From NCBI GenBank assembly GCA_026418115.1, contig JAOABY010000007.1, positions 1-61,966 on the forward strand: a DNA stretch of 61,966 nt, given 5' to 3'. The stretch is from Spirochaetaceae bacterium (lineage in GTDB: Bacteria; Spirochaetota; Spirochaetia; Treponematales; Rectinemataceae). The position numbers and the translations under genes were made by a program. The notes beneath the pieces were generated by a model. It was not told the DNA's origin. It did not search any database and saw nothing but the letters and a program-made list of their open reading frames with translations. How positions within the stretch are numbered: the stretch's first letter is position 1; every line of letters starts with the position of its first letter. Of this stretch, positions 1 to 61,966 are shown one piece after another.

Positions 1-477
1 GCACTGCTGGGTGTCAACCGCGAGAAGGGATTCCGCCAGGCCATGGCTGAACTCTATCCAGACATCAAGATCGTTGCAGCGCAGAGCGCGGAAGGCTGGA
101 AGAAGGAAATCGCCATTACCATCATGAACAGCTTCCTGCAGTCTTTCAAGCAGCTCGATGGCGTCTTTGCCGTCAACGACAATATGGCAGAAGGCGCCAT
201 GATCGCGGCGGAAGCGGCCGGCAGACTCAGCCAGATCAAGATCTGGGGTGCCAATGGTCAGAAGAGTACGCTGGAACTGATTGAGAAAGGCAAGATTGCA
301 GGTACTGCCTACAACAACTGTTTTGCCCAGGGATCGCTGATCGCAGAAATGCTCATGGAGCGCCTGACCAAGGGTCTTGGCCCCTCGACCGACCCCGAAA
401 CCAAGATCATCCAGATTCCTCCCTTTGCAGCCACCATCGAGACTGTCAAGCAGATTCCTCCCGAGGACCGCTGGTAG
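1..477 (+). CDS. Sugar ABC transporter substrate-binding protein, C-terminal part (5' end outside window)
   Basis: The frame is open from the first base, so only the last 158 residues are seen. They match the C-terminal lobe of ribose-type (RbsB/type I) periplasmic binding proteins: a stretch reading GVNREKGFRQAM, then GVFAVNDNMAEGAM, where the sugar hinge normally lies, and a late IKIWGANGQ strand. The protein would bind the sugar outside the membrane and deliver it to the two permeases and the ATPase encoded next. The downstream ula genes suggest that the ligand is L-ascorbate or a related C6/C5 acid, which is inference. The signal peptide and first lobe lie upstream of the window. Confidence 0.9.
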   Translation, partial: ALLGVNREKGFRQAMAELYPDIKIVAAQSAEGWKKEIAITIMNSFLQSFKQLDGVFAVNDNMAEGAMIAAEAAGRLSQIKIWGANGQKSTLELIEKGKIAGTAYNNCFAQGSLIAEMLMERLTKGLGPSTDPETKIIQIPPFAATIETVKQIPPEDRW

Positions 478-492
478 TCTGGAGTTTACGAA

Positions 493-547
493 TACCCGGG
501 CATGCAGTTTCCGGATTGCCCATGTGACAGTCCGGAAAGCCCGGGTA
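493..547 (+). promoter_or_regulatory. Nested stem-loop between binding-protein and permease genes
   Basis: Outer arms TACCCGGGC (493-501) and GCCCGGGTA (539-547) pair perfectly over 9 bp. Inner arms TTTCCGGA (508-515) and TCCGGAAA (531-538) pair over 8 bp with a 15-nt loop. No T-run follows, so it is more likely a 3'-end stabiliser or partial attenuator that keeps binding-protein mRNA abundant than a full terminator. Confidence 0.75.
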
Positions 548-603
548 CTTTCTGAAGGGGGCATCCAGCCTCCAGTTTTGCAACCCACTCAAGAGGGTAC
601 ACG

Positions 604-1611
604 ATGTCAAGTCATGTGAAACGCAGGCTCGTCCTGGGCGGGCTCATGCTCGTCATCATCATCGTGCTCACGCTGATCAACCCGGTATTCCTGACGATGG
701 GCAACATCCAGAAAATGCTGCAGGAAGCAGCCCAGACCGGCATTGTTGCCATAGGTTTTACCCTTGTGATGATCACTGCGGGAATCGACATGTCCATTGG
801 TGCCATCATTGCGATCACCTCGATGGTGAGCATCAATTTTCTGACCTATACCAAACTTCCCGTGTTTGCCTTTGTGCCGGTCACCCTGCTGGTTGGCGTG
901 TTCGCAGGGCTGTTCAACGGATTCTTCATCACAAGGTTCAAACTGCCGGAATTCATTGTCACGCTGGCAACCAAAGGAATTCTGAGCGGTCTGGCGCTTG
1001 TGATTGCGGTCAAGGACTCGATGGGCTTCGTCCAGAATGTCTATATTCAGAATGATTCCTATCTATGGTTTGGATCGCAGACGTTCGGCGGCATCTATCG
1101 CACCACCATCGCCTTTCTTCTGCTCGGAATCGCCACGCAGTTCTTTCTCAAGAACACCAAGACCGGCAACAACATCTACGCAACCGGAGCCAATCCCGGT
1201 GCGGCGCGGCTCACGGGCATTGATACCGACAGAGTAGTGGTCGGCGTCTACATGTTCTCCGGATTGACCGCATCGATTTCGGCGATCTTCATTTCCTCCC
1301 GCATGATGACGGCAATGCCGGAGCTCGGGCTTGGCTCGGAAATGGATGTGATTGCATCCGTGGTCATAGGCGGCACGAGTTTCAGCGGAGGATATGGCGA
1401 CATCTGGGGAACCATGATGGGCGCCGTGTTTCTGGCGCTGATCAAGAATGGAATCCTGAAGCTGGGTATTTCTCCATGGGTGCAGCCAATCGTGATTGGC
1501 GGGCTGATTGTTGTCACCGTCATCATAGACGTATGGCAGAAGAAGCTCGGTGAAGCCATCAGGACACGGGCAAGGCTCCGGAAGATCGGACCCACCGCAA
1601 AGGCGGCATGA
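604..1611 (+). CDS. Sugar ABC transporter permease (RbsC family)
   Basis: A 335-residue, very hydrophobic protein with about eight to ten membrane segments and the branched-chain/ribose permease signature: GIDMSIGAI near residue 60, NGFFITRFKLPEFIVTLA near 105, and the loop VVIGGTSFSGG near 260 that contacts the ATPase. It forms half of the inner-membrane channel, the other half being the permease at 3196. The start follows a GAGGG ribosome site. Its stop codon overlaps the ATPase start by 4 nt (ATGA), so the two are translationally coupled. Confidence 0.93.
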   Translation: MSSHVKRRLVLGGLMLVIIIVLTLINPVFLTMGNIQKMLQEAAQTGIVAIGFTLVMITAGIDMSIGAIIAITSMVSINFLTYTKLPVFAFVPVTLLVGVFAGLFNGFFITRFKLPEFIVTLATKGILSGLALVIAVKDSMGFVQNVYIQNDSYLWFGSQTFGGIYRTTIAFLLLGIATQFFLKNTKTGNNIYATGANPGAARLTGIDTDRVVVGVYMFSGLTASISAIFISSRMMTAMPELGLGSEMDVIASVVIGGTSFSGGYGDIWGTMMGAVFLALIKNGILKLGISPWVQPIVIGGLIVVTVIIDVWQKKLGEAIRTRARLRKIGPTAKAA

Positions 1612-3206
1612 ATATGGAAGACACGAGCTTCAGGAGATCGCAGGAAATGGATGTGCAGAGCAGAGGCATGCAGGGAGAAGCCAGATCAAGGGAGATCCTC
1701 CTCTCCTGCAAGGGTATCGTCAAGAGCTACAACGGTCCGATAGTGCTTGATCATGTGGACTTTTCGGTCTATCGGGGCGAGGTGCATTCCCTTGTGGGAG
1801 AGAATGGCGCCGGCAAGTCCACCCTGATCAAGATTATCACCGGTGCGACAAATCGCAATGAAGGCGACATCATCTTTGACGGCAAGCCGATTCCGCTCGA
1901 GTTCTCGCGCAGGGATGCGCAGGCAGCAGGTATTGCCTGCATTTACCAGGAATTGAGCCTGATTCCCGGCATGACTGTTGCCCAGAACATTTTTCTGGGC
2001 AAGGAACCTCTCATGCGCGGTGTGAGGATCATCGACAAGAAAGCGATGAACCGCATGGCGCAGGATCTCATCGACCGGTATCAGTTCCCTCTCAAGGCTA
2101 CAACCATCATCGATGATCTCTCCATCGCGCACCGTCAGCTGGCTGAAATTCTCAAGGCACTCTCGGATAAGGCTTCTCTCATGATCATGGATGAGCCTAC
2201 CAGCTCACTGACCAGAACCGAAGTGGAGATGCTGTTCAAGATTATCCACATGCTGAGAGATCAGAACATCAGCGTACTCTATGTGTCCCACCGCATGGAG
2301 GAGGTCTATCATCTCTCGGATCGAGTCACAGTGCTGCGAGACGGGAAACTGGTCGATGTGCTCGAGCGGGACAGAATCTCTCCAGCCGAAATCATCAGGC
2401 TCATGATCGGGCACAAGCTCGAGGAAAAGGCAGTGCATCACAGGCTGGTGCCGAAAAACGGTCCAGTGGTGCTGGAAGTCAGAAATATTACCAGCCTGGG
2501 CAAGTTCGAGGATATCAGCTTTGATCTCCATGAAGGGGAAATTCTGGGCATTGGGGGACTGGTCGGTGCAGGAAGGACAGAACTGGTCCGTGCGCTGTAC
2601 GGCATCGATCCCATTGATGCGGGCACGGTGCGGTATCTGGGGAAGCCCTATGTGCCTTCCGTCCAGAAAGCGATCGCGTCCGGTATCGGCTTCATACCCG
2701 AGGAGCGGAGGCGGCAGGGCATTCTGCCAACTCAGACCATCCGTACGAATATCGCCATCACGAATCTTGATGTGATCGCCCCTCGGCATGTGACGAGCAG
2801 GAAACGCGAGCAGGAACTGGCAATGGATGGGATCAAGGTATGCAATGTAAAGCCTGCAGATCCTCTCCATCTGGTAGGGAATCTTTCCGGCGGAAACCAG
2901 CAGAAGGTGGTCCTCGCGAAGTGGCTGGTGCGCAATCTCAGGCTTCTGTTCATCGATGAACCGACGGTGGGCATCGATATAGGGGCCAAGGAAGAAATCT
3001 ACGAACATATCCAGAGGCTTGCTGCGTCAGGGGTCTCCATCATCCTGGTATCGTCCGATCTTCCCGAACTGACCCGGCTGTCGGATCGCGTGCTGGTGCT
3101 CCGAAAGGGGAGGATCATCAAGGAATTCAAGGACTGCGTACTCACGGGAGAAAAAATTCTGCGTGCCGCATCGGGCATTACCGAGGAGGTCGAAGATGAA
3201 GCATAA
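1608..3206 (+). CDS. Sugar ABC transporter ATP-binding protein, two fused NBDs (RbsA/MglA family)
   Basis: 532 residues made of two tandem nucleotide-binding domains. The first has a full Walker A (GENGAGKST, residues 64-72), a Q-loop (IYQELS), and Walker B with LMIMDEPTSSLT. The second has a degenerate P-loop (GLVGAGRTEL) but a strong LSGGNQQK signature and Walker B LLFIDEPTVGIDIG, the usual pattern of monosaccharide transporter ATPases. It powers uptake through the two RbsC-like permeases. The N-terminus is about 30 residues longer than in RbsA, and a second start at 1614 (third codon) is possible. Confidence 0.95.
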   Translation: MNMEDTSFRRSQEMDVQSRGMQGEARSREILLSCKGIVKSYNGPIVLDHVDFSVYRGEVHSLVGENGAGKSTLIKIITGATNRNEGDIIFDGKPIPLEFSRRDAQAAGIACIYQELSLIPGMTVAQNIFLGKEPLMRGVRIIDKKAMNRMAQDLIDRYQFPLKATTIIDDLSIAHRQLAEILKALSDKASLMIMDEPTSSLTRTEVEMLFKIIHMLRDQNISVLYVSHRMEEVYHLSDRVTVLRDGKLVDVLERDRISPAEIIRLMIGHKLEEKAVHHRLVPKNGPVVLEVRNITSLGKFEDISFDLHEGEILGIGGLVGAGRTELVRALYGIDPIDAGTVRYLGKPYVPSVQKAIASGIGFIPEERRRQGILPTQTIRTNIAITNLDVIAPRHVTSRKREQELAMDGIKVCNVKPADPLHLVGNLSGGNQQKVVLAKWLVRNLRLLFIDEPTVGIDIGAKEEIYEHIQRLAASGVSIILVSSDLPELTRLSDRVLVLRKGRIIKEFKDCVLTGEKILRAASGITEEVEDEA

Positions 3207-4152
3207 GGCTCTTTCGACGGAGATCAAACTGCTGGCGGTGCTGGCTGGGCTCATGGTTGCTCTCTCCCTCCTCTCGCCGCGATTTCTCACCATCGACAAT
3301 CTCACCAATGTGGTGTGGTCGGTGTGTCTGATCGGCATTCTCTCTTCGGGAGCGATCTATCCGAGAATCACAGGCGGTATAGACCTTTCGCTGGGATCGA
3401 TGGCTGCACTCACCGGCATCATTGTTGACCGCTTCATGAACCACATGGGTCTGCACTGGATACCTGCGATTCTTCTGACCATTCTGATCGGAGCGCTCAT
3501 CGGGCTGTTCAATGGCTTCATCGTGGCAAAGATCAAGGTGCCGGCCTTTGTCGTCACCATGGCAGCCAAGACATATCTCTACGGCATAGCCCTGGTGGTA
3601 TCGCAGGGCGCCATGATGGCGATCCTCAAACCCAGACCATTTCTGGAAATTGGAACAGGCCGGCTGCTCGGGCTGCCCAATCCGATCTATCTGATGGCGG
3701 TGCTGGTGGCGGTGAGTCAGTTCGTGCTGAGAAAGACAGCCTTCGGCCGGAAGGTGATGGCGGTTGGTGCCAATGAGACTGCAGCCCAGCTTTCCGGTGT
3801 CGACCCCGACAGGATCAGGATTGTGTCCTACACGATTTCCGGCGCGACGTCGGCGATCGGCGGTGTGGTGCTTGCATCGCTGACCCAGCAGGTATTCGCG
3901 GCGGCCGCATCGGGCATCGAGCTCGATGTCATGACTGCACTGGTCATTGGCGGCACGAGCCCTGTCGGAGGCAGAGGCTCGGTTGCAGGCGCGCTGCTGG
4001 GTGCCATCATGGTGGCTTTCATTATCAATGGCCTGAACCTCATGAATATTCCAGCCCCCTATCACCCGATAGTGACTGGTACGGTGATTCTGATGGCGCT
4101 GCTGCTCAACGAAGGGCAGTTCAAGGGAAAATTCGGCCGCGCTGCGGCCTGA
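3196..4152 (+). CDS. Second sugar ABC transporter permease (RbsC family)
   Basis: 318 residues, polytopic, paralogous to the permease at 604: GGIDLSLGSM, NGFIVAKIKVPAFVVTMA and VIGGTSPVGGRGS appear in the same order. The start at 3196 is chosen because GAGGAGG lies 6 nt upstream. It overlaps the ATPase gene by 11 nt. Having two different permease genes implies a heterodimeric channel. It is followed by an 84-nt gap and then ulaG, which suggests one transcript for uptake and catabolism. Confidence 0.93.
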   Translation: MKHKALSTEIKLLAVLAGLMVALSLLSPRFLTIDNLTNVVWSVCLIGILSSGAIYPRITGGIDLSLGSMAALTGIIVDRFMNHMGLHWIPAILLTILIGALIGLFNGFIVAKIKVPAFVVTMAAKTYLYGIALVVSQGAMMAILKPRPFLEIGTGRLLGLPNPIYLMAVLVAVSQFVLRKTAFGRKVMAVGANETAAQLSGVDPDRIRIVSYTISGATSAIGGVVLASLTQQVFAAAASGIELDVMTALVIGGTSPVGGRGSVAGALLGAIMVAFIINGLNLMNIPAPYHPIVTGTVILMALLLNEGQFKGKFGRAAA

Positions 4153-4236
4153 GTTGGAATGTGCTGAACGCAGGGCCTGCAGAGATCCTCCCGGCAACTC
4201 TGGAGGAATTTCCGGCCCGCAAAGGAGTGTGATCAT

Positions 4237-5301
4237 ATGGCGAAAATTGACGACATCACCCGTGAATCGTGGATATTGGGCACCTTCCCCGAATGGGGCA
4301 CCTGGCTGAATGAGGAAATCGAAGCGACAAAAGTAGCGCCTGGAACCTTTACGATGTGGTGGCTTGGCTGCACTGGAATCTGGCTCAAGAGCGAGGGCAA
4401 CACCAATATCATTGTGGATATGTGGGTGGGAACCGGCAAGAAAAGCATGAAGAATCCCAACATGACGCCAGGCCATCAGATGCAGCGCATGGCGGGTGTC
4501 AGAAAACTGCAGCCCAATCTGCGCAATTCAGTCGCGGTACTTGATCCGTTTGCCATCCGATCGCTCGATGCGGTGCTTGCCACCCATGACCACAATGACC
4601 ATATCGATGCGAATGTTGCGGCTGCAGTCATGAAAAACTGCTCTCCTGATGTGCCGTTCATCGGCCCCCAGACCTGCGTGGATCTCTGGGTATCCTGGGG
4701 CGTTCCGAGAGACCGCTGCAAAGTCGTCAAACCTGGCGATGTGGTCAAGGTCAAGGATATCGAGATCGTCGTGCTGGAGTCCTTCGATCGAACGGCGCTG
4801 GTGACTGCTCCCGCTGATGTGAAGCTGAAAGGCACCATGCCGATGGACATGGATGTGCGCGCAGTCAACTATCTCTTCAAGACGCCCGGAGGCTCGCTCT
4901 ATCATTCCGGAGATTCGCACTATTCAAACATGTATGCCAAACACGGCAATGAACATGCGATCGATGTGGCCCTGGGCTCGTTTGGCGAAAATCCCCGCGG
5001 CATCACTGACAAGATGACCTCGGTTGACATTCTCCGCATGGCGGAAGCGCTCAACACCAAGGTGATCATCCCCTTCCATCACGACATCTGGACGAATTTC
5101 CAGGCTGATCCACAGGAAATTCTGGTGCTGTGGAACATGCGCAGGTACAGGCTGCGCTATGGTTTCAAGCCTTTCATCTGGCAGGTGGGCGGCAGGTTCA
5201 CCTATCCCGATGACAGAGACGTGCTCGAGTACCATTACCCGCGCGGTTTCGATGATGCTTTTGTGGATGAGCCGGATCTGCCATTCCCCTCCTTCCTCTG
5301 A
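4237..5301 (+). CDS. ulaG: L-ascorbate-6-phosphate lactonase (metallo-beta-lactamase fold)
   Basis: 354 residues, the same length as E. coli UlaG and nearly collinear with it ([45 protein letters not shown]). The metal site THDHNDH is at residues 116-122, and [11 protein letters not shown] gives further ligands. The enzyme opens the lactone of L-ascorbate-6-phosphate to 3-keto-L-gulonate-6-phosphate in the cytoplasm. It has a good AAAGGAG site. It is the first catabolic gene of the cluster. No ascorbate PTS (UlaABC) or kinase is seen in the window, so the source of the phosphate is unexplained here. Confidence 0.96.
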
Positions 5302-5366
5302 AAGAAGGTGGGAATTATTGCAGGTGGCCACCATCTGGTCCTGACATGCAGGAAAAGGAGAAACAT

Positions 5367-6035
5367 ATGGCATTGCCGATGCTCCAGCTGGCGCTGGACA
5401 ACAAGACACTCAAGGATGCACTCGAAGCTACGCGTGTGCTTGCGCCCGAAGTCGATGTAATTGAAGCCGGAACCATTCTCTGCTGTTCGGAAGGCATGCA
5501 GGCGGTTCGCTGTCTCAAGGCGCTCTATCCGGAAAAAATCGTGCTTGCGGACATCAAGGCAGCAGATGCAGGCTCGATTCTCGCCTCGATGGTCTACGAC
5601 AACGGTGCAGACTGGATGACGGTCATCTGCTGTGCCCCGATTGCGACGGTGGAATCAGCGATGAAGGAAGCGCGGAAAAGAACCGAGCAGGATGGCAAGC
5701 CGCGCGATGTACAGGTAGAGCTCACAGGCTCCTGGACATGGGAAGAAGCGGAAGCCTGGCGCAAGGCTGGCATACGGCAAGTTGTGTATCACCGGGGAAG
5801 AGATGCCCAGGCTGCAGGGCAGGGCTGGGGACGCGAAGACCTCGAGAAGATACAGAGACTGCATGAGATGGGTTTTGAGCTTTCGATCACCGGTGGCCTG
5901 GTCGTTGAAGACCTTCCACTGTTCAAATCCATTCCTGTCAAGGTCTTCATTGCGGGGCGATCCATCCGGGACGCGGCAGATCCTGTGCAGGCGGCACGGG
6001 AGTTCAAGGCAGCCATAGCTGCACACTGGTCCTGA
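5367..6035 (+). CDS. ulaD: 3-keto-L-gulonate-6-phosphate decarboxylase
   Basis: 222 residues from the start at 5367, preceded by AAAGGAG at 7 nt. It belongs to the orotidine-5'-phosphate decarboxylase suprafamily (TIM barrel). The residues known to matter in the E. coli enzyme are all present at the same numbers: D11, E33, and D62-x-K64-x-x-D67 in [11 protein letters not shown] phosphate-binding tail reads [11 protein letters not shown]. It converts 3-keto-L-gulonate-6-phosphate to L-xylulose-5-phosphate and CO2. Its stop is one base before the ulaE start. Confidence 0.96.
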
Positions 6036-6036
6036 C

Positions 6037-6900
6037 ATGACAAAACCGCGATTGGGGATCTACGAAAAGGCGCTGCCGGAGGGCATGAGCTGGCCAGCAC
6101 GACTCGCCGCGGCACGCAATCTCGGTTTCGATTTCGTAGAAATGTCGATCGACGAAAGCGATGCGCGCCTGGCGAGACTTGCGTGGAGCGCCAGCCAGAG
6201 AAGGGAATTCCGGGACGCCGTGCTTGATGCAGGAGTGCCGGTTCCCTCCATCTGTCTTTCGGGCCACCGACGATTTCCCCTGGGCAGTGCAGACGCCTCG
6301 GTCAGAGAGCGTGGCAGGGACATGCTTGAAAGAGCTATCCAGCTTGCTGTCGATATTGGCGTGCGGACCATCCAGCTTGCAGGCTATGATGTCTACTATG
6401 AACCATCGACTCCTGCAACACGCGCGCGATTTCTGGAAGCAATGGAATGGGCTGCCGGCCTGGCTTCCGGTGCGCAGGTCATGCTCGCCATGGAAATCAT
6501 GGATTACCCGCTCATGAATTCAATCAGCCGCTGGCATGCCTTGCTGGGGCATATCAGAACACCGTGGTTCTGTGTATATCCAGATCTCGGCAACCTGAGT
6601 GCGTGGTGGAATGATGTACCGGCCGAGCTGGCATCCTATCTCGACAGAATTACTGCGATTCATCTCAAGGATACGCTGCCGGTCGGGCCTGACTTCCCCG
6701 GCAAATTCAGAGATGTACCTTTTGGCACTGGCTGTGTTGACTTTGTCGGTGCTTTCAGGGTACTTGCAGAGCTTGGATATCGAGGCTCATTTCTCATTGA
6801 AATGTGGACCGGCACGTCCGCGGATCCACTGGGCGAGGTTGCGAAGGCTCGAGACTGGATGCTCGCCCGCATGATGGAAGGGGGAATAGCGCATGCTTGA
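6037..6900 (+). CDS. ulaE: L-xylulose-5-phosphate 3-epimerase
   Basis: 287-residue TIM-barrel protein of the AP-endonuclease-2/sugar isomerase fold, closely resembling E. coli UlaE (LGIYEKALP near the start, [58 protein letters not shown]-like end). The conserved Glu, Asp, His and Glu metal ligands are present. It turns L-xylulose-5-phosphate into L-ribulose-5-phosphate. It starts one base after the ulaD stop and overlaps the next gene by 8 nt. Confidence 0.95.
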
Positions 6901-7585
6901 GTCACTGAAGGAGCAGGTACTCGAAGCGAATCTTGAACTTGCAAGGCTGAGGCTTGCACTGTTTACCTGGGGCAATGCCAGCGGTATCGACAGGGAGAGG
7001 GGTATTGTGGCTATCAAGCCATCCGGTGTCCCTTACGAGATCATGAAGGCCGAAGACATCGTGCTCGTCTCACTTGATGGCAGTATCCTCGAGGGGACAA
7101 GACGCCCCTCATCAGATTTGCCGACACACCTGGCATTGTTTCGAGCCTTTGAGAGCATTGGTGGTGTGGTGCACACTCATTCCACCTATGCCACGGCCTG
7201 GGCACAGGCCGGTATGGATATTCCGGCTGAGGGCACTACGCATGCCGACCATTTCTTTGGCTCCATTCCCTGTACCAGGCTGCTTTCAGATGATGAAATT
7301 GCCCAGTCCTATGAGGCGAACACAGGTGCAGTGATCGTTGAAACATTCCGCATGCGAGGCATTGATCCATCCGGCATGCCGGCTGTCCTGGTGCGCTCCC
7401 ATGGCCCCTTTACCTGGGGAACTGACGCCACTGATGCCGTACACAATGCAGCCGTGCTGGAAGAGGTCGCGCGGATCGCCCTGCTGTCCCGCACGATAGG
7501 AAGCCCGCAGCCAATGCAGCAGAGGCTTCTCGAAAAGCATTTTTTCAGAAAGCATGGCCCTGGCGCATACTACGGCCAGCGGTAA
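6893..7585 (+). CDS. ulaF: L-ribulose-5-phosphate 4-epimerase (UlaF/AraD family)
   Basis: 230 residues. Class II aldolase fold with zinc ligands H94 and H96 in [12 protein letters not shown] and a third His in [11 protein letters not shown]75 lies in RPSSDLPTH. The ends match UlaF/AraD closely ([21 protein letters not shown]). It makes D-xylulose-5-phosphate for the pentose phosphate pathway, completing the ascorbate route. UlaF and AraD cannot be separated by sequence alone; the symbol follows the operon. Its end overlaps the convergent mrpD gene by 16 nt. Confidence 0.95.
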
Positions 7586-9468
7586 TACATCGAAAGCGCC
7601 AGCAGCGCAGCACCAAGAAAGAAAGCAAGAAAGAGACCACTGAAACTCCGCTGCCTGCTTTCGATACGGTGCAGAAGTTCCCTGGCGGGGCCCAGCCTGA
7701 GCAGAAGAAAGAGCGCGCCCCCGGCAAGCGTGATCCACAGCGTTTTGAGGAGCGATGCAGCTGCATACAGATAAGCCGGGCTGGCTTGCTGCGCAAGCTT
7801 TTCCGGCGAGAGCTCTGCTGCGCGTAGCAAAGCTGCAATCTCTTCTCTTGCCAGATCGGAAGCGAGCACTCTATCGGGCGAGGACTGGATCCATCCAGAG
7901 ATATGCGTGAGAGAGAACTGATAGAGCGCGGGACCCGCAATCCCCCCAACCAGGCAGAGCAGGGCACCAATGAGCAGTGCAAGATTGAGCGGGTGGGGGC
8001 GAATTACCCATCGCTGTGCTGCAGGTGCAAGAGGTACAGTGCTGGCAGGTGTGGCAGTACGGTTCGGATGCGGGTGTGCCGGTATTGAGTGTACCGCGCT
8101 TTCTGCCAGCTGGCCGGGGTTTGGCAGGAAAATCCGTGCGAGTTTGAGAAATGAAGCGACAGTACCCACGGATGCCAGCAGAAGCAGCAGGGAGAGTGCT
8201 GGGTTTTCGATAAAGGAAACCAGTATGTTCTTGCTGATGAAGCCGGACCATGGAGGCAGCGCTGTGATCGACAGGGCTCCTGCTGCAAACGCCAGGATTG
8301 TCGGCAAGGGATGCAGTCCCTGTGCGCGCAACCATTGTGCAGCATCTCTCAGAACATAGACATTGCGTTCATGCGCACTGCTGATCGCTGCACCGGTCGC
8401 CAGAAAGAGCGTGCCTTTGAAAATGCCATGCAATAGCGCGTGCAGCCAGGATGCAGCAGCCAGCGCAATGCCGAGAGGGGTCGTGATACCTGCAGCCAGG
8501 CTGCCGCCCCACGCCGTCACCACATAGCCAATCTGGCTCACCGAGTGGTAGGCCAGCAGACGCTTTGCGTCCGACTGCGCCAGTGCAAGCACGACACCAA
8601 GCAGCGCAGTTGCAGCTCCGGCAAGCGCGAACACCCTGCCAATCTGGTACTGCTCCGGGAACATGATTACCAGGCGAAGCAGCACAAACAGAGGCGTCTT
8701 GATCAGCACACCGGAAAGCATCGCAGAGACGGGGTGAGGAGCCATGGCGTGTGCATCGGGGAGCCAGCCATATACTGGAACAACGGCGACTCTCAATGCT
8801 ATCGCACTGACCATGAGTCCCAGCCCGATATCGATTTCACGCCGGTGCAAGAGTTCCGCTTCCTGAATGCGCGCTGCAACGTCATTGAAACTAAGGCTGC
8901 CCGTGGTCAGATAGATCACATAGACTCCCAGCAGATAGAACAGCATGGATGCCGCGCTGACAAAGAGATAGGAGAGGGAAGCAAGTGTTGCCTGAGGCTT
9001 TCTGGCAAAGAATATGAGAACATACGAGGCAATCCCCAGTACCTCCATGCAGACGAAGATATTGAACAGGTCGGAAGCGATTGCGGCAGCAGCGAGAAAT
9101 GCCGACTGGATATATACAAAACAGTCAAATATTGGATGGTCGACTGCCATGCTGCGCGAATAGATCCAGGGAGGTATGGTGAGCAGCATACCCAGCATGG
9201 TGATCAGCAGGGCAAGCCCGTCAAACCTGTATTCGATGCCAAGAGCATGCGCCCATCCTCCGACGGTACCACTGATTGCCAGACCCTTGGCTGTAGTACC
9301 TGCGAGCATGATCAGCGGTACCCAGGGGAGTGCAAGCGCCAGCACGGCGCCTGCTGCAAGCATGAGTCGTTGCAGCCCAGGACGGTGCACCAGGCGTGCG
9401 CCCGCTGCAAAGGCTGCTCCTCCAAGCGGCAGCACGAGCAGCAGAAATACGAGATCACTCTGGGTCAT
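7570..9468 (-). CDS. mrpD: Mrp/MBH antiporter large subunit, MrpD/NuoN-like
   Basis: 632 residues with about 14 membrane helices, homologous to proton-pumping NADH dehydrogenase subunits and MrpD/MbhH. The key helix-5 glutamate is E142 (FVCMEVLG), and [15 protein letters not shown] is followed by K257. Where family members usually carry a helix-7 lysine before the PxxxWLP motif, this protein has R226. A Pro/Ala/His-rich loop sits before the last helices. It is the only large antiporter subunit of the operon and its last gene. The start overlaps mrpC by 14 nt. Confidence 0.9.
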
Positions 9469-9811
9469 GTTCCGTCCTGCTCCTGATTTCGTCGATCTCG
9501 AAGGTTCCGTACCGGAGATACAGATTGTAGGAGAGACTCAATGCCAGTGCGGTGATGCAGACACCTATCACTATTGCGGTAAGCATGAGCGCCTGAGGCA
9601 GGGGATCCACGATATTTTCCGTACCGGTAGTAAGGATCGCGATGGTGGTACCTGCGGTCGCACCGCGGAGCACGAAGAGCAGCACCACGGCGTTATTCAT
9701 GAACCCCAGACCGATTACCTTGCGTATCACATGCGGATCCATGATGAGCAGCCAAAGGCCAATCATGAACAGCAGCAGAATCAGAACCTCATTCATTGAC
9801 ATCTCCAGCAA
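9455..9811 (-). CDS. mrpC: Mrp antiporter subunit C (NuoK-like)
   Basis: 118 residues with three membrane helices, similar to MrpC/MnhC and NuoK. The first helix is LILLLFMIGLWLLI; the mid-region IGLGFMNNAVVLLFVL fits the family's second helix, and DPLPQALMLTAIVIG is the best-conserved family block. It is a membrane partner of MrpD and overlaps both neighbours (23 nt upstream with mrpB, 14 nt downstream with mrpD). Confidence 0.9.
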   Translation of the reverse strand: MLEMSMNEVLILLLFMIGLWLLIMDPHVIRKVIGLGFMNNAVVLLFVLRGATAGTTIAILTTGTENIVDPLPQALMLTAIVIGVCITALALSLSYNLYLRYGTFEIDEIRSRTEHDPE

Positions 9812-10508
9812 ACATGCCTATCGAGAGCAGACCGATGCTCACACCAACCTTGATGCCGATTACGATATTGAGCAGCGTGATGAAGACCACAGGCTGTAAA
9901 TCACTTCTGGAAAATGGATTGGCAAGAAATCCTCTGCCGGTTGCCATCCCTGAACAGAATGCCGCTACCAGCAGCATGAATGCGAATACCTCCACCTGGT
10001 GCAGACGATGCATGACATGCCTGGCCTGCGCCCGCGAGGCCAGATATCCAAACGCAATGCAGATGATGCCCGAAGCCACGACCGCTCCACCCTGAAAGCC
10101 TCCACCTGGCGAAGCAAATCCAAAACTCATCACATAGAGTCCAAACACAAGAATGACCGGTCCAAGCTTGCTGGTAATGAGTCGCATGATGGGGGCATGC
10201 CTGTTCGGACACTCGGATGCTTCCCATGCGAGCCTGCCCAAAGTCTGTGCTGATGTGGCTCTCATGACAAAGAGCGTGCCCATGACCGCAAGGAACAATA
10301 CAATTACCTCGCCTGCCGTATCGTAGGCACGGTAGCCCAGGTAGATTGCGCTGACCACGTTTCGAGCGCCGGTCTCTTCGAGTGTGCTGGCTTCGTACTG
10401 ATCCCGGAGCCCGGTCGGCCAGGGATCTCTCATGAAGAATACCGGCACAAGAAGCGGCAGAGCCAGCAGGCACGTGACACCGCCGACCCAGAAATTCCGG
10501 CGCTTCAT
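9789..10508 (-). CDS. mrpB: MbhE-like domain fused to MrpB (MnhB) subunit
   Basis: 239 residues from the ATG at 10508, which has AAGGAG upstream and overlaps the previous stop as ATGA. The N-terminal half (to about residue 85) resembles MbhE, the last piece of MrpA: RNVVSAIYLGYRAYDTAGE then a helix. The C-terminal half is an MnhB domain (ASPGGGFQGGAVVA, then LHQVE). In many Mrp operons the first half is part of MrpA, so this is a rearranged subunit. It is a membrane protein with six or more helices. Confidence 0.85.
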   Translation of the reverse strand: MKRRNFWVGGVTCLLALPLLVPVFFMRDPWPTGLRDQYEASTLEETGARNVVSAIYLGYRAYDTAGEVIVLFLAVMGTLFVMRATSAQTLGRLAWEASECPNRHAPIMRLITSKLGPVILVFGLYVMSFGFASPGGGFQGGAVVASGIICIAFGYLASRAQARHVMHRLHQVEVFAFMLLVAAFCSGMATGRGFLANPFSRSDLQPVVFITLLNIVIGIKVGVSIGLLSIGMFAGDVNE

Positions 10509-10741
10509 TTTCGCTCCTTGATGTTGATTGCTCGTAGTACCCAAAGGTAGGCGATCGTAGAGAGTCCTACTCCCACCGCCGCTTCGGTGATTGCCACATC
10601 AGGGGCTTGCGCAAGCATGAATACCAGTGCGGCAAGCAGGCTTCCCCCCGACATGAACAGAATGCATGCCAGGAGATCCCTGACGAAAATGGTAGCAGCC
10701 GAAAGCGCCACAATCAGGATCAGCAGGATGCTAATCAGCAT
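10505..10741 (-). CDS. MbhD-like (DUF4040) antiporter subunit
   Basis: 78 residues from the ATG at 10741, chosen for the GGGAGG site 8 nt upstream. Three helices with the block MLAQAPDVAITEAAVGVGL, typical of MbhD and of the corresponding C-terminal segment of MrpA. It is encoded separately here, as in archaeal membrane-bound hydrogenase operons. It overlaps mrpG by 11 nt and mrpB by 4 nt. Confidence 0.85.
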   Translation of the reverse strand: MLISILLILIVALSAATIFVRDLLACILFMSGGSLLAALVFMLAQAPDVAITEAAVGVGLSTIAYLWVLRAINIKERK

Positions 10742-11054
10742 CGGATTCCTCCCCGGAGTGGCATGATTCTTTCTCATGTTCTGTTCTGACAATGTAGTGC
10801 AGGATGAAGTGCGTCGCTGTTGGCGATGAAATCATGAAGAACACAATGATCACCAGCATTCTCGCAAGAAAACCGGGAGCAGGATCAGCAAAGAGCAGGC
10901 CCAGAAAAATCGAGAATACTGCTGTTGTGGACGCCAGGGAGCCTGCATGGAGACGGGAGAGCGGATCTCTGAAGCGGAACAATCCGAGAATACCTGCTGT
11001 CCCGAACACCGCGGCTACCAGGAAAAGGATCAGCGCAAGGATGATTCCTGTCAT
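10731..11054 (-). CDS. mrpG: Mrp antiporter subunit G
   Basis: 107 residues from the ATG at 11054, which forms an ATGA overlap with mrpF. It has three membrane helices and the family motif GILGLFRFRDPLSRLHAGSL near residue 30. The C-terminus is hydrophilic and rich in Glu and His. It is a small scaffold subunit of the cation/proton antiporter. Confidence 0.9.
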   Translation of the reverse strand: MTGIILALILFLVAAVFGTAGILGLFRFRDPLSRLHAGSLASTTAVFSIFLGLLFADPAPGFLARMLVIIVFFMISSPTATHFILHYIVRTEHEKESCHSGEESDAD

Positions 11055-11350
11055 GACAACCTCGGATCTGCTGGCGGTTTGGGCATGCTTTTCGATCTGC
11101 GCCTGAGAAACCGAACCAGGGCGAGAAAACCCAGAAATCCGAAAATATCGTATACCAACGCTACATCCAGCAGAAATGATGACTGCATCCGGGCAGCCTG
11201 CAGCACCAGAAACCCCAGTACCAGGCCTGCAAGCACATTGAGCGCGATAAGTCTGTCTTCGATTCCGGGGCCCACTATCAGTCGAAAAGTTGCACCGGCC
11301 GCCCATAACACAAGCAGGATGGCCATGAAGTCTAGCAACAGAGCTCTCAT
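11051..11350 (-). CDS. mrpF: Mrp antiporter subunit F
   Basis: 99 residues from the ATG at 11350, 7 nt after GGAAGG and overlapping the mrpE stop as ATGA; an in-frame GTG two codons earlier is the alternative. Three helices and the MrpF signature VGPGIEDRLIALN followed by FLLDVALVYDIFGFLGFLA. The basic tail (RFLRRRSK) is likely cytoplasmic. Fourth position from the right in a compact E-F-G block. Confidence 0.9.
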   Translation of the reverse strand: MRALLLDFMAILLVLWAAGATFRLIVGPGIEDRLIALNVLAGLVLGFLVLQAARMQSSFLLDVALVYDIFGFLGFLALVRFLRRRSKSMPKPPADPRLS

Positions 11351-11883
11351 TGCCACACCTTCCCGAACAGGCGCTCCATGCTGCCCTTGATGCGCCGGGG
11401 CGCTTCTGGAGCCTCATGCAGACCGGCAAACAGCCAGTGCACGACCAGGTGATGCTCCTCGAGTGAGATTACGGCCGTGCCAGGAGTAAAGGTGATGGCG
11501 TTCGCGAGTGAAACGCGCGCCATATCTGATTGCAGGGTGGTATCGAAGGAGACGAAACCGGGCTGCGCTCTGCCGCGTACGATGGCAAGCAGCACACGCC
11601 AGCTGGAAGCGTAAAGTGAAACGATAAGGGTTGCGATGGATATGAGCAGATGCCAGAGTCTGGCCACCACTCTGATCTGCATGCGGCTGTCGAGTGAAAC
11701 GAATATGGGATGCATGATCAGGGACAGCGCAAGAGCACCTGCTGCTCCCACGCCAAGCCAGAGCGGTGCCAGTGTCCATGAGAACAGTATCCACACCAGC
11801 CACAGTATCAGAAAGGATGCTGCGATCTGTCTGGCTTTTGTCGATGCTGGAATGCGGCGCATTCGTGGCGTGCGAGGTTTCAT
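11347..11883 (-). CDS. mrpE: Mrp antiporter subunit E, first gene of the operon
   Basis: 178 residues from the ATG at 11883. After a basic N-terminus come two or three helices (ILWLVWILFSW, LWLGVGAAGALALSLIM) and the MnhE C-terminal block NAITFTPGTAVISLEEHHLVVHWL. No strong ribosome site precedes the start, only GGAAC directly next to it, and a candidate -10 box ends 5 nt before the ATG, so a leaderless message is possible. It begins the order E-F-G-MbhD-(MbhE+B)-C-D. Confidence 0.88.
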   Translation of the reverse strand: MKPRTPRMRRIPASTKARQIAASFLILWLVWILFSWTLAPLWLGVGAAGALALSLIMHPIFVSLDSRMQIRVVARLWHLLISIATLIVSLYASSWRVLLAIVRGRAQPGFVSFDTTLQSDMARVSLANAITFTPGTAVISLEEHHLVVHWLFAGLHEAPEAPRRIKGSMERLFGKVWQ

Positions 11884-11888
11884 GTTCC

Positions 11889-11918
11889 TATATATGCACA
11901 GAAGATGTCGCAAGTCAA
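11889..11918 (-). promoter_or_regulatory. Candidate promoter of the mrp operon
   Basis: Read on the minus strand: TTGACT (11918-11913), an 18-nt spacer and TATATA (11894-11889). A start site 6-8 nt downstream would fall on the mrpE start codon, implying a leaderless or near-leaderless transcript. Confidence 0.4.
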
Positions 11919-12042
11919 ATCTCGCTTTTTTGGACTGGTGAAGTATGGTTTCCTCATTTATACTGTGCGTGGACTCGGGAGCCACTGCCAGTACCGTCTT
12001 GCAGCATGGCTCCCTTATCCTACAAACCGCAAGGAGGCGAGT

Positions 12043-13032
12043 ATGAATCTGAAAAGGGCTCTACGAGTACTGCTCTTCATCACGCTTGGCATGGTGGCAG
12101 TGAGTCAGGCATTCTCTGTGGACTTCATTACCATTGTGACCGGCAGCACGGGCGGCACATACTATCCGGTTGGAACGATTCTGGCCAACCATTTCAATGC
12201 GGCACTTGCCAAGAAAAACTTCAAATGGTCAGCGCAGAGTTCCGGCGGTACTGCCGAGAATCTGGAGATGCTCAACAAGAAAGAAGCAGAGATGGCAATC
12301 GCCATGGCGAACCTCACCGGTTTTGCATACACGGGCACCGTCCGGTATGAAGGCCGCAAGTTCGAGAATCTGCGCTTCGTGATGGGTCTCTGGCCTGATG
12401 TTACCCAATTCGTGTACAGGGCTGACTCCGGCATCAAGACATGGAAGGATCTCAAGGGCAAGAAGATTGCCGTCGGCCCTGCAGGCTCCGGTACTGAATT
12501 CTCGAGCACCGTGCTGCTCAAGGCTCTTGCAGGACTTACCTTCAGCGATATCATCCCCGAACGTGTTGGGTATTCGGAAGGCGCGCAGGCGATGCAGAAT
12601 GGCATGATCGATGCCTTCAATGCCGAGGCAGGTATCCCGACGAGCGCTGTTGCCGAACTCATGGCAAGCCGCACCAGAGTGGGCATCCTCGAGTTCTCCG
12701 ATGCGGACATGGCAAAGCTCAAAACCGAAGCTCCCTACTACTCGAGAGTCATTATTCCGGCCAATACCTATCCCAAACAGGATAAACCCCTCATGGTGGC
12801 TGGCATCAAGTCGGCACTCATTGTGGACAAGAGCGTGCCGGATGATATCGTCTATGAGATGCTCAAGGTCATCTATGCCGAGCGGGAGGAAATGGCCAAG
12901 AAGCATGCTGCCTTCACCAAGATCGACTACGATAATCCTCTTGATGGTCTTTTCGGCGCACCCCTGCACCCGGGTGCCGTCAAGTTCTTCAAGGAAAAAG
13001 GCATCGCAATCCCTAAGGAGCTGATGCCCTGA
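12043..13032 (+). CDS. TAXI-family TRAP transporter solute-binding protein
   Basis: 329 residues from the ATG at 12043, which has AAGGAGG 5 nt upstream. A signal peptide of about 23 residues ends in SQAFS, followed by the TAXI signature TGSTGGTYYPVG. Later blocks VGPAGSGTEFSS and NAEAGIPTSAV fit the family. It captures an organic anion in the periplasm (TAXI proteins are typically glutamate or other dicarboxylate binders) for the fused permease encoded next. A TATACT -10-like box lies at 11959-11964 without a good -35. It is divergent from the mrp operon, which may supply the sodium gradient. Confidence 0.93.
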   Translation: MNLKRALRVLLFITLGMVAVSQAFSVDFITIVTGSTGGTYYPVGTILANHFNAALAKKNFKWSAQSSGGTAENLEMLNKKEAEMAIAMANLTGFAYTGTVRYEGRKFENLRFVMGLWPDVTQFVYRADSGIKTWKDLKGKKIAVGPAGSGTEFSSTVLLKALAGLTFSDIIPERVGYSEGAQAMQNGMIDAFNAEAGIPTSAVAELMASRTRVGILEFSDADMAKLKTEAPYYSRVIIPANTYPKQDKPLMVAGIKSALIVDKSVPDDIVYEMLKVIYAEREEMAKKHAAFTKIDYDNPLDGLFGAPLHPGAVKFFKEKGIAIPKELMP

Positions 13033-13040
13033 GTCTGATG

Positions 13041-13066
13041 CAGGCAGGCCCTTTGGCGCCTGCCTG
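13041..13066 (+). promoter_or_regulatory. Stem-loop between TAXI binding protein and permease
   Basis: Perfect 9-bp arms CAGGCAGGC (13041-13049) and GCCTGCCTG (13058-13066) with an 8-nt loop, starting 8 nt after the binding-protein stop. No long T-run follows, so it is probably an mRNA stabiliser or attenuator setting binding-protein to permease ratios. Confidence 0.7.
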
Positions 13067-13104
13067 TCTTCCATAATTCCGAAGTCTCCAGGAGATGCCG
13101 TCCA

Positions 13105-15033
13105 ATGACATCCTTACTGAAGTCCTATTCACCTTTTGCATCCGTGCCACCCCGGCGATTTGAAGGAATCCTCGCAACTGTAGTGGTGGTGCTCACAGCG
13201 GGCACTTCGCTCATCCACTGCTGGATGAACACCATTGGCGTCATGATGAGCATCAAGATGAATGCTCTGCATCTGGGCACGCTGATGGCGATCACCTATC
13301 TTCTCTATCCAGCGTTTCCTGCATCACCGCGGCACAGACCATCCATCACCGACTGGCTTTTCTCAGGGCTCTCTCTGGGGACTGCAGCATACGTCCTGGG
13401 ATCATACGACAGGATTCTTTCTTCGAATATGGTGCTCACCAGCCTCGACTATGCCGTGGCCATTACTATCTGTGTGCTGCTGGTGGAGGCGAGCAGGCGT
13501 TCCATCGGCATGCCGCTCACCATACTCAGCCTTGCATTCCTGGCGTATGCCCGCTTTGGACGATATTTCCCAGGCCTTTTTGCACACAGAGGATTCAACT
13601 GGGACCGCATCCTGCTCAGAATGGTTTTCACTGACGAGGGAATCTACGGCACCACGCTGAGTGTCTCGGCAACCTATGTCTTCATGTTCATTCTATTCGG
13701 GTCATTCCTTGCTGCGACCCATACGAGCGAGCTCTTCAATGACCTTGCGCTGGCGCTCGCAGGGAAGTTCCGTGGGGGGCCTGCGAAGGTGTCGGTCATT
13801 GCATCGGCACTCATGGGCACGATTTCCGGCAGTGCACAGGCAAACGTAGCCACTACGGGGGCGTTCACCATTCCTCTCATGAAGCGAATCGGCTATCCCG
13901 ATTTCTTTGCGGGTGCTGTCGAGGCAAGCGCAAGTACGGGAGGCATACTCATGCCACCCATCATGGGTGCCACTGCCTTCATCATGAGCTCCTTCCTCGG
14001 GGTACCGTACTCGGTGATCATGCTGGCTGGCTTTGCGCCTGCAATTCTCTATTTCCTGGGAATCTTCTTCATGGTCGATCTGCAGGCCAAGAAGCAGGGA
14101 ATGAAGGGGCTTGCACCGGAGGAAGTGCCTTCGCTCAGAAAGACAATGAAAGAACGCGGTCACATGCTGCTGCCGCTGGCCTTCATCATGTACATGCTGG
14201 TTTCGGGATATACACCGTTGTTCTCTGCCATGGCAGGCCTGATTGCCATCATCGTACTGAGCTCGTTCAGGAAGACGACGCGCATGAGGTGGAAGGATGT
14301 CATTGGCGCTCTGGATGATGGAGCAAAGAGCGCGGCGCCTGTTGCTGTGTCCTGTGCCATTGTCGGATTCATTGTCGGATCGGTGGGCATGACTGGGCTC
14401 GGTCAGGTGGTTGCGCTCAATATCATGGAATTTTCCGGTGGCCATCTCTGGGTGGCGCTGGTACTCGCGATGGTGGCTTCGCTCATTCTGGGGATGGGGT
14501 TGCCGTCGACAGCCTGCTACATTGTGGTGGCGACCATTGCAGTGCCTGCCATGCTCAGCATGGGAGTGCCGCCGCTCGCTGCACATTTCTTTGCGTTCTA
14601 CTATGGCACCATGTCGGGCATCGTGCCTCCGGTTGCGCTGACCAGCTTTACGGCTGCAGGGCTTTCGGGCGGCAAGCCTTCCAAGGTGGCAGTGGTCGGG
14701 CTGGGGCTGGCTTCCTCAGGGCTCATTCTGCCTTTCTTCTTCGTATACAATCCGGTTCTGCTCGGCATCGAGTTCAGTGTCGGCCGATTCATCTACCTCT
14801 TCCTGCTTGCTGCATTGGGTATTTTTGCACTTTCTACGTCGTTTATCGGGACATGGTTCTCAAAGATGTCGATAGTGGAGCGGGCAGCATTCTTCATTCT
14901 GGGGGTGCTTCTGGTCGATCCCGTCGGTACGGTCAGGCTGGCAGCAATTGGCGGATTCGTCGTGCTGGCAGTTGTGCATTATCTGCTATCAAGAAAAAGA
15001 AATGCTCCTGCAGGAGTTGCTGCGGCTGGATAG
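13105..15033 (+). CDS. TRAP transporter permease, fused small and large subunits (TAXI type)
   Basis: 642 residues. The first 150 or so form a DctQ-like four-helix domain and the rest a DctM-like domain of about twelve helices. Conserved blocks include GTISGSAQANVATTGAFTIP near 240, ASASTGGILMPPIMGATAFIM near 275 and LGMGLPSTACYIV near 465. It is the inner-membrane, sodium-coupled channel for the substrate caught by the protein at 12043. GGAGA precedes the start. The fused architecture is normal for TAXI systems. Confidence 0.94.
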   Translation: MTSLLKSYSPFASVPPRRFEGILATVVVVLTAGTSLIHCWMNTIGVMMSIKMNALHLGTLMAITYLLYPAFPASPRHRPSITDWLFSGLSLGTAAYVLGSYDRILSSNMVLTSLDYAVAITICVLLVEASRRSIGMPLTILSLAFLAYARFGRYFPGLFAHRGFNWDRILLRMVFTDEGIYGTTLSVSATYVFMFILFGSFLAATHTSELFNDLALALAGKFRGGPAKVSVIASALMGTISGSAQANVATTGAFTIPLMKRIGYPDFFAGAVEASASTGGILMPPIMGATAFIMSSFLGVPYSVIMLAGFAPAILYFLGIFFMVDLQAKKQGMKGLAPEEVPSLRKTMKERGHMLLPLAFIMYMLVSGYTPLFSAMAGLIAIIVLSSFRKTTRMRWKDVIGALDDGAKSAAPVAVSCAIVGFIVGSVGMTGLGQVVALNIMEFSGGHLWVALVLAMVASLILGMGLPSTACYIVVATIAVPAMLSMGVPPLAAHFFAFYYGTMSGIVPPVALTSFTAAGLSGGKPSKVAVVGLGLASSGLILPFFFVYNPVLLGIEFSVGRFIYLFLLAALGIFALSTSFIGTWFSKMSIVERAAFFILGVLLVDPVGTVRLAAIGGFVVLAVVHYLLSRKRNAPAGVAAAG

Positions 15034-15103
15034 TCGTGATGCAAGGCCCGGGGCGGGCACGTGCTCCATCCAGGCGCTTCCTGTCTGCTGCAGTGCGTGC
15101 CTT

Positions 15104-15808
15104 CTACTGGGCAGTATATGAAACCAGCTCGATGATCTTGAGGGGTGTGCCTGGAGGCCCCTGCTGACCTTCGAAGCGTACCATGATACATGGCGGATCA
15201 ACGCTGTACCAGAAGACTGATTTGCGGAAGAGTGCCCCCAGTATGCCCCCCAGACCCATTTCCAGCTTCCAGCAGAGCCAGCGTTTGCCACCCACTGTAA
15301 TTTCCTCTTTCCCGATGAGGCGGAGATCAAGAGAGTAGCCAGCTGTGGCGCCAGTACCGGCATCAGTACCGAGGAAGTGGAGTTTTACCGTTTTCAACTC
15401 CTGCCAGGGGAAACCTCGCAGTGCATAGTAGATGCTGGTAAGGTCAGTCAACACTATTTCGCCAGGCGCAGCCCGGTAGCTGATGTCGGTAATAGTGGAA
15501 GTCCTTCGAATTACGGCATCCTGGTAGCGGTTGAGCGTTTCAAGCGAGATGCACAGCATGATTGAAGGATCGATCAGCATTCTCGCTTCCATCGTGGGGG
15601 ATCGGTTCAGCACTTCAATCATGGGGCGGCCTTCCAGCACCACCCTTTTCGCTTCAACCACCAGCTGCGTGTATGTACCGCTATTGTTTTCGAGATAGAT
15701 GATTTTTTCCGAGCCGGGAATGCCGGGGTCTGAGAGATTGGTCTGTGCAGCCAGAGGAAAATGGAGCAGCAGAAACAATACGATTGCTCCCGGAAGAGTG
15801 AGCGGCAT
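15104..15808 (-). CDS. Secreted DUF3108-like protein of unknown function
   Basis: 234 residues from the ATG at 15808, supported by GAGG 9 nt upstream. The N-terminus MPLTLPGAIVLFLLLHFPLAAQ is a signal peptide. The rest is beta-rich, with a pattern recalling periplasmic DUF3108 proteins (GRPMIEVLNRS, SLETLNRYQDAVIRR, EEITVGGKRWLCWKLEMGLGG). It is convergent with the TRAP permease and has no obvious operon partner. The function is not known, and the family link is tentative. Confidence 0.75.
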   Translation of the reverse strand: MPLTLPGAIVLFLLLHFPLAAQTNLSDPGIPGSEKIIYLENNSGTYTQLVVEAKRVVLEGRPMIEVLNRSPTMEARMLIDPSIMLCISLETLNRYQDAVIRRTSTITDISYRAAPGEIVLTDLTSIYYALRGFPWQELKTVKLHFLGTDAGTGATAGYSLDLRLIGKEEITVGGKRWLCWKLEMGLGGILGALFRKSVFWYSVDPPCIMVRFEGQQGPPGTPLKIIELVSYTAQ

Positions 15809-15945
15809 GGATCTGCACCTCATGTAGCATGTTCGCATGATGAAAAGCCTGGTGCAAGAGTACGGGAGATGGAACAGCGGCAGATACTGTACATCTGTTT
15901 CCCCGTTTTTTGAATCCGGAAATCAAAAATTGTGTAATTTGTGAT

Positions 15946-15951
15946 TATAAT
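15946..15951 (+). promoter_or_regulatory. Consensus -10 box upstream of the lipoprotein gene
   Basis: A perfect TATAAT lies in an A/T-rich 100-bp stretch, 66 nt before the ATG at 16018. No convincing -35 hexamer is spaced at 16-18 nt. The region is far more A/T-rich than its surroundings. Confidence 0.45.
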
Positions 15952-16017
15952 ATGAAATCCCTAAACTAAAATAAAATAAGAAAAAAATGGAAAAATAATT
16001 TACAGGAGGACAATTAC

Positions 16018-18267
16018 ATGCACATAATAAAAAAACAAAAATCAGGCAAAGCAATCATCGCTCTGTGCTTCCTCCTGCTTGCCATTGCTGGCTGCGATCT
16101 CACGTTCCTGCGCCCCCGGCAAGGCAGTCTGACTCTGAATTTTGAAGCTGAATTTGAGGCAGCACATTTTGGTCCTGTCTTGTCAATCGATTCCTATGTG
16201 TGCCGGGGCGAGGGCCCTGAAGGAGCTTCATTCCAGAGAAGCTGGAATACTGCCGGCTCGCATACTGTAGATGCCTTGCGCACAGGCACATGGAACATTG
16301 TGGTCGAAGGGCTCGATGCGGAACTGAGGATAGTGGCACGCGCCACTGCTGCTCTGGAGATTTTCCCGAATCAGACGACCTCGAGGCAGCTTACCCTCAC
16401 TCCTCTGACGGAAGGAAGCGGAACACTCACCTTGCAGGTCGACTGGTCTGCGCTCTCGGTGCAGCCGACGGATCCTTCCCTTCTGGTACGCGCTACGAAT
16501 CTGGATCAGGACCAGTATGCCATTCCCATGACAGTGCTGGGCTCAGGGGCTGTGGGATCAGTCGCGCTGCCTCCTGGATACTTTCTGCTTACTCTCACGC
16601 TCCTTGATGGGGAAACAGAGAGATATACATGGAATCCTCAGACTTTCAGAATAGTAACTGGTTTCGAGACCAGCATCGCGCTTGCCTGTGATCGCGATGA
16701 TGGCGGAGGTGGCGGTGGAGGAGGGGGAGGCGGGGGAGGCGGCGGCTCCGTGACGTGGAATGTTGGCAGCCAGAGAGTTTTGCGTGTTGATTTTGGCGAC
16801 GATGCCACACGTGAGATTGCCCTGAGCAATGTACCAGCCGGTACGCTCTATCTGGGTAAGGCTAATAATGCTCAGACCGTTGCCAGCGCAACTGATACCG
16901 GCAAGGTCAACGGCTCTCTTCCGACAGATGGCGCAGTGCGAAATGGGGTACTGCCGGCAGAGGTGCTCATTCCTGATAATCCTGATGCGCTTGAATTTGC
17001 CCCGCCCCCTGGAGTGTCACCCCGAAGGGTGGCTACTCAACTGGATGTCATCCATTTTGGTGAGGACACACCAGGTTATGTAGTAGGCACCACGACAAGG
17101 CAATTCTGGGTTCAGAACGCCTCCAGCGTATGGATACAGATCACTGCCCGGCTCAGGGCTGCATCAGGAACCTGCTACCTCTGGATACCTGACAGCAATT
17201 TCAGTGAAGGCTCAACCGCAATAAATGATAATCTGCTGACTTCGGCGCAGCTTGGGGACTTGAACCAGAAATTTCACGGTAGCGGTCCCTTTGCCGGGAA
17301 TGGCATACGAGCGCTGGTTTCAAATGTATTCTCCACTGAATGGGGTGGTGAACCTGATGGGAACGGTGGCATCGATGGTGATCAGCACATTCACATTCTC
17401 CTCTATGATATCGATTACGATTACTCGGCAAGCCAGACGGGAGGTGTCCTGGGCTATTTCTGGGCGAAGGATGAGTATTCTGACTCCGTCATGCAGCAGT
17501 ATGGGATGCGATCCAATGAAGCCGAAATCTTCTATCTGGATGTCCATTTTGCTGATAGATTCTTCTTCCATATTATTTCGACCCTCGCTCATGAATACCA
17601 GCACATGATTCACTACAATCAGAAGACCATTCAGCGAGGAGTTTCGAGTCCGACATGGTTCAATGAGATGTGTTCGATGGTTGCGGAGGATCTTGTCGGG
17701 TCAATCGTCGGCATTCCTGAAGCAAATTCGCCACGAAGCAGACTGACAACGTTCAACAGCTTCTATTATGAATCTGGAGTCACGGATTGGCTGAGCGGGT
17801 CGAATGTGCTCAAGAGCTATGCTTCTGCCTATGCCTTTGGCGCCTACCTTGCAAGGAACTTTGGAGGAGCAGAGCTGTTCAGTGATCTGGTACAAAGCAC
17901 TGAAACCGGGACAGCAGCGGTATCGGCTTCATTGCAGCGTACCGGCACTGCAATGACATTCAGTGATGCCTTCCTGGAGTATACCACCGCGCTGGTGTTC
18001 GGGAATCCTGCACCTGCATGCGCCAGGTCTTTCCCTGCCTGTACCACCGTGTGGAATGGGCAGACCTACACGCTCCCCGGTTTCAGCCTGCGGGAATATG
18101 GCGGCGGGCCAGTTACCTTTGCACCAGGCTCGCAACTGGCTCTGAGACCGTATGGACACTCGCTCCATACTGCCAGCAGCTGGGCGAATCCTCCGGAGAA
18201 TACTGTGATCACACTCGAGAAACCTGCGGATGAAGACGTGGAGTTCTATCTCATGTTCGTACAATGA
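16018..18267 (+). CDS. Surface lipoprotein with M30-like (hyicolysin-type) metallopeptidase domain
   Basis: 749 residues. The signal peptide ends in a lipobox with lipid-attached C26 (LLAIAGC). Residues 35-225 form two beta-rich segments also found in the next gene. Then comes a run of 15 glycines (229-243) and, from about 250, a domain with the zinc motif HEYQH at 525-529 and a downstream Glu in WFNEMCSMVAEDL, as in M30 peptidases. It is probably anchored outside the cell with the peptidase held on a flexible Gly hinge. An AGGAGG site precedes the start. Exact substrate is unknown. Confidence 0.85.
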   Translation: MHIIKKQKSGKAIIALCFLLLAIAGCDLTFLRPRQGSLTLNFEAEFEAAHFGPVLSIDSYVCRGEGPEGASFQRSWNTAGSHTVDALRTGTWNIVVEGLDAELRIVARATAALEIFPNQTTSRQLTLTPLTEGSGTLTLQVDWSALSVQPTDPSLLVRATNLDQDQYAIPMTVLGSGAVGSVALPPGYFLLTLTLLDGETERYTWNPQTFRIVTGFETSIALACDRDDGGGGGGGGGGGGGGGSVTWNVGSQRVLRVDFGDDATREIALSNVPAGTLYLGKANNAQTVASATDTGKVNGSLPTDGAVRNGVLPAEVLIPDNPDALEFAPPPGVSPRRVATQLDVIHFGEDTPGYVVGTTTRQFWVQNASSVWIQITARLRAASGTCYLWIPDSNFSEGSTAINDNLLTSAQLGDLNQKFHGSGPFAGNGIRALVSNVFSTEWGGEPDGNGGIDGDQHIHILLYDIDYDYSASQTGGVLGYFWAKDEYSDSVMQQYGMRSNEAEIFYLDVHFADRFFFHIISTLAHEYQHMIHYNQKTIQRGVSSPTWFNEMCSMVAEDLVGSIVGIPEANSPRSRLTTFNSFYYESGVTDWLSGSNVLKSYASAYAFGAYLARNFGGAELFSDLVQSTETGTAAVSASLQRTGTAMTFSDAFLEYTTALVFGNPAPACARSFPACTTVWNGQTYTLPGFSLREYGGGPVTFAPGSQLALRPYGHSLHTASSWANPPENTVITLEKPADEDVEFYLMFVQ

Positions 18268-18309
18268 TCCATGGAATACAAATCATCGAAAAACAGGGAG
18301 GTCGGGAAA

Positions 18310-19926
18310 ATGAAAAGAATTGCAGGAATTGCTGCACTGCTGGTGCTGGCTGTATTACTGATGGCCTGTGATCTCATCGCACCCAAAGGCCAGCTCGTGC
18401 TGAACCTCAGTGATGCGATCAACAGAACCTTGCTGCCTGATATCAGCATGGAAGTCCATCACTACGAGATTTATGGGACAGGGCCTTCTGGCGCGCAGTT
18501 TGCGGTCACAGGGCAGCCTCAGCAGACCGTCACGGTGGAAGGACTTCGCACCGGGTTATGGCATGTTATGGTGGACGCCTACAATGCCAATAGTGAGAAG
18601 ATAGGTTCCACCAGCGGAGATGCCGAAGTGCTCCCCAACCAGATCGTCACCCTGTCAATGATTGTGGTTCCGCTGGAAGGCAATGGCAGACTGCGCTATA
18701 CGCTCACCTGGCCTTCGGATGCAGGTGTGGCACATCCCCAGGTTACCGGCACGTTGTTCATTCTGAATCAGGATCCCATAGAGGTGACGGTGCCGGTACA
18801 AGGCACTACAGCCGTGCTGGATCAGGAGCTTCCTGCTGGATATTCTGCGTTCTCTCTCACGCTGAAAGATGGTGACAAAACAGCCTGGACAGGCAATCCT
18901 GTGGCATGCAGGATTGTGGCAAACCAGACGACTTCGGGTCGTACCGACCTGCAAAGGAATGATCTGACGCTGTATGGTGATCTGGCCATCCAGATTGGCG
19001 CTGATCTGCAGAATCCGCTCCAGATGTCGCTCAGCGCTCCGAAGACAAGGATTACCACGCTGGAGACTCTTGTGATCACCGCGTCTCTTGCACAGGTGCC
19101 ATCTGCCTGGGCGTGGTATCTTGATGGAAGCCAGCTGCAGGACAGCGGATATACTGCGATGACGGTGGGGCCGAATCTTGCAGTGGGCAGACACCGTCTC
19201 ACACTGCTGGTCTTGAATGGGGTGGTGCTTAGTTCCGCTGATTTTGTGTTCGAGGTCGAGCCTGCGGGTGGCTTTGTGGAAGATTTCAACGATGGCCTGG
19301 CTCAGGGATGGAATCTCCATGGCAATTTTGCCGTCCAGAATGCGATGCTGTACAGCAATCCTGCCTATACCGATTCCTGGAAAGGCTGTGAGTATGGCCA
19401 GTCGCAGTTTGCCGGTGCTTTCGAGTATAAGGTTGAATACCATACATTGCCTGGATAAGCATACACCGGATATACCAAAAGCCTGTGGATCGGTGCTCCC
19501 TCGGTTTCCGCTACCGGCGTGCCATTGCAGCATGCGGTGTATTTCTGTGTTGCTGGCTATGCTGGCAATTATAGCTGGTGGGCTGGTGTGGGAGACCTGA
19601 ACGGAGACACATCCTGGACGGGATGGCAAAACTATTACTCTTACAGCGACACTGTCACACTGCATGTCAAAAGCAATGGTTCCGGGTATTTTGAGTGCTA
19701 CCTTGATGGGAATCTTGTGTATGGGCTGACTGATACCGCAGCCAGCCAGGGATATGTCGGGCTTCTCTTTTATGATGGATCCGGCTATTCCTCTACACAG
19801 TTTGCGTTTGATAATGCATCCCTGCTGCCGAGCGCAGCACCCTCAATGATGGGGCCGGATCTATTTGGCGCTTCCAGGCTGCGTCCCTGTAATACACTCA
19901 ATGGGTGTTCCATGTACAAGCAATAA
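18310..19926 (+). pseudogene. Lipoprotein gene interrupted by an in-frame TAA
   Basis: The frame starts at 18310 (GGGAGG upstream) with a lipoprotein signal (LLVLAVLLMAC, lipid Cys 20). Its first half resembles the N-terminal region of the preceding lipoprotein (GPSGAQF versus GPEGASF; EGLRTGLWHV versus DALRTGTWNI; LPNQ versus FPNQ). From about residue 325 a LamG/concanavalin-like domain begins (FVEDFNDGLAQGW). TAA at 19456-19458 stops it, yet the same frame continues for 155 codons to TAA at 19924 with plausible lectin-like sequence (SLWIGAPS, WWAGVGDLNGD, GYVGLLFYDGSGY). One T-to-A change in TAT would explain it. A truncated protein of 382 residues could still be made, and a sequencing error is possible. 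Confidence 0.8.
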
Positions 19927-19941
19927 TCAGGATTATACAGG

Positions 19942-19980
19942 AGCCCCGCATGTTGAAGAAGCCATGCAGCATGCGGGGCT
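19942..19980 (+). terminator. Hairpin after the lipoprotein pair
   Basis: Perfect 11-bp arms AGCCCCGCATG (19942-19952) and CATGCGGGGCT (19970-19980), loop of 17 nt, followed by TTGTATCC. The T-tract is short, so termination may be partial. It marks the end of the lipoprotein transcription unit. Confidence 0.65.
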
Positions 19981-20183
19981 TGTATCCTCCAGTTTCTGAT
20001 CGGTTGTAGTATCAGAACTTGACTGCATTTGTAAAAAATCCATTCTGTTCCCTTTTCTCGGCGTAATTGCTGGTATTCCATGTATTGATGGCGTATTCCT
20101 GACCTGCCTGTACCAGTTTACTGGCCCATGATCGCTTGTGTGCCCTCAATAAGCGATTGCGTCGCTTTTCGATAATTTTCTTC
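19981..20183 (+). other. Gene-free stretch with possible minus-strand gene remnant
   Basis: No supported gene. On the minus strand a 74-codon open frame (20236-20012) has no ribosome site. Its last part (ASKLVQAGQEYAINTW to FFTNAVKF) reads like the end of a secreted protein, but its first part is A/T-rich and overlaps the promoter described next. It may be a remnant. Confidence 0.35.
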
Positions 20184-20252
20184 TTGACATTGCCATCAGA
20201 TAGCAATATATCAGTTATATAAAGAAAATATATCACCGATATATCGTATCAA
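20184..20252 (+). promoter_or_regulatory. Promoter with phased 11-bp operator-like repeats upstream of the SLH/MBL gene
   Basis: TTGACA (20184-20189), a 17-nt spacer and TATATC (20207-20212) form a good promoter. TATCAGTTATA (20209-20219) and TATCACCGATA (20231-20241) lie exactly 22 bp apart, with weaker 11-mers in the same register at 20220 and 20242. They match the 11-mers in front of the GntR gene at 38603-38635. The first one overlaps the -10 box and the second lies just after the expected start site, as a repressor site would. Confidence 0.65.
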
Positions 20253-20340
20253 GCCCTCCGCTTCAAGTGCTGCTTCATGACATGAGGACTGAAATATGAG
20301 GCCTCACTATGAGGCTGAAATGGACATGAAGGAGGCTATC

Positions 20341-22443
20341 ATGTACAAAGGACGAATCAGTATCGCCATCCTGATTCTAGGAGCGCTGGCACTCGCGGGC
20401 AATGCATTTGCTGCGACAGCCTCTACCTCCTCAGACAAGGTGGTTACCCGGGCCGAATTCGTCGGAACGCTGGTGGATTACTTCGGCTGGCCACACCGGT
20501 CGGAGTTCAACGACGTCTGGAAAGCGCCGCCACTACCAATTGCTGATGTTACACCTGGCGCGCTATATGCACGACAGATCGAGACGGCAGTCGATTTTGG
20601 CATAGTGACGCTCGATTCTGCGAACTGCTTCAACCCTGAGAAACCTGTTTCGCGCCAGGAAGCAGCTGCCCTGCTGGCTGATCTGTTCATGCTTTCATTC
20701 GACGGAGATGGACTGTGGCCATTCATTGACCGTAATGAGATCGCACCAGCCAATTACAAAGCTGCCAGCGCACTCGTCGGTCTCGGATTCATGCAGGGCA
20801 GAAGTGCGTCGTTGTTCAAACCGAATGAACCGCTTACTGCTGATGAATTCCAGAGCATATTTCAGAGTATTACTTCTGCAGTAGTTGCCCCAGTGCAGGC
20901 AGTTCCCAACCCAAACAGTGTTGCACCGCGCCGCTATGTAAAGCTTTGGACGCCAACACCTGGCGCGACCATCTATTTTACTTCTGATGGATCAGAACCC
21001 AGCGAAAAGAGTCCCATCTACACTGTTGCGACCAACGGTCACGTGAATGAAATGCTTTCTGCCAAACAGCTGCCAGAACGGGATGTCGTCTACAAGGCAT
21101 TTGCAGCGAAACCAGGCATGAAGGCGAGTCCAGTACGAACCTTCACGTGGCATCTGTACCGACCAAAGACTCCAGAATTCGCTCATCGGCTTCTTATCGA
21201 AAAGTCGGCGACACGCCCTGCAGTCTACCAGATCTGGTGTGACGCCGAGTCTGTACGTGCGATGGCGTACTATATCGAAGGCCAGGAGCGTGGTCTTTGC
21301 TTTGATGCGCTTCAGACACCACCAGAGCAGGCAAATCTGAAGGAATATATCGAAAAGAACCTTGCAACCAAACCATTTTTCCTCGTCATAGGTCATGAAC
21401 ACGGCGACCATGATGCACAGGCTATGAATTTCCTGAATGCAGGGCTCGAGGTGTATGCCAACAGGCGTGGGTGGTCCACGTTGGCAACTGCAGGTGCTTT
21501 CCCCGCCGTAGTGGCAAAGCCTGAAGATCAAGCCAGGATCAAGGATGTTGATGAAGGCGAGGTATTCCATCTCGGAGGTTGCGATCTCTGGGTATATGCG
21601 CTGCCTGGACATGCGAATGGCAATGTCATCCTCCAGGACAAGGTCAATGGGCTGATTTTCAGTTCGGATATCTATGGCTGCACACGGGCAGGGTCGGCAG
21701 ATAACGTGAACGTAGCTGGTGTGAAAGTTGATCTGCTGCTTTCGCTGGCGCAGCAGGTACATGCTGCTTACTACACGAACAATGGCAAGGTCACATTGCT
21801 CTTTACTGGTCATGACGAAACTCCACTCAATGCCGAAACCCACCTCACACGATTTGAGCAGGCGCTACAGAAAGCCATCGATTATGGTGAGTCAGGCTGC
21901 TCGCCAACCCTCCGTGGCAAGAACGATGCTCCAGGTTCTCGCACCGTGATCATTGGGGACATGTGGAAAGACAACACTGAGTGGATTGCACTCAAGATTG
22001 GCGGTGTCATGGGCGACAACTACGAATATCTGAGTACCACTCCCATAAATTACAATGGCAACGGTTTCATGAAGTATGCCGTGCTCTCAAATATTGAGAT
22101 TCATGGTGGTGAGCTTGAAGGGGTTGAAGTGAAATGGGCAGCCCCTGGCAATCCATTCCAGTGGGCAGGGCAGTCATTGACGGTTGCCAATGCTCTGCAG
22201 GGAAAATTCAATCCATGGGTGTATGACTACACAATCAAGGTGCCGCGCGGAACTCAGACGATAACGGTAAAACCGGTTGCAATGTCGAACCGTATCACCT
22301 ATATGCTTTTCAACGGCATTATTGTCGAAAACCGTGCGTCGCTTACAGTCCCTGTAAAGAATGGAGGCTCCTTTACCATCAAGATTGTCGCACCCGACAC
22401 GCTCACCACTGCCACCTATACCTTTACCATGAAGGAATTCTGA
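20341..22443 (+). CDS. Secreted SLH-domain protein with metallo-beta-lactamase-fold hydrolase
   Basis: 700 residues from the ATG at 20341 (AAGGAGG 5 nt upstream). Domains in order: signal peptide (to about 24, AGNAFAA); two SLH-like repeats (about 30-180; VTRAEFVGTLVDYF, VSRQEAAALLADLF) for cell-surface attachment; a chitobiase C-terminal-like beta domain (about 200-250; TPGATIYFTSDGSEPS); a metallo-beta-lactamase core with H352-x-H354-x-D356-H357, then LPGHANGN and LLFTGHDE; and a C-terminal cadherin-like beta sandwich (from about 615). It is probably an exported hydrolase of an ester, lactone or similar bond. It leads a two-gene unit with the esterase that follows. Confidence 0.85.
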   Translation: MYKGRISIAILILGALALAGNAFAATASTSSDKVVTRAEFVGTLVDYFGWPHRSEFNDVWKAPPLPIADVTPGALYARQIETAVDFGIVTLDSANCFNPEKPVSRQEAAALLADLFMLSFDGDGLWPFIDRNEIAPANYKAASALVGLGFMQGRSASLFKPNEPLTADEFQSIFQSITSAVVAPVQAVPNPNSVAPRRYVKLWTPTPGATIYFTSDGSEPSEKSPIYTVATNGHVNEMLSAKQLPERDVVYKAFAAKPGMKASPVRTFTWHLYRPKTPEFAHRLLIEKSATRPAVYQIWCDAESVRAMAYYIEGQERGLCFDALQTPPEQANLKEYIEKNLATKPFFLVIGHEHGDHDAQAMNFLNAGLEVYANRRGWSTLATAGAFPAVVAKPEDQARIKDVDEGEVFHLGGCDLWVYALPGHANGNVILQDKVNGLIFSSDIYGCTRAGSADNVNVAGVKVDLLLSLAQQVHAAYYTNNGKVTLLFTGHDETPLNAETHLTRFEQALQKAIDYGESGCSPTLRGKNDAPGSRTVIIGDMWKDNTEWIALKIGGVMGDNYEYLSTTPINYNGNGFMKYAVLSNIEIHGGELEGVEVKWAAPGNPFQWAGQSLTVANALQGKFNPWVYDYTIKVPRGTQTITVKPVAMSNRITYMLFNGIIVENRASLTVPVKNGGSFTIKIVAPDTLTTATYTFTMKEF

Positions 22444-22450
22444 CGAAGTC

Positions 22451-22496
22451 GCGCGCACCGGATGCAACACCCGGACATTCGGTGCGCGCATATTTT
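22451..22496 (+). terminator. Strong hairpin between SLH/MBL and esterase genes
   Basis: Perfect 10-bp arms GCGCGCACCG (22451-22460) and CGGTGCGCGC (22480-22489) with a 19-nt loop, then ATATTTT. It is either a leaky terminator or an intercistronic stabiliser, since the esterase ribosome site (GAGGAGG) follows at once and no separate promoter is evident. Confidence 0.65.
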
Positions 22497-22508
22497 GAGG
22501 AGGTCCCT

Positions 22509-24317
22509 ATGCGTACTTACAAATCAGTATCGATATTTCTGGTGGCTTTGTCTGTTCTGCTGTTTCTTGTTGCAGCACCGGTGGCGTTCTCCAGCGACCT
22601 GTTCGTACCGCGTTCGCTGGACAATGCACCTCCACCCCCTTATGACTACTCAAGAGCGAACCATCTTCCCATGACAGGATATTTTGAAAGGTCCTTTGAT
22701 GTGCAGGGAGTGCGAAGGACAGCAAGGATCTATATAGCACCTGATGCCCCCATCCGAGCCTATTTTACTGTTATTGCTGTTCCCGACGGTGTTGATACCG
22801 ATGAATTCATCATGAAAAGCGGCTGGAAGGCGATCGCAGACCAGAATGACGAAGGGCTGTTCATACTGGAACCGGGACCCAATGGATGGCTTGCTCCGGA
22901 ACAAGAACAGCCCTATCTTCAGACAGCAATAGGATTCTATCGCAACAATGACTATTTCTCGATCTTTGGTGAACACTATCTGGCTGGATACGGAAAAGGT
23001 GGAAGCGCGCTGGAAATGTGGGCTGCCAGCAATCCTCTTCAGGTATGCAGTCAGGTCTATGTAGAGACATCGACACCGGATGTGGCCTTCTATGCTCAGT
23101 TCAGCCAGAAAAAATTTGATGGTCTTTCGTCAGGCTACAAGAAGATCGAAATACCCGAGCATCTGAAGATCTCCTACAATGAGGTGCCAGTCCCCACCTG
23201 GTACATCAATTCGAATCTCTCCTCTATCGCTACAGGTCTTGATTACTGGAAAGCTGCAAATGATTGCCAGAGTGATGCATTCTCAAGGCCCAACTATCTG
23301 CTGGGGAGCAAGGTATATCCTCAGTCAGCAAATTCGAACGCCTGGCAAACCGACTATGTCGGCTCAATCAGCAAGGTCGCTGTTCTTGAGCGAAATGCCA
23401 ATCCCTGGAACAAAGCTCTTACTGCCGCAATCTATGGATTCTTAACTGAATTCGTCCGCTACGATGTTACGAGTGCATACGGAAACCAGCTTGGGCTACG
23501 CGTACCCATGGGGCAGCGCTATACCATGATGGTCAACGGATTCATTCGCGAATATATGGTGTATGTGCCTGATTCTGCCCGCAAGCTCTGGCCTAATGGT
23601 GCTCCTGTTCTAATGGTATTTCCTGGTGACAGCCAGACGGATATCGTGTTCTGGCCTGCCACACAGTGGTGGAAAGTCGCTGACCGAGAAGGAGTGATTC
23701 TGGCGATAATCTGTGAGCAGTACAGCCGTAAATCAACAGTGGTGAGCCATAAGGACAACGAATACTTTGTTCCTCAGCTTCTGGATGAGTTGAAGCGATC
23801 CTACCACATCGATGAAACGCGGATCTATGCCACCGGCCAGTCAGCGGGCAGCGTTGCAGCACAAGGTTTTGGCATGACCAACCCAGATTATTTTGCTGCC
23901 ATCGCGTCAACTTCGGGAGTTGCCAGCTTCAATGCAGATGATTGGCAGAGACTTCTGAAGGCTGCAAGAGGGAAGCCCATGCCTACTTATGCCATCATCG
24001 GCGAAGGCGACATCGAAGCGATGACCGGCACGCCATGGGATTCTACCTACAATCAACTGGACCAGTGGCTGGAGTACTACGCGAAGGCAAATGGCATTGC
24101 CTCATTAGGTGATCCTTCACTTGCACGACAGCAAGGCAGATTCATCAGTGCTGAATGGAGGAATACACAAGGCTTCCCTATGGTCAAATGGACAATGACG
24201 CTGTACCGAGCGCACAATTGCATCCCTGCGGAGATGCCGATGCTCTGGGACTTCCTCAAGCATTGGTCGCTGAAAGATGGCGTTCGTTATTATGACGGAA
24301 TTCCGCTGAAGCAGTGA
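22509..24317 (+). CDS. Secreted PHB-depolymerase/feruloyl-esterase-like alpha/beta hydrolase
   Basis: 602 residues from the ATG at 22509 (GAGGAGG upstream). The signal peptide is followed by a 300-residue N-terminal region with no recognised domain, then from about 335 an alpha/beta-hydrolase with the nucleophile elbow G-Q-S-A-G (Ser 445), the loop VLMVFPGD that usually makes the oxyanion hole, and a late His in LYRAHNCIPAEMP. This resembles LpqC/PHB depolymerase and feruloyl esterases. It likely cleaves esters outside the cytoplasm. It shares the operator-bearing promoter of the upstream gene if the hairpin is read through. Confidence 0.82.
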   Translation: MRTYKSVSIFLVALSVLLFLVAAPVAFSSDLFVPRSLDNAPPPPYDYSRANHLPMTGYFERSFDVQGVRRTARIYIAPDAPIRAYFTVIAVPDGVDTDEFIMKSGWKAIADQNDEGLFILEPGPNGWLAPEQEQPYLQTAIGFYRNNDYFSIFGEHYLAGYGKGGSALEMWAASNPLQVCSQVYVETSTPDVAFYAQFSQKKFDGLSSGYKKIEIPEHLKISYNEVPVPTWYINSNLSSIATGLDYWKAANDCQSDAFSRPNYLLGSKVYPQSANSNAWQTDYVGSISKVAVLERNANPWNKALTAAIYGFLTEFVRYDVTSAYGNQLGLRVPMGQRYTMMVNGFIREYMVYVPDSARKLWPNGAPVLMVFPGDSQTDIVFWPATQWWKVADREGVILAIICEQYSRKSTVVSHKDNEYFVPQLLDELKRSYHIDETRIYATGQSAGSVAAQGFGMTNPDYFAAIASTSGVASFNADDWQRLLKAARGKPMPTYAIIGEGDIEAMTGTPWDSTYNQLDQWLEYYAKANGIASLGDPSLARQQGRFISAEWRNTQGFPMVKWTMTLYRAHNCIPAEMPMLWDFLKHWSLKDGVRYYDGIPLKQ

Positions 24318-24336
24318 GGCTTCGGGCGACCCTTCA

Positions 24337-24370
24337 GCCCTGAAACGGCAATTTACAGCCCTTTCAGGGC
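24337..24370. terminator. Bidirectional hairpin between convergent genes
   Basis: GCCCTGAAA (24337-24345) pairs with TTTCAGGGC (24362-24370) over 9 bp with a 16-nt loop. It lies between the esterase gene (+) and the end of the 16-gene operon (-), and overlaps the last codons of the minus-strand gene. Confidence 0.55.
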
Positions 24371-25117
24371 GGCAAGGAACCGTGACTCCGTGCGAGAGGG
24401 GAGCGCCAGGGAGCCTGTGTAGGAGCACTGCACCTGGAGCGCTTTCAGGAAAGTCCGATAGTCAAAGCCGTCCTCCACTGTTGGCGGCAGCGGCACTCTT
24501 CGAGTACGGGGGTGCTCAAGGTGTACATGGCGCAGCAGCGCTGCGTATGGCACAAGTTCTTCCATGTTCAGCGCTGTCTGCGCAACATAGGCTGACGACA
24601 GCAGCATGGCCAGATTCTGCTGGCCAACCGAGGCGATAATTTCTGCTACCTCTGCCGGCGTTGTCAGGAAATTGGTCACCCGTGGGCTTGCAGGCTCAAT
24701 GCAGACCCTCATGCCAAATCTCGAAGCCACATCGCACAGCATGAACAGAAACTGGCTGAAGTGCTCCTTCTGAACTGAAGTATCTCCTTCTACCGGAAGC
24801 ATACGCGAGGGCCCATCCGCCCAGGCAATCATGGTACAACCGAATGTCGCCGCTCTCTCCAGTGCCTGCTTGAGATATTCGGTCCACGAAAAGATATTGA
24901 ATCCCCGTTCAGTAACCTGTACCTCTTTGGGAAGAGGAGCCTCGAAAATCCTGCAGGAGAAAGCATGGTCACGTATCAGCTCACGAAACCGCTCGAGTGC
25001 TGCTGGATCACACTGCATGATTGTGGCGATTTCCGGCTCGATATCATCGAAGCCCCATTCTCTGGCGTGCGCAATGCTCTCAACTGAAGTAGTGCGCAGA
25101 ATCAAGCGGCTGCCCAT
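24353..25117 (-). CDS. TIM-barrel sugar isomerase/epimerase-like protein with lost metal ligands
   Basis: 254 residues from the ATG at 25117 (AAGGAG 6 nt upstream). It belongs to the AP-endonuclease-2/xylose isomerase-like fold and is a clear paralogue of the protein at 28368-29174. Of the four metal ligands seen in that paralogue (E140, D173, H198, E239), this one keeps E141 and H199 but has S174 and L239 at the other two. It is therefore unlikely to be a normal metal-dependent isomerase; a structural or ligand-sensing role is possible. It is the last gene of the 16-gene operon, next to the altered AroQ. Confidence 0.82.
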   Translation of the reverse strand: MGSRLILRTTSVESIAHAREWGFDDIEPEIATIMQCDPAALERFRELIRDHAFSCRIFEAPLPKEVQVTERGFNIFSWTEYLKQALERAATFGCTMIAWADGPSRMLPVEGDTSVQKEHFSQFLFMLCDVASRFGMRVCIEPASPRVTNFLTTPAEVAEIIASVGQQNLAMLLSSAYVAQTALNMEELVPYAALLRHVHLEHPRTRRVPLPPTVEDGFDYRTFLKALQVQCSYTGSLALPSRTESRFLAALKGL

Positions 25118-25127
25118 CCTGCACTCC

Positions 25128-25565
25128 TTATCTGCCCACCAGGTATACCAGGGCTTCGAGAGCAAGCACATAGCTGTTAGCTCCAAAGCCTGCAATGGTC
25201 CCGACACAGACATCAGCGATGACTGAGGTATGCCTGAATTCCTCTCTGGCATGCACGTTCGAAATGAAGACCTCTACACAGGGAACCAGCATCGTGCCTA
25301 TGGCACTTCTGAGCGAGTAGCTGTAGTGGGCAAGTGCGCCTGCATTGAGGATGACCCCCGCATAGTTGCCCGGGACCTGCTGCATGCGGTCGATGATGTC
25401 GCCTTCGGAATTGTACTGCTCGCAGTCTACTGCAACCCCAAGTTCCTCTGCTTTGCTGCGAAGACGTGAATGGATTTCTTCCAGTGTGCTTTCCTTGTAT
25501 ATCGATACTTTCCTCGTACCGAGAAGATTGAGGTTGGGTCCTGAAATGACCAGAAACCTGTTCAT
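25128..25565 (-). CDS. Type II 3-dehydroquinate dehydratase-like protein lacking the catalytic His
   Basis: 145 residues from the ATG at 25565 (AGGAGG upstream). It has the AroQ fold blocks GPNLNLLGTR, Y23, NAGALAHYS and AREEFRHTSV, with R18 and Y23 of the active-site lid in place. The family's EVHISN motif reads EVFISN, so Phe 100 replaces the histidine that acts as general acid in studied enzymes. The IYG after the lid Tyr is IYK. It lies 20 nt downstream of a second AroQ paralogue that is intact. Dehydratase activity is doubtful; subunit mixing with its paralogue or another substrate is possible. Confidence 0.85.
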   Translation of the reverse strand: MNRFLVISGPNLNLLGTRKVSIYKESTLEEIHSRLRSKAEELGVAVDCEQYNSEGDIIDRMQQVPGNYAGVILNAGALAHYSYSLRSAIGTMLVPCVEVFISNVHAREEFRHTSVIADVCVGTIAGFGANSYVLALEALVYLVGR

Positions 25566-25585
25566 GGCTGCCTCCTCTGTACTCC

Positions 25586-26041
25586 TCATTCCAGTTCCTG
25601 CGACTCAAGGATGCCGATGAGCGCGCGAAGTCCCAGGATATAGCTGTATGATCCAAAGCCGCAGATCTGCCCCCTGCACACTGGTGCGATGACAGATACA
25701 TGTCTGAATGGCTCACGCTTGAAAATGTTCGAGATATGTACTTCTACGGTGGGAAGCTTGACCGCTGCTATGGCATCTCTGAGCGCGATGGAGTAATGGG
25801 TAAAGGCTCCTGCATTGATGACAATGCCATCGATGCTTCCCAGGCAACTGTGGATATGATCGATCAGGACACCTTCCAGGTTCGACTGGAAAAACCCTAC
25901 ACCTACTTCGAGCCGGACGGCTTCCTCTTCGATTTCGTGATTGATCTGATCGAGCGTTTTCCCACCGTAGATGCCGATTTCGCGCTTGCCCAGCATATTG
26001 AGATTGGGGCCGTGCATGACGGCGATTCTGTACCGTTCCAT
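25586..26041 (-). CDS. aroQ: Type II 3-dehydroquinate dehydratase
   Basis: 151 residues with all expected blocks: [10 protein letters not shown] with R20, lid Tyr 25, [20 protein letters not shown] with H82, and EVHISN with catalytic His 102, then FRHVSVIAP. The enzyme removes water from 3-dehydroquinate to give 3-dehydroshikimate. Its position in an uptake and catabolic operon with TRAP transport, rather than with other aro genes, suggests catabolic use (quinate-type substrates) instead of aromatic amino acid synthesis. That is inference. The start has a weak AAAGG site. Confidence 0.9.
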
Positions 26042-26081
26042 AGAAACCTTTGCAAGAGCATATATGCATTTACAGCAGGTA

Positions 26082-27245
26082 TCAAGGCACGGACCCCGGT
26101 TCTATCTCCAGAAAATCCCTTCCGAAATCTCCAAGCCCTTCGCAGCCGGCTTCTCTGACGATCACTGCATCCTCGATCTTGATATGCCCGGCAACAGGAT
26201 GGATGAAATCCGTTTCTATTGACAGCACCATGCCAGCCTCCAGCGGACGCAAGCTGTCTCGCTCCATGACGGGCTGCTCATATGGCACGAGACCGATGCT
26301 GTGCACGACGAATCGAGCATATGGAGCAAATTCTGAAGACAGTGCTGCCTGTTCGCCCGCAGCAACCACTGTGCCGCACGCCACGCCTGACCTGATGATC
26401 CTTCGCACTTTCTGCTGTACCTCGATGCATGCTTCGTACAGTTCGCGAGCCAGCGTAGAGGGAGGCCCCATGGAAGCCATTCTGCAGATGTCCGCAATGT
26501 AATCCCGATCATGTGCGCCAGCATCGATGTGGCATGCCATGCCACGCTTCCATGTCAGGCGGTCTGAAGGAGCGCGTATGCAAGCCGGTCCGGTGCTGAT
26601 GAGGGCGAACAGAAAGGAGAGGTCGCGCATGGCCATTTCCCGGGCCACCATGCGTTCGATCTCTTTTGTGCTGATGCCTTCGGTACATGCAAGAAAGGAT
26701 GCCCTGATGGCTCGTGCGTTCCTGTCGTACGCGGACCTCATGATGGCAAGCTCGGTGCTGCTCTTGATGGCACGAAGTTCGTTCATGAGACCGGTAATGT
26801 CCCTGAATGCTGCGAGCGGCAGTTCCTTTCGCAGCGTGATATACACATCTGCGGGGAGAAAGGGCATTTCCACACCTATCGTTGCCTTTTCGAATCCCTT
26901 CCTGCGCAGTACCTGCACCAGTGCTGCAGCGGCAGGGGCTGTACCTCTTGGGGAATCGTAGATTTCCGGGAACCAGGGGCGCTGATCATAGTCCATCTGC
27001 ATGTATTCATCAGGCCGCCTGATGTAGAACGCCTCCCCAGGCGCCACCGCAGGTATGCCTGCAAAGGAGATGTACTGACTCTCAGCCATTCTCTGGGAAT
27101 TGGCATGAAAGTGGTAATAATACCCTCCGCTTGCATATCGTATGTTGTGCCTGCTGCTCAGAATGGCGATATCCAGGCCCTGTTCAGCCATGAGGCGTTT
27201 GAATCTGGAGAGATCAAATGGCACGGCTTCATCTGGTACAGCCAT
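26082..27245 (-). CDS. M24 family metallohydrolase (Xaa-Pro peptidase/creatinase type)
   Basis: 387 residues. The N-terminal creatinase-type domain ([14 protein letters not shown]) is followed by a pita-bread catalytic domain carrying all five metal ligands: Asp in [10 protein letters not shown], Asp in IADICRM, His in [11 protein letters not shown], Glu in LSIETDF and Glu in KIEDAVIV. Members cleave Xaa-Pro peptides or C-N bonds such as in creatine. In this operon, beside a creatininase-family hydrolase, an amide-type substrate is thinkable but unproven. GGAG precedes the start. Confidence 0.88.
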
Positions 27246-27303
27246 AGTGCTCCATGCTCCCGGTCAGGATGGTACATCTGCCAAACAGCTCATGCTCACA
27301 GTA

Positions 27304-28335
27304 TCAGTCATTGGTTAGAATGACTTTGACATCCTGTGTCTTTCCGGACGCGAGTTCCTCAAAAATCCGCGGGCCCTCGGAAAGAGGATAGCGTCCGGTG
27401 ATCATCTTTTTCACATCGAGTTTCCCATCGATGATCAGCTGCAGGCCCTCGCGCATTTCGCTGGTGTACATGTAGCTCGCCTGAAGCCTGAGCTCCTTGA
27501 CGACCGCGTGCTTGTACTCGATTTCGAAGGTTGGCGAGGCCATGCCCACCATCAGGATCGTGCCTCCATTGCGGGCAATCTCGATGGCGCGGTTTACGGT
27601 CTGCGGTATGCCTGCGGCATCAAAGACCACATCGACACCGGTATCGTCGGTCATCTTTCTGATGATGCCTTCAACATCGTCGTTCGAATTGATGACATCG
27701 GTTGCCCCGCACTCACGCGCCATCTGGAGCCTGTTCTCCATGACATCGATTGCGATAATCCTGGCGGCGCCGAAAATCCTGAGACACATGACTCCCATCA
27801 ACCCGATCGGTCCGACGCCGAATACCGCCACAGTCTTGCCGTCGAGCCGGCCCGCATGCTTGACGGCACGCAGTGAAATCGACAGCGGTTCGACCAGTGC
27901 ACATTCTTCATAGCTCACCGAATCAGGAAGTGGCATGAGCTTTTCTGCAGGAGCCACGACATATTCTGCCATTGCGCCGTTATAGCTGCCTGCCTTCATG
28001 GTGGTACCTATGATGTAGCGATAGTCGCAGACATTGGTCAGCCCGTCATGGCAGTTTCTGCAGGTGCCGCAGTATAGATTGGTTACTACTCCGACGCGAT
28101 CGCCTGGCTGTATCCCATGCACTCCTTCACCAAGGGCGGCAACCTGCCCGGAAAACTCATGGCCCATGATGAGCGGCGGCTTGCGCATCGCAGACACAGC
28201 CTTGTATCCCGCCAGGTCTGATCCACAGATCGAGACTGCCTTGACGCGTACCAGCACCTGCCCCGGCCCTGGTTGGGGAGTAGGTACTTCTTCATAGCGA
28301 ATATCGTGAGGGCCATAGTATACAAGCGCTTTCAT
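27304..28335 (-). CDS. Zinc-dependent alcohol/polyol dehydrogenase (MDR family)
   Basis: 343 residues from the ATG at 28335 (AAAGGAG upstream). Medium-chain dehydrogenase: catalytic zinc site C in SICGSD and GHE, structural zinc cysteines CGTCRNCHDG then C, and a Rossmann motif GVGPIGLMG near residue 170. It resembles sorbitol, threonine and galactitol-phosphate dehydrogenases. It would oxidise a secondary hydroxyl with NAD(P). Because it lies in the TRAP/AroQ operon it is a candidate for the first oxidation of the imported hydroxy-acid. Confidence 0.92.
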   Translation of the reverse strand: MKALVYYGPHDIRYEEVPTPQPGPGQVLVRVKAVSICGSDLAGYKAVSAMRKPPLIMGHEFSGQVAALGEGVHGIQPGDRVGVVTNLYCGTCRNCHDGLTNVCDYRYIIGTTMKAGSYNGAMAEYVVAPAEKLMPLPDSVSYEECALVEPLSISLRAVKHAGRLDGKTVAVFGVGPIGLMGVMCLRIFGAARIIAIDVMENRLQMARECGATDVINSNDDVEGIIRKMTDDTGVDVVFDAAGIPQTVNRAIEIARNGGTILMVGMASPTFEIEYKHAVVKELRLQASYMYTSEMREGLQLIIDGKLDVKKMITGRYPLSEGPRIFEELASGKTQDVKVILTND

Positions 28336-28367
28336 CGTATTGCTCCTTTCCTGTCGGTCGTGCCTCA

Positions 28368-29174
28368 TCAGTCTGCTCGATAGGGTGTAATGTTATGTGC
28401 AGCAAAGAAATCTATGACGCTGCGGATATCCTGCGCATACTCCCTGAACACCGAGGCTTCGATGGAAATGATTTCCTTGTAGGAGATTTTCTTGAGTGTC
28501 TCAAGAAATGGTGCATAGTCGAAGCCGTCGTCGAGTCGCGGCACTAGTCGTTCGGGGAACACTGTCAGCGGGTTATCGAGATGCACGTGGCGTATGTACA
28601 GTTCATATTCTTCTATGTCGGAGAGCGGCCTCTGCATTTCCACCATGTAGCGGTAATCAATGAAGGTCTTGAGGTTGTGGCGGCCATATTTTCTGATGAA
28701 TGCTACCGCTTCCGGCAGGCTGTTGACGATGTTCGAGAGTTTCCTGCCAAGCGGTTCGATGAGAATCGTGATATTGCGTTGCGCAGCGATATCGAGCAGC
28801 ATGATGAAGAATTCGTCGAACTTTGCACGGGCAGCCTCGATGTCGCCCTCAATTGGAAGACTCCGCGCCTTGCCATTGCCGAACACGATATAGCGAGCCC
28901 CCATCTCTGCCGCACGATCGCATGCTCTCTCCAGATAGCTGCGATAGAACCCGAGATCGAATGAAGGATCAGCGATGCGCGAATCGAGTGGTATGGGGTT
29001 GTCGAATACGTCTGCCGGTATGCCAGAGTCCCTCAGTCGCTTTCTGGCCGCCCTGTACTCAGCCTCATCGAATCCCATCAGCTCTCGTATATGGAGTTCT
29101 GCGCAATCAAAACCGGCTTCGGCGATGGCATCCAGATCCTTGATATAGCCGAAACAGCCAAGACGCATGTGCAT
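28368..29174 (-). CDS. TIM-barrel sugar isomerase/epimerase or dehydratase
   Basis: 268 residues, AP-endonuclease-2/xylose isomerase-like barrel. Four metal ligands fit the family: E140 (ILIEPLG), D173 (FIDYRYM), H198 (RHVHLDNP) and E239 (ISIEAS). The family includes sugar epimerases, inosose dehydratases and 3-dehydroshikimate dehydratases, and the exact reaction cannot be told from sequence alone. GGAGG lies 8 nt upstream. It follows dctM by 12 nt. A degenerate copy ends the operon at 24353. Confidence 0.88.
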   Translation of the reverse strand: MHMRLGCFGYIKDLDAIAEAGFDCAELHIRELMGFDEAEYRAARKRLRDSGIPADVFDNPIPLDSRIADPSFDLGFYRSYLERACDRAAEMGARYIVFGNGKARSLPIEGDIEAARAKFDEFFIMLLDIAAQRNITILIEPLGRKLSNIVNSLPEAVAFIRKYGRHNLKTFIDYRYMVEMQRPLSDIEEYELYIRHVHLDNPLTVFPERLVPRLDDGFDYAPFLETLKKISYKEIISIEASVFREYAQDIRSVIDFFAAHNITPYRAD

Positions 29175-29186
29175 TGCAGCTACCTC

Positions 29187-30467
29187 CTACCTTACGTAGC
29201 CAAAAATCCGTGGCAGGAACATCGACAGTGGCTCGATATACGTCACAAGGAAGAGCACTACGATTTCCGCGAGCAGGAAGGGGAGCGTAGCCTTCGTGAC
29301 CTTTTCGATCGGCAGCTTCGTTATGGTACACACCACATAGAGGCAGAGCCCCACGGGTGGTGTAATCAGGCCGATCATCAGGTTGAGCACGACAATGGCC
29401 CCCAGGTGGATGGGGCTGATGCCGAAGGGCCGTACGATGCTCAACAGCAGCGGCACGGTGATGATGATCGCTGATGAGCCCTCCATGAACGTCCCGATGA
29501 TGAGCAGCACGATGTTGATTGCAAGCAGCAGTGAGAATTTATTGGTAAAAACCTGCCCCGCGAGCAGCGCAAGCTTCTGGGGTATCTGTTCCGTGACCAG
29601 CATCCAGTTGAACACGTTGGAGCACGCGATGATGAGAAAGACCGTGCCGGTGGTCTTTGCTGTGGCAATGAAGGATTCCTTCAGCATTTTGAAGGTAAGG
29701 TTCTTATAGACGAGAAAACCTATGATGAGCGCATAGACCACTGCTGCTCCTGAGGCCTCGGTTGCAGTAAAGACGCCGGATAGAATGCCACCCAGGATGA
29801 TAATGGGCATTAACAGAGGCACAATACCATTCACAAGCGCCACACCTATCTCCTTCAGTGTCGGCCAGCGTGGCGTCCTTGGGTATTTTCTTTTTATAGA
29901 AATAATTGCATTGACCACCATCAACGAGAGGCCAAGCAGTATTCCGGGGATCGCTCCTGCAAGAAAGAGCGCGGCTACCGAGGTCGAACTCACCAGCGAA
30001 TAGATCACGAACGGGATGCTGGGAGGAATGATCGGGCCAACGACTGATGAAGAACAGGTGACCGCTGCACTGAAATCATCGTCAAAGCCCTGTTCGACCA
30101 TGGCAGGGATAAGCATGGTGCCAAATGCCGAGGTATCTGCTACCGCTGAGCCGGAAATACCTGCAAAGAACATCGAGGCGACGATATTGACGTGCCCAAG
30201 CCCCCCTCTGAGCCTGCCCACCATGACGGTCGCAAGGTCGACAAGGCGCTTCGTGATGCCGCTTCTCGCCATGAGGTCACCGGCAAGAATGAAAAACGGA
30301 ATCGCCATGAAAGGGAACGAGTCCACGCCGGTAAACATGCGCTGGGCGATCAGTCCTATGGTAATTCCCTTGGAAAGCAGGAATATGAGTGCGGAAGTTC
30401 CGAGACAGAATGCAATCGGCACACCGGCGATGAGAAATATCAGAAATGCAATGATTGCGAATACCAT
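29187..30467 (-). CDS. dctM: TRAP transporter large permease (DctM)
   Basis: 426 residues with about twelve membrane helices and the DctM blocks FAGISGSAVADTSAFGTMLIPAM (start of the second repeat near residue 95), GPIIPPSIPFVIY near 145, and LGAIVVLNLMIGLITPPVGLCLY near 365. It is the sodium-driven channel for the DctP ligand. AGGAG precedes the start, 14 nt after dctQ. Confidence 0.95.
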   Translation of the reverse strand: MVFAIIAFLIFLIAGVPIAFCLGTSALIFLLSKGITIGLIAQRMFTGVDSFPFMAIPFFILAGDLMARSGITKRLVDLATVMVGRLRGGLGHVNIVASMFFAGISGSAVADTSAFGTMLIPAMVEQGFDDDFSAAVTCSSSVVGPIIPPSIPFVIYSLVSSTSVAALFLAGAIPGILLGLSLMVVNAIISIKRKYPRTPRWPTLKEIGVALVNGIVPLLMPIIILGGILSGVFTATEASGAAVVYALIIGFLVYKNLTFKMLKESFIATAKTTGTVFLIIACSNVFNWMLVTEQIPQKLALLAGQVFTNKFSLLLAINIVLLIIGTFMEGSSAIIITVPLLLSIVRPFGISPIHLGAIVVLNLMIGLITPPVGLCLYVVCTITKLPIEKVTKATLPFLLAEIVVLFLVTYIEPLSMFLPRIFGYVR

Positions 30468-30481
30468 GCTCTACTCCTGTA

Positions 30482-30970
30482 TCAATCCACCGGTTGCTGC
30501 ATGCCCCGGATGATATGTATAAGTTCTTCCAAAGCCATGAGGAACGATCCTGTGGTCACTGAAAAGTAGGGAATAACCATGGGGATTTCCATGGCACTCG
30601 ATCTCTGTATGGACAGAGTGCTCAGATGTTTGAAGGAATTGACAAGTATGATGACGAGAAATACTTCCACAATGAGTCTGGTCGCAAGAACCACCCATTT
30701 CCGTATCTTTACTGGAATGGCTGATACGACAGCGGTCAGACCAATGTGCTCATCGCTCTTCATTGCGAGAGATGCACCGAGATACCCCATCCAGATCATG
30801 AGGTAGCGCCCCAGTTCTTCTGCCCAGGGGAAGGAATGATTCAGCACATAGCGACCGAAAACCGCGACAGCGATGTTTGCGACCATCACGCCGAGAATGA
30901 TCGTGATGGCCCATTCGACCGCTTTTTCCATGATCGACAGGATGTTCGTTTTCAACGATTTGCTGCCCAT
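30482..30970 (-). CDS. dctQ: TRAP transporter small permease (DctQ)
   Basis: 162 residues from the ATG at 30970 (AAGGTGG about 10 nt upstream). Four helices with the DctQ signature FGRYVLNHSFPWAEELGRYLMIWMGYLGAS in the second helix region and then a basic loop. It forms the membrane complex with DctM. A later Met (residue 14) is another possible start. Confidence 0.92.
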   Translation of the reverse strand: MGSKSLKTNILSIMEKAVEWAITIILGVMVANIAVAVFGRYVLNHSFPWAEELGRYLMIWMGYLGASLAMKSDEHIGLTAVVSAIPVKIRKWVVLATRLIVEVFLVIILVNSFKHLSTLSIQRSSAMEIPMVIPYFSVTTGSFLMALEELIHIIRGMQQPVD

Positions 30971-31001
30971 CGCTGCGTTACCACCTTTTCCGCCATAGTT
31001 G

Positions 31002-31064
31002 TGCCGCTCAGTCAGCGGCAGAAACGAGGGGGAGGGCTCCCTTCTCGGGGAAGCCACTCCCCTC
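31002..31064 (-). promoter_or_regulatory. Two stem-loops between dctP and dctQ
   Basis: TGCCGCT (31002-31008) pairs with AGCGGCA (31014-31020) over 7 bp with a 5-nt loop. GAGGGG (31026-31031) pairs with CCCCTC (31059-31064) with an inner AGGG/CCCT fold. Both lie in the 106-nt gap after the binding-protein gene, as in the other three transport operons. Confidence 0.6.
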
Positions 31065-31076
31065 TTGATTGTACGC

Positions 31077-32111
31077 TTACTTCAGACCTTCTTTGGCTTT
31101 CTGCTGCGCGACCGCATCACTGACGGCCTTCAGAAGTTCATCGATGAGTTTCGGATCGACTCTTGTCTTCAGGTAGTCGATGACCGGCGGCTGCATTGCC
31201 TTGCGGAACTGCTCCATCTCCGCCTCGGACGGCGAATAGATCTGCACCTTTGCAGCGGCGAGCTGGTCAAGACCAGCTGCGTTGAGGTAGTTCATGACGC
31301 CGCGGGAGACGGTGCTGCTGATCTGTGCGCTGTCGAGGATGATGTACTGCAGGTCAGCAGGCAGACTTCTGAAGAACTTCTCGTTGATGATGAACCAGTC
31401 GACTCCGTATACGTGCCCATCCAGGGTCATGTATTTCTGCACTTCGTAGAGTTTCCCTGAAAGGATGGAACCGACCGGGTTCTCCTGACCATCAACGACG
31501 CCGGTCTGCAGGGCGGTGTAGGTCTCGGTCCATGCGATCGGGGTGGGGTTGGCGCCAACTGCCTTGAGCATATTGACGTAAACCGGCGTTTCCATGACGC
31601 GGATCTTCAATCCCTTCAGATCAGCGGGCGATTTGATTGGACGCACGTTGTTGGTGAAGTGCCTGAAGCCTACCTCGGCAAATGCCAGACAGCGCATACC
31701 AGTCTGCTGGAGGAACATTTCACGCAGCTTGTCACCGAAAGGTCCATCCATCACTTCCCAGGCGATCTTGCTTGAGGGGAACAGATACGGAATGTCGGTG
31801 ATGCCCGCAGGCGGGAAGAAGCTTGAAAGTACGCCAGAAGCAATACCTGCTTCGACGGTACCTGCTCTGATGCCCTCGACGTACTCTCGTTCGGCACCAA
31901 GCGCGCCAGCTCCGTAGACTGTTACCTTGATGCGCCCGCCGGAACGCGAGTTGACAAGTGCAGCAAAGGTGAGCGCCTGCGCCTGCTTGCGTGAAACGGT
32001 CGGATCGGTGGAATCCGCATGTGCCAGTTTGAGCTCGATTACTTTTGCCTGACCGAAAACGGTCGCGACGGAAAGTACGAGTACCAGGAATACGATTCCC
32101 AGTTTTTTCAT
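31077..32111 (-). CDS. dctP: TRAP transporter solute-binding protein (DctP)
   Basis: 344 residues: signal peptide to about residue 21 (ATVFGQA), then a DctP fold with the conserved Arg region LKGLKIRVMETPVY near 170, followed by ALQTGVVDGQENPVG near 210, where the carboxylate is bound. It delivers an organic acid to DctQM. AAGGAGG precedes the start. The family binds many C4 and sugar acids, and the ligand here is unknown. Confidence 0.95.
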   Translation of the reverse strand: MKKLGIVFLVLVLSVATVFGQAKVIELKLAHADSTDPTVSRKQAQALTFAALVNSRSGGRIKVTVYGAGALGAEREYVEGIRAGTVEAGIASGVLSSFFPPAGITDIPYLFPSSKIAWEVMDGPFGDKLREMFLQQTGMRCLAFAEVGFRHFTNNVRPIKSPADLKGLKIRVMETPVYVNMLKAVGANPTPIAWTETYTALQTGVVDGQENPVGSILSGKLYEVQKYMTLDGHVYGVDWFIINEKFFRSLPADLQYIILDSAQISSTVSRGVMNYLNAAGLDQLAAAKVQIYSPSEAEMEQFRKAMQPPVIDYLKTRVDPKLIDELLKAVSDAVAQQKAKEGLK

Positions 32112-32146
32112 ACCACTGCCTCCTTCAAAATACCTTCATATACATT

Positions 32147-32168
32147 ATGCTGCCTTTGCAGGCAGCAT
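32147..32168 (-). promoter_or_regulatory. Stem-loop upstream of dctP
   Basis: Perfect 8-bp arms ATGCTGCC (32147-32154) and GGCAGCAT (32161-32168) with a 6-nt loop, between the creatininase-like gene and dctP. It could end the upstream message partly or shield the dctP message 5' end. Confidence 0.55.
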
Positions 32169-32178
32169 GGGTTCTGGA

Positions 32179-33141
32179 TCAGCTCGGCCACGCAATGGTG
32201 TAGATATGCTTGCCTCCATTGAGTGGTCCCTTGAGCAGCGCTTCGATTTCTTCCTCACTGCGCTGCGACATCAGTTTTGCTTCGGGCAGCACGCCCACGG
32301 GGAAGCGCGCGAGAATATCGTCGTGCAGCTTCACAAGATAGTTGAGTACATTCTCGATTGCCTTGCGCGCCTTGGATGCGTCCGCAAGCGTCGCCTTGCC
32401 AAGCACTCCTTCGGGGAAGGTCACACACTCGATGCCGGTTCCGCCAATGATGCAGTGGCCGGGGATGGGGTTCCCGTAGATGTCTCCGCCTCGATCCACA
32501 TGTCCCGGAGGGAGGAATCCCTTGAGTGTGGTGTCTTCCGCATGCTCCGGCTGGCAAAGCTCGGGGAACAGCGCCATGGAAATTGAGGTTTCCGCTTCGT
32601 CTGCATGCTGGAAGGGCGTCTCGAATGGACCGCCATGTGCCTTGTCCATGAGATCTTTTCCCATCACACGGGGCAGATCAACAAAGATGACGACTGCAGG
32701 CACCTGATATTTCTTGCCCCATTCCTGGATTGCCGAGGGCAGGGCGTATTCCTGGCCATGCATGCTGATGAAAATCATCTTGCGGAAACCGGTATTCCAG
32801 AAGCCGGAAATCATGGCCCTGATATGGTCGCAGAACACATTGTCGGGAAGCGGCACCGTGCCAGGCTGGCCAATGTGATGGAATGGATGTGAGCCATACC
32901 ACATGGGCATGGCAACGGTACAACCGGTTTTCTGTGCAACCAGCTCGGCTATCCTTGTGACGATGAAGGTGTCCTCACCATAAGGACCTGCCTTACCATG
33001 ATTCTCGGTTGACCCGATGGGAATGATGATGATGTCGTTCTGCTTCAGACGCTCCTCGACATCATACTTGGTCATGGTCTGGAAATAGATTCTGGAAGGT
33101 TTGTCCATTTGCCCTTCCTGCGGGAAGTTCCATTCCGACAT
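32179..33141 (-). CDS. Creatininase-family metal-dependent amidohydrolase
   Basis: 320 residues from the ATG at 33141 (AAGGAG upstream). Creatininase fold: the family metal block IPIGSTENHGKAGPYGED near residue 45, HGQEYALPS (where HGGN is usual), and HADEAETS near 185. Relatives hydrolyse creatinine or formamide groups of pterin precursors. The function within this operon is open; with the M24 protein it hints at an amide or lactam in the substrate. Confidence 0.85.
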   Translation of the reverse strand: MSEWNFPQEGQMDKPSRIYFQTMTKYDVEERLKQNDIIIIPIGSTENHGKAGPYGEDTFIVTRIAELVAQKTGCTVAMPMWYGSHPFHHIGQPGTVPLPDNVFCDHIRAMISGFWNTGFRKMIFISMHGQEYALPSAIQEWGKKYQVPAVVIFVDLPRVMGKDLMDKAHGGPFETPFQHADEAETSISMALFPELCQPEHAEDTTLKGFLPPGHVDRGGDIYGNPIPGHCIIGGTGIECVTFPEGVLGKATLADASKARKAIENVLNYLVKLHDDILARFPVGVLPEAKLMSQRSEEEIEALLKGPLNGGKHIYTIAWPS

Positions 33142-33181
33142 ATATGCTCCTTGTTGCATGTTCATTGTCTTCAGCCGGGCC

Positions 33182-33547
33182 TCATGACTGGAGCCGGTGG
33201 CTCTTGAGCTGAGGCGCATACACCCACACGAATTTCAGCTTGGTGGTACCCGTGTTGACGATCTTGTGCCTGCCGCCCGGTGGGTTGTAGACACAGATGC
33301 CTGGGTGCACATCGATCTCCTGATCCTCGGTAATGAATTTGCCGGTACCTTCCAGGAACAGCATGACTTCCTCTTCGGTCTCATGCATGTGTTCAGGTAC
33401 CATTGACCCTGGCTCGGTTTCGTTGACACCGAGGGCAAGATTCTGGGCCCCGACTGTCCTTTCTGAAATAAGGATCCAGGACGCGCGCGGGGGATCCCTT
33501 CTTTCAGGAACCACTGTGTTGATATCGACGACTTTCAGTCCTCCCAT
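33182..33547 (-). CDS. Cupin-domain protein
   Basis: 121 residues, single cupin_2 domain: PEHMHETEEEVMLFLEGTG (metal-binding His/His/Glu motif) and a second His in PPGGRHKIVNTG. Such small cupins isomerise sugars, bind small acids or cleave C-C bonds. It has a strong GGAAGGAG site and sits 40 nt upstream of the creatininase-like gene. Confidence 0.85.
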   Translation of the reverse strand: MGGLKVVDINTVVPERRDPPRASWILISERTVGAQNLALGVNETEPGSMVPEHMHETEEEVMLFLEGTGKFITEDQEIDVHPGICVYNPPGGRHKIVNTGTTKLKFVWVYAPQLKSHRLQS

Positions 33548-33571
33548 CGTTCACTCCTTCCAATCTTGATA

Positions 33572-33610
33572 AGGAGGCGGACAGCTCGCGCAGGCGCCTG
33601 GCAGCCTCCT
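33572..33610 (-). promoter_or_regulatory. Stem-loop between SDR and cupin genes
   Basis: AGGAGGC (33572-33578) pairs with GCCTCCT (33604-33610), with a small inner AGGCGCCT palindrome. It lies in the longest spacer (87 nt) of the front half of the operon, a likely mRNA processing or attenuation site. Confidence 0.5.
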
Positions 33611-33634
33611 GTTCATTTTTCATCCTGCGCCTTT

Positions 33635-34381
33635 TCAGGCCATGAAAATGCCACCATTCACGTCGAGCGTGACGCCGGTGATCCAGTCCGATCTGGACGA
33701 TGCAAGGAAGATCACCGCATCAGCCACATCTTCCGGCATGCCGTGTTTGGGTACCGCTCTGCCCGCAATCCAGGATTCGAATACTTCCTTTGGATACTGG
33801 CCGGTCTGCTCGGTGTAGATCGTTCCCGGGCAGATCGAATTGACATAGATGTTGTTCGGTCCCAGCTCCTTTGCGAGGCACTTGGTCATGGCGATGATGC
33901 CACCCTTGGATGCCGCATAGTTGACGCCGACTCCCGGCCTTCCCGTCCGCCCGCCCAGCGAGGCGATGTTGACGATTTTTCCGTACTGCTGCTTCTTCAT
34001 GACAGGCGCAACTTCCCTGCAGCAGAGGAAAGGTCCGGTCAGATTCACCTTGATCACAAGATCCCACAGCTCGAGCGTGGTCTCTTCGAGGGGTTTGTGG
34101 CGCGAAATACCGGCATTATTCACCAGGACATCGATACGGCCGAAATGATCGACCGTCGTCTGTACCGCAGCCCGAACCTCATCTTCGCGGGTAACATCGA
34201 CTTTGACGGGCAGCGCACGCGCATCCGCAACGCCGAGCTCCCTGGAAAGCTTTTCTATTGATTCAGCGTTCATGTCCCAGAGCGCGACGCCGGCACCTTC
34301 CTGTGCACATCTTCTAGCAATTGCCAAACCCAGGCCGTTCCCCGCCCCCGTCACGATCACCACTTTTCCTTCAAGTTCCAT
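33635..34381 (-). CDS. Short-chain dehydrogenase/reductase (FabG-like)
   Basis: 248 residues from the ATG at 34381 (GAGGGGG upstream). NAD(P) motif TGAGNGLG at 11-18, NNAG at 88-91, catalytic S141, Y155 and K159 (YAASK). The C-terminus ends GVTLDVNGGIFMA as in classical SDRs. It would interconvert a hydroxyl and a keto group of an operon intermediate. Ten nt after aor. Confidence 0.93.
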   Translation of the reverse strand: MELEGKVVIVTGAGNGLGLAIARRCAQEGAGVALWDMNAESIEKLSRELGVADARALPVKVDVTREDEVRAAVQTTVDHFGRIDVLVNNAGISRHKPLEETTLELWDLVIKVNLTGPFLCCREVAPVMKKQQYGKIVNIASLGGRTGRPGVGVNYAASKGGIIAMTKCLAKELGPNNIYVNSICPGTIYTEQTGQYPKEVFESWIAGRAVPKHGMPEDVADAVIFLASSRSDWITGVTLDVNGGIFMA

Positions 34382-34391
34382 GCCGTCCCCC

Positions 34392-36122
34392 TCAGAACTG
34401 GTCCGCAGAAGGCACATAGCCTTCCCAGATGTGCAGCATCTTTTCTTCCGGCACATCAAAAACCGAATTCTTAGGCGGCAGCGGCTCTTCTCTCATGAAT
34501 TCGGGAATGGGCCGGAATTCCTCGGAAACGCCCGCTTGCCGGTTGAATGCGCGTTCGGTCATGATGCATTCAAGGCCGATGCCGTTCATCTGCTGGACAC
34601 TCAGGTCCCAGCCGTACCTGGCTTGCAGAATCTTCGCCATCATCTCCGGCTTCTTGGCGAATGGCGGGCGAATGAAGATGCAGACGCCGAGCGTGTCGAG
34701 CAAGGCCGCCCGTACCTGCAGCCGCATGGAAATCTCAACCTGGCCGTCGGGGCTCAGCGGATTGTGGGTATTTCGTGTTTCGAATGCATTGCCGGCAGTA
34801 TGGTCCGCTCCCATCGGGGAGGTGGTGTACGTGACCCCGTTTCCCTTGAGCGCACGGGGATCATAGGCAGGGATAGCCTGCCCCTTGATGGCAGGAACTC
34901 GCCGGACACCCAGGCAGCGACCAGTGATGACCGCTCCATTGCCGAGAATCCTGCCAAGCCAGGTTCCCTGGCCAATCTGGCGGATGAGGTCCTTGGCGCC
35001 TTCCGCATCTCCGAAGGGAATGACCCCCGCTTCCATGGCAACTCCGATCGCCACTCCTGTTTCCATGGCATCGACACCTACCTGGTTGCAGAGTTGGTTG
35101 AGCTCAGCAATATCCGTCGGATCTCCAATGCCGCAGTTCGGGCCAAGCAACACGAGGCTTTCGTACTGCATGGTAGCGACGATCCTGTTGCCTTTCTCAT
35201 CAGGGAATACGCTGCTGCACTGGATGGTGCACCCGGGCACGCAGGGCTTGCCCGTTCTGCCTCCTCGCGAGAGTATCAGGTCGCGTACTGCTGGCCCTGT
35301 CAGCCGATCCGCCCCTTCGAAACTGCCCTGGCTGAAATTGCGGGTGGGCAGCATGCCGAACTCGTTGGTGTCCTTGAGGATATCGAGCGTGCCATAGAGG
35401 TTGCGGTTGCGGGTCTTTGCGTCAGCAGCCAGTTCTTCTACGGTCCAGCGGACGAGCTCACGAAGCCCGGCTTCATCATAGACCTCCGGTTTGTAGGTTG
35501 CGCCGGTATCATCAACTATTACCGCCTTGAGCCCCTTCGAGCCCATGAGTGCACCAAGCCCACCACGGGCGGCATACCTGATCTGTTCATCGGCATCATC
35601 AGGAGAGGCAATGCCTGCTGCTGCCATCTTCATCTCACCTGCAGGGCCTATACAGAAAATGCCTACCCGTCGCCCATATTTCTGCCGCAATTGCGCAATG
35701 GCTTCATCGACCAGCTTCCCGGCAAGTTCGGGAGCAGGGTCAAGCCGCGCCCCCGATGCCGTGATCACCAGCACATCGGTAGTCTTTTTTTCCGGGATAT
35801 CCTCAATGATGACTGCTCGAAGTCCCAGCCGTGCCAGACGTTTGCCGGCATAACCTCCGGTATTCGCTTCCTTTGCGCCGCCGGTGAGCGGGCTTTTGCC
35901 ACCAATCGATATCTTGCCGGTTGTCGTCAGATTCGTATCCGCCAGCAAGCCGGATGCAAAGATGAGTTTGTTGTATCTTCCCAACGGCTCACAGGTCGGT
36001 GGTACTTCTCTGAGGAGAGTATGAGCAATGAAGGATCGACCGCCCCATTTGAGCTGGTCTCCTGTTGCTTCCTGCATGGATACGCTGCGTGTTCTCACAT
36101 TCACACGCATGATGTATTTCAT
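34392..36122 (-). CDS. Tungsten-type aldehyde:ferredoxin oxidoreductase family protein
   Basis: 576 residues from the ATG at 36122 (AAGGAGG upstream). AOR N-domain with KISIGGKSPLTGGAKEANTGG near 70, then iron-sulfur cysteines C294, C298 and C302 and a distal C481 (LDTLGVC), which bind one [4Fe-4S] cluster next to the pterin cofactor. The protein is shorter than the about 600-residue archaeal enzymes. It oxidises an aldehyde to an acid with ferredoxin, oxygen-sensitive chemistry that points to an anaerobe. Which aldehyde is unknown. Confidence 0.92.
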   Translation of the reverse strand: MKYIMRVNVRTRSVSMQEATGDQLKWGGRSFIAHTLLREVPPTCEPLGRYNKLIFASGLLADTNLTTTGKISIGGKSPLTGGAKEANTGGYAGKRLARLGLRAVIIEDIPEKKTTDVLVITASGARLDPAPELAGKLVDEAIAQLRQKYGRRVGIFCIGPAGEMKMAAAGIASPDDADEQIRYAARGGLGALMGSKGLKAVIVDDTGATYKPEVYDEAGLRELVRWTVEELAADAKTRNRNLYGTLDILKDTNEFGMLPTRNFSQGSFEGADRLTGPAVRDLILSRGGRTGKPCVPGCTIQCSSVFPDEKGNRIVATMQYESLVLLGPNCGIGDPTDIAELNQLCNQVGVDAMETGVAIGVAMEAGVIPFGDAEGAKDLIRQIGQGTWLGRILGNGAVITGRCLGVRRVPAIKGQAIPAYDPRALKGNGVTYTTSPMGADHTAGNAFETRNTHNPLSPDGQVEISMRLQVRAALLDTLGVCIFIRPPFAKKPEMMAKILQARYGWDLSVQQMNGIGLECIMTERAFNRQAGVSEEFRPIPEFMREEPLPPKNSVFDVPEEKMLHIWEGYVPSADQF

Positions 36123-36162
36123 AGATGCCTCCTTCCTGATTCCTGGCCAGCTTTCCCTGTCG

Positions 36163-37203
36163 CTACGGATCCAGGCTGCTTCCTGCCTTCTGGAGAATCT
36201 GTCGAATTCCTTCCAGTACCTCGTCGGGAACCTCGATGCCCAATCGGCGGTTCTCTTCTTCTTTAAGTTGCTCAAGCTCGCCTGGAGCCAGAATCTCCTC
36301 GATACCTGGCTGTCGTCGCAGGCTTTTCATTTCCTGTACATAGTCTTTCAGGGTGTGACAGAATGCTTCAGGATCCGTGAAATGTCCGATATCAATTGTG
36401 ATGAAGCTTGCTCCGACACCAGTCGGTCCTTCCAGTTCGTGGAAGCTCTTCAGTCTGCGGCTGTAGGCGGCACCAGAGAGTACGCCCGCCAGGATATCGA
36501 CCATCATTGCAAGGCCGGAGCCCTTTGGCCCCCCGAGAGGCACCAGGCAGCCTTTGAGCGCTTCCCTGGGATCGGTGGTTGGTTCACCTGCGGCATTCAG
36601 AGCCCAGCCGTGGGGTATGGGTTCACCCTTGAGCGAGGCAAGTCGGATTTTGCCGCGAGCGACCACACTTGAAGACATATCCAGGACGATCGGCGCGCGA
36701 TCTGCTACCGGCACAGCGATTGATATCGGATTGGTGCCGAAAAATGGTTCTCCTGCTCCAAAAGGAGCGACAGATGGGTTGCCGTTCGTCATGCAGATCG
36801 AAATGACCCTGTCTCTTGAAGCAGCTAGTTCCGTCAGGCAGCCAAGCGCGCCAATATTGTTGGTGTTCCGCAATTCGACCATGGCTATGCCGCATGCCCT
36901 GGCCTTCTGTATCGAGAGATCGAGTGCGTAGTATCCGGCGACCTGTCCGAGGCCATTGTTCCCATCCAGCACGGCGGTGCCATTGCGTGCTGCTACCGTA
37001 CTGACACGGGTAGGAATGGCAAGCATGCCAGCCTCAGCCCGCTTGTAGATCATTCTCAGGAGGTTCACACCGTGAGTACTGACACCTCGCATGTCTGCAC
37101 GAACAAGGGCGCGGGCTGCAATGCTCGCGTTTTCTTCGGATTCGCCTATATGCCTGAGAATGGTCTCTGCTGCTGCAACGAGCTTCGGTTCTGGGATACG
37201 CAT
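36163..37203 (-). CDS. Ldh-family (malate/L-lactate/ureidoglycolate) oxidoreductase with Asn at the catalytic position
   Basis: 346 residues from the ATG at 37203. The family blocks are RADMRGVSTHGVNLL near 36-49, LRNTNNIGALG near 111-121, TNPISIAVP, VLDMSSSVVARGK, and GGPKGSGLAMM. The motif that normally reads N-S/T-N-H-F/Y-G has N116 where His is usual. Fold and NAD site seem intact, so the protein may act on an unusual substrate or be non-catalytic. It follows rraA by 7 nt. Confidence 0.87.
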   Translation of the reverse strand: MRIPEPKLVAAAETILRHIGESEENASIAARALVRADMRGVSTHGVNLLRMIYKRAEAGMLAIPTRVSTVAARNGTAVLDGNNGLGQVAGYYALDLSIQKARACGIAMVELRNTNNIGALGCLTELAASRDRVISICMTNGNPSVAPFGAGEPFFGTNPISIAVPVADRAPIVLDMSSSVVARGKIRLASLKGEPIPHGWALNAAGEPTTDPREALKGCLVPLGGPKGSGLAMMVDILAGVLSGAAYSRRLKSFHELEGPTGVGASFITIDIGHFTDPEAFCHTLKDYVQEMKSLRRQPGIEEILAPGELEQLKEEENRRLGIEVPDEVLEGIRQILQKAGSSLDP

Positions 37204-37210
37204 AGCTTCC

Positions 37211-37882
37211 TCACTCTTCAAGGAGCCCGAGCTGTTCGAAAACCGGCTCGAGCTTGTTCAACTCCACACTGCTGATGCCAGCCTTGAGCTGTTTTGCCTT
37301 TTCTTCCTCAAATGCCACACGTGCACGTGATTTCTCGAGCACCTCTGCACATTCCTGTGCACGTACCACCACCATGCCGTCCTCATCTCCCATGATCAGA
37401 TCACCTGGGAAAATCGTCATGCCACCGAAATTGATGGGATAATTGATGAGTCCCAGCGTGGATTTTGTGGTGCCCCGGATGGAAAAACCACGACAGAATA
37501 CAGGGAATCCCATGCGCGCGATTTCCTCCGAATCCCGGATGCAGCCATCGATTGCAAGGCCGGCTATTCCCCTTGCTACAGCAGCAGTAGCCATGAGCCC
37601 ACCCCAGTAGCCATAATCGAAGGCATCTCCAACTGTCGCTACGATGACAGCTCCTGGCTGCGCTCTCTGCAGTGCCTTGTGCAGCATGAGATTGTCCCCA
37701 GGAGCACACTGCACGGTGTACGCTGGCCCACAGATTCTGTTGCCATGCGCGGCCGGTTTGATACCGTTGTTGATATAGCCTTTGCGTCCGGATGCCTCAT
37801 ACACCGTAGCGACACCGATCTCCCTGAAGGCCTGAATGATGCTCTCTTCGACAATTCTCTTCTCTTTCAATACATGGATCAT
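37211..37882 (-). CDS. RraA-like aldolase/decarboxylase
   Basis: 223 residues from the ATG at 37882, which forms an ATGA overlap with the regulator gene. RraA fold: GDAFDYGYWGGLMATAAVARG near 85-105 and DGCIRDSEEI near 112 (the R-D pair that binds Mg). RraA relatives act as 4-hydroxy-4-methyl-2-oxoglutarate aldolases or oxaloacetate decarboxylases; the name RraA (RNase E inhibitor) is only a structural relation. It could split or decarboxylate the final keto-acid of the pathway. Confidence 0.88.
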   Translation of the reverse strand: MIHVLKEKRIVEESIIQAFREIGVATVYEASGRKGYINNGIKPAAHGNRICGPAYTVQCAPGDNLMLHKALQRAQPGAVIVATVGDAFDYGYWGGLMATAAVARGIAGLAIDGCIRDSEEIARMGFPVFCRGFSIRGTTKSTLGLINYPINFGGMTIFPGDLIMGDEDGMVVVRAQECAEVLEKSRARVAFEEEKAKQLKAGISSVELNKLEPVFEQLGLLEE

Positions 37883-38568
37883 AATTTCCACATCTCCTTC
37901 TCGTTGAAAATGTAATCCTTGATATTGCTGAGAGACCGGTAGAGATGCTGTCGCATTGCTGCTTCGGCTCGGTCCGGGTCGCCGTCTACGATCGCCTGCA
38001 GCAGCTCCTTGTGCTCGCTGATGGTCTCATGCAGGCGCCTGGCCTCGAATCTGGACAGGAAATAGACTCTGATTCGGACGATGTGATCGAGCATGGCACG
38101 ATAGTATGAACTGAGGAACGTATTGCCCACCGAATTCACGATGAGCTCGTGAATCTGATAGCCGGAAATGAGCGTCTGCCGGAGATCGGTTTCATTATCA
38201 ACAATGAAGGAAGGGTGGTGTGCCAGCAGATCTTCGAAGAGGCTCCGGTCTTTGAGATTTGCTGCTCTCCGTGCTGCGGCACATTCAAATATCTCACGGA
38301 TCTCAAATACTTCCCGGATCAGATCCAGACTGATGTTCGATACAAAGCATCCCTTATTGGGAATGATTTGCACAAAATGCTCATGCTCGAGGCGCTGAAG
38401 GGCTTCCCTGATCGGCGTTTTGCTCACACCGAGCTCGTCGCAGAAGCTGCGTTCATTGATGTACTGACCAGGCATCAGCTCGTTGTGAATGATTCTGCGC
38501 TTGAGTTCTTCATAGATGCGAAGTTTCTTTGTTGCTTCTGCAGTGATGGTCTTCTCATCTGTTTTCAT
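37879..38568 (-). CDS. GntR-family transcriptional regulator, FadR/FCD subfamily
   Basis: 229 residues. Winged helix-turn-helix at about 12-75 (ERSFCDELGVSKTPIREALQRLEHE) and an all-helical FCD ligand domain with candidate metal/acid-binding His residues (IHELIVNS, RRLHETISEHKELL, MRQHLY). As first gene of the operon it is probably autoregulated: three 11-bp repeats lie 35-67 bp before its start codon. Ligand is likely the substrate acid or an intermediate. Confidence 0.93.
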   Translation of the reverse strand: MKTDEKTITAEATKKLRIYEELKRRIIHNELMPGQYINERSFCDELGVSKTPIREALQRLEHEHFVQIIPNKGCFVSNISLDLIREVFEIREIFECAAARRAANLKDRSLFEDLLAHHPSFIVDNETDLRQTLISGYQIHELIVNSVGNTFLSSYYRAMLDHIVRIRVYFLSRFEARRLHETISEHKELLQAIVDGDPDRAEAAMRQHLYRSLSNIKDYIFNEKEMWKL

Positions 38569-38602
38569 ACACTGCCTTTCCAGGTATCAGCAGGTTTTGG
38601 TG

Positions 38603-38635
38603 TATCGATAAAATATCACCAATATATCACTGATA
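38603..38635 (-). repeat. Three tandem 11-bp operator-like repeats before the GntR gene
   Basis: Consecutive 11-mers read TATCGATAAAA (38603-38613), TATCACCAATA (38614-38624) and TATCACTGATA (38625-38635). The last is a TATC-N3-GATA palindrome. A near-identical palindrome TATCACCGATA occurs at 20231. Spaced one helical turn each, downstream of the promoter start site, they suit cooperative repression by the FadR-type regulator. Confidence 0.7.
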
Positions 38636-38645
38636 CTCTACTATT

Positions 38646-38674
38646 AGTATTGGACAGGAGCGTGCTGTTGTCAA
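38646..38674 (-). promoter_or_regulatory. Promoter of the 16-gene operon
   Basis: On the minus strand a perfect TTGACA (38674-38669), a 17-nt spacer, and AATACT (38651-38646) as the -10. The expected start near 38639 places the 11-bp repeats at about +4 to +36. Confidence 0.6.
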
Positions 38675-38726
38675 GCACAATTTTCTGGATTTTGCCTGAA
38701 AACTATGCAGAGGCAGCGTATGGCTA

Positions 38727-39770
38727 CTAGGTATTCCAGATCTTGAGGTGAGCGCCGATACCAAGGCAGAGGTCTGTGCTGCTCATGGCGTCCCGTGCAT
38801 GTTCTTGGAGTCCTGCCAGTGCACGAACCGCATCGATATTTTCGGGAATTACGACGCCTTCCTGAGCAATGTTGAGCGCAAGCATGAGGTCATTGCCATT
38901 CACAGTGACTGTCTCTTTCCAGATTGCGATCTCATGCATGTCGCCGCGCGGATTCCCCAGGTCTCTGGCATATTTGAAAAGACTTGCATTGCCAAGAAAA
39001 CCGTCTTCGATCGAAACAATGCGGATTCGAGGCTCGCCCTTCAGACAGTCGAGCGCATCTTCCGCGGTCATGGATTTTCGGGGCGAGACGACCATGGTCA
39101 CCACATGTGAATGGGTGATGGGGGCATGGACCAGAATGCCGGTTGCCGAAACATGTGGCATGAGGGTATGGATGTCGAGCGCCATCTGACAGGGGGCGGG
39201 ACTTATCTGGAGCGCATTCGTCAAACCGCGATGATAATCACCGGGATCGGCAACCCTGCGGATGACCGTAATCGCTGCTTTCTCGATGCCTGCTGCCGCA
39301 TCGAGGACAGCTAGCACACGCATGATGCCTGTCACATAGCAGCTCGTCATTTTGAGAAATCGAACATGCCGAGCCTGTTCAAAATTGACCAGAGGGCTGA
39401 AGAACATATCTGCAATCTCATGTTCCTCTGCCCCCTGAAACACAGCTTTTACTCCTGCACGAGCATACAGTTCTCTATAGAAGCGTCCTTTCCCGGTAGG
39501 GGAGGCATCGAGGACCACATCAGCCTGGCTGAGCAGATCCTCGAGAGTTCCGGAAACCGGAATGCCTGCCTGTCTGAAAGAGTCGGCTCGGGAGGGGTCG
39601 GCAAGAAAGAAACGATAGGGCATGCCTCGCTCAAAGAGCGCGCGAACGGGCAAGGTGAGCGCGACATCGGCGACACCGACAAGGTGCATATCGTGCTGAC
39701 GGGCAACTGCATCAGCAAGTCGCTGGCCGATGGTGCCATACCCGATGACGGCGACATTGGCATGTTTCAT
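38727..39770 (-). CDS. Archaeal-type (type II) glyceraldehyde-3-phosphate dehydrogenase homologue
   Basis: 347 residues collinear with archaeal GAPDH: GYGTIGQRLADAV at 10-22, VVLDASPTGKG near 85, GVKAVFQGAEEHE near 105, VIRRVADP, and DLGNPRGDMHEIAIWKE. The active-site SCNTTG reads SCYVTG (C144 kept), and the SHHGPD loop holding the catalytic His reads APCQMALD. It is probably a dehydrogenase acting on another phospho-aldehyde or semialdehyde. GGGAGGGG precedes the start. It follows the class V aminotransferase by 47 nt. Confidence 0.83.
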   Translation of the reverse strand: MKHANVAVIGYGTIGQRLADAVARQHDMHLVGVADVALTLPVRALFERGMPYRFFLADPSRADSFRQAGIPVSGTLEDLLSQADVVLDASPTGKGRFYRELYARAGVKAVFQGAEEHEIADMFFSPLVNFEQARHVRFLKMTSCYVTGIMRVLAVLDAAAGIEKAAITVIRRVADPGDYHRGLTNALQISPAPCQMALDIHTLMPHVSATGILVHAPITHSHVVTMVVSPRKSMTAEDALDCLKGEPRIRIVSIEDGFLGNASLFKYARDLGNPRGDMHEIAIWKETVTVNGNDLMLALNIAQEGVVIPENIDAVRALAGLQEHARDAMSSTDLCLGIGAHLKIWNT

Positions 39771-39817
39771 CGCTGTTCACCCCTCCCGATCTCTCGTATT
39801 GGCCACCTGGCCTGTAT

Positions 39818-40981
39818 CTAGCCGAGCAGCATCCTCTGTGCGGCTGCTACAGCAGCTCCAGGCTCTGACTTCCAGCCTGCCCTTGCGAAGGCGCGTTCGA
39901 TTGCTCCAGTCACCGCAAGGATTTCTTCGGCATTGGTCATGCCCATGTGGCCTACGCGGAAGTATCTGGTCTTGATGGCAGGATGCAGGCCACCCGCCAG
40001 CATGGCTCCTTCCTCGGAGATGAGGCCGAGCACCGAAGCGTCGATACCCTGGGGGTACCATATGGCACTCAGAGTATTGGCATAGAGCGATTCACGAGCT
40101 GGCACGAATGAGAGACCCATCGCGCGCATGCCTGCCCTGAATGCTGCTGCGTGTCTGGCATGCCTGGCCAGGCGGGCTTCCATGCCTTCCGCAAGAATCT
40201 GATCAAGGCTGACATTGAGAGCGCGCACCAGATTCACTGCAGGAGTACCGAAATAGGCTGCTTTCCTCGCCTCATACGCTTCCATTACAGGCAGCCAGTT
40301 CGACCAGTCACAGTAGTAGGAGCTCACAGGTTTCTTTCTGGCTCTGAATGTCTCGATGGCACGGCGCGAGGCTACCAGCAGCGCCAGACCTGGCGGAGTG
40401 CCTATTGCTTTCTGCGACGCGGTGAGGGCAATATCCACTCCCCACGCCTCCATGTCGAGCGCTTCGCCACCGACCGAACAGACACCATCGACCAGGACAA
40501 GCGCACCATGCTCGGCTGCAACCTTTGCGAGGCTGTGGACATCGGTGCGTACCCCCGTGCTGGTATCGACATGCGTGATGCTGAGAATCTTGTAGGAACC
40601 TGCAGCAAGCCTTGCCTTGACCGCTTTCACTCCTGCCACATCGCCCGGTTCGCTGGCGACTACCTCAACCTCAGCGCCATGGCGACGGAAGATGTCTCCC
40701 ATTCTGTCGGAGAAATAACCCGTATGGAGTATCAGCACGCGGTCTCCCGGTTCGGTGATGTTGGCGACCGCAAGTTCCATTGCGAGCGTGCCTGACCCAG
40801 CAACGATGAAAGGCTGGCCGGATGGGGCGAGCCAGACTTTTCGCATCTTTTCAAGCGCCTGGCCGAACTCTTCAATAAACTGAGGATCTACATGGCTCAG
40901 GGTGGGCTTGGAGGTTTCTGCAAGTACCTCGTACGTGAATTCTATGGGACCTGGAATCATGAGCAGACGTCTTCCCTGCAT
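39818..40981 (-). CDS. Class V PLP aminotransferase (alanine-glyoxylate/serine-pyruvate type)
   Basis: 387 residues from the ATG at 40981, supported by GGAGGTG 8 nt upstream. It starts RRLLMIPGPIEFTYEV, has AGSGTLAMELAVAN near 70, DGVCSVGGEALDME near 180 (Asp for the pyridine nitrogen) and the PLP lysine in LTASQKAIGTPPG near 205. It moves an amino group between alanine or serine and glyoxylate or a keto-acid. It pairs with the GAPDH-like gene, perhaps in one pathway. Confidence 0.92.
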   Translation of the reverse strand: MQGRRLLMIPGPIEFTYEVLAETSKPTLSHVDPQFIEEFGQALEKMRKVWLAPSGQPFIVAGSGTLAMELAVANITEPGDRVLILHTGYFSDRMGDIFRRHGAEVEVVASEPGDVAGVKAVKARLAAGSYKILSITHVDTSTGVRTDVHSLAKVAAEHGALVLVDGVCSVGGEALDMEAWGVDIALTASQKAIGTPPGLALLVASRRAIETFRARKKPVSSYYCDWSNWLPVMEAYEARKAAYFGTPAVNLVRALNVSLDQILAEGMEARLARHARHAAAFRAGMRAMGLSFVPARESLYANTLSAIWYPQGIDASVLGLISEEGAMLAGGLHPAIKTRYFRVGHMGMTNAEEILAVTGAIERAFARAGWKSEPGAAVAAAQRMLLG

Positions 40982-41053
40982 GACGGGCACCTCCATGGAA
41001 GGTTGGTTCTTTGTTGCTTCGATATGAAAATCAGTATACACTATCCCGGCGGC

Positions 41054-42010
41054 TCAAGGAATATTCTCTTGCCCGGCGCGCGCCAGCATTTTCATGATCT
41101 CTGCTTTCCACCGTGCACGGAACTCCGGTGGTCCCAGTACTTCACAATCGCTACCGCAGCGCAAGGCCCTTCCTAGCACTTCAGTCCAGTCGTGTATGGG
41201 CAGGCTCATCTGCAGGACAGGCTCCGGCTCTTCCCGATACTCAACCTGCTGTTGCGGGTGCCAGGTCTGATCGCGTATGGCCCGTGCTGCTCCGCCATGG
41301 AACCGCAAGACAGCCGTCCCGATCGGTTCGCCTTTGAAGATACCGTACGAAGCTGAGAGATAATGTTCAATTTCATCACGAGAGGGCAGCTCTCGCACGG
41401 TTTTTGCACCGAGTCTTGGCTGTGTCATGCGGGAAACGGCAAAGACCCGGAGCTCCTCGGAGAGCGAATCAAATGCAACGCAGTACCATTTGCCTCCATA
41501 ATTCACCATGCGCAGGGCCACGATGTTGCGCTGACTCTCCCTGCCTGATGCATCCCGATAGAGAATTGAGACCTCAAGCGATTCCATCAGGGAATGGCTG
41601 AGCGCGGATGCGACTTCTATGTCGATCTCTTCAAAATAAGGGAGCTCGTACCGCACCTTGTCGGCAATCGATATATAGCGGCTGCCAAGCTGGTGTTTGA
41701 GTGTCTGCACCAGCTGTTCTGAGAAGAAAGGCACATAGTAGAGCCGTCTCAGGATGGCTTCTATGAAGGCAAGGGCCAGGAGTTGCTTTTCATCAGCAAA
41801 TTGCAGCCTGTTCCATGGTGAGGCATACTCATATCTTCTCTTGTAGCGATTCCAGACTATGGGAGCATCAAGTCTGTCGCGAAGATACTCGATATCCCGT
41901 TTTACCTGACGCCGGCTGACTTCGAACTTTTTCATGATGTCGTCCAGCGTCACGCAGCCTGTATTCCGTATGGATCGGTCAATGTAGAACAGTCTCTCCG
42001 TCTGGCTCAT
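41054..42010 (-). CDS. WYL-domain transcriptional regulator
   Basis: 318 residues. N-terminal HTH of the DeoR/HTH_11 kind (VTLDDIMKKFEVSRRQVKRDIEYL) and a WYL domain from about 140 with GGKWYCVAFDSLSEELRVFAVSRM (W-Y-C in place of W-Y-L), followed by the usual C-terminal extension. It lies between citC and the aminotransferase and may control one of them. GAGGAGAGG precedes the start. Confidence 0.9.
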   Translation of the reverse strand: MSQTERLFYIDRSIRNTGCVTLDDIMKKFEVSRRQVKRDIEYLRDRLDAPIVWNRYKRRYEYASPWNRLQFADEKQLLALAFIEAILRRLYYVPFFSEQLVQTLKHQLGSRYISIADKVRYELPYFEEIDIEVASALSHSLMESLEVSILYRDASGRESQRNIVALRMVNYGGKWYCVAFDSLSEELRVFAVSRMTQPRLGAKTVRELPSRDEIEHYLSASYGIFKGEPIGTAVLRFHGGAARAIRDQTWHPQQQVEYREEPEPVLQMSLPIHDWTEVLGRALRCGSDCEVLGPPEFRARWKAEIMKMLARAGQENIP

Positions 42011-42079
42011 GGATGCCTCTCCTCGTGCATCATATCGGCAGAGGAGAGAAGAGGCATGAGAGCATGTTCTGGCAGCGCG

Positions 42080-43129
42080 TCAGTGGCGCGAGGTGCTCTT
42101 TCTTATCTTTTCGAGCAGTGTTGCCTGCTCCGGCGCTCGCAGATACGCCCATGTAACGTCCGGTACCAGGGATCGGAGGGCATCCCAATCGTTCTTTCTG
42201 ATGCACTCACGTACCGTACTGGCGCTGATGATACGTCCATCCGGAGTGGTGAAACGGGGAATCATCTCGAATGCAATGCCCCATCGCGGAAGTATTTCCC
42301 GCATCGCCCGGTTGTACGCTTCTGTCACCGGGCAGTACGGCTCTTCACCCACGAACCGCATGCGTATGTCCAGTGCCGGTGCGATTTTCTGGGCGAAGAG
42401 CGCGACGTCGAGATGTGCCTGCGCATCGGCAAGATGTTCTTCCCGAGTAAAGTAGGTCGGGAATGTAGCGGCACTGACCATATACCGATCAGTGTCTACC
42501 ACGGCAACATTGGCCAGGTGGGAGGTGCCACGCTGCACAAGGTTAAAGCGATCCCGGAAGGGGAAGAGAGAGCGGTCTTCCCTGACAACAAAAACTACGA
42601 CCCCGGCCGCCCGTGCTGCTGCAGTTTCAATAAGGCCAAGATGCCCCCTGGTGAAAGGATTGCAGTTGACGACTACCGCGGCTCTGCCGGGAGGCAGATG
42701 AGAGACTGCCTGCCTGATTCGTTCGAGATATCGATCCAGGCCATGCAGGCCACCTTCCAGGAGCACCGCATAGGGTTCGGCTCTGGCGATTTCCCTGAAA
42801 CCCAGCGAGACAAAGAATTTTGCCGACGCTGGTCTGGTGAAAATCAAGCGGTGCATGATGCCCCTTCGTGCCTGTTCCTGGATGAGGTTGTTCACTATGG
42901 CTGCAGTCAGCCCTTCGCCTTGCTGTGCGGGATCAACGGCTATGGTCATGAGTACATCGCCTGCAAAACTGCCTGTCCCTATGATGGCTCCTCGGCGATC
43001 GCGAACGACAATGGTATACTCGACACGTTCGTCGAACTTCAGATCAAAATGCTTCAGAAATCCGGCAAGTTCCTCGCTCACCGCCGGTTCGGACGGATCA
43101 ACCGAAAGAATATCGTATTCGCCATACAT
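42080..43129 (-). CDS. citC: [Citrate (pro-3S)-lyase] ligase
   Basis: 349 residues from the ATG at 43129 (GAGGGAG 9 nt upstream), close to the 352 of E. coli CitC. An N-terminal GNAT-like domain is followed by a nucleotidyltransferase domain (VVVNCNPFTRGHLGLIE near 155). It acetylates the thiol of the citrate lyase prosthetic group with ATP and acetate, switching the lyase on. An in-frame GTG at 43210 would leave only a 13-nt gap after citF and add 27 residues, but has no good ribosome site. Confidence 0.9.
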   Translation of the reverse strand: MYGEYDILSVDPSEPAVSEELAGFLKHFDLKFDERVEYTIVVRDRRGAIIGTGSFAGDVLMTIAVDPAQQGEGLTAAIVNNLIQEQARRGIMHRLIFTRPASAKFFVSLGFREIARAEPYAVLLEGGLHGLDRYLERIRQAVSHLPPGRAAVVVNCNPFTRGHLGLIETAAARAAGVVVFVVREDRSLFPFRDRFNLVQRGTSHLANVAVVDTDRYMVSAATFPTYFTREEHLADAQAHLDVALFAQKIAPALDIRMRFVGEEPYCPVTEAYNRAMREILPRWGIAFEMIPRFTTPDGRIISASTVRECIRKNDWDALRSLVPDVTWAYLRAPEQATLLEKIRKSTSRH

Positions 43130-43223
43130 TGGTGCATGCTCCCTCGAGAGATGCGGCAGGACCGGCCATGCCGTCAGCCCTGCCACAGCTTCATGGAACT
43201 GAGTGCTCACTGGCTTGTGCTGG

Positions 43224-44765
43224 TCAGTCCTGTGGCTTCCATATCACATCGAGCACGGTGCCATCCCTGTATTCAACGACCGCAACAGGTTCATCGGTAA
43301 TCGGCAGAGGATCCGGTTCGCCAGTGATCGAGTAGGCAAGGTCGCGCAGCTCTTTGATGTCCATGACAGGCAATCTGGCTTTCATGAGATTTTCTCTCAG
43401 GTCCTCTCGTGATGGATGGACTGCAATGCCACGGTCGGTGACAATCACATCAACAGTCTCTCCGGGGGTGCAGATGGTCTGTACACGATCGGTGACGATG
43501 GGAAGGCGTCCTCGTATGAGTGGCGTCGTAATAATGGTACAGCGCGCGCCTGCCGAAGCGTCGGGGTGTCCTCCGACAGCTCCCATGATGGTGCCATGAG
43601 AATCGGTGATCACATTCACATTGAAGTCGACATCAACTTCGGTTGCGCCGAGTACCACATAATCGAGATGGTTGACCATGGCCCCCTTGTTCCAGGGATT
43701 GGCGTAGTGGTCAACATCGTACTCCTGATGCCGTGGATTGTCGCGGAGCGACTGGATTGCACGGGCATCGAAGCTCTGCGTGTCGAAAAGCGTCTGAATG
43801 ATACCTTCGTCGAGCAGATCGCAGAAAGGTCCCGGTATGCCACCGATTGCGAAACTTGCTGTAATCCTGTCACGCAGCATGATGTCCCGCAGGTAACGGC
43901 CGGCGGCTACGGATGCAGCGCCTGCCCCAAGCTGCATGGAGAATCCTTCGCGGTAATAGCCTGCTGTCTCGATGACCCGCGCGGTGAGTTTTGCGAGCAG
44001 CAGGTCTCTGGGATTGGTGGTGATACGCAGTGCTCCAGATGAGATCCCACGTGGATCCCCGATGGAGGAGACCGGCACGATGTAGTCAACCAGGTGCTGG
44101 GGAATGCTCACTGGACAGAGTGCGCCTTCCACCAGATGGTCAGTGACGGCAATTACCGTATCCGCATAGCGCGCATCTACCATGGCATAGCCAAGCGAAC
44201 CACAGGCCGCAGGGCCTTCGATGCCATTGATGTTGCCCATGCGGTCGCAGGCTGGGGCTGCAAGAAAAGCAACATCAATGTGCAGTTCTCCGCTTGTAAT
44301 GGCTCGAGCGCGACCCCCATGCGGCCTCAGAATGGTCATTTCCTGCAGTCTGTGGGTGGTGAGGTAGGCGCCAAGTCTCCCCCGTGCTCCTGAACATTGC
44401 GCAGCAACTATCACCCCCGATTCAAAATAGGGGATGAGATCATCGTTTGCATCCAGAAATGAGCTTGGGGCAAGCCTGAGGTTGCGGAATCCCATTGCAG
44501 CGATGGTCTGCATCACCATATTCATGACACGGTCGCCATTGCGAAGGGCATGGTGGAAGGAAATGGTCATCCCGTCCTTCAGACCGGATGCTTCGATGGC
44601 TTCCTCAAGGGATGCGAGCACTTTGGAGGTGCCTGGTCTGAAAGCCTTGATCTTCTGGCCGGCACGGCGACCATCAGGTACGGTTGCAAAAGGTCCGGCA
44701 TAGGGCCGGATGTCTCGATAGCCGGGAAGTGTATCGGGGATGAATCGGCCAGCAGCATTAATCAT
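43224..44765 (-). CDS. citF: Citrate lyase alpha subunit (citrate:acetyl-ACP transferase)
   Basis: 513 residues from the ATG at 44765 (AGGAGG upstream). CoA-transferase fold characteristic of CitF: KAFRPGTSKVLASLEEAIEASG near 40, TISFHHALRNGDRVMN, GMGNINGIEGPAACGSLGYAM-type block near 175 and GHPDASAGARCTII near 400. It swaps acetate for citrate on the acyl carrier. Overlaps citE by 8 nt. Confidence 0.95.
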   Translation of the reverse strand: MINAAGRFIPDTLPGYRDIRPYAGPFATVPDGRRAGQKIKAFRPGTSKVLASLEEAIEASGLKDGMTISFHHALRNGDRVMNMVMQTIAAMGFRNLRLAPSSFLDANDDLIPYFESGVIVAAQCSGARGRLGAYLTTHRLQEMTILRPHGGRARAITSGELHIDVAFLAAPACDRMGNINGIEGPAACGSLGYAMVDARYADTVIAVTDHLVEGALCPVSIPQHLVDYIVPVSSIGDPRGISSGALRITTNPRDLLLAKLTARVIETAGYYREGFSMQLGAGAASVAAGRYLRDIMLRDRITASFAIGGIPGPFCDLLDEGIIQTLFDTQSFDARAIQSLRDNPRHQEYDVDHYANPWNKGAMVNHLDYVVLGATEVDVDFNVNVITDSHGTIMGAVGGHPDASAGARCTIITTPLIRGRLPIVTDRVQTICTPGETVDVIVTDRGIAVHPSREDLRENLMKARLPVMDIKELRDLAYSITGEPDPLPITDEPVAVVEYRDGTVLDVIWKPQD

Positions 44766-45654
44766 TGAGATCCTCCTGTGGCACAAGCCCGGCAGCGACG
44801 GCATGCGCGAGGGTTCGGCGTGCCCGTATGATCATGGGTGCGTCGATCATCTTGCCATCAACCGCAACGACTCCAGCCTTTCGCGCCATGGCTTCGCGAT
44901 AGGCTTTCAGAATACGCTGTGCGCTCTGGATTTCCTTCTCGGAAGGCGTAAATACCCGATGTACCAGCTCGATCTGGCGTGGATGCACACAGGATTTGCC
45001 GTCGAAGCCAAGCTGTCTGGCGAGCTCGGTTTCACGTATGAAGCCTTCCTCGTCCTGCAGATCCGAGAAGACCGAATCGATCGGGCTGATATCCGCTTCC
45101 CGGGCTGCATAGACAATCATGCTTCTTGCAGCAAACAGTTCAGCGCCATCCTTGGTTTTGGTTGTCTTGAGTGAGGTGGCGAAGTCCTCACCGCCGATGG
45201 CGAGGGCCATCATCCGTGGGCTTGCGCTCGCAATTTCGAATGCATTCCGAAGTCCCCGTGGTGATTCAATAGCCGCCATGAGCCGGATTGAGCCTTCAGG
45301 GAAGCCGTACCTGCGTTCGGCCTTGGTGACGATGTCATCAATGCGCTTGATTTCTTCGGCTTCTTCGCATTTGGGGAGGCGAATGAAATCCGGTCGGGCA
45401 GGCAGTATTGCTGCCAGATCATCGAAACCCCACGGCGTGGAAATATGATTGATACGTACACCCACCTCGCAGGGATAGCGGATCGTTGCAAGTGCATTGC
45501 GAACAAGAATCCGGGCCGCATCCTTTTCGTGGATGGATACGGCATCCTCGAGATCGAAAATGAGACTGTCTGCGCCATAGATGCCGGCATGCTGGAGAAG
45601 TCCGGGGTTGTTCCCTGGTGCAAAGAGCATGGCGCGTCTGAGTGATTCATGCAT
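44758..45654 (-). CDS. citE: Citrate lyase beta subunit (citryl-ACP oxaloacetate-lyase)
   Basis: 298 residues from the ATG at 45654 (AAGGAG 8 nt upstream). TIM-barrel HpcH/CitE family: RAMLFAPGNNPGLLQHAGIYGAD, FDLEDAVSIHEKD, VRINHISTPWG, AAIESPRGL and GGEDFATSL. It cleaves citryl-ACP into acetyl-ACP and oxaloacetate. It overlaps citD upstream and citF downstream by 8 nt each, which suggests tightly linked subunit production. Confidence 0.95.
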   Translation of the reverse strand: MHESLRRAMLFAPGNNPGLLQHAGIYGADSLIFDLEDAVSIHEKDAARILVRNALATIRYPCEVGVRINHISTPWGFDDLAAILPARPDFIRLPKCEEAEEIKRIDDIVTKAERRYGFPEGSIRLMAAIESPRGLRNAFEIASASPRMMALAIGGEDFATSLKTTKTKDGAELFAARSMIVYAAREADISPIDSVFSDLQDEEGFIRETELARQLGFDGKSCVHPRQIELVHRVFTPSEKEIQSAQRILKAYREAMARKAGVVAVDGKMIDAPMIIRARRTLAHAVAAGLVPQEDLND

Positions 45655-45946
45655 TGCCTGGCTCCTTGTCGGCTGGTGCGGTCGCACGAGCGATTGCGGT
45701 TTCGATGCGTGCTTCGATGGCGTAATCGAGCGCACCCCGATCCTGGATATGTACTTCTGCATCCTGAATATCGGCCTGCTGCAGATGCCGGGTCACAATC
45801 GAGGTAATGCGTCTGCCGAACTGCTTCTGGACAGGGCTTTCAAGAGAGATGACGATGCCTTTCCCCGGCTCGCCAGGTGCGATCATGATCAGAATATCGC
45901 TCGATTCCAGTGTACCCGCCTGTGCGGGGCGTTGGATCAGGGCCAT
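45647..45946 (-). CDS. citD: Citrate lyase gamma subunit (acyl carrier protein)
   Basis: 99 residues. The conserved AGTLESSD places the prosthetic-group serine at 15, corresponding to Ser 14 of Klebsiella CitD. GDRGALD-like segments (IQDRGALDYAIEARIETA) complete the family pattern. The carrier holds the phosphoribosyl-dephospho-CoA group made and attached by CitG and CitX encoded just upstream. GGAGG precedes the start; it overlaps citG by 10 nt. Confidence 0.95.
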   Translation of the reverse strand: MALIQRPAQAGTLESSDILIMIAPGEPGKGIVISLESPVQKQFGRRITSIVTRHLQQADIQDAEVHIQDRGALDYAIEARIETAIARATAPADKEPGNA

Positions 45947-46893
45947 AGATTTCCTCCAGATTGACGTTGCAGCGCATGGATGAACAGCGCTGCAGCAAGC
46001 ATGTCTGCAGATCCGCCGGGGCTGAGATTGCGTGAGCAGAATTCTTCATTCATGCATGCGAGAGATGCGAAATCCCTTGAAGGACTGTAGGTTCCGGCCT
46101 CAAGCTGGGCAGCTGCTCTTGTCTGGGCCCATGCCAGGCCTTCCATCCCGCCACGCGCAAGAAGACAGGTGTCTTCAAGTACTGCAATTGAAGTCAGGAG
46201 TGCCTGCATCTGTTGCGCTTCGGTTGGTGGCGATGATGGATTGCCTGTTCTGAACAGAGGCAGGAGCAGGTCAAATAGCATGGGGAAGCCATCCTCTGCC
46301 TGTCCTCGGACTCCGCGCACCTCAGCCTTTGCAAACCAGTATTTCCCATGGGTGTCTGGTACGGCCTGCTCCATGTCACGTCTGACAATGTCTGCTGCGA
46401 TTGCTCGAATGGTTTGATGGAATGCCAGATCGGAAAGGGGCGAGGGCAAGTGCGTGTTGTGCTGCATTGGATCAGTGGGGTCGGCGTCGGGATGCCCAAG
46501 GAGCCAGGCGGCTGCTGCAACACACAGGCCCAGGGTAAAAATGGCTCCCTTGTGGGTGTTGACTCCTCTGGTTACGCGATACATGGTCTGTTCAGCTGCA
46601 ATGCCTGTCGGTCGGAGCAGGGGAAGCAGTGTTGCGAGCTGCTCGCCTTCAAATTCCCATGCCGTCAGCGCGATCTCCATGAATGAGGCTCCCAGCGCGG
46701 CAGCCGATGTAAGAAAATGGGCATAGGTCATATCGCGGTGTGCGCCATTCCACGAGGGACAGACAAGACCGGGCTTCCCTTCCAGTGAAGCTTCATCCAT
46801 AAGGGCTTCAACGGCGAGAGTGGCGATGGTTCTGCAGGTGCGATGTGCTCGATCCTTTTCTGAAGTTGAACGCATCCTGCCTTGCACACTCAT
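45937..46893 (-). CDS. citG: Triphosphoribosyl-dephospho-CoA synthase
   Basis: 318 residues. CitG/MdcB family blocks GKPGLVCPSWNGAHRDM near 40, then GVNTHKGAIFTLGLC near 110, RGVRGQAEDGFP near 195, and LSPGGSADMLAAALF near the C-terminus. It builds the prosthetic-group precursor from ATP and dephospho-CoA. GGAAGGAG precedes the start. It overlaps citX as ATGA. Confidence 0.94.
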   Translation of the reverse strand: MSVQGRMRSTSEKDRAHRTCRTIATLAVEALMDEASLEGKPGLVCPSWNGAHRDMTYAHFLTSAAALGASFMEIALTAWEFEGEQLATLLPLLRPTGIAAEQTMYRVTRGVNTHKGAIFTLGLCVAAAAWLLGHPDADPTDPMQHNTHLPSPLSDLAFHQTIRAIAADIVRRDMEQAVPDTHGKYWFAKAEVRGVRGQAEDGFPMLFDLLLPLFRTGNPSSPPTEAQQMQALLTSIAVLEDTCLLARGGMEGLAWAQTRAAAQLEAGTYSPSRDFASLACMNEEFCSRNLSPGGSADMLAAALFIHALQRQSGGNLWP

Positions 46894-47534
46894 GAGAACG
46901 CTCCTTCCCGGCGGAGGCTAGCGGGGTGGCAGCCTTTACATTGTGTTAGAGCAGGCTGCCCGTCTGCCAGCTGGAGCAGGGATTCACATGCAGCTTCGAG
47001 TGTTGCGAGAGTATGTCGGTGTGATGCCATGCAGAGCTGTGCCGGCCTGCTGCAGACCAGACAGCTCCGTGGCTGCAGTTTCGGCATGCCAGGCAGTATG
47101 CACTGTTCACGATGGAGTGGCAGCAGCGTGCCATACTCACCACGCAATGGTGCGAGTACATCAATATCGAGCAGTCTGCCCCAGGCCAGGCTGTCTTCAA
47201 TACCTGCAGCGAGGTGTTTGAGCCGTTCTGCCGTGCCTTCCACAGCAGCGAGCCACACCGGACCTGCTTCATCTACGTACCAGTATTCCTCGAAAACGTG
47301 ATGGTGCTGGCGTGCGAGGGCTCTCAGACAGGCAAGGCGCCCAAGTCTTGCAGCTCGTATGTGACGAGCCGTTCGCTTGCGAGGGCCAGGAGCCACAAGG
47401 GTGAGGGAAATGACAGGAGTGCGCCACCGGACGAAAAGCTGCTCCTGCAGAGCTGCTCTCCGTTCGCGAGCCTCAAGAAGGGCGCGCCTCAATGTGTCCA
47501 GGCTTGTGCCGGTCACTTCTTCCCAATCAGCCAT
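46890..47534 (-). CDS. citX: Apo-citrate lyase phosphoribosyl-dephospho-CoA transferase
   Basis: 214 residues from the ATG at 47534 (CAGGAG upstream; ATGs at 47552 and 47558 are weaker choices). CitX traits: SLTLVAPGPRK near 40, GRLLDIDVLAP near 115 and the Cys-rich RSCLVCSRPAQLCMASHRH near 155. It transfers the prosthetic group to CitD. Slightly longer than E. coli CitX (183) because of a C-terminal extension. Confidence 0.9.
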   Translation of the reverse strand: MADWEEVTGTSLDTLRRALLEARERRAALQEQLFVRWRTPVISLTLVAPGPRKRTARHIRAARLGRLACLRALARQHHHVFEEYWYVDEAGPVWLAAVEGTAERLKHLAAGIEDSLAWGRLLDIDVLAPLRGEYGTLLPLHREQCILPGMPKLQPRSCLVCSRPAQLCMASHRHTLATLEAACESLLQLADGQPALTQCKGCHPASLRREGAFS

Positions 47535-47560
47535 CTGAGACTCCTGCGCCATGGCCATGC

Positions 47561-49072
47561 TCAGGCGCCTGCCATGCCGCCTGCTGCCTTTTTCCTGCGC
47601 TGGATGATGGGCAGCAGGAAACTTCCTACCGTAAGGATTGCCAGTACGATGGTGATGGGGTCAGAGACGAATACTGCATAGCTGCCATTCGAAATGGTCA
47701 GCGCCTGACGGAATTTCTCTTCTATCGCGCCTCCGACTATTGCACCGAGCACCATGGGTGAGGTAGGGAATCCTGTCCGTTTCATGAACAATCCCAGCAG
47801 GCCGAACGCAATGACAATGAAGAAATCGAACGTCATGTTCGAAATGCTGTAGGTGCCGAGGAATGCCAGACCAAGAATCAATGGATAGAGAATGCGTTCC
47901 GGTATCGAGAGGATTCGTACGAGGACACCGGCGAGCGGTATATTGACGACTGCAAGCACCAGGTTGCCGACGAACATCGAGGCTATGACGCCCCAGGCAA
48001 TCTGTGGCGTGCGCTCGAAGAGCAGTGGGCCGGGCTGAAGACCGAGCATCATCAAGGCTCCCAGCATGATTGCAGTCGTTCCCGAACCGGGAACTCCCAG
48101 CGTCATCATCGGGATGAGCGCACCGACACTGGCGGCGTTATTGGCAGCCTCTGGAGCCGCCAGGCCTTCCACTGCGCCCTCTCCGAACTCTTCCTTGTTT
48201 TTGGAAAGGTTCTTCTCCTGGTTATAGGCCATGATGGATGCCATGGTGGCGCCGGTGCCGGGGAGCACGCCAATGACAAAGCCCAGTGGTGTAGAGCGCA
48301 GAATGCCCGGCCAGATTCGCCTCCAGTCTTCACGGGTAATCCAGATGCGACCGAATTTCTTCTGAATCTTGGTTTTGCCCTTGCCAATTTCCTTCAGGCT
48401 TTCGAACACCTCGCCAAGCGCATAGATACCGATGATTGCTATGAGGAAATCAATGCCGCCCTGCAACTCCATGAGCCCAAATGTGAAGCGATGCACGCCG
48501 GACAGAGCATCGATACCTACCGTGGCAATCATGAGCCCGAGGAACATCGAGACAAATCCCTTGAGCACCTTGCCCTCACCTGACATCGAAGCGGTGGCTG
48601 AAAGAGCAAAGAGATAGAGCATGAGGTACTGTGCCGGGCCGAATTTGATGGCCAGCTTGGCCAGCGGTGCGGAGAGCAGCACCATGAAGATGGTCGCAAT
48701 CATGCCTCCCAGGAAGGAAGCAATGGCTGAAATCGCCAGGGCTGCTTCGGGGCGCTTCTTCTTTGTGGCGAGCGGATATCCATCCCAGCAGGCAGCGATG
48801 GCTGCACCGTCACCGGGGGTGTTGATGAGGATGGAGGATCGAGAACCACCGTACATTGCTCCATAGTAGACACCCGCCATGGTAATGAGCGCACCAACAG
48901 GCCCCATCTTGAAGGTGAGCGGCAGGAGCAATGCTACGCCGGACGCCGGGCCAATGCCTGGCAGCATGCCGATGATAGTCCCGAGCACACCACCCAGGGT
49001 GACCCACATGAGGTTGATTGGCTGCAGGGCCACACCAATGCCGATCGCAAGATTTTGCAGAATCTGTTCCAT
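47561..49072 (-). CDS. tctA: Tripartite tricarboxylate transporter, large membrane subunit TctA
   Basis: 503 residues from the ATG at 49072 (GAGGAG upstream). TctA signature GTIIGMLPGIGPASGVALLLP near 30, a repeated GVLPGTGATMASIMAYNQEK near 265 and PGSGTTAIMLGALMMLG near 355, with about 11 helices. It is the main channel for citrate-like acids. It sits between tctB and citX, linking uptake with cleavage. Confidence 0.95.
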   Translation of the reverse strand: MEQILQNLAIGIGVALQPINLMWVTLGGVLGTIIGMLPGIGPASGVALLLPLTFKMGPVGALITMAGVYYGAMYGGSRSSILINTPGDGAAIAACWDGYPLATKKKRPEAALAISAIASFLGGMIATIFMVLLSAPLAKLAIKFGPAQYLMLYLFALSATASMSGEGKVLKGFVSMFLGLMIATVGIDALSGVHRFTFGLMELQGGIDFLIAIIGIYALGEVFESLKEIGKGKTKIQKKFGRIWITREDWRRIWPGILRSTPLGFVIGVLPGTGATMASIMAYNQEKNLSKNKEEFGEGAVEGLAAPEAANNAASVGALIPMMTLGVPGSGTTAIMLGALMMLGLQPGPLLFERTPQIAWGVIASMFVGNLVLAVVNIPLAGVLVRILSIPERILYPLILGLAFLGTYSISNMTFDFFIVIAFGLLGLFMKRTGFPTSPMVLGAIVGGAIEEKFRQALTISNGSYAVFVSDPITIVLAILTVGSFLLPIIQRRKKAAGGMAGA

Positions 49073-49082
49073 GGCAAGCTCC

Positions 49083-49559
49083 TCAGAAGTCCAGGAATGG
49101 GGCAGGCGGCAGTGTGATGCCCAGCAGTCTGCTGAATGAGAAATAAATGCCGACAGCAAAGATGAGCGCGATCACGGTCGGCCACAGCATCTTCTTGCCC
49201 TTGGAAATGAAGAGCATGATGGATTCAATGAACAGGAAGGTAGAGATCATGAAGCCGAGTCTGTCGAAGAGCAGGGTGTAGAGGACGCTGGCTCCAACCA
49301 CGAAGGCTACAATCTGCCCTTCCTTTGCGATCTTGAATTGTGCCCGTTCGGCTGATCCCGTTTTCTGCTGCCTGCGGAGCTCTGTTATCAGCAGCACGAC
49401 AGCCAGGATAGCCATGCCGGCAGCAATGATCAGGGGGTAGATGCGCGGCTCCCACGGATCACCGAACATTGCCTCAGGCAGATTGAGCGCACCAATGCCA
49501 TATGCAATCGCCAGCACCAGATAGAACAGATCGGCGATCACCTGCAGTGTGAGCACCAT
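49083..49559 (-). CDS. tctB: Tripartite tricarboxylate transporter, small membrane subunit TctB
   Basis: 158 residues with four helices and the TctB features GDPWEPRIYPLIIAAGMAIL near the second helix and a long cytoplasmic loop around 70. Ten nt before tctA; GGAGG precedes the start. Confidence 0.9.
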   Translation of the reverse strand: MVLTLQVIADLFYLVLAIAYGIGALNLPEAMFGDPWEPRIYPLIIAAGMAILAVVLLITELRRQQKTGSAERAQFKIAKEGQIVAFVVGASVLYTLLFDRLGFMISTFLFIESIMLFISKGKKMLWPTVIALIFAVGIYFSFSRLLGITLPPAPFLDF

Positions 49560-49597
49560 GAAAACCTCCAGTAGAGATCAGGAAAATCGTAAGGAAA

Positions 49598-49662
49598 CGC
49601 CCTGGCATCATGCCAGGGCGTCACTGGAATCCAGCCACGTCAACCTTACGGCATGGATTCCA
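49598..49662 (-). promoter_or_regulatory. Two strong stem-loops between tctC and tctB
   Basis: CGCCCTGGCA (49598-49607) pairs with TGCCAGGGCG (49611-49620) over 10 bp with a 3-nt loop. TGGAATCCA (49625-49633) pairs with TGGATTCCA (49654-49662) over 9 bp. They fill the 110-nt gap after the binding-protein gene and would limit read-through or protect tctC mRNA. Confidence 0.75.
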
Positions 49663-49669
49663 TCAGTCG

Positions 49670-50665
49670 TCATTTCACGAGAATACCGATTTCCTCGAAT
49701 ATTTCGGTATATTCTTCATTCACCTTGTCGAGGAAGGCCTTGAATTCAGGCTGATCCATGTAGGCCGGGGTCCAAGACTGCTCAGCCATGATCTTCTTCC
49801 AGGTCTCGGTCTTGACCATCTTTGCAAGTGCGTCACGCCAGTAGTTCACTGCATATTCGGGCATTTCGGGCGGTCCGAAGAGACCGCGCCAGTTGGAGAA
49901 CTCGACATCGATACCCTGTTCCTTCATGGTAGGATAGGTAGCGACGATGCCGGTACCTATGCGCTGGCTTGCCGTAATGCCCAGACAGCGTACATCACCC
50001 GATTCCACAAGACCGCGGAGGCTGGCAATGTCAGAGGAGAGTACATCGATAAAGCCGCCCATGAGCTGGGTCGGGCCGGTGCCATCCTGGAAGGCAATGT
50101 ACTGGATCTTGCGCAGGTCCTTGATGCCATATGCTTTCGCAACATAGAGGAACACGATGTGGTCCATGGAGCCTGCTGCAGAACCGCCGCCGATTTTCAC
50201 CGAGCCGGGATTGGCCTTGATGGCATCGAGGACTTCCTTCATGGTCTTGTACTTGCTGTTCTTGGAGACGTAGAAGGCTCCATAGTCCGCAATGAGGCGT
50301 GCCAGAGGAGTGGTGTCCTTGTAGCCGAACTTTGAGGTGCCATTCAGCTTGATGAAGAGGAGGGGAGGAGAGTAGACGGAGATGAGATCATCGGCACCTT
50401 TCTTGGTCTGCATGTAGGCCAGGTTGATACCGCCGCCTCCGCCGGTGCGATTGGTTACAGGCATCGGAACTGAGACAATCTTTTCATCTGCGAGTGCCTT
50501 TGCAACCATGCGGATAGTGGTATCCCATCCACCGCCGGCGCCGGATGGAGCGACGAATTCCATAGGCTTGTTCGGATAGTTTGCCGGAGCCTTCTGTGCA
50601 AAGGCTGCACCGGCACATGACAGCAGCAGGCAGGCTGCTGCGATCGTTTTGCTGAACCGTGTCAT
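49670..50665 (-). CDS. tctC: Tripartite tricarboxylate transporter substrate-binding protein TctC
   Basis: 331 residues with a signal peptide (LLSCAGAAFA) and the Bug/TctC blocks NYPNKPMEFVAPSGAGGGWDTTIRM (about 30-55), NRTGGGGGINLAYM and AGSMDHIV. It probably binds citrate in the periplasm, judging from the cit genes downstream. A strong AGAGGAGG site precedes the start. Confidence 0.94.
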   Translation of the reverse strand: MTRFSKTIAAACLLLSCAGAAFAQKAPANYPNKPMEFVAPSGAGGGWDTTIRMVAKALADEKIVSVPMPVTNRTGGGGGINLAYMQTKKGADDLISVYSPPLLFIKLNGTSKFGYKDTTPLARLIADYGAFYVSKNSKYKTMKEVLDAIKANPGSVKIGGGSAAGSMDHIVFLYVAKAYGIKDLRKIQYIAFQDGTGPTQLMGGFIDVLSSDIASLRGLVESGDVRCLGITASQRIGTGIVATYPTMKEQGIDVEFSNWRGLFGPPEMPEYAVNYWRDALAKMVKTETWKKIMAEQSWTPAYMDQPEFKAFLDKVNEEYTEIFEEIGILVK

Positions 50666-50752
50666 TGCGGATCCTCCTCTCGGATAGGGTCCTCGCGCTG
50701 AAGCGCAGGTACCCTGATTCTCTCTTCAGCATAGTTGCATTTCGGGAATTTG

Positions 50753-50775
50753 GGTAATACTTTGTTTGTATTGCC
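50753..50775. promoter_or_regulatory. LysR-type dyad between tctC and its regulator
   Basis: GGTAATAC (50753-50760) and GTATTGCC (50768-50775) are inverted with one mismatch around a 7-nt centre, giving ATAC-N7-GTAT with the T-N11-A pattern of LysR sites. It is 46 bp before the lysR ATG and 78 bp before tctC, overlapping a weak TTACCC -35 for tctC. Confidence 0.6.
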
Positions 50776-50820
50776 GGCCATAGGCGGGCCATATGGGAAG
50801 GGAGACCAGAGGGAATCTTC

Positions 50821-51699
50821 ATGGAAGAACGTGACTGGAGGATTCTGGATACTCTGTACAAGGAACAGAGCATCTCAAAGGCTGCCAAGCTGCTCTACAT
50901 ATCACAGCCAGCGTTGACGGCGCGTATTCACCAGATCGAGCAGGATCTAGGTTCGACATTGATGATCCGTACCAGCAAGGGAGTACGCTTCACACCCCAG
51001 GGTGAGTTTGTCGCCAGAAAAGCCAGAGACATGCTCAGGGAATTCGCGTCTATCCGCGAGCACCTGCAGGCGATGGGGGAGGAACTCTCCGGCACGCTCA
51101 GAATTGCCGCCTCACAATTCATGATGAAATATGTCTTGCCGGAGCTGCTGCGACAATTCAAGGACATATGTCCGGCTGTGGAATTCAATCTGATGTCTGC
51201 GTGGAGCAAGGATGTCTATGGTATTGTGCGATGCCGCGATGCTCATGTCGGTTTCGTGCTCGATACCCTGGAATGGGAGGAAGAGCGGTTCCGGCTGTTC
51301 GATGATCCCATGTGCGTGGTGAGCACACAGGAGATCAGACTCGTGGATCTTCCGGACCTTCCGCGAATCGAATTCCATACCAATCCTTCAAATAAGGCAG
51401 TGCTCGATCGGTGGTGGCAGAGCAATTTCGAAAGACCTCCCCGCATTGCGATGGTAGTGGACATCCTCGATACCTGCCATGAGATGGTCCGCCATGGTCT
51501 GGGGTATGCCATTCTGCCCCGGATGATCGTAGCCCGGGATCCCCTGCTGCATCTTATCGAGTTGAGGGATGCAGAAGGCCGGCCCCTTGAGAGGACCGGC
51601 TGGATGGTGTACAGCGCGAAATCTGCAGCCGAACTGCCAATTGTCGAACGTTTTGTCGAATTCGTAAAGGCGATCGACCTTCAGCAGCTGCTTGCCTAG
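50821..51699 (+). CDS. LysR-family regulator of the citrate operon
   Basis: 292 residues. HTH at 4-60 (ILDTLYKEQSISKAAKLLYISQPALTARI) and a two-lobe effector domain. It is divergent from tctC, so it probably senses citrate or a related acid and activates tct-cit transcription. It ends by overlapping the convergent antiporter gene by 4 nt (TAG/CTA). Confidence 0.92.
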   Translation: MEERDWRILDTLYKEQSISKAAKLLYISQPALTARIHQIEQDLGSTLMIRTSKGVRFTPQGEFVARKARDMLREFASIREHLQAMGEELSGTLRIAASQFMMKYVLPELLRQFKDICPAVEFNLMSAWSKDVYGIVRCRDAHVGFVLDTLEWEEERFRLFDDPMCVVSTQEIRLVDLPDLPRIEFHTNPSNKAVLDRWWQSNFERPPRIAMVVDILDTCHEMVRHGLGYAILPRMIVARDPLLHLIELRDAEGRPLERTGWMVYSAKSAAELPIVERFVEFVKAIDLQQLLA

Positions 51700-53840
51700 C
51701 TGAGCCTGATTCCCAATGCTTCGGCAGCTTCCTCTCTCGTTCTGGCCTTGAGCAGTTTTTCTCTCACAATGTCTGATCCCAGTACGGATCCCAGGCTCGT
51801 GAGCACCTGCATGTGGGGAGCAGGGTCATCGGCCGGGCTCGCAATCAGCGCAATGATATGGGCCGGTGTGCCATCGATGGTCTGGAAATCGATGCCCTGG
51901 TGATGGATGCCGATGGCAAGCACTGGCTCCTCGGTGCCGGCCGTCCGGGCGTGTGGAATCGCGATGCCATGCTGCATGCCGGTAGACATCTGGTGTTCGC
52001 GTTCCATGATGTCGTGCAGGACCGTATCACGATCCCTGAGCTTGCCGTTTCTGGCTAGCGTATCGACGAGCTCGGTGATTGCTTCGTCCCGGTTATTGGC
52101 CTTCATGCCTACTACAATGGACTGAGGGTCGAGTATGCGCCGGAAGGTCGGATCCTTTCTGCTCTTTTCCACATCAATCTGGCGTCGCAGGGCTTCAGGG
52201 TCATAGGTTTCCTTGAGTTTGTCGAAATTGGCGTCGAGATTCACGAGTACTTCATGCAGCACAGCCCTCACGAAGGGTATGTCCTCAGGTGCGGATTCCA
52301 GTATCAACCTGTTGCGCTCTACCTTGAGAGACATGGAAATATCACCCTTGCGGATGTGCGAAATCTCATCGCGGATGCTCATGAGCTGCACGAAAAATCC
52401 CTCATGCTGGAGATTCAGAAGGAGGGTGGAGGAGAGCAGCTCGGCGAGTTCCGCATTGGGCAGATCGATAGTGATCTGTTCCGATGTGCTGCCTTTGGAC
52501 TCCTTCCGCGTACCTCTGCCTCCTCGCTCGAGAACGATATTGAGCAGTATGGGTGCGGCAATGGTGGTGAGCATGGTCATCAGTATCGAAGCACCGAACA
52601 TGCCAGGTTCGAGAATGCGAGCCGAGAGCCCGATGCCCGCGATGATGAGCGCGACCTCACCGCGAGGCACCATGCCAACGCCGATGCGCAGTGCGCCCGT
52701 TGCATTGAATCCCATGAAGAGAGAAGGCAAGCCACACCCGAGTACCTTGGCCGCTACGGCTGCAAGCGTGAAAATCAGGCCGAACAGCAGCACCGAGGGC
52801 TCCAGTATCTTCTGAACCTGCACCTGCATGCCCATGACCGCGAAAAATACGGGTACAAAGAGCTCGTACAGCACTTTGGTCTTATCCTGGATGAGGAACG
52901 AGAGCTCGGTTTTGGAGAGGCTGAGGCCCACGACATAGGCTCCGATGATCATGGCCAGCCCCTGCATTTCGAAAATGCCTGCAATCAGGAGGGCCAGGCC
53001 AAGGGCGAGTACATTGAAGTGGCTCTCCCCTCCAATACTCCTCAGAAAGGATGAAATCTTTTTGGAAAAAATCAGACCGATAGCGGTAAAGCCCAGCCAG
53101 ATGCCGAATGCCTTTGCCGCAATCGAAAGAATGCCGAGGGTAGAGAGCCCGCCGCCCTTGCTGCCTTCCAGCACGGCTACTATACCAAGCACGATGGCCA
53201 GAAGAATGATACCCAGCACATCATCAAACACGGCCGCAGCCAGTATCGTAACACCCTCCGGCGAGTCCATCTTCTTCTTGTCGGAGAGAATGCGTGCAGT
53301 GATGCCGACGCTCGTGGCCGTACTCATGATGCCGAGAAACATGTTGACAGGCGAGAAAAGAGACTGGCCATTGAACACCATGCCCATTCCAGCCCCAAAG
53401 AAAAAGGAGAACACGACACCGCCGATACCAACCATGCTGCCCGCAAGAGAATAGCGCAGCAGAAGGTCAAGATCCGTCTCGAGACCGCTTGAGAACAGCA
53501 GGATGATTGAGGCAACGGTTGCAAATCCCTGCAGTGCCATGGGGATTGGTTCCGACCCGTTGAGAGGGAAGAGTCCCTGGGGGAATCCTGGCAATCCTAC
53601 GGCTCCCAGCGCATAGGGGCCTATGATGATACCCGCAACAAGCTCACCGAGCACCGCCGGCAATCTGATGGCCTGTGCTGCGACTCCACCTAGCCTGGCC
53701 GAAAAAATGATCACTGCAAGCTGAAAGACAAAAAGGGTGATGGACATGTTTGCGCTGGCTTCCGTTTCCTGAGCAGCAAGCGGCAGGACCGCACAGAGCA
53801 GGAGCAGCACCGCCACACCAAGCATTCTGCGACGTGACAT
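51696..53840 (-). CDS. CPA2 cation/proton antiporter with C-terminal PtsN-like EIIA domain
   Basis: 714 residues from the ATG at 53840 (GGAGG upstream). The first 25 residues look like a signal peptide (LLLLCAVLPLAAQ). Twelve or so helices of the Kef/NhaS type follow (VLGELVAGIIIGPY, LLFSSGLETDLDLL, AAAVFDDVLGII with the ion-binding Asp-Asp), then a linker to about 560 and an EIIA-nitrogen type domain with GIAIPHAR, phosphorylatable-type His about 630. It exchanges Na or K for protons; the EIIA tail may make it respond to phosphoenolpyruvate/PTS state. Confidence 0.9.
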   Translation of the reverse strand: MSRRRMLGVAVLLLLCAVLPLAAQETEASANMSITLFVFQLAVIIFSARLGGVAAQAIRLPAVLGELVAGIIIGPYALGAVGLPGFPQGLFPLNGSEPIPMALQGFATVASIILLFSSGLETDLDLLLRYSLAGSMVGIGGVVFSFFFGAGMGMVFNGQSLFSPVNMFLGIMSTATSVGITARILSDKKKMDSPEGVTILAAAVFDDVLGIILLAIVLGIVAVLEGSKGGGLSTLGILSIAAKAFGIWLGFTAIGLIFSKKISSFLRSIGGESHFNVLALGLALLIAGIFEMQGLAMIIGAYVVGLSLSKTELSFLIQDKTKVLYELFVPVFFAVMGMQVQVQKILEPSVLLFGLIFTLAAVAAKVLGCGLPSLFMGFNATGALRIGVGMVPRGEVALIIAGIGLSARILEPGMFGASILMTMLTTIAAPILLNIVLERGGRGTRKESKGSTSEQITIDLPNAELAELLSSTLLLNLQHEGFFVQLMSIRDEISHIRKGDISMSLKVERNRLILESAPEDIPFVRAVLHEVLVNLDANFDKLKETYDPEALRRQIDVEKSRKDPTFRRILDPQSIVVGMKANNRDEAITELVDTLARNGKLRDRDTVLHDIMEREHQMSTGMQHGIAIPHARTAGTEEPVLAIGIHHQGIDFQTIDGTPAHIIALIASPADDPAPHMQVLTSLGSVLGSDIVREKLLKARTREEAAEALGIRLS

Positions 53841-53892
53841 ATGGGCCTCCAAATCTATGGTACGCTGTTTGGAGCAAATGTGCAAGTCATAA

Positions 53893-53911
53893 AATGTCAA
53901 AAAAAGACATT
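53893..53911. promoter_or_regulatory. A7-centred inverted repeat upstream of two divergent genes
   Basis: AATGTC (53893-53898) and GACATT (53906-53911) are perfect inverted arms around seven A residues, between the antiporter (-) and pseudouridine synthase (+) genes. It contains TTGACA on the minus strand (53900-53895), but no good -10 follows. Confidence 0.4.
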
Positions 53912-54009
53912 GTATGCGAAATTTTGCTACATATGGCACAATATGAATATTTTTGGATCGAACATCTGGAGTGGCGCATGACTGTCGAAGCTGCTACACT
54001 GAAAAAGCC

Positions 54010-54690
54010 ATGGTGAGGATTCTCTATGAAAATGACGAGATCCTGGTGATCGACAAACCTGCCGGACTCGCTTCCCAACCGGGAGAGGCTGTTGGTGCAC
54101 ATGTTGTCCAGGTGCTGGAAGCGCAGCTGGGTATGGCACCTTATCTTGTGCACAGGCTGGACAGAGATACTGCAGGCTGCATGGTGCTTGCCAGAAACCC
54201 TGCTGCGGCTTCGCGCTGGTCACGGCTCATCGCCGGCAGGGAAGTTCGCAAGCGCTATCTGGCCTGGGTGGCCGGGGCTCCGTCCCGCTCATCAGGAACG
54301 ATCGATCTTCCACTTGAGGGCAGCAGGGGGATGCAGGAAGCATGTACCCTGTACCGGCTGCGTGAAACATGTATGCTGTCTGATGCCACATTACCTTCTG
54401 ATTTTCGCTGCAGTCTGCTGGAGCTCGAACTCAGGACAGGACGCATGCATCAGATTCGCCGCCATCTCGCCTCCCTCGGATTGCCGATCATCGCTGATGA
54501 CAGGCATGGCGATTTTCAGCTCAACAGAGTCTTACGCAAACTGCTCAGCGCGAAGCGTCTTCTCCTGCGGGCATGGTGCCTCAATCTGCCCGACGGCACG
54601 GAAATCGTTGCACCAGAGCCAGAGCACTTTGCTGCATTCCGGCAGGCTCTGGAGCAGGCTGGCGCACGCTGGCTGGGAGGAAGATCATGA
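54010..54690 (+). CDS. RluA-family RNA pseudouridine synthase
   Basis: 226 residues from the ATG at 54010. VIDKPAGLASQP near 13, catalytic Asp 51 in HRLDRDTAG, KRYLAWVAG and RTGRMHQIRRHLASLG later on fit the RluA/RluD family. No N-terminal S4 domain, as in RluA. It makes pseudouridine in rRNA or tRNA. The ribosome site is weak; the start is chosen from the homologous N-terminus. Confidence 0.9.
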   Translation: MVRILYENDEILVIDKPAGLASQPGEAVGAHVVQVLEAQLGMAPYLVHRLDRDTAGCMVLARNPAAASRWSRLIAGREVRKRYLAWVAGAPSRSSGTIDLPLEGSRGMQEACTLYRLRETCMLSDATLPSDFRCSLLELELRTGRMHQIRRHLASLGLPIIADDRHGDFQLNRVLRKLLSAKRLLLRAWCLNLPDGTEIVAPEPEHFAAFRQALEQAGARWLGGRS

Positions 54691-55094
54691 GAGAGCCTTT
54701 CGAAATCGAGCCGGGAGCATGGTGGGTACTGCCTGATGGGAGATGTATTGCCGTACCGTCCTTCCATGAGAGCTGGCTGAAGGCGCATCCTGCCATTGCT
54801 GGCGGCGCTCGCAATACTATCGAATTCGTCCAGAAAAGCGGATGGCTCTCGGTGACCCTGCACAGTCAGGGATTCCTCGAGGTGATTGCGCGCTCGATGC
54901 ACGATGCCCGCCAGAGACAGGCTCTCAGAATGCTCATCGAGAAAAATGCGGCAAAGCTTGCAAAGCTGGTGCTTTTCATTCCCGGTGTGGAAGGATGTGT
55001 CATGCTGGAGGGAGAGGCATCGCATGCATGGGAATCGGTTGAGGCTGCCATCGATTCCCTGACTCAGGCCGAAGGAGTTCCAGACAATTCCTGA
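54687..55094 (+). CDS. Conserved hypothetical protein next to the pseudouridine synthase
   Basis: 135 residues, starting in an ATGA overlap with the RluA gene, GGGAGG upstream. No family recognised. It begins with REPFEIEPGAWWVLPDGRC and contains SWLKAHPAIAGGARNTIEFV; middle and C-terminal parts are alpha-helical with many Glu and Ala. Translational coupling suggests a shared function, possibly RNA-related. Confidence 0.7.
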   Translation: MREPFEIEPGAWWVLPDGRCIAVPSFHESWLKAHPAIAGGARNTIEFVQKSGWLSVTLHSQGFLEVIARSMHDARQRQALRMLIEKNAAKLAKLVLFIPGVEGCVMLEGEASHAWESVEAAIDSLTQAEGVPDNS

Positions 55095-55100
55095 ACTCAA

Positions 55101-55904
55101 TTATCCACCTTTAAATGATGCCAGCATGGACTGCAGCGTAAGAGCGTTCGCTGCCGCATTGCCCTGTGCATGATTGTTGAAGGCCACGAAAAGCTGGGTG
55201 GATTGCTGTGCCATGAGGCGCACAAGCCTCAGTCGTTCCCGCAGTTCTTCATCAGAGTAGCGATACTCGTATCGGCTGGTGCTATCACCGGACCACCACA
55301 GGCTCGCATTTCTGCCATGGAGCCTGTAGTAGCCGAGATCGGAGGTGCGGACAACCGACTCGGGCGGGAGGCCGGGAAGGTCAGGACGGTCGATGGTGAC
55401 CAGACCCACGTGGCGAGCCCGCAAGCTTTCAAACACTCTATCGAGATACCATTCCGCATTCCGGAATTCCACAACAAGTGGAAACATTGCCAGCTCGTCC
55501 AGCAGATGCGCCAGATAGCGTCGGTTGTCCACAGTATAGGCAAAGCGATAGGGAAGCTGCACCAGCACGCACCCCAGCCTTCCCGTATTCTGGAGCGCCG
55601 TCACTGCCTCCCTGAAAGACGCAGCATGTGCGCGCCATCCTTCTTCTACCTCATGAGTAAGGCTCCTGTGCACCTTGAGGGACATGCGGAAATCGCTGGG
55701 TGTCAATGCAGCCAGATGCTCGAGCTGATGCGGTGTCGGCATGCGGTACCAGGTGAAATCGAGTTCCACAAACGAAAAGATGAGCGAATAGTAACGGAGC
55801 ATTTCATGGGACGGCAGATCCTCAGGATAGAACGTGCCTTTCCATGCGTCGTACGAGTATCCGCAGGTACCTATCAGAACATTGCCTACATGCATCGGAA
55901 TCAT
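55101..55904 (-). CDS. DUF72 family protein
   Basis: 267 residues, TIM-barrel-like DUF72 (YecE): VLIGTCGYSYDAWKGTFYPE at the start, YSLIFSFVELDFTWYRMP, LGCVLVQLPYRF, PLVVEFRNAEWY and the Y-Y-R-L-H-G-R block near 205, with a late VAFNNHAQGNAAANAL. Molecular function is unknown. No clear ribosome site; ATGs at 55904 and 55895 are possible. Confidence 0.9.
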   Translation of the reverse strand: MIPMHVGNVLIGTCGYSYDAWKGTFYPEDLPSHEMLRYYSLIFSFVELDFTWYRMPTPHQLEHLAALTPSDFRMSLKVHRSLTHEVEEGWRAHAASFREAVTALQNTGRLGCVLVQLPYRFAYTVDNRRYLAHLLDELAMFPLVVEFRNAEWYLDRVFESLRARHVGLVTIDRPDLPGLPPESVVRTSDLGYYRLHGRNASLWWSGDSTSRYEYRYSDEELRERLRLVRLMAQQSTQLFVAFNNHAQGNAAANALTLQSMLASFKGG

Positions 55905-55957
55905 TATAGTAGGATTCGTAAGGCTGAAGAAGTTACACTACAGTCAAGGAGCAATCG

Positions 55958-56551
55958 ATGATCCTGTCGATTCTGGCCAGAATTGCAAGCGCGGTACTCT
56001 CTCTCTACATGCTGCTGTGCATTATCCGCATATTCTTCTCCTGGATGCCGCGTCTGGCAGAAGGCCCATGGGGAAAGCGCATTGCATCGCTCACGGATCC
56101 CTATCTCAGGATTTTCAAGGGTATTCCTCTTTTTACCACTCCTGCCGTGGATTTCAGCCCCATTGTGGCACTCGCCGTGCTCTCCGTAGCCAACAGCCTG
56201 TTTGTGACGCTTTCGTATGCGATGCGCATCACGCTTGGTTTCATCGCAAGCCTGCTTGTTGATGCTGCGTGGTCTGCTGTTTCGTTCGTGCTGGGTTTTT
56301 TTCTCGTCTGCATTGTGGCGAGGATCATTGGCTATCTGGCACGCCTCATGACCCTGCATCCGCTGTGGCAGATACTTGATGGCATCATCAATCCCATTCT
56401 GTTGCTGATCAATCGCCTTATCTATCGTGGCAGGCAGGTTGAATATCTGCAGGGTCTCATCACCGGATTCCTTGTGCTGCTCGTGCTGCGCGGGCTTGGG
56501 GGATGGCTGGTCCGGCTTCTGACGAGACTGTTGCTCGCCTTGCCTGTGTGA
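55958..56551 (+). CDS. YggT-family membrane protein with two repeats
   Basis: 197 residues. Two YggT-type halves, one with the block SWMPRLAEGPWGKRIASLTDPYL and one with TLHPLWQILDGIINPIL, each flanked by hydrophobic helices. Other members are linked to osmotic tolerance and division in bacteria. AAGGAG precedes the start. It precedes the YhbY gene. Confidence 0.88.
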   Translation: MILSILARIASAVLSLYMLLCIIRIFFSWMPRLAEGPWGKRIASLTDPYLRIFKGIPLFTTPAVDFSPIVALAVLSVANSLFVTLSYAMRITLGFIASLLVDAAWSAVSFVLGFFLVCIVARIIGYLARLMTLHPLWQILDGIINPILLLINRLIYRGRQVEYLQGLITGFLVLLVLRGLGGWLVRLLTRLLLALPV

Positions 56552-56594
56552 TGCAGGAATCTGTTCTTTTTCTGCAAATCTCCTGGAGGTATGC

Positions 56595-56891
56595 ATGCTG
56601 ACTTCACGACAGAGAAGTATATTGAGTTCACTCGCGTCAAAAGAGTGTGTAGTACAGACCATGGGCAAGTATGGGCCCACCGAGGCCTTTGCCGCCAAGC
56701 TCGATGAACTGCTCTCGCACCATGAGCTCGTCAAGGTCAAATTCCTTGATTACAAGGATGAGAAAAAAGAGATAGCCGAAAAGCTCGCTGCATCGACAGG
56801 TGCGGAACTCGTCAGGATCATAGGCAACAATGCGATCTTCTATCGGCAGAACCCTGATCCCGAACATCGCAGGATACAGCTGGATGCCTGA
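56595..56891 (+). CDS. YhbY/CRS1-type RNA-binding protein
   Basis: 98 residues with a CRM domain: LTSRQRSILSSLASKECVV, a VGKYG-like MGKYGPTEAF (the GxxG loop), LVKVKFLD and LVRIIGNNAIFYR. It binds 50S precursor RNA and assists ribosome assembly. TGGAGG precedes the start. 43 nt after the YggT gene. Confidence 0.92.
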   Translation: MLTSRQRSILSSLASKECVVQTMGKYGPTEAFAAKLDELLSHHELVKVKFLDYKDEKKEIAEKLAASTGAELVRIIGNNAIFYRQNPDPEHRRIQLDA

Positions 56892-56950
56892 ACACTCTCA
56901 CAGCATCGGACGATCAGACGGTACCAAGCTCACAACCTCTTTTCCAGTAC

Positions 56951-59173
56951 TCAGTGCCTCACCGCAAGTCTATGCAAGGTTATGGAGCTGCACAGGAACC
57001 GGTACCCCGGATAGGTGAGCATGGGATCCAGGAGCGCGTCGCCCAGCACCAGTTCCTTTCCGCCCAGCGGTCCGCTGTTGAGCAGCAATCTGGCCATGGG
57101 CGCTGCCTGGCAGGGATCGAGGAACAGCAGATCGAGCGCTTCCTTCCATGCGCCTCTCAGATCCTCAGGTATGTCCAGATCATGGGAATGTGCCGCAAGC
57201 TGCACGATTCCTTCTTTGCGGTCTTCTATGAATTCGGAATACAGACCGTAGAAATGTTCCTCGACGCCATAGATGCCGGCGATGGCAAGCACGATTTCAT
57301 CAGAAACATATGCAGGTCTGTCGGTTGCCTTCAGACAGGCCAGCAGTGTGGGCAGGGCTGATTCGGCTTTCAGCAGCTCCAGTGCATAGGCACCAGAAAT
57401 CCGAACGCGTGGATTCTGCGAAGCTCTGATCACCTGCTCTATCTCAGGCACTGCTTCACGCGCTCCCATCCGTGCAAGCGCCACCATGGCCGTACTCTGC
57501 AACATGTAGTCTTCAACGCGGAGGGCACGCAGCAGCACCGGTACCGCTGCTGCAACCTGATGGCGGCCGAGGATACGTGCAGCAATGTATGCTGTCGTAT
57601 AGGCATTATTCTCGACTTCCTTCAGGAGAGCGTTGATGGTGGAAGGCTCCAGCTGTTCGAGTGTTTCCAGCGCCAGCAATGCCTCCATGCGCACTTCGAA
57701 GCGCGGTGACTGCATATAGGCCACAAGCTGCGACTGGCTCAGTCGCGACCTGGATTTTGCCAGTTCCTTGAGCAGGCGGATTTCTTCCCTAGCACTGGCA
57801 CTCTGATCCAGGCGACTCATCAGTTCGAAGGCTTTCAGCTCACGGGGTGAGAACAGCACAGCCAGTGACTGTGAGACGGTTTTTGCTCCAAGATGAGGCA
57901 GGTTGCGCATGCCATAGATCACCAGAGCGAGCGCAATCGTGATGATGGCATAGTAGATCTGATATGCCTGAGTCTTGCCAAGCCTGGCTCCCGTAAGACT
58001 CTCAAGCGCAATACCTCCCAGCAGCGAGCCTATCGAGCCTCCGATACCATACGCCAGATTGTACACTACCGCCAGGTCGAGCATTTTTTCTTTGGGTACG
58101 AGCCCGAAGTAGTATACCTGACCGGCGTTTTCCTCTCCTGCAAAGCCGAATGATGACAGGAAGTGCACAAAGGACAGAAAGAATGCCACGAGGGCGGGAG
58201 CTGCCGCGAGCAGCGATTTCCCCGGCAATACCGCGATGGGCATGAAGGAGACGAGGCCTGTCGCACTGAAGATGATGAACAATGGTTTCGAGCCGAGCCT
58301 GTCAACCACAAGCCGGGTGATCAGACCCATGGCGATTGAGCCCAGACCAGCGACAATGGAATACACCATGATCGCATCATCACCCTGATTGAACACATCC
58401 CGTGCGTAGACCGGCAGAAAGGCGCGCCCCATGCCCGACAGCAGCGAGAGCAGCAGGAACGTAAAGATGAACGCCCTGAACTCGGGCTTCTGAAGTGCAT
58501 CCATCGTTACCTTCCACAGCGAAACTTCGCTTGCACCAAAAGCATCCGGTTCGGGCGTCTTGAGCAGAAACACACAGCCTGCGAGTCCGGTCACCACACC
58601 GATGCCAATTGCAAGCGAATAGGTCCACAGGGATGCATGCTCTCCCAGCATCCCCGCGAGTATCATGCTGGCTGCGATGCCTGCGATCGAGTTGATCACC
58701 GATACGTTGACGAGGAAACGTCCCTGGTCACTTCTTGGTTTGTCGCTGCCGCCCGATGCAAGGTATCCAAGTACCGGATTGTTGCCGATCAGTGCGACGC
58801 CTCGGGCAATATGAAATCCTGCCGTACTCAGCACGACGATGAGCAGAGCCCAGAACGCATATCCTTTTTCGGCCAGCCAGGCGCTGCCAATCATGGGCAA
58901 CAGGACGAGATAGCGGATGATCCATCCAGTGCCGAACAGCTTGACAATCCCTGCACGGCCCACCAGTCGCTTGCCGACAGGCAGCATGAAGAAGGTCACA
59001 TAGACCAGTGCATTCAGAATGCCGATGACGCCATTGGTGGCTCCCAGTCTCAGCGCAAACAGGGTAATGACCGATCCGGAAACAAAGACGTAGGAGAATG
59101 AGTTGAGAAGATTGAAGATATTGAAGGTGCGTCTGGCAGAGGCAAGCCGCTGGGGAGACAGTGGAAGCGCCAT
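56951..59173 (-). CDS. MFS transporter fused to HEAT-repeat domain
   Basis: 740 residues. The first about 420 form a twelve-helix MFS domain (FNLLNSFSYVFVSGSVITLFALR, FHIARGVALIGNNPVLGYLASG, GRAFLPVYARDVF). From about 470 to 640 are HEAT-like repeats (EALLALETLEQLEPSTINALL, ALRVEDYMLQSTAMVALARMG, AVPEIEQVIRASQNPRVRISG). Fusion suggests a scaffold or regulator built onto a transporter of unknown substrate. The start has only a weak ribosome site; TATAGT 6 nt upstream is -10-like. Confidence 0.88.
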   Translation of the reverse strand: MALPLSPQRLASARRTFNIFNLLNSFSYVFVSGSVITLFALRLGATNGVIGILNALVYVTFFMLPVGKRLVGRAGIVKLFGTGWIIRYLVLLPMIGSAWLAEKGYAFWALLIVVLSTAGFHIARGVALIGNNPVLGYLASGGSDKPRSDQGRFLVNVSVINSIAGIAASMILAGMLGEHASLWTYSLAIGIGVVTGLAGCVFLLKTPEPDAFGASEVSLWKVTMDALQKPEFRAFIFTFLLLSLLSGMGRAFLPVYARDVFNQGDDAIMVYSIVAGLGSIAMGLITRLVVDRLGSKPLFIIFSATGLVSFMPIAVLPGKSLLAAAPALVAFFLSFVHFLSSFGFAGEENAGQVYYFGLVPKEKMLDLAVVYNLAYGIGGSIGSLLGGIALESLTGARLGKTQAYQIYYAIITIALALVIYGMRNLPHLGAKTVSQSLAVLFSPRELKAFELMSRLDQSASAREEIRLLKELAKSRSRLSQSQLVAYMQSPRFEVRMEALLALETLEQLEPSTINALLKEVENNAYTTAYIAARILGRHQVAAAVPVLLRALRVEDYMLQSTAMVALARMGAREAVPEIEQVIRASQNPRVRISGAYALELLKAESALPTLLACLKATDRPAYVSDEIVLAIAGIYGVEEHFYGLYSEFIEDRKEGIVQLAAHSHDLDIPEDLRGAWKEALDLLFLDPCQAAPMARLLLNSGPLGGKELVLGDALLDPMLTYPGYRFLCSSITLHRLAVRH

Positions 59174-59219
59174 ACCCTAACTATATACTATGACCATGGT
59201 GTGAGGGGTAGCAGGTTCC

Positions 59220-60608
59220 TCACATTTCAGGGCTCTCGGCGCCTGCCGGCACTGCTGCTGGACGGCGAACCAGCACCTTGGTTTTCCATCGTCCGGTTCT
59301 GTAGTACCAGGTGGAAAACAGGAAACCCACCAGCCACCCTGCCGGAATGGACCACCAGATGCCGTCCGATCCCATGGCAAACACCCGGGTAAATAGGAGC
59401 GCGCATGGAATACGTACAATCCAAAGCGCGAGCAACGTATTGATCATGGGAATGAAGACATCACCCGCACCGCGCATGACTCCATTGTTGATGAACATGG
59501 TACCGAACAGCACATAGAACATGCCTACGATGAAGAGATAGCGGGCCCCGATGTGGATGACCTCTGCATCAGGGGTAAAAATACCTACCAGATATTTCCC
59601 CGCAAGGGTTACGAGAAGGGTAATGGCCAGCGAAATGAAGGAGTTGATGATGATCGCAGCCCTGTGGCCCTTGTGTACCCGCTCGGTCTTGCCCGCGCCC
59701 ATATTCTGGCCGGTAAAGGTCATGAGTGCCTGGCTCAGGTTCATTGCAGGCATCGAGGCAAAGGAATCGATGCGGGCAGCTGCGGTGTAGGCCGCCATGG
59801 TTGCAGGGCCGAACTGATTGACAATGCGAGTCAGCATCATCATTCCCAGTGAGACAAGTGTCTGCTGCAGACCGGTCGGCAGACCGATCTTGAGCATGGT
59901 GCCGAAGATTTCCCTATCCCATGTCAGCATGGAGCGCTCAAGCCGCATGTGGGCTGATCGCGAGCCGGCCCGGTTGAATATCCACATTGCTCCCAAGAAG
60001 CTGCATGCCTGGGCAAGAATGGTCGCCCATGCGACGCCGGCTACGCCCCAGTGGAATACGATGACGAATACCAGATCGAGCACCACATTCAGCAAAGACG
60101 CTGCAATGAGCAGATAAAGTGGCGTCTTGCTGTCGCCCACACCGCGAAGCATTGCCGAAACACCATTGTACCCGAAGGTGACCAGCATGCCGCCCAGAAT
60201 AATGGTCATATAGGTGCTGGCTTCTTTCGTGATTGATGCCGGCACTGCCAGAATGCGCAGAATGAAGGGCACCGCAAGTGCGCCGAGAATGGACATGGCC
60301 AGGCCTGCGCCGCCCAGAAAGAGATAGCTCGTGCCGACAGTCCTGGAGAGATGATAGCTGTCCCTTGCTCCGAAGTACTGGCTGATGAGCACCGAGGATC
60401 CCATGGTGATGCCCATGATGAGCGATATCAGCAGGAAAATCACCGGAAAGGATACTCCTACGGCAGCCAATGCCTCGGTACCTACGAAACGGCCTACCAC
60501 AAAGCTGTCTACCATGTTGTAGAACTGTTGGAACACATTGCCGATAAGCATGGGAATGGCGAATGAGATCAGCGTGCCGGCTTCATCTCCCTGAGTGAGA
60601 TCTTTCAT
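59220..60608 (-). CDS. MATE family efflux transporter
   Basis: 462 residues, about 12 helices in two halves: LISFAIPMLIGNVFQQFYNMVDSFVVGRFVGTEALAAVG, VGTSYLFLGGAGLAMSILG, and second-half VNQFGPATMAAYTAAARIDSFASMPAMN. A sodium- or proton-driven drug/metabolite exporter. It starts in an ATGA overlap with mazG. Confidence 0.93.
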   Translation of the reverse strand: MKDLTQGDEAGTLISFAIPMLIGNVFQQFYNMVDSFVVGRFVGTEALAAVGVSFPVIFLLISLIMGITMGSSVLISQYFGARDSYHLSRTVGTSYLFLGGAGLAMSILGALAVPFILRILAVPASITKEASTYMTIILGGMLVTFGYNGVSAMLRGVGDSKTPLYLLIAASLLNVVLDLVFVIVFHWGVAGVAWATILAQACSFLGAMWIFNRAGSRSAHMRLERSMLTWDREIFGTMLKIGLPTGLQQTLVSLGMMMLTRIVNQFGPATMAAYTAAARIDSFASMPAMNLSQALMTFTGQNMGAGKTERVHKGHRAAIIINSFISLAITLLVTLAGKYLVGIFTPDAEVIHIGARYLFIVGMFYVLFGTMFINNGVMRGAGDVFIPMINTLLALWIVRIPCALLFTRVFAMGSDGIWWSIPAGWLVGFLFSTWYYRTGRWKTKVLVRRPAAVPAGAESPEM

Positions 60609-61489
60609 TGTCTGTCCTCGAGTGCCTTGGCTTCATTCCAGTAGCGGTCCATGGTTTCCATCTGATCGCTCGAGAGGGGCAGGCCGGCTTCTCGCATGCG
60701 GTGCTCGACATGGCGGAATCTGCCGGCGAATTTTTCGTTGGCATGGTGGAGCGCGACGGAAGGATCAACGCCATAGAGTCTGGCCGCATTTATTACGGCG
60801 AAGAGAAGGTCACCGAATTCATCCAGAAGTCTGTCCTGCTGTCCTGTTGCATGCACTGCATCAGACTGGTGTTCCCCACACACCTGCCGTATCTCCTTTA
60901 TTTCCTCTTCTACCTTGGGCCAGATATCCTCCGGGCGCTTCCAGTCAAAACCTACTTTTGCAGCTTTCTTCTGCAGCTTGTATGCCTTCTCGAGAGGGGG
61001 GAGATGTCGGTGGACTTCGTCGAGCACCGAGTCCTTGCGGCGGCGTCCTTCGACTTTTTCCTTTATTGCATTCCACTGTTCCACAACCTGATCGGGATTG
61101 TCCAGGGACACGTCGCCAAACACATGGGGGTGTCGGCGAACCAGCTTGCCTGATGCTTCCCTGAGTGAATCGGCTACGGAGTATAGACCTGCCTGCTGAT
61201 TCATGTACCCCACCATGGTTGCCAGCAGAAAAAGATCACCGGTTTCCTCCATCATGTGGGCGGAATCCTGCTCGGTAATCGCTTCAGCAAGCTCATATGC
61301 TTCTTCGATGATGTTGCCTCGAATGGTTGCAGGAGTCTGAGCAAGGTCCCAGGGGCAGCCATCAGAGGCGCGCAGGCGGGCTACAATGGTGAAGAAGGTG
61401 CGAAATGCTTCTGCAGCTGCCTCTGCACGTGGCAGAATTTCGGCTGCTGTTGAGCCAGCCAGCTCGTCGAGTGAATGTGCAATTTCCAT
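60605..61489 (-). CDS. mazG: Nucleoside triphosphate pyrophosphohydrolase MazG
   Basis: 294 residues from the ATG at 61489 (GGGAGGC upstream). Two MazG helical repeats: CPWDLAQTPATIRGNIIEEAYELAEAI near 65 with metal-binding Glu residues, then EETGDLFLLATMVGYM, and a second set EEEIKEIRQVC and LLDEFGDLLFAVINAARLYG. It hydrolyses NTPs and removes damaged nucleotides. It is coupled to the MATE gene. Confidence 0.93.
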   Translation of the reverse strand: MEIAHSLDELAGSTAAEILPRAEAAAEAFRTFFTIVARLRASDGCPWDLAQTPATIRGNIIEEAYELAEAITEQDSAHMMEETGDLFLLATMVGYMNQQAGLYSVADSLREASGKLVRRHPHVFGDVSLDNPDQVVEQWNAIKEKVEGRRRKDSVLDEVHRHLPPLEKAYKLQKKAAKVGFDWKRPEDIWPKVEEEIKEIRQVCGEHQSDAVHATGQQDRLLDEFGDLLFAVINAARLYGVDPSVALHHANEKFAGRFRHVEHRMREAGLPLSSDQMETMDRYWNEAKALEDRQ

Positions 61490-61542
61490 GAAGGCCTCCC
61501 GATGGCATGCAGCGCGGTGCAGGCTGCAGAACAAGGCTGTGT

Positions 61543-61966
61543 TCAATCGATGATATCAAATTCAGAAAGTTTTGCCAGCAGCGCCGCCATGTCCGGTACC
61601 TCGAATTTCCGGTAGACTCTCGCCAGCGTATTCCGTACGGTCGAATCGCTCACTCCATAGAGGGCTGCAATCTCCTTGACACTGAGTCGCTGGAGGAGAG
61701 CCTTGAGATACAGCATCTCGGTCTTGGCCAGATGGAATTCGCTCAGTGACAACACAGCTCTTCTGGTGGTCACCAGCAGATGGAAACGATCACGAAAGGC
61801 GAGCGTGACGAACATGAAGAATGCGATGACGAGCGCGATGGGTGTGAACAGTTCCTGGAGCGGAATACGTGCCGTTATGCTGATCAGCACAATACTGAGA
61901 GCATAGTAGCCGATGAGGATACTGATCTTGATGCCAGCACATCGCTTGAAGTACTCAAGCCTGTAC
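61543..61966 (-). CDS. Membrane-associated LuxR-family regulator, C-terminal part (5' end outside window)
   Basis: The minus-strand frame is open from the window edge (last complete codon starts at 61965) to the stop at 61543, giving 140 residues. They begin with a cytosolic-looking segment, then two hydrophobic helices (LIGYYALSIVLISI, FTPIALVIAFFMFVTLAF), then a short linker and a LuxR helix-turn-helix (LSVKEIAALYGVSDSTVRNTLARVYRKF). Membrane-anchored LuxR regulators are common in spirochaetes. The rest of the gene lies to the right. Confidence 0.85.
   Translation of the reverse strand, partial: YRLEYFKRCAGIKISILIGYYALSIVLISITARIPLQELFTPIALVIAFFMFVTLAFRDRFHLLVTTRRAVLSLSEFHLAKTEMLYLKALLQRLSVKEIAALYGVSDSTVRNTLARVYRKFEVPDMAALLAKLSEFDIID

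Follow-up and report, generated by a model that had tools for sequence, protein, structure and literature searches.

A predicted GntR/FCD regulon linking a cyclitol-type TRAP pathway with surface and secreted hydrolases in an uncultured spirochaete lineage

A GntR/FCD regulator encoded on the minus strand at 37879–38568 of the window, which is the whole 61,966-nucleotide stretch of DNA that was analysed, very probably acts as the autorepressor of a regulon for a cyclitol-type substrate taken up by a TRAP transporter, and it would also control a surface metallo-beta-lactamase-fold (MBL) hydrolase and a secreted esterase. The window corresponds to contig C119 of a 2.17-Mb assembly of 141 contigs. 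Two promoters within it, 18 kb apart, carry the same repeated element, and this is not chance. We infer the binding, the repression, the inducer and the substrate of the regulon from the sequence. The result provides a regulon and a predicted operator for an uncultured spirochaete lineage, both open to experimental test, and the tie to one defined route of import and degradation narrows the function of the SLH/MBL protein and the esterase.

Operator sites and genes in the window

The promoter of the SLH/MBL gene has a −35 box, TTGACA, at 20184–20189 on the plus strand and, 17 nt past it, a −10 box, TATATC, at 20207–20212 on the same strand; TTGACA with a 17-nt spacer is also found in every gntR orthologue promoter. 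The predicted operator A2 (20206–20222, plus strand, ATATATCAGTTATATAA) begins on this −10 box, which it overlaps, and it has two mismatches to the 17-bp unit ATATATCRSYGATATAT and a matrix score of 18.4. The predicted operator A1 (20226–20246, plus strand, with the core ATATATCACCGATATAT at 20228–20244) lies two helical turns further and scores 29.9. A1 and A2 are thus spaced by 22 bp, and the repeat between them is poor, with a score of 7.8.

The gntR promoter, which consists of TTGACA, a 17-nt spacer and AATACT (38646–38674, minus strand), is conserved in seven other genomes. It is followed, after the −10 box, by three copies that abut at 11 bp on the minus strand: the predicted operators B1 (38622–38638, GAGTATCAGTGATATAT, three mismatches to the 17-bp unit, matrix score 18.7) and B2 (38611–38627, ATATATTGGTGATATTT, two mismatches, matrix score 23.6), and a weak predicted repeat, B3, at 38603–38613, for which the score over 38598–38618 is 12.4.

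The earlier note had described these elements as 11-mers, namely TATCAGTTATA at 20209–20219 and TATCACCGATA at 20231–20241 on the SLH side, and TATCGATAAAA at 38603–38613, TATCACCAATA at 38614–38624 and TATCACTGATA at 38625–38635 on the gntR side. All five are present at these positions; the identities of 10 of 11 positions that it had drawn between the two promoters are correct, and so is its placement of TTGACA with a 17-nt spacer in both. Its 11-bp unit held in part: the phasing is borne out by a lag-11 signal, but the real unit is a palindrome of about 17–23 bp, CCGATATATCGGYGATATATCGG, rather than an 11-mer. The core TATC-N3-GATA occurs in all sites and in the orthologues, and the complement of A1, CGATATATCGGTGATATAT, is the gntR operator of HGW-Spirochaetae-7.

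The first gene behind the SLH promoter (20341–22443, plus strand) encodes a 700-aa protein that combines SLH, an MBL-fold hydrolase and a cadherin-like part, with a signal peptide-like N terminus and an HEHGDH motif. The next (22482–24317, plus strand) encodes a secreted-type esterase of the PHB depolymerase/Esterase family with a GQSAG motif. Downstream of gntR, the catabolic run on the minus strand (24353–37891) comprises genes for RraA/CHA-aldolase, Ldh2, AFOR, SDR, cupin, IolN, DctPQM, a TIM-barrel epimerase, an ADH/IolM-like protein, M24, two type II DHQ dehydratases and a TIM-barrel protein. The IolN-like hydrolase reaches 531 bits against a cut-off of 245, and the CHA-aldolase model NF006731 gives 207 against 179; the IolM relative (230 of 450 bits) and the IolO relative (51 of 300 bits) stay under the curated cut-offs. 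The presence of IolN, the CHA-aldolase, two type II dehydroquinases, TIM-barrel epimerases and a TRAP transporter suggests that the substrate of the pathway is a cyclitol or a cyclitol-carboxylate such as quinate. Speculatively, the secreted esterase and the surface MBL hydrolase may release this substrate from an ester or a lactone.

The regulator, its paralogues and a third unit

The regulator, referred to as GntR-37879, has an N-terminal winged HTH domain (PF00392, 67 bits, cut-off 27) and a C-terminal FCD domain (PF07729, 78 bits, cut-off 24.3), which places it in the GntR/FCD family. The recognition helix SKTP(V/I)REA is common to GntR-37879 and all its orthologues, so that each of them has the proline which, in the recognition helix of the FadR subfamily, is reported to avoid G/C at positions 6/14 (PMC4494728). 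The orthologues are without the usual Arg at position 28 and have Q, P or L there; GntR-37879 appears to have this Arg in a by-eye alignment to FadR.

A further site, at C53:122533, lies upstream of a run of genes for a glyoxalase, a racemase, an unknown protein, an SDF symporter, a serine-dehydratase-like protein, an FCD regulator and AFOR, with the promoter TTGACA-17-GGTAAT upstream. The gntR operon of G014 has homologues of the first three of these genes after its ADH gene, and that of G028 contains homologues of the glyoxalase gene and the unknown gene. Judged from its site and these relatives, the C53 operon is a predicted third target, one that the earlier note had overlooked. The simplest history would be the break-up of a single ancestral operon whose pieces kept or regained the operator; the regulon would then have stayed intact while the operon split into separate units with an operator on each. 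The FCD regulator within the C53 operon (G000:C53:116381-117349) is 322 aa long and has a second HTH-like part at its N terminus.

The genome has five FCD genes, and in principle one of the four regulators besides GntR-37879, such as the one embedded in C53, could read the sites at the SLH promoter by cross-talk through a similar motif. The C53 unit combines a site with an FCD gene of its own whose product could read it, and in two other genomes, G075 and G078, a distant FCD gene stands beside a similar palindrome. However, the motif is defined by the promoters of GntR-37879 orthologues, all of which have the SKTP(V/I)REA helix, whereas the four paralogues have SR.. or GR.. in place of SKTP; in relatives, the gntR operon includes the C53 glyoxalase and racemase genes; and the upstream stretches examined for three of the four paralogues showed nothing resembling the operator. 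A paralogue is thus an unlikely reader of the SLH promoter.

If GntR-37879 itself reads the sites, as is preferred here, its dimers would bind palindromes of the form (C)GATATATCRSYGATATATC(G), arrayed at the one-turn phasing of 11 bp over the −10 and start-site region, and the bound protein would block RNA polymerase sterically until a pathway metabolite releases it. Its targets would be its own operon, which would import a cyclitol-like polyhydroxy acid by TRAP transport and degrade it; the convergent SLH/MBL-esterase unit, which would attack the substrate extracellularly; and the glyoxalase-racemase-symporter operon on C53. Autorepression by steric block is suggested by the location of the sites, which cover the −10 and start region in every target promoter, including that of the regulator itself. 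More tentatively, the repressor might spread as stacked dimers, one per turn of an 11-bp array, with every TATC/GATA half-site able to serve two overlapping palindromes, and the length of the array might tune the repression of the three scattered units, including the lineage-specific surface hydrolase and the secreted esterase that would release the TRAP substrate; this elaboration is considered rather doubtful.

It is quite improbable that the element is an activator site or a hairpin in the 5′ transcript instead of a repressor operator. Most of it is downstream of the −10 box and so in the initially transcribed region, where palindromes could presumably fold in RNA; however, overlap with the start site is the classical position of a repressor, and the SLH array begins at the −10 box itself.

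Motif statistics and conservation of the element

The reading of the element as a GntR operator is supported by searches that use sequences from other genomes only. The pattern CRATATATCRGYGATATAT was derived from the gntR orthologue promoters of G027, G028 and HGW-Spirochaetae-7. With up to three mismatches, it matches the whole 2.17-Mb genome only at A1 (0 mismatches), A2 (2), B2 (3) and one C53 site (2), and the reversed pattern, used as a control on the same genome at the same threshold, gave no match. A genome-wide search from orthologue sequences recovers both window promoters, with the only perfect match at the SLH promoter. The 17-bp unit likewise has its sole perfect genome match at 20228–20244, within A1. 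Two sites with three mismatches were set aside as background: C53:119732 falls within an open reading frame, and C75:16586 at the upstream edge of a DUF2202-like gene. The short 11-mer TATCANNGATA, with 13 + 3 matches, is too short to inform alone as a genome search.

The weight matrix was built from seven orthologue sites of other genomes, with the window sequence excluded. The top five positions in the 62-kb window are A1, B2, B1, A2 and B3, and the next-best position scores 9.6, against 12.4 for B3. The highest score in 6.2 Mb of sequence simulated at the composition of the window was 18.1, and at 65% A+T it was 25.1, which is still below the 29.9 of A1. A loose 11-mer pattern has 7 matches in the window against 1.9 expected, and none of 100 shuffles reached 7. 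Over eleven promoters, the lag-11 identity is 0.50 compared with 0.27 in shuffles, none of 1000 of which reached 0.50, and no other lag came near it; this indicates head-to-tail repeats at a fixed spacing, with a significance that is overstated because the promoters are partly related.

Conservation was evaluated in a sample of 394 genomes from the order; eight of them, counting the own genome, have a close gntR orthologue. The element stands before gntR in all seven of the others, 2 to 12 nt past a promoter of TTGACA, 17 nt and a weak −10 box, with weaker copies in G014 and G019 (16 and 15 of 21). The concern that orthologous promoters might lack the element is thus answered, and its retention upstream of the regulator gene characterizes an autoregulated local FCD regulon. 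A strong motif match is found in 16 of the 394 genomes, among them six of the eight with a close orthologue (hypergeometric P of about 4e-8, in which independence is overstated, as the genomes are related). In the remaining ten, most matches fall within open reading frames, bar two beside a different FCD gene. The sites are A/T-rich, as promoters are too, but an origin as chance A/T-rich repeats is refuted by the retention of the element in seven other genomes together with the lag-11, orthologue-only pattern and matrix results, and is extremely improbable.

The two exceptions are in G075 and G078, where the palindrome AAATATATCAGTGATATATCA lies just past the TTGACA promoter of a gene divergent from the distant FCD regulator; it may represent a similar operator class in another FCD subfamily, and other FCD proteins may use such sites. 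In G014 a second 11-bp tandem lies between gntR and the divergent DHQ-dehydratase genes, where G091 has a further site. G014, G027 and G028 also share a second conserved palindrome, approximately TTTCTTTATCGATAAAGAAA, ahead of the gntR promoter, and the weak repeat at 38603 of the window resembles half of it; this palindrome may serve another regulator or the divergent promoter as an operator.

The gene order gntR-RraA-Ldh2-AFOR-SDR-cupin-IolN-DctPQM-epimerase-ADH is kept in G014 and G091 and, to a large part, also in G027 and G028. For the SLH/MBL protein, the sample contains a single strong homologue (59%); in G091, its gene lies roughly 0.47 kb past the ADH gene that closes the gntR operon, and on the same strand. 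The esterase has two strong homologues (69% and 57%), which are fused in one 1191-aa frame of G091 (L124:2229–5804, from contig C268) that adjoins an M24 peptidase gene and a second gntR paralogue. In the promoter of this double esterase, TTGACA-17-TATCAT is followed by a TATCATTGA-like array phased at 11 bp, without a full palindrome; no good palindrome copy was found upstream of either the esterase or the SLH homologue in G091, which speaks against the proposed co-control. Owing to the gene context, the link of the SLH/MBL and esterase genes to the regulator holds across families and has support beyond the motif alone. The earlier proposal that one GntR protein represses both units accordingly gains support, at the level of sequence, from the element before all orthologues, the co-occurrence of regulator and motif, and the G091 context. 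No close relative of the SLH/MBL protein or the esterase was found in the 29 other genomes of the own family, and the close homologue of the SLH/MBL protein in only one of the 393 other genomes of the order suggests horizontal spread.

Comparison with known systems

The operators of the FadR subfamily follow TKGT-N3-ACMA (PMC4494728). The predicted sites resemble them as palindromes with a 3-nt centre beside promoters and with A/T-rich flanks, but they have a TATC-N3-GATA core in place of the usual GT-N3-AC (PMC4494728), and this predicted core is non-canonical for the known FCD kind. NanR and BioR are known exceptions to the FadR-type consensus (PMC4494728), and the missing core thus does not exclude the protein from the FCD group. 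The earlier statement that FadR/FCD proteins bind short palindromes is sound in general, although their usual core is absent here.

The structures 3sxy/3fms, which we take to be those of TM0439 (UxaR), are among the best solved-structure matches to GntR-37879, and NanR was matched to it by sequence. The UxaR (TM0439) regulon of Thermotoga maritima is alike in that its GntR regulator binds a palindrome found in several operons and controls PelA, an extracellular hydrolase, together with genes for transport and catabolism; its substrate and genes differ from those proposed here, and no 11-bp array is mentioned in the accessible part of the source (PMC3750489). NanR of E. coli, with its (GGTATA)3 operator, is likewise a GntR/FCD repressor with a tandem repeat operator bound by cooperative dimers (PMC8012715). 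However, its GGTATA units are direct repeats, whereas the spirochaete unit GATATATCGGC is palindromic at 11 bp, and NanR has a 32-residue N-terminal extension (PMC8012715), whereas in GntR-37879 the HTH domain starts at residue 16, after only about 15 residues. Of the known relatives, UxaR is closest in regulon logic and NanR in operator architecture. The inositol regulon of Thermotoga shares an IolN-like hydrolase and, more distantly, the IolM/IolO relatives, but it has a ROK-family regulator (IolR) and an ABC transporter where the spirochaete has FCD and TRAP (PMC3750489).

A literature search of partial coverage found no published description of the motif or the regulon. The kind of system, a local FCD catabolic regulon, is ordinary, with a moderate gain in interest from the 11-bp arrays and from surface enzymes that are specific to the lineage. 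Elsewhere in the window, at 43224–49159, the citrate lyase genes for CitF, CitE, CitG and CitX adjoin a TctA-type transporter gene, upstream of a WYL regulator.
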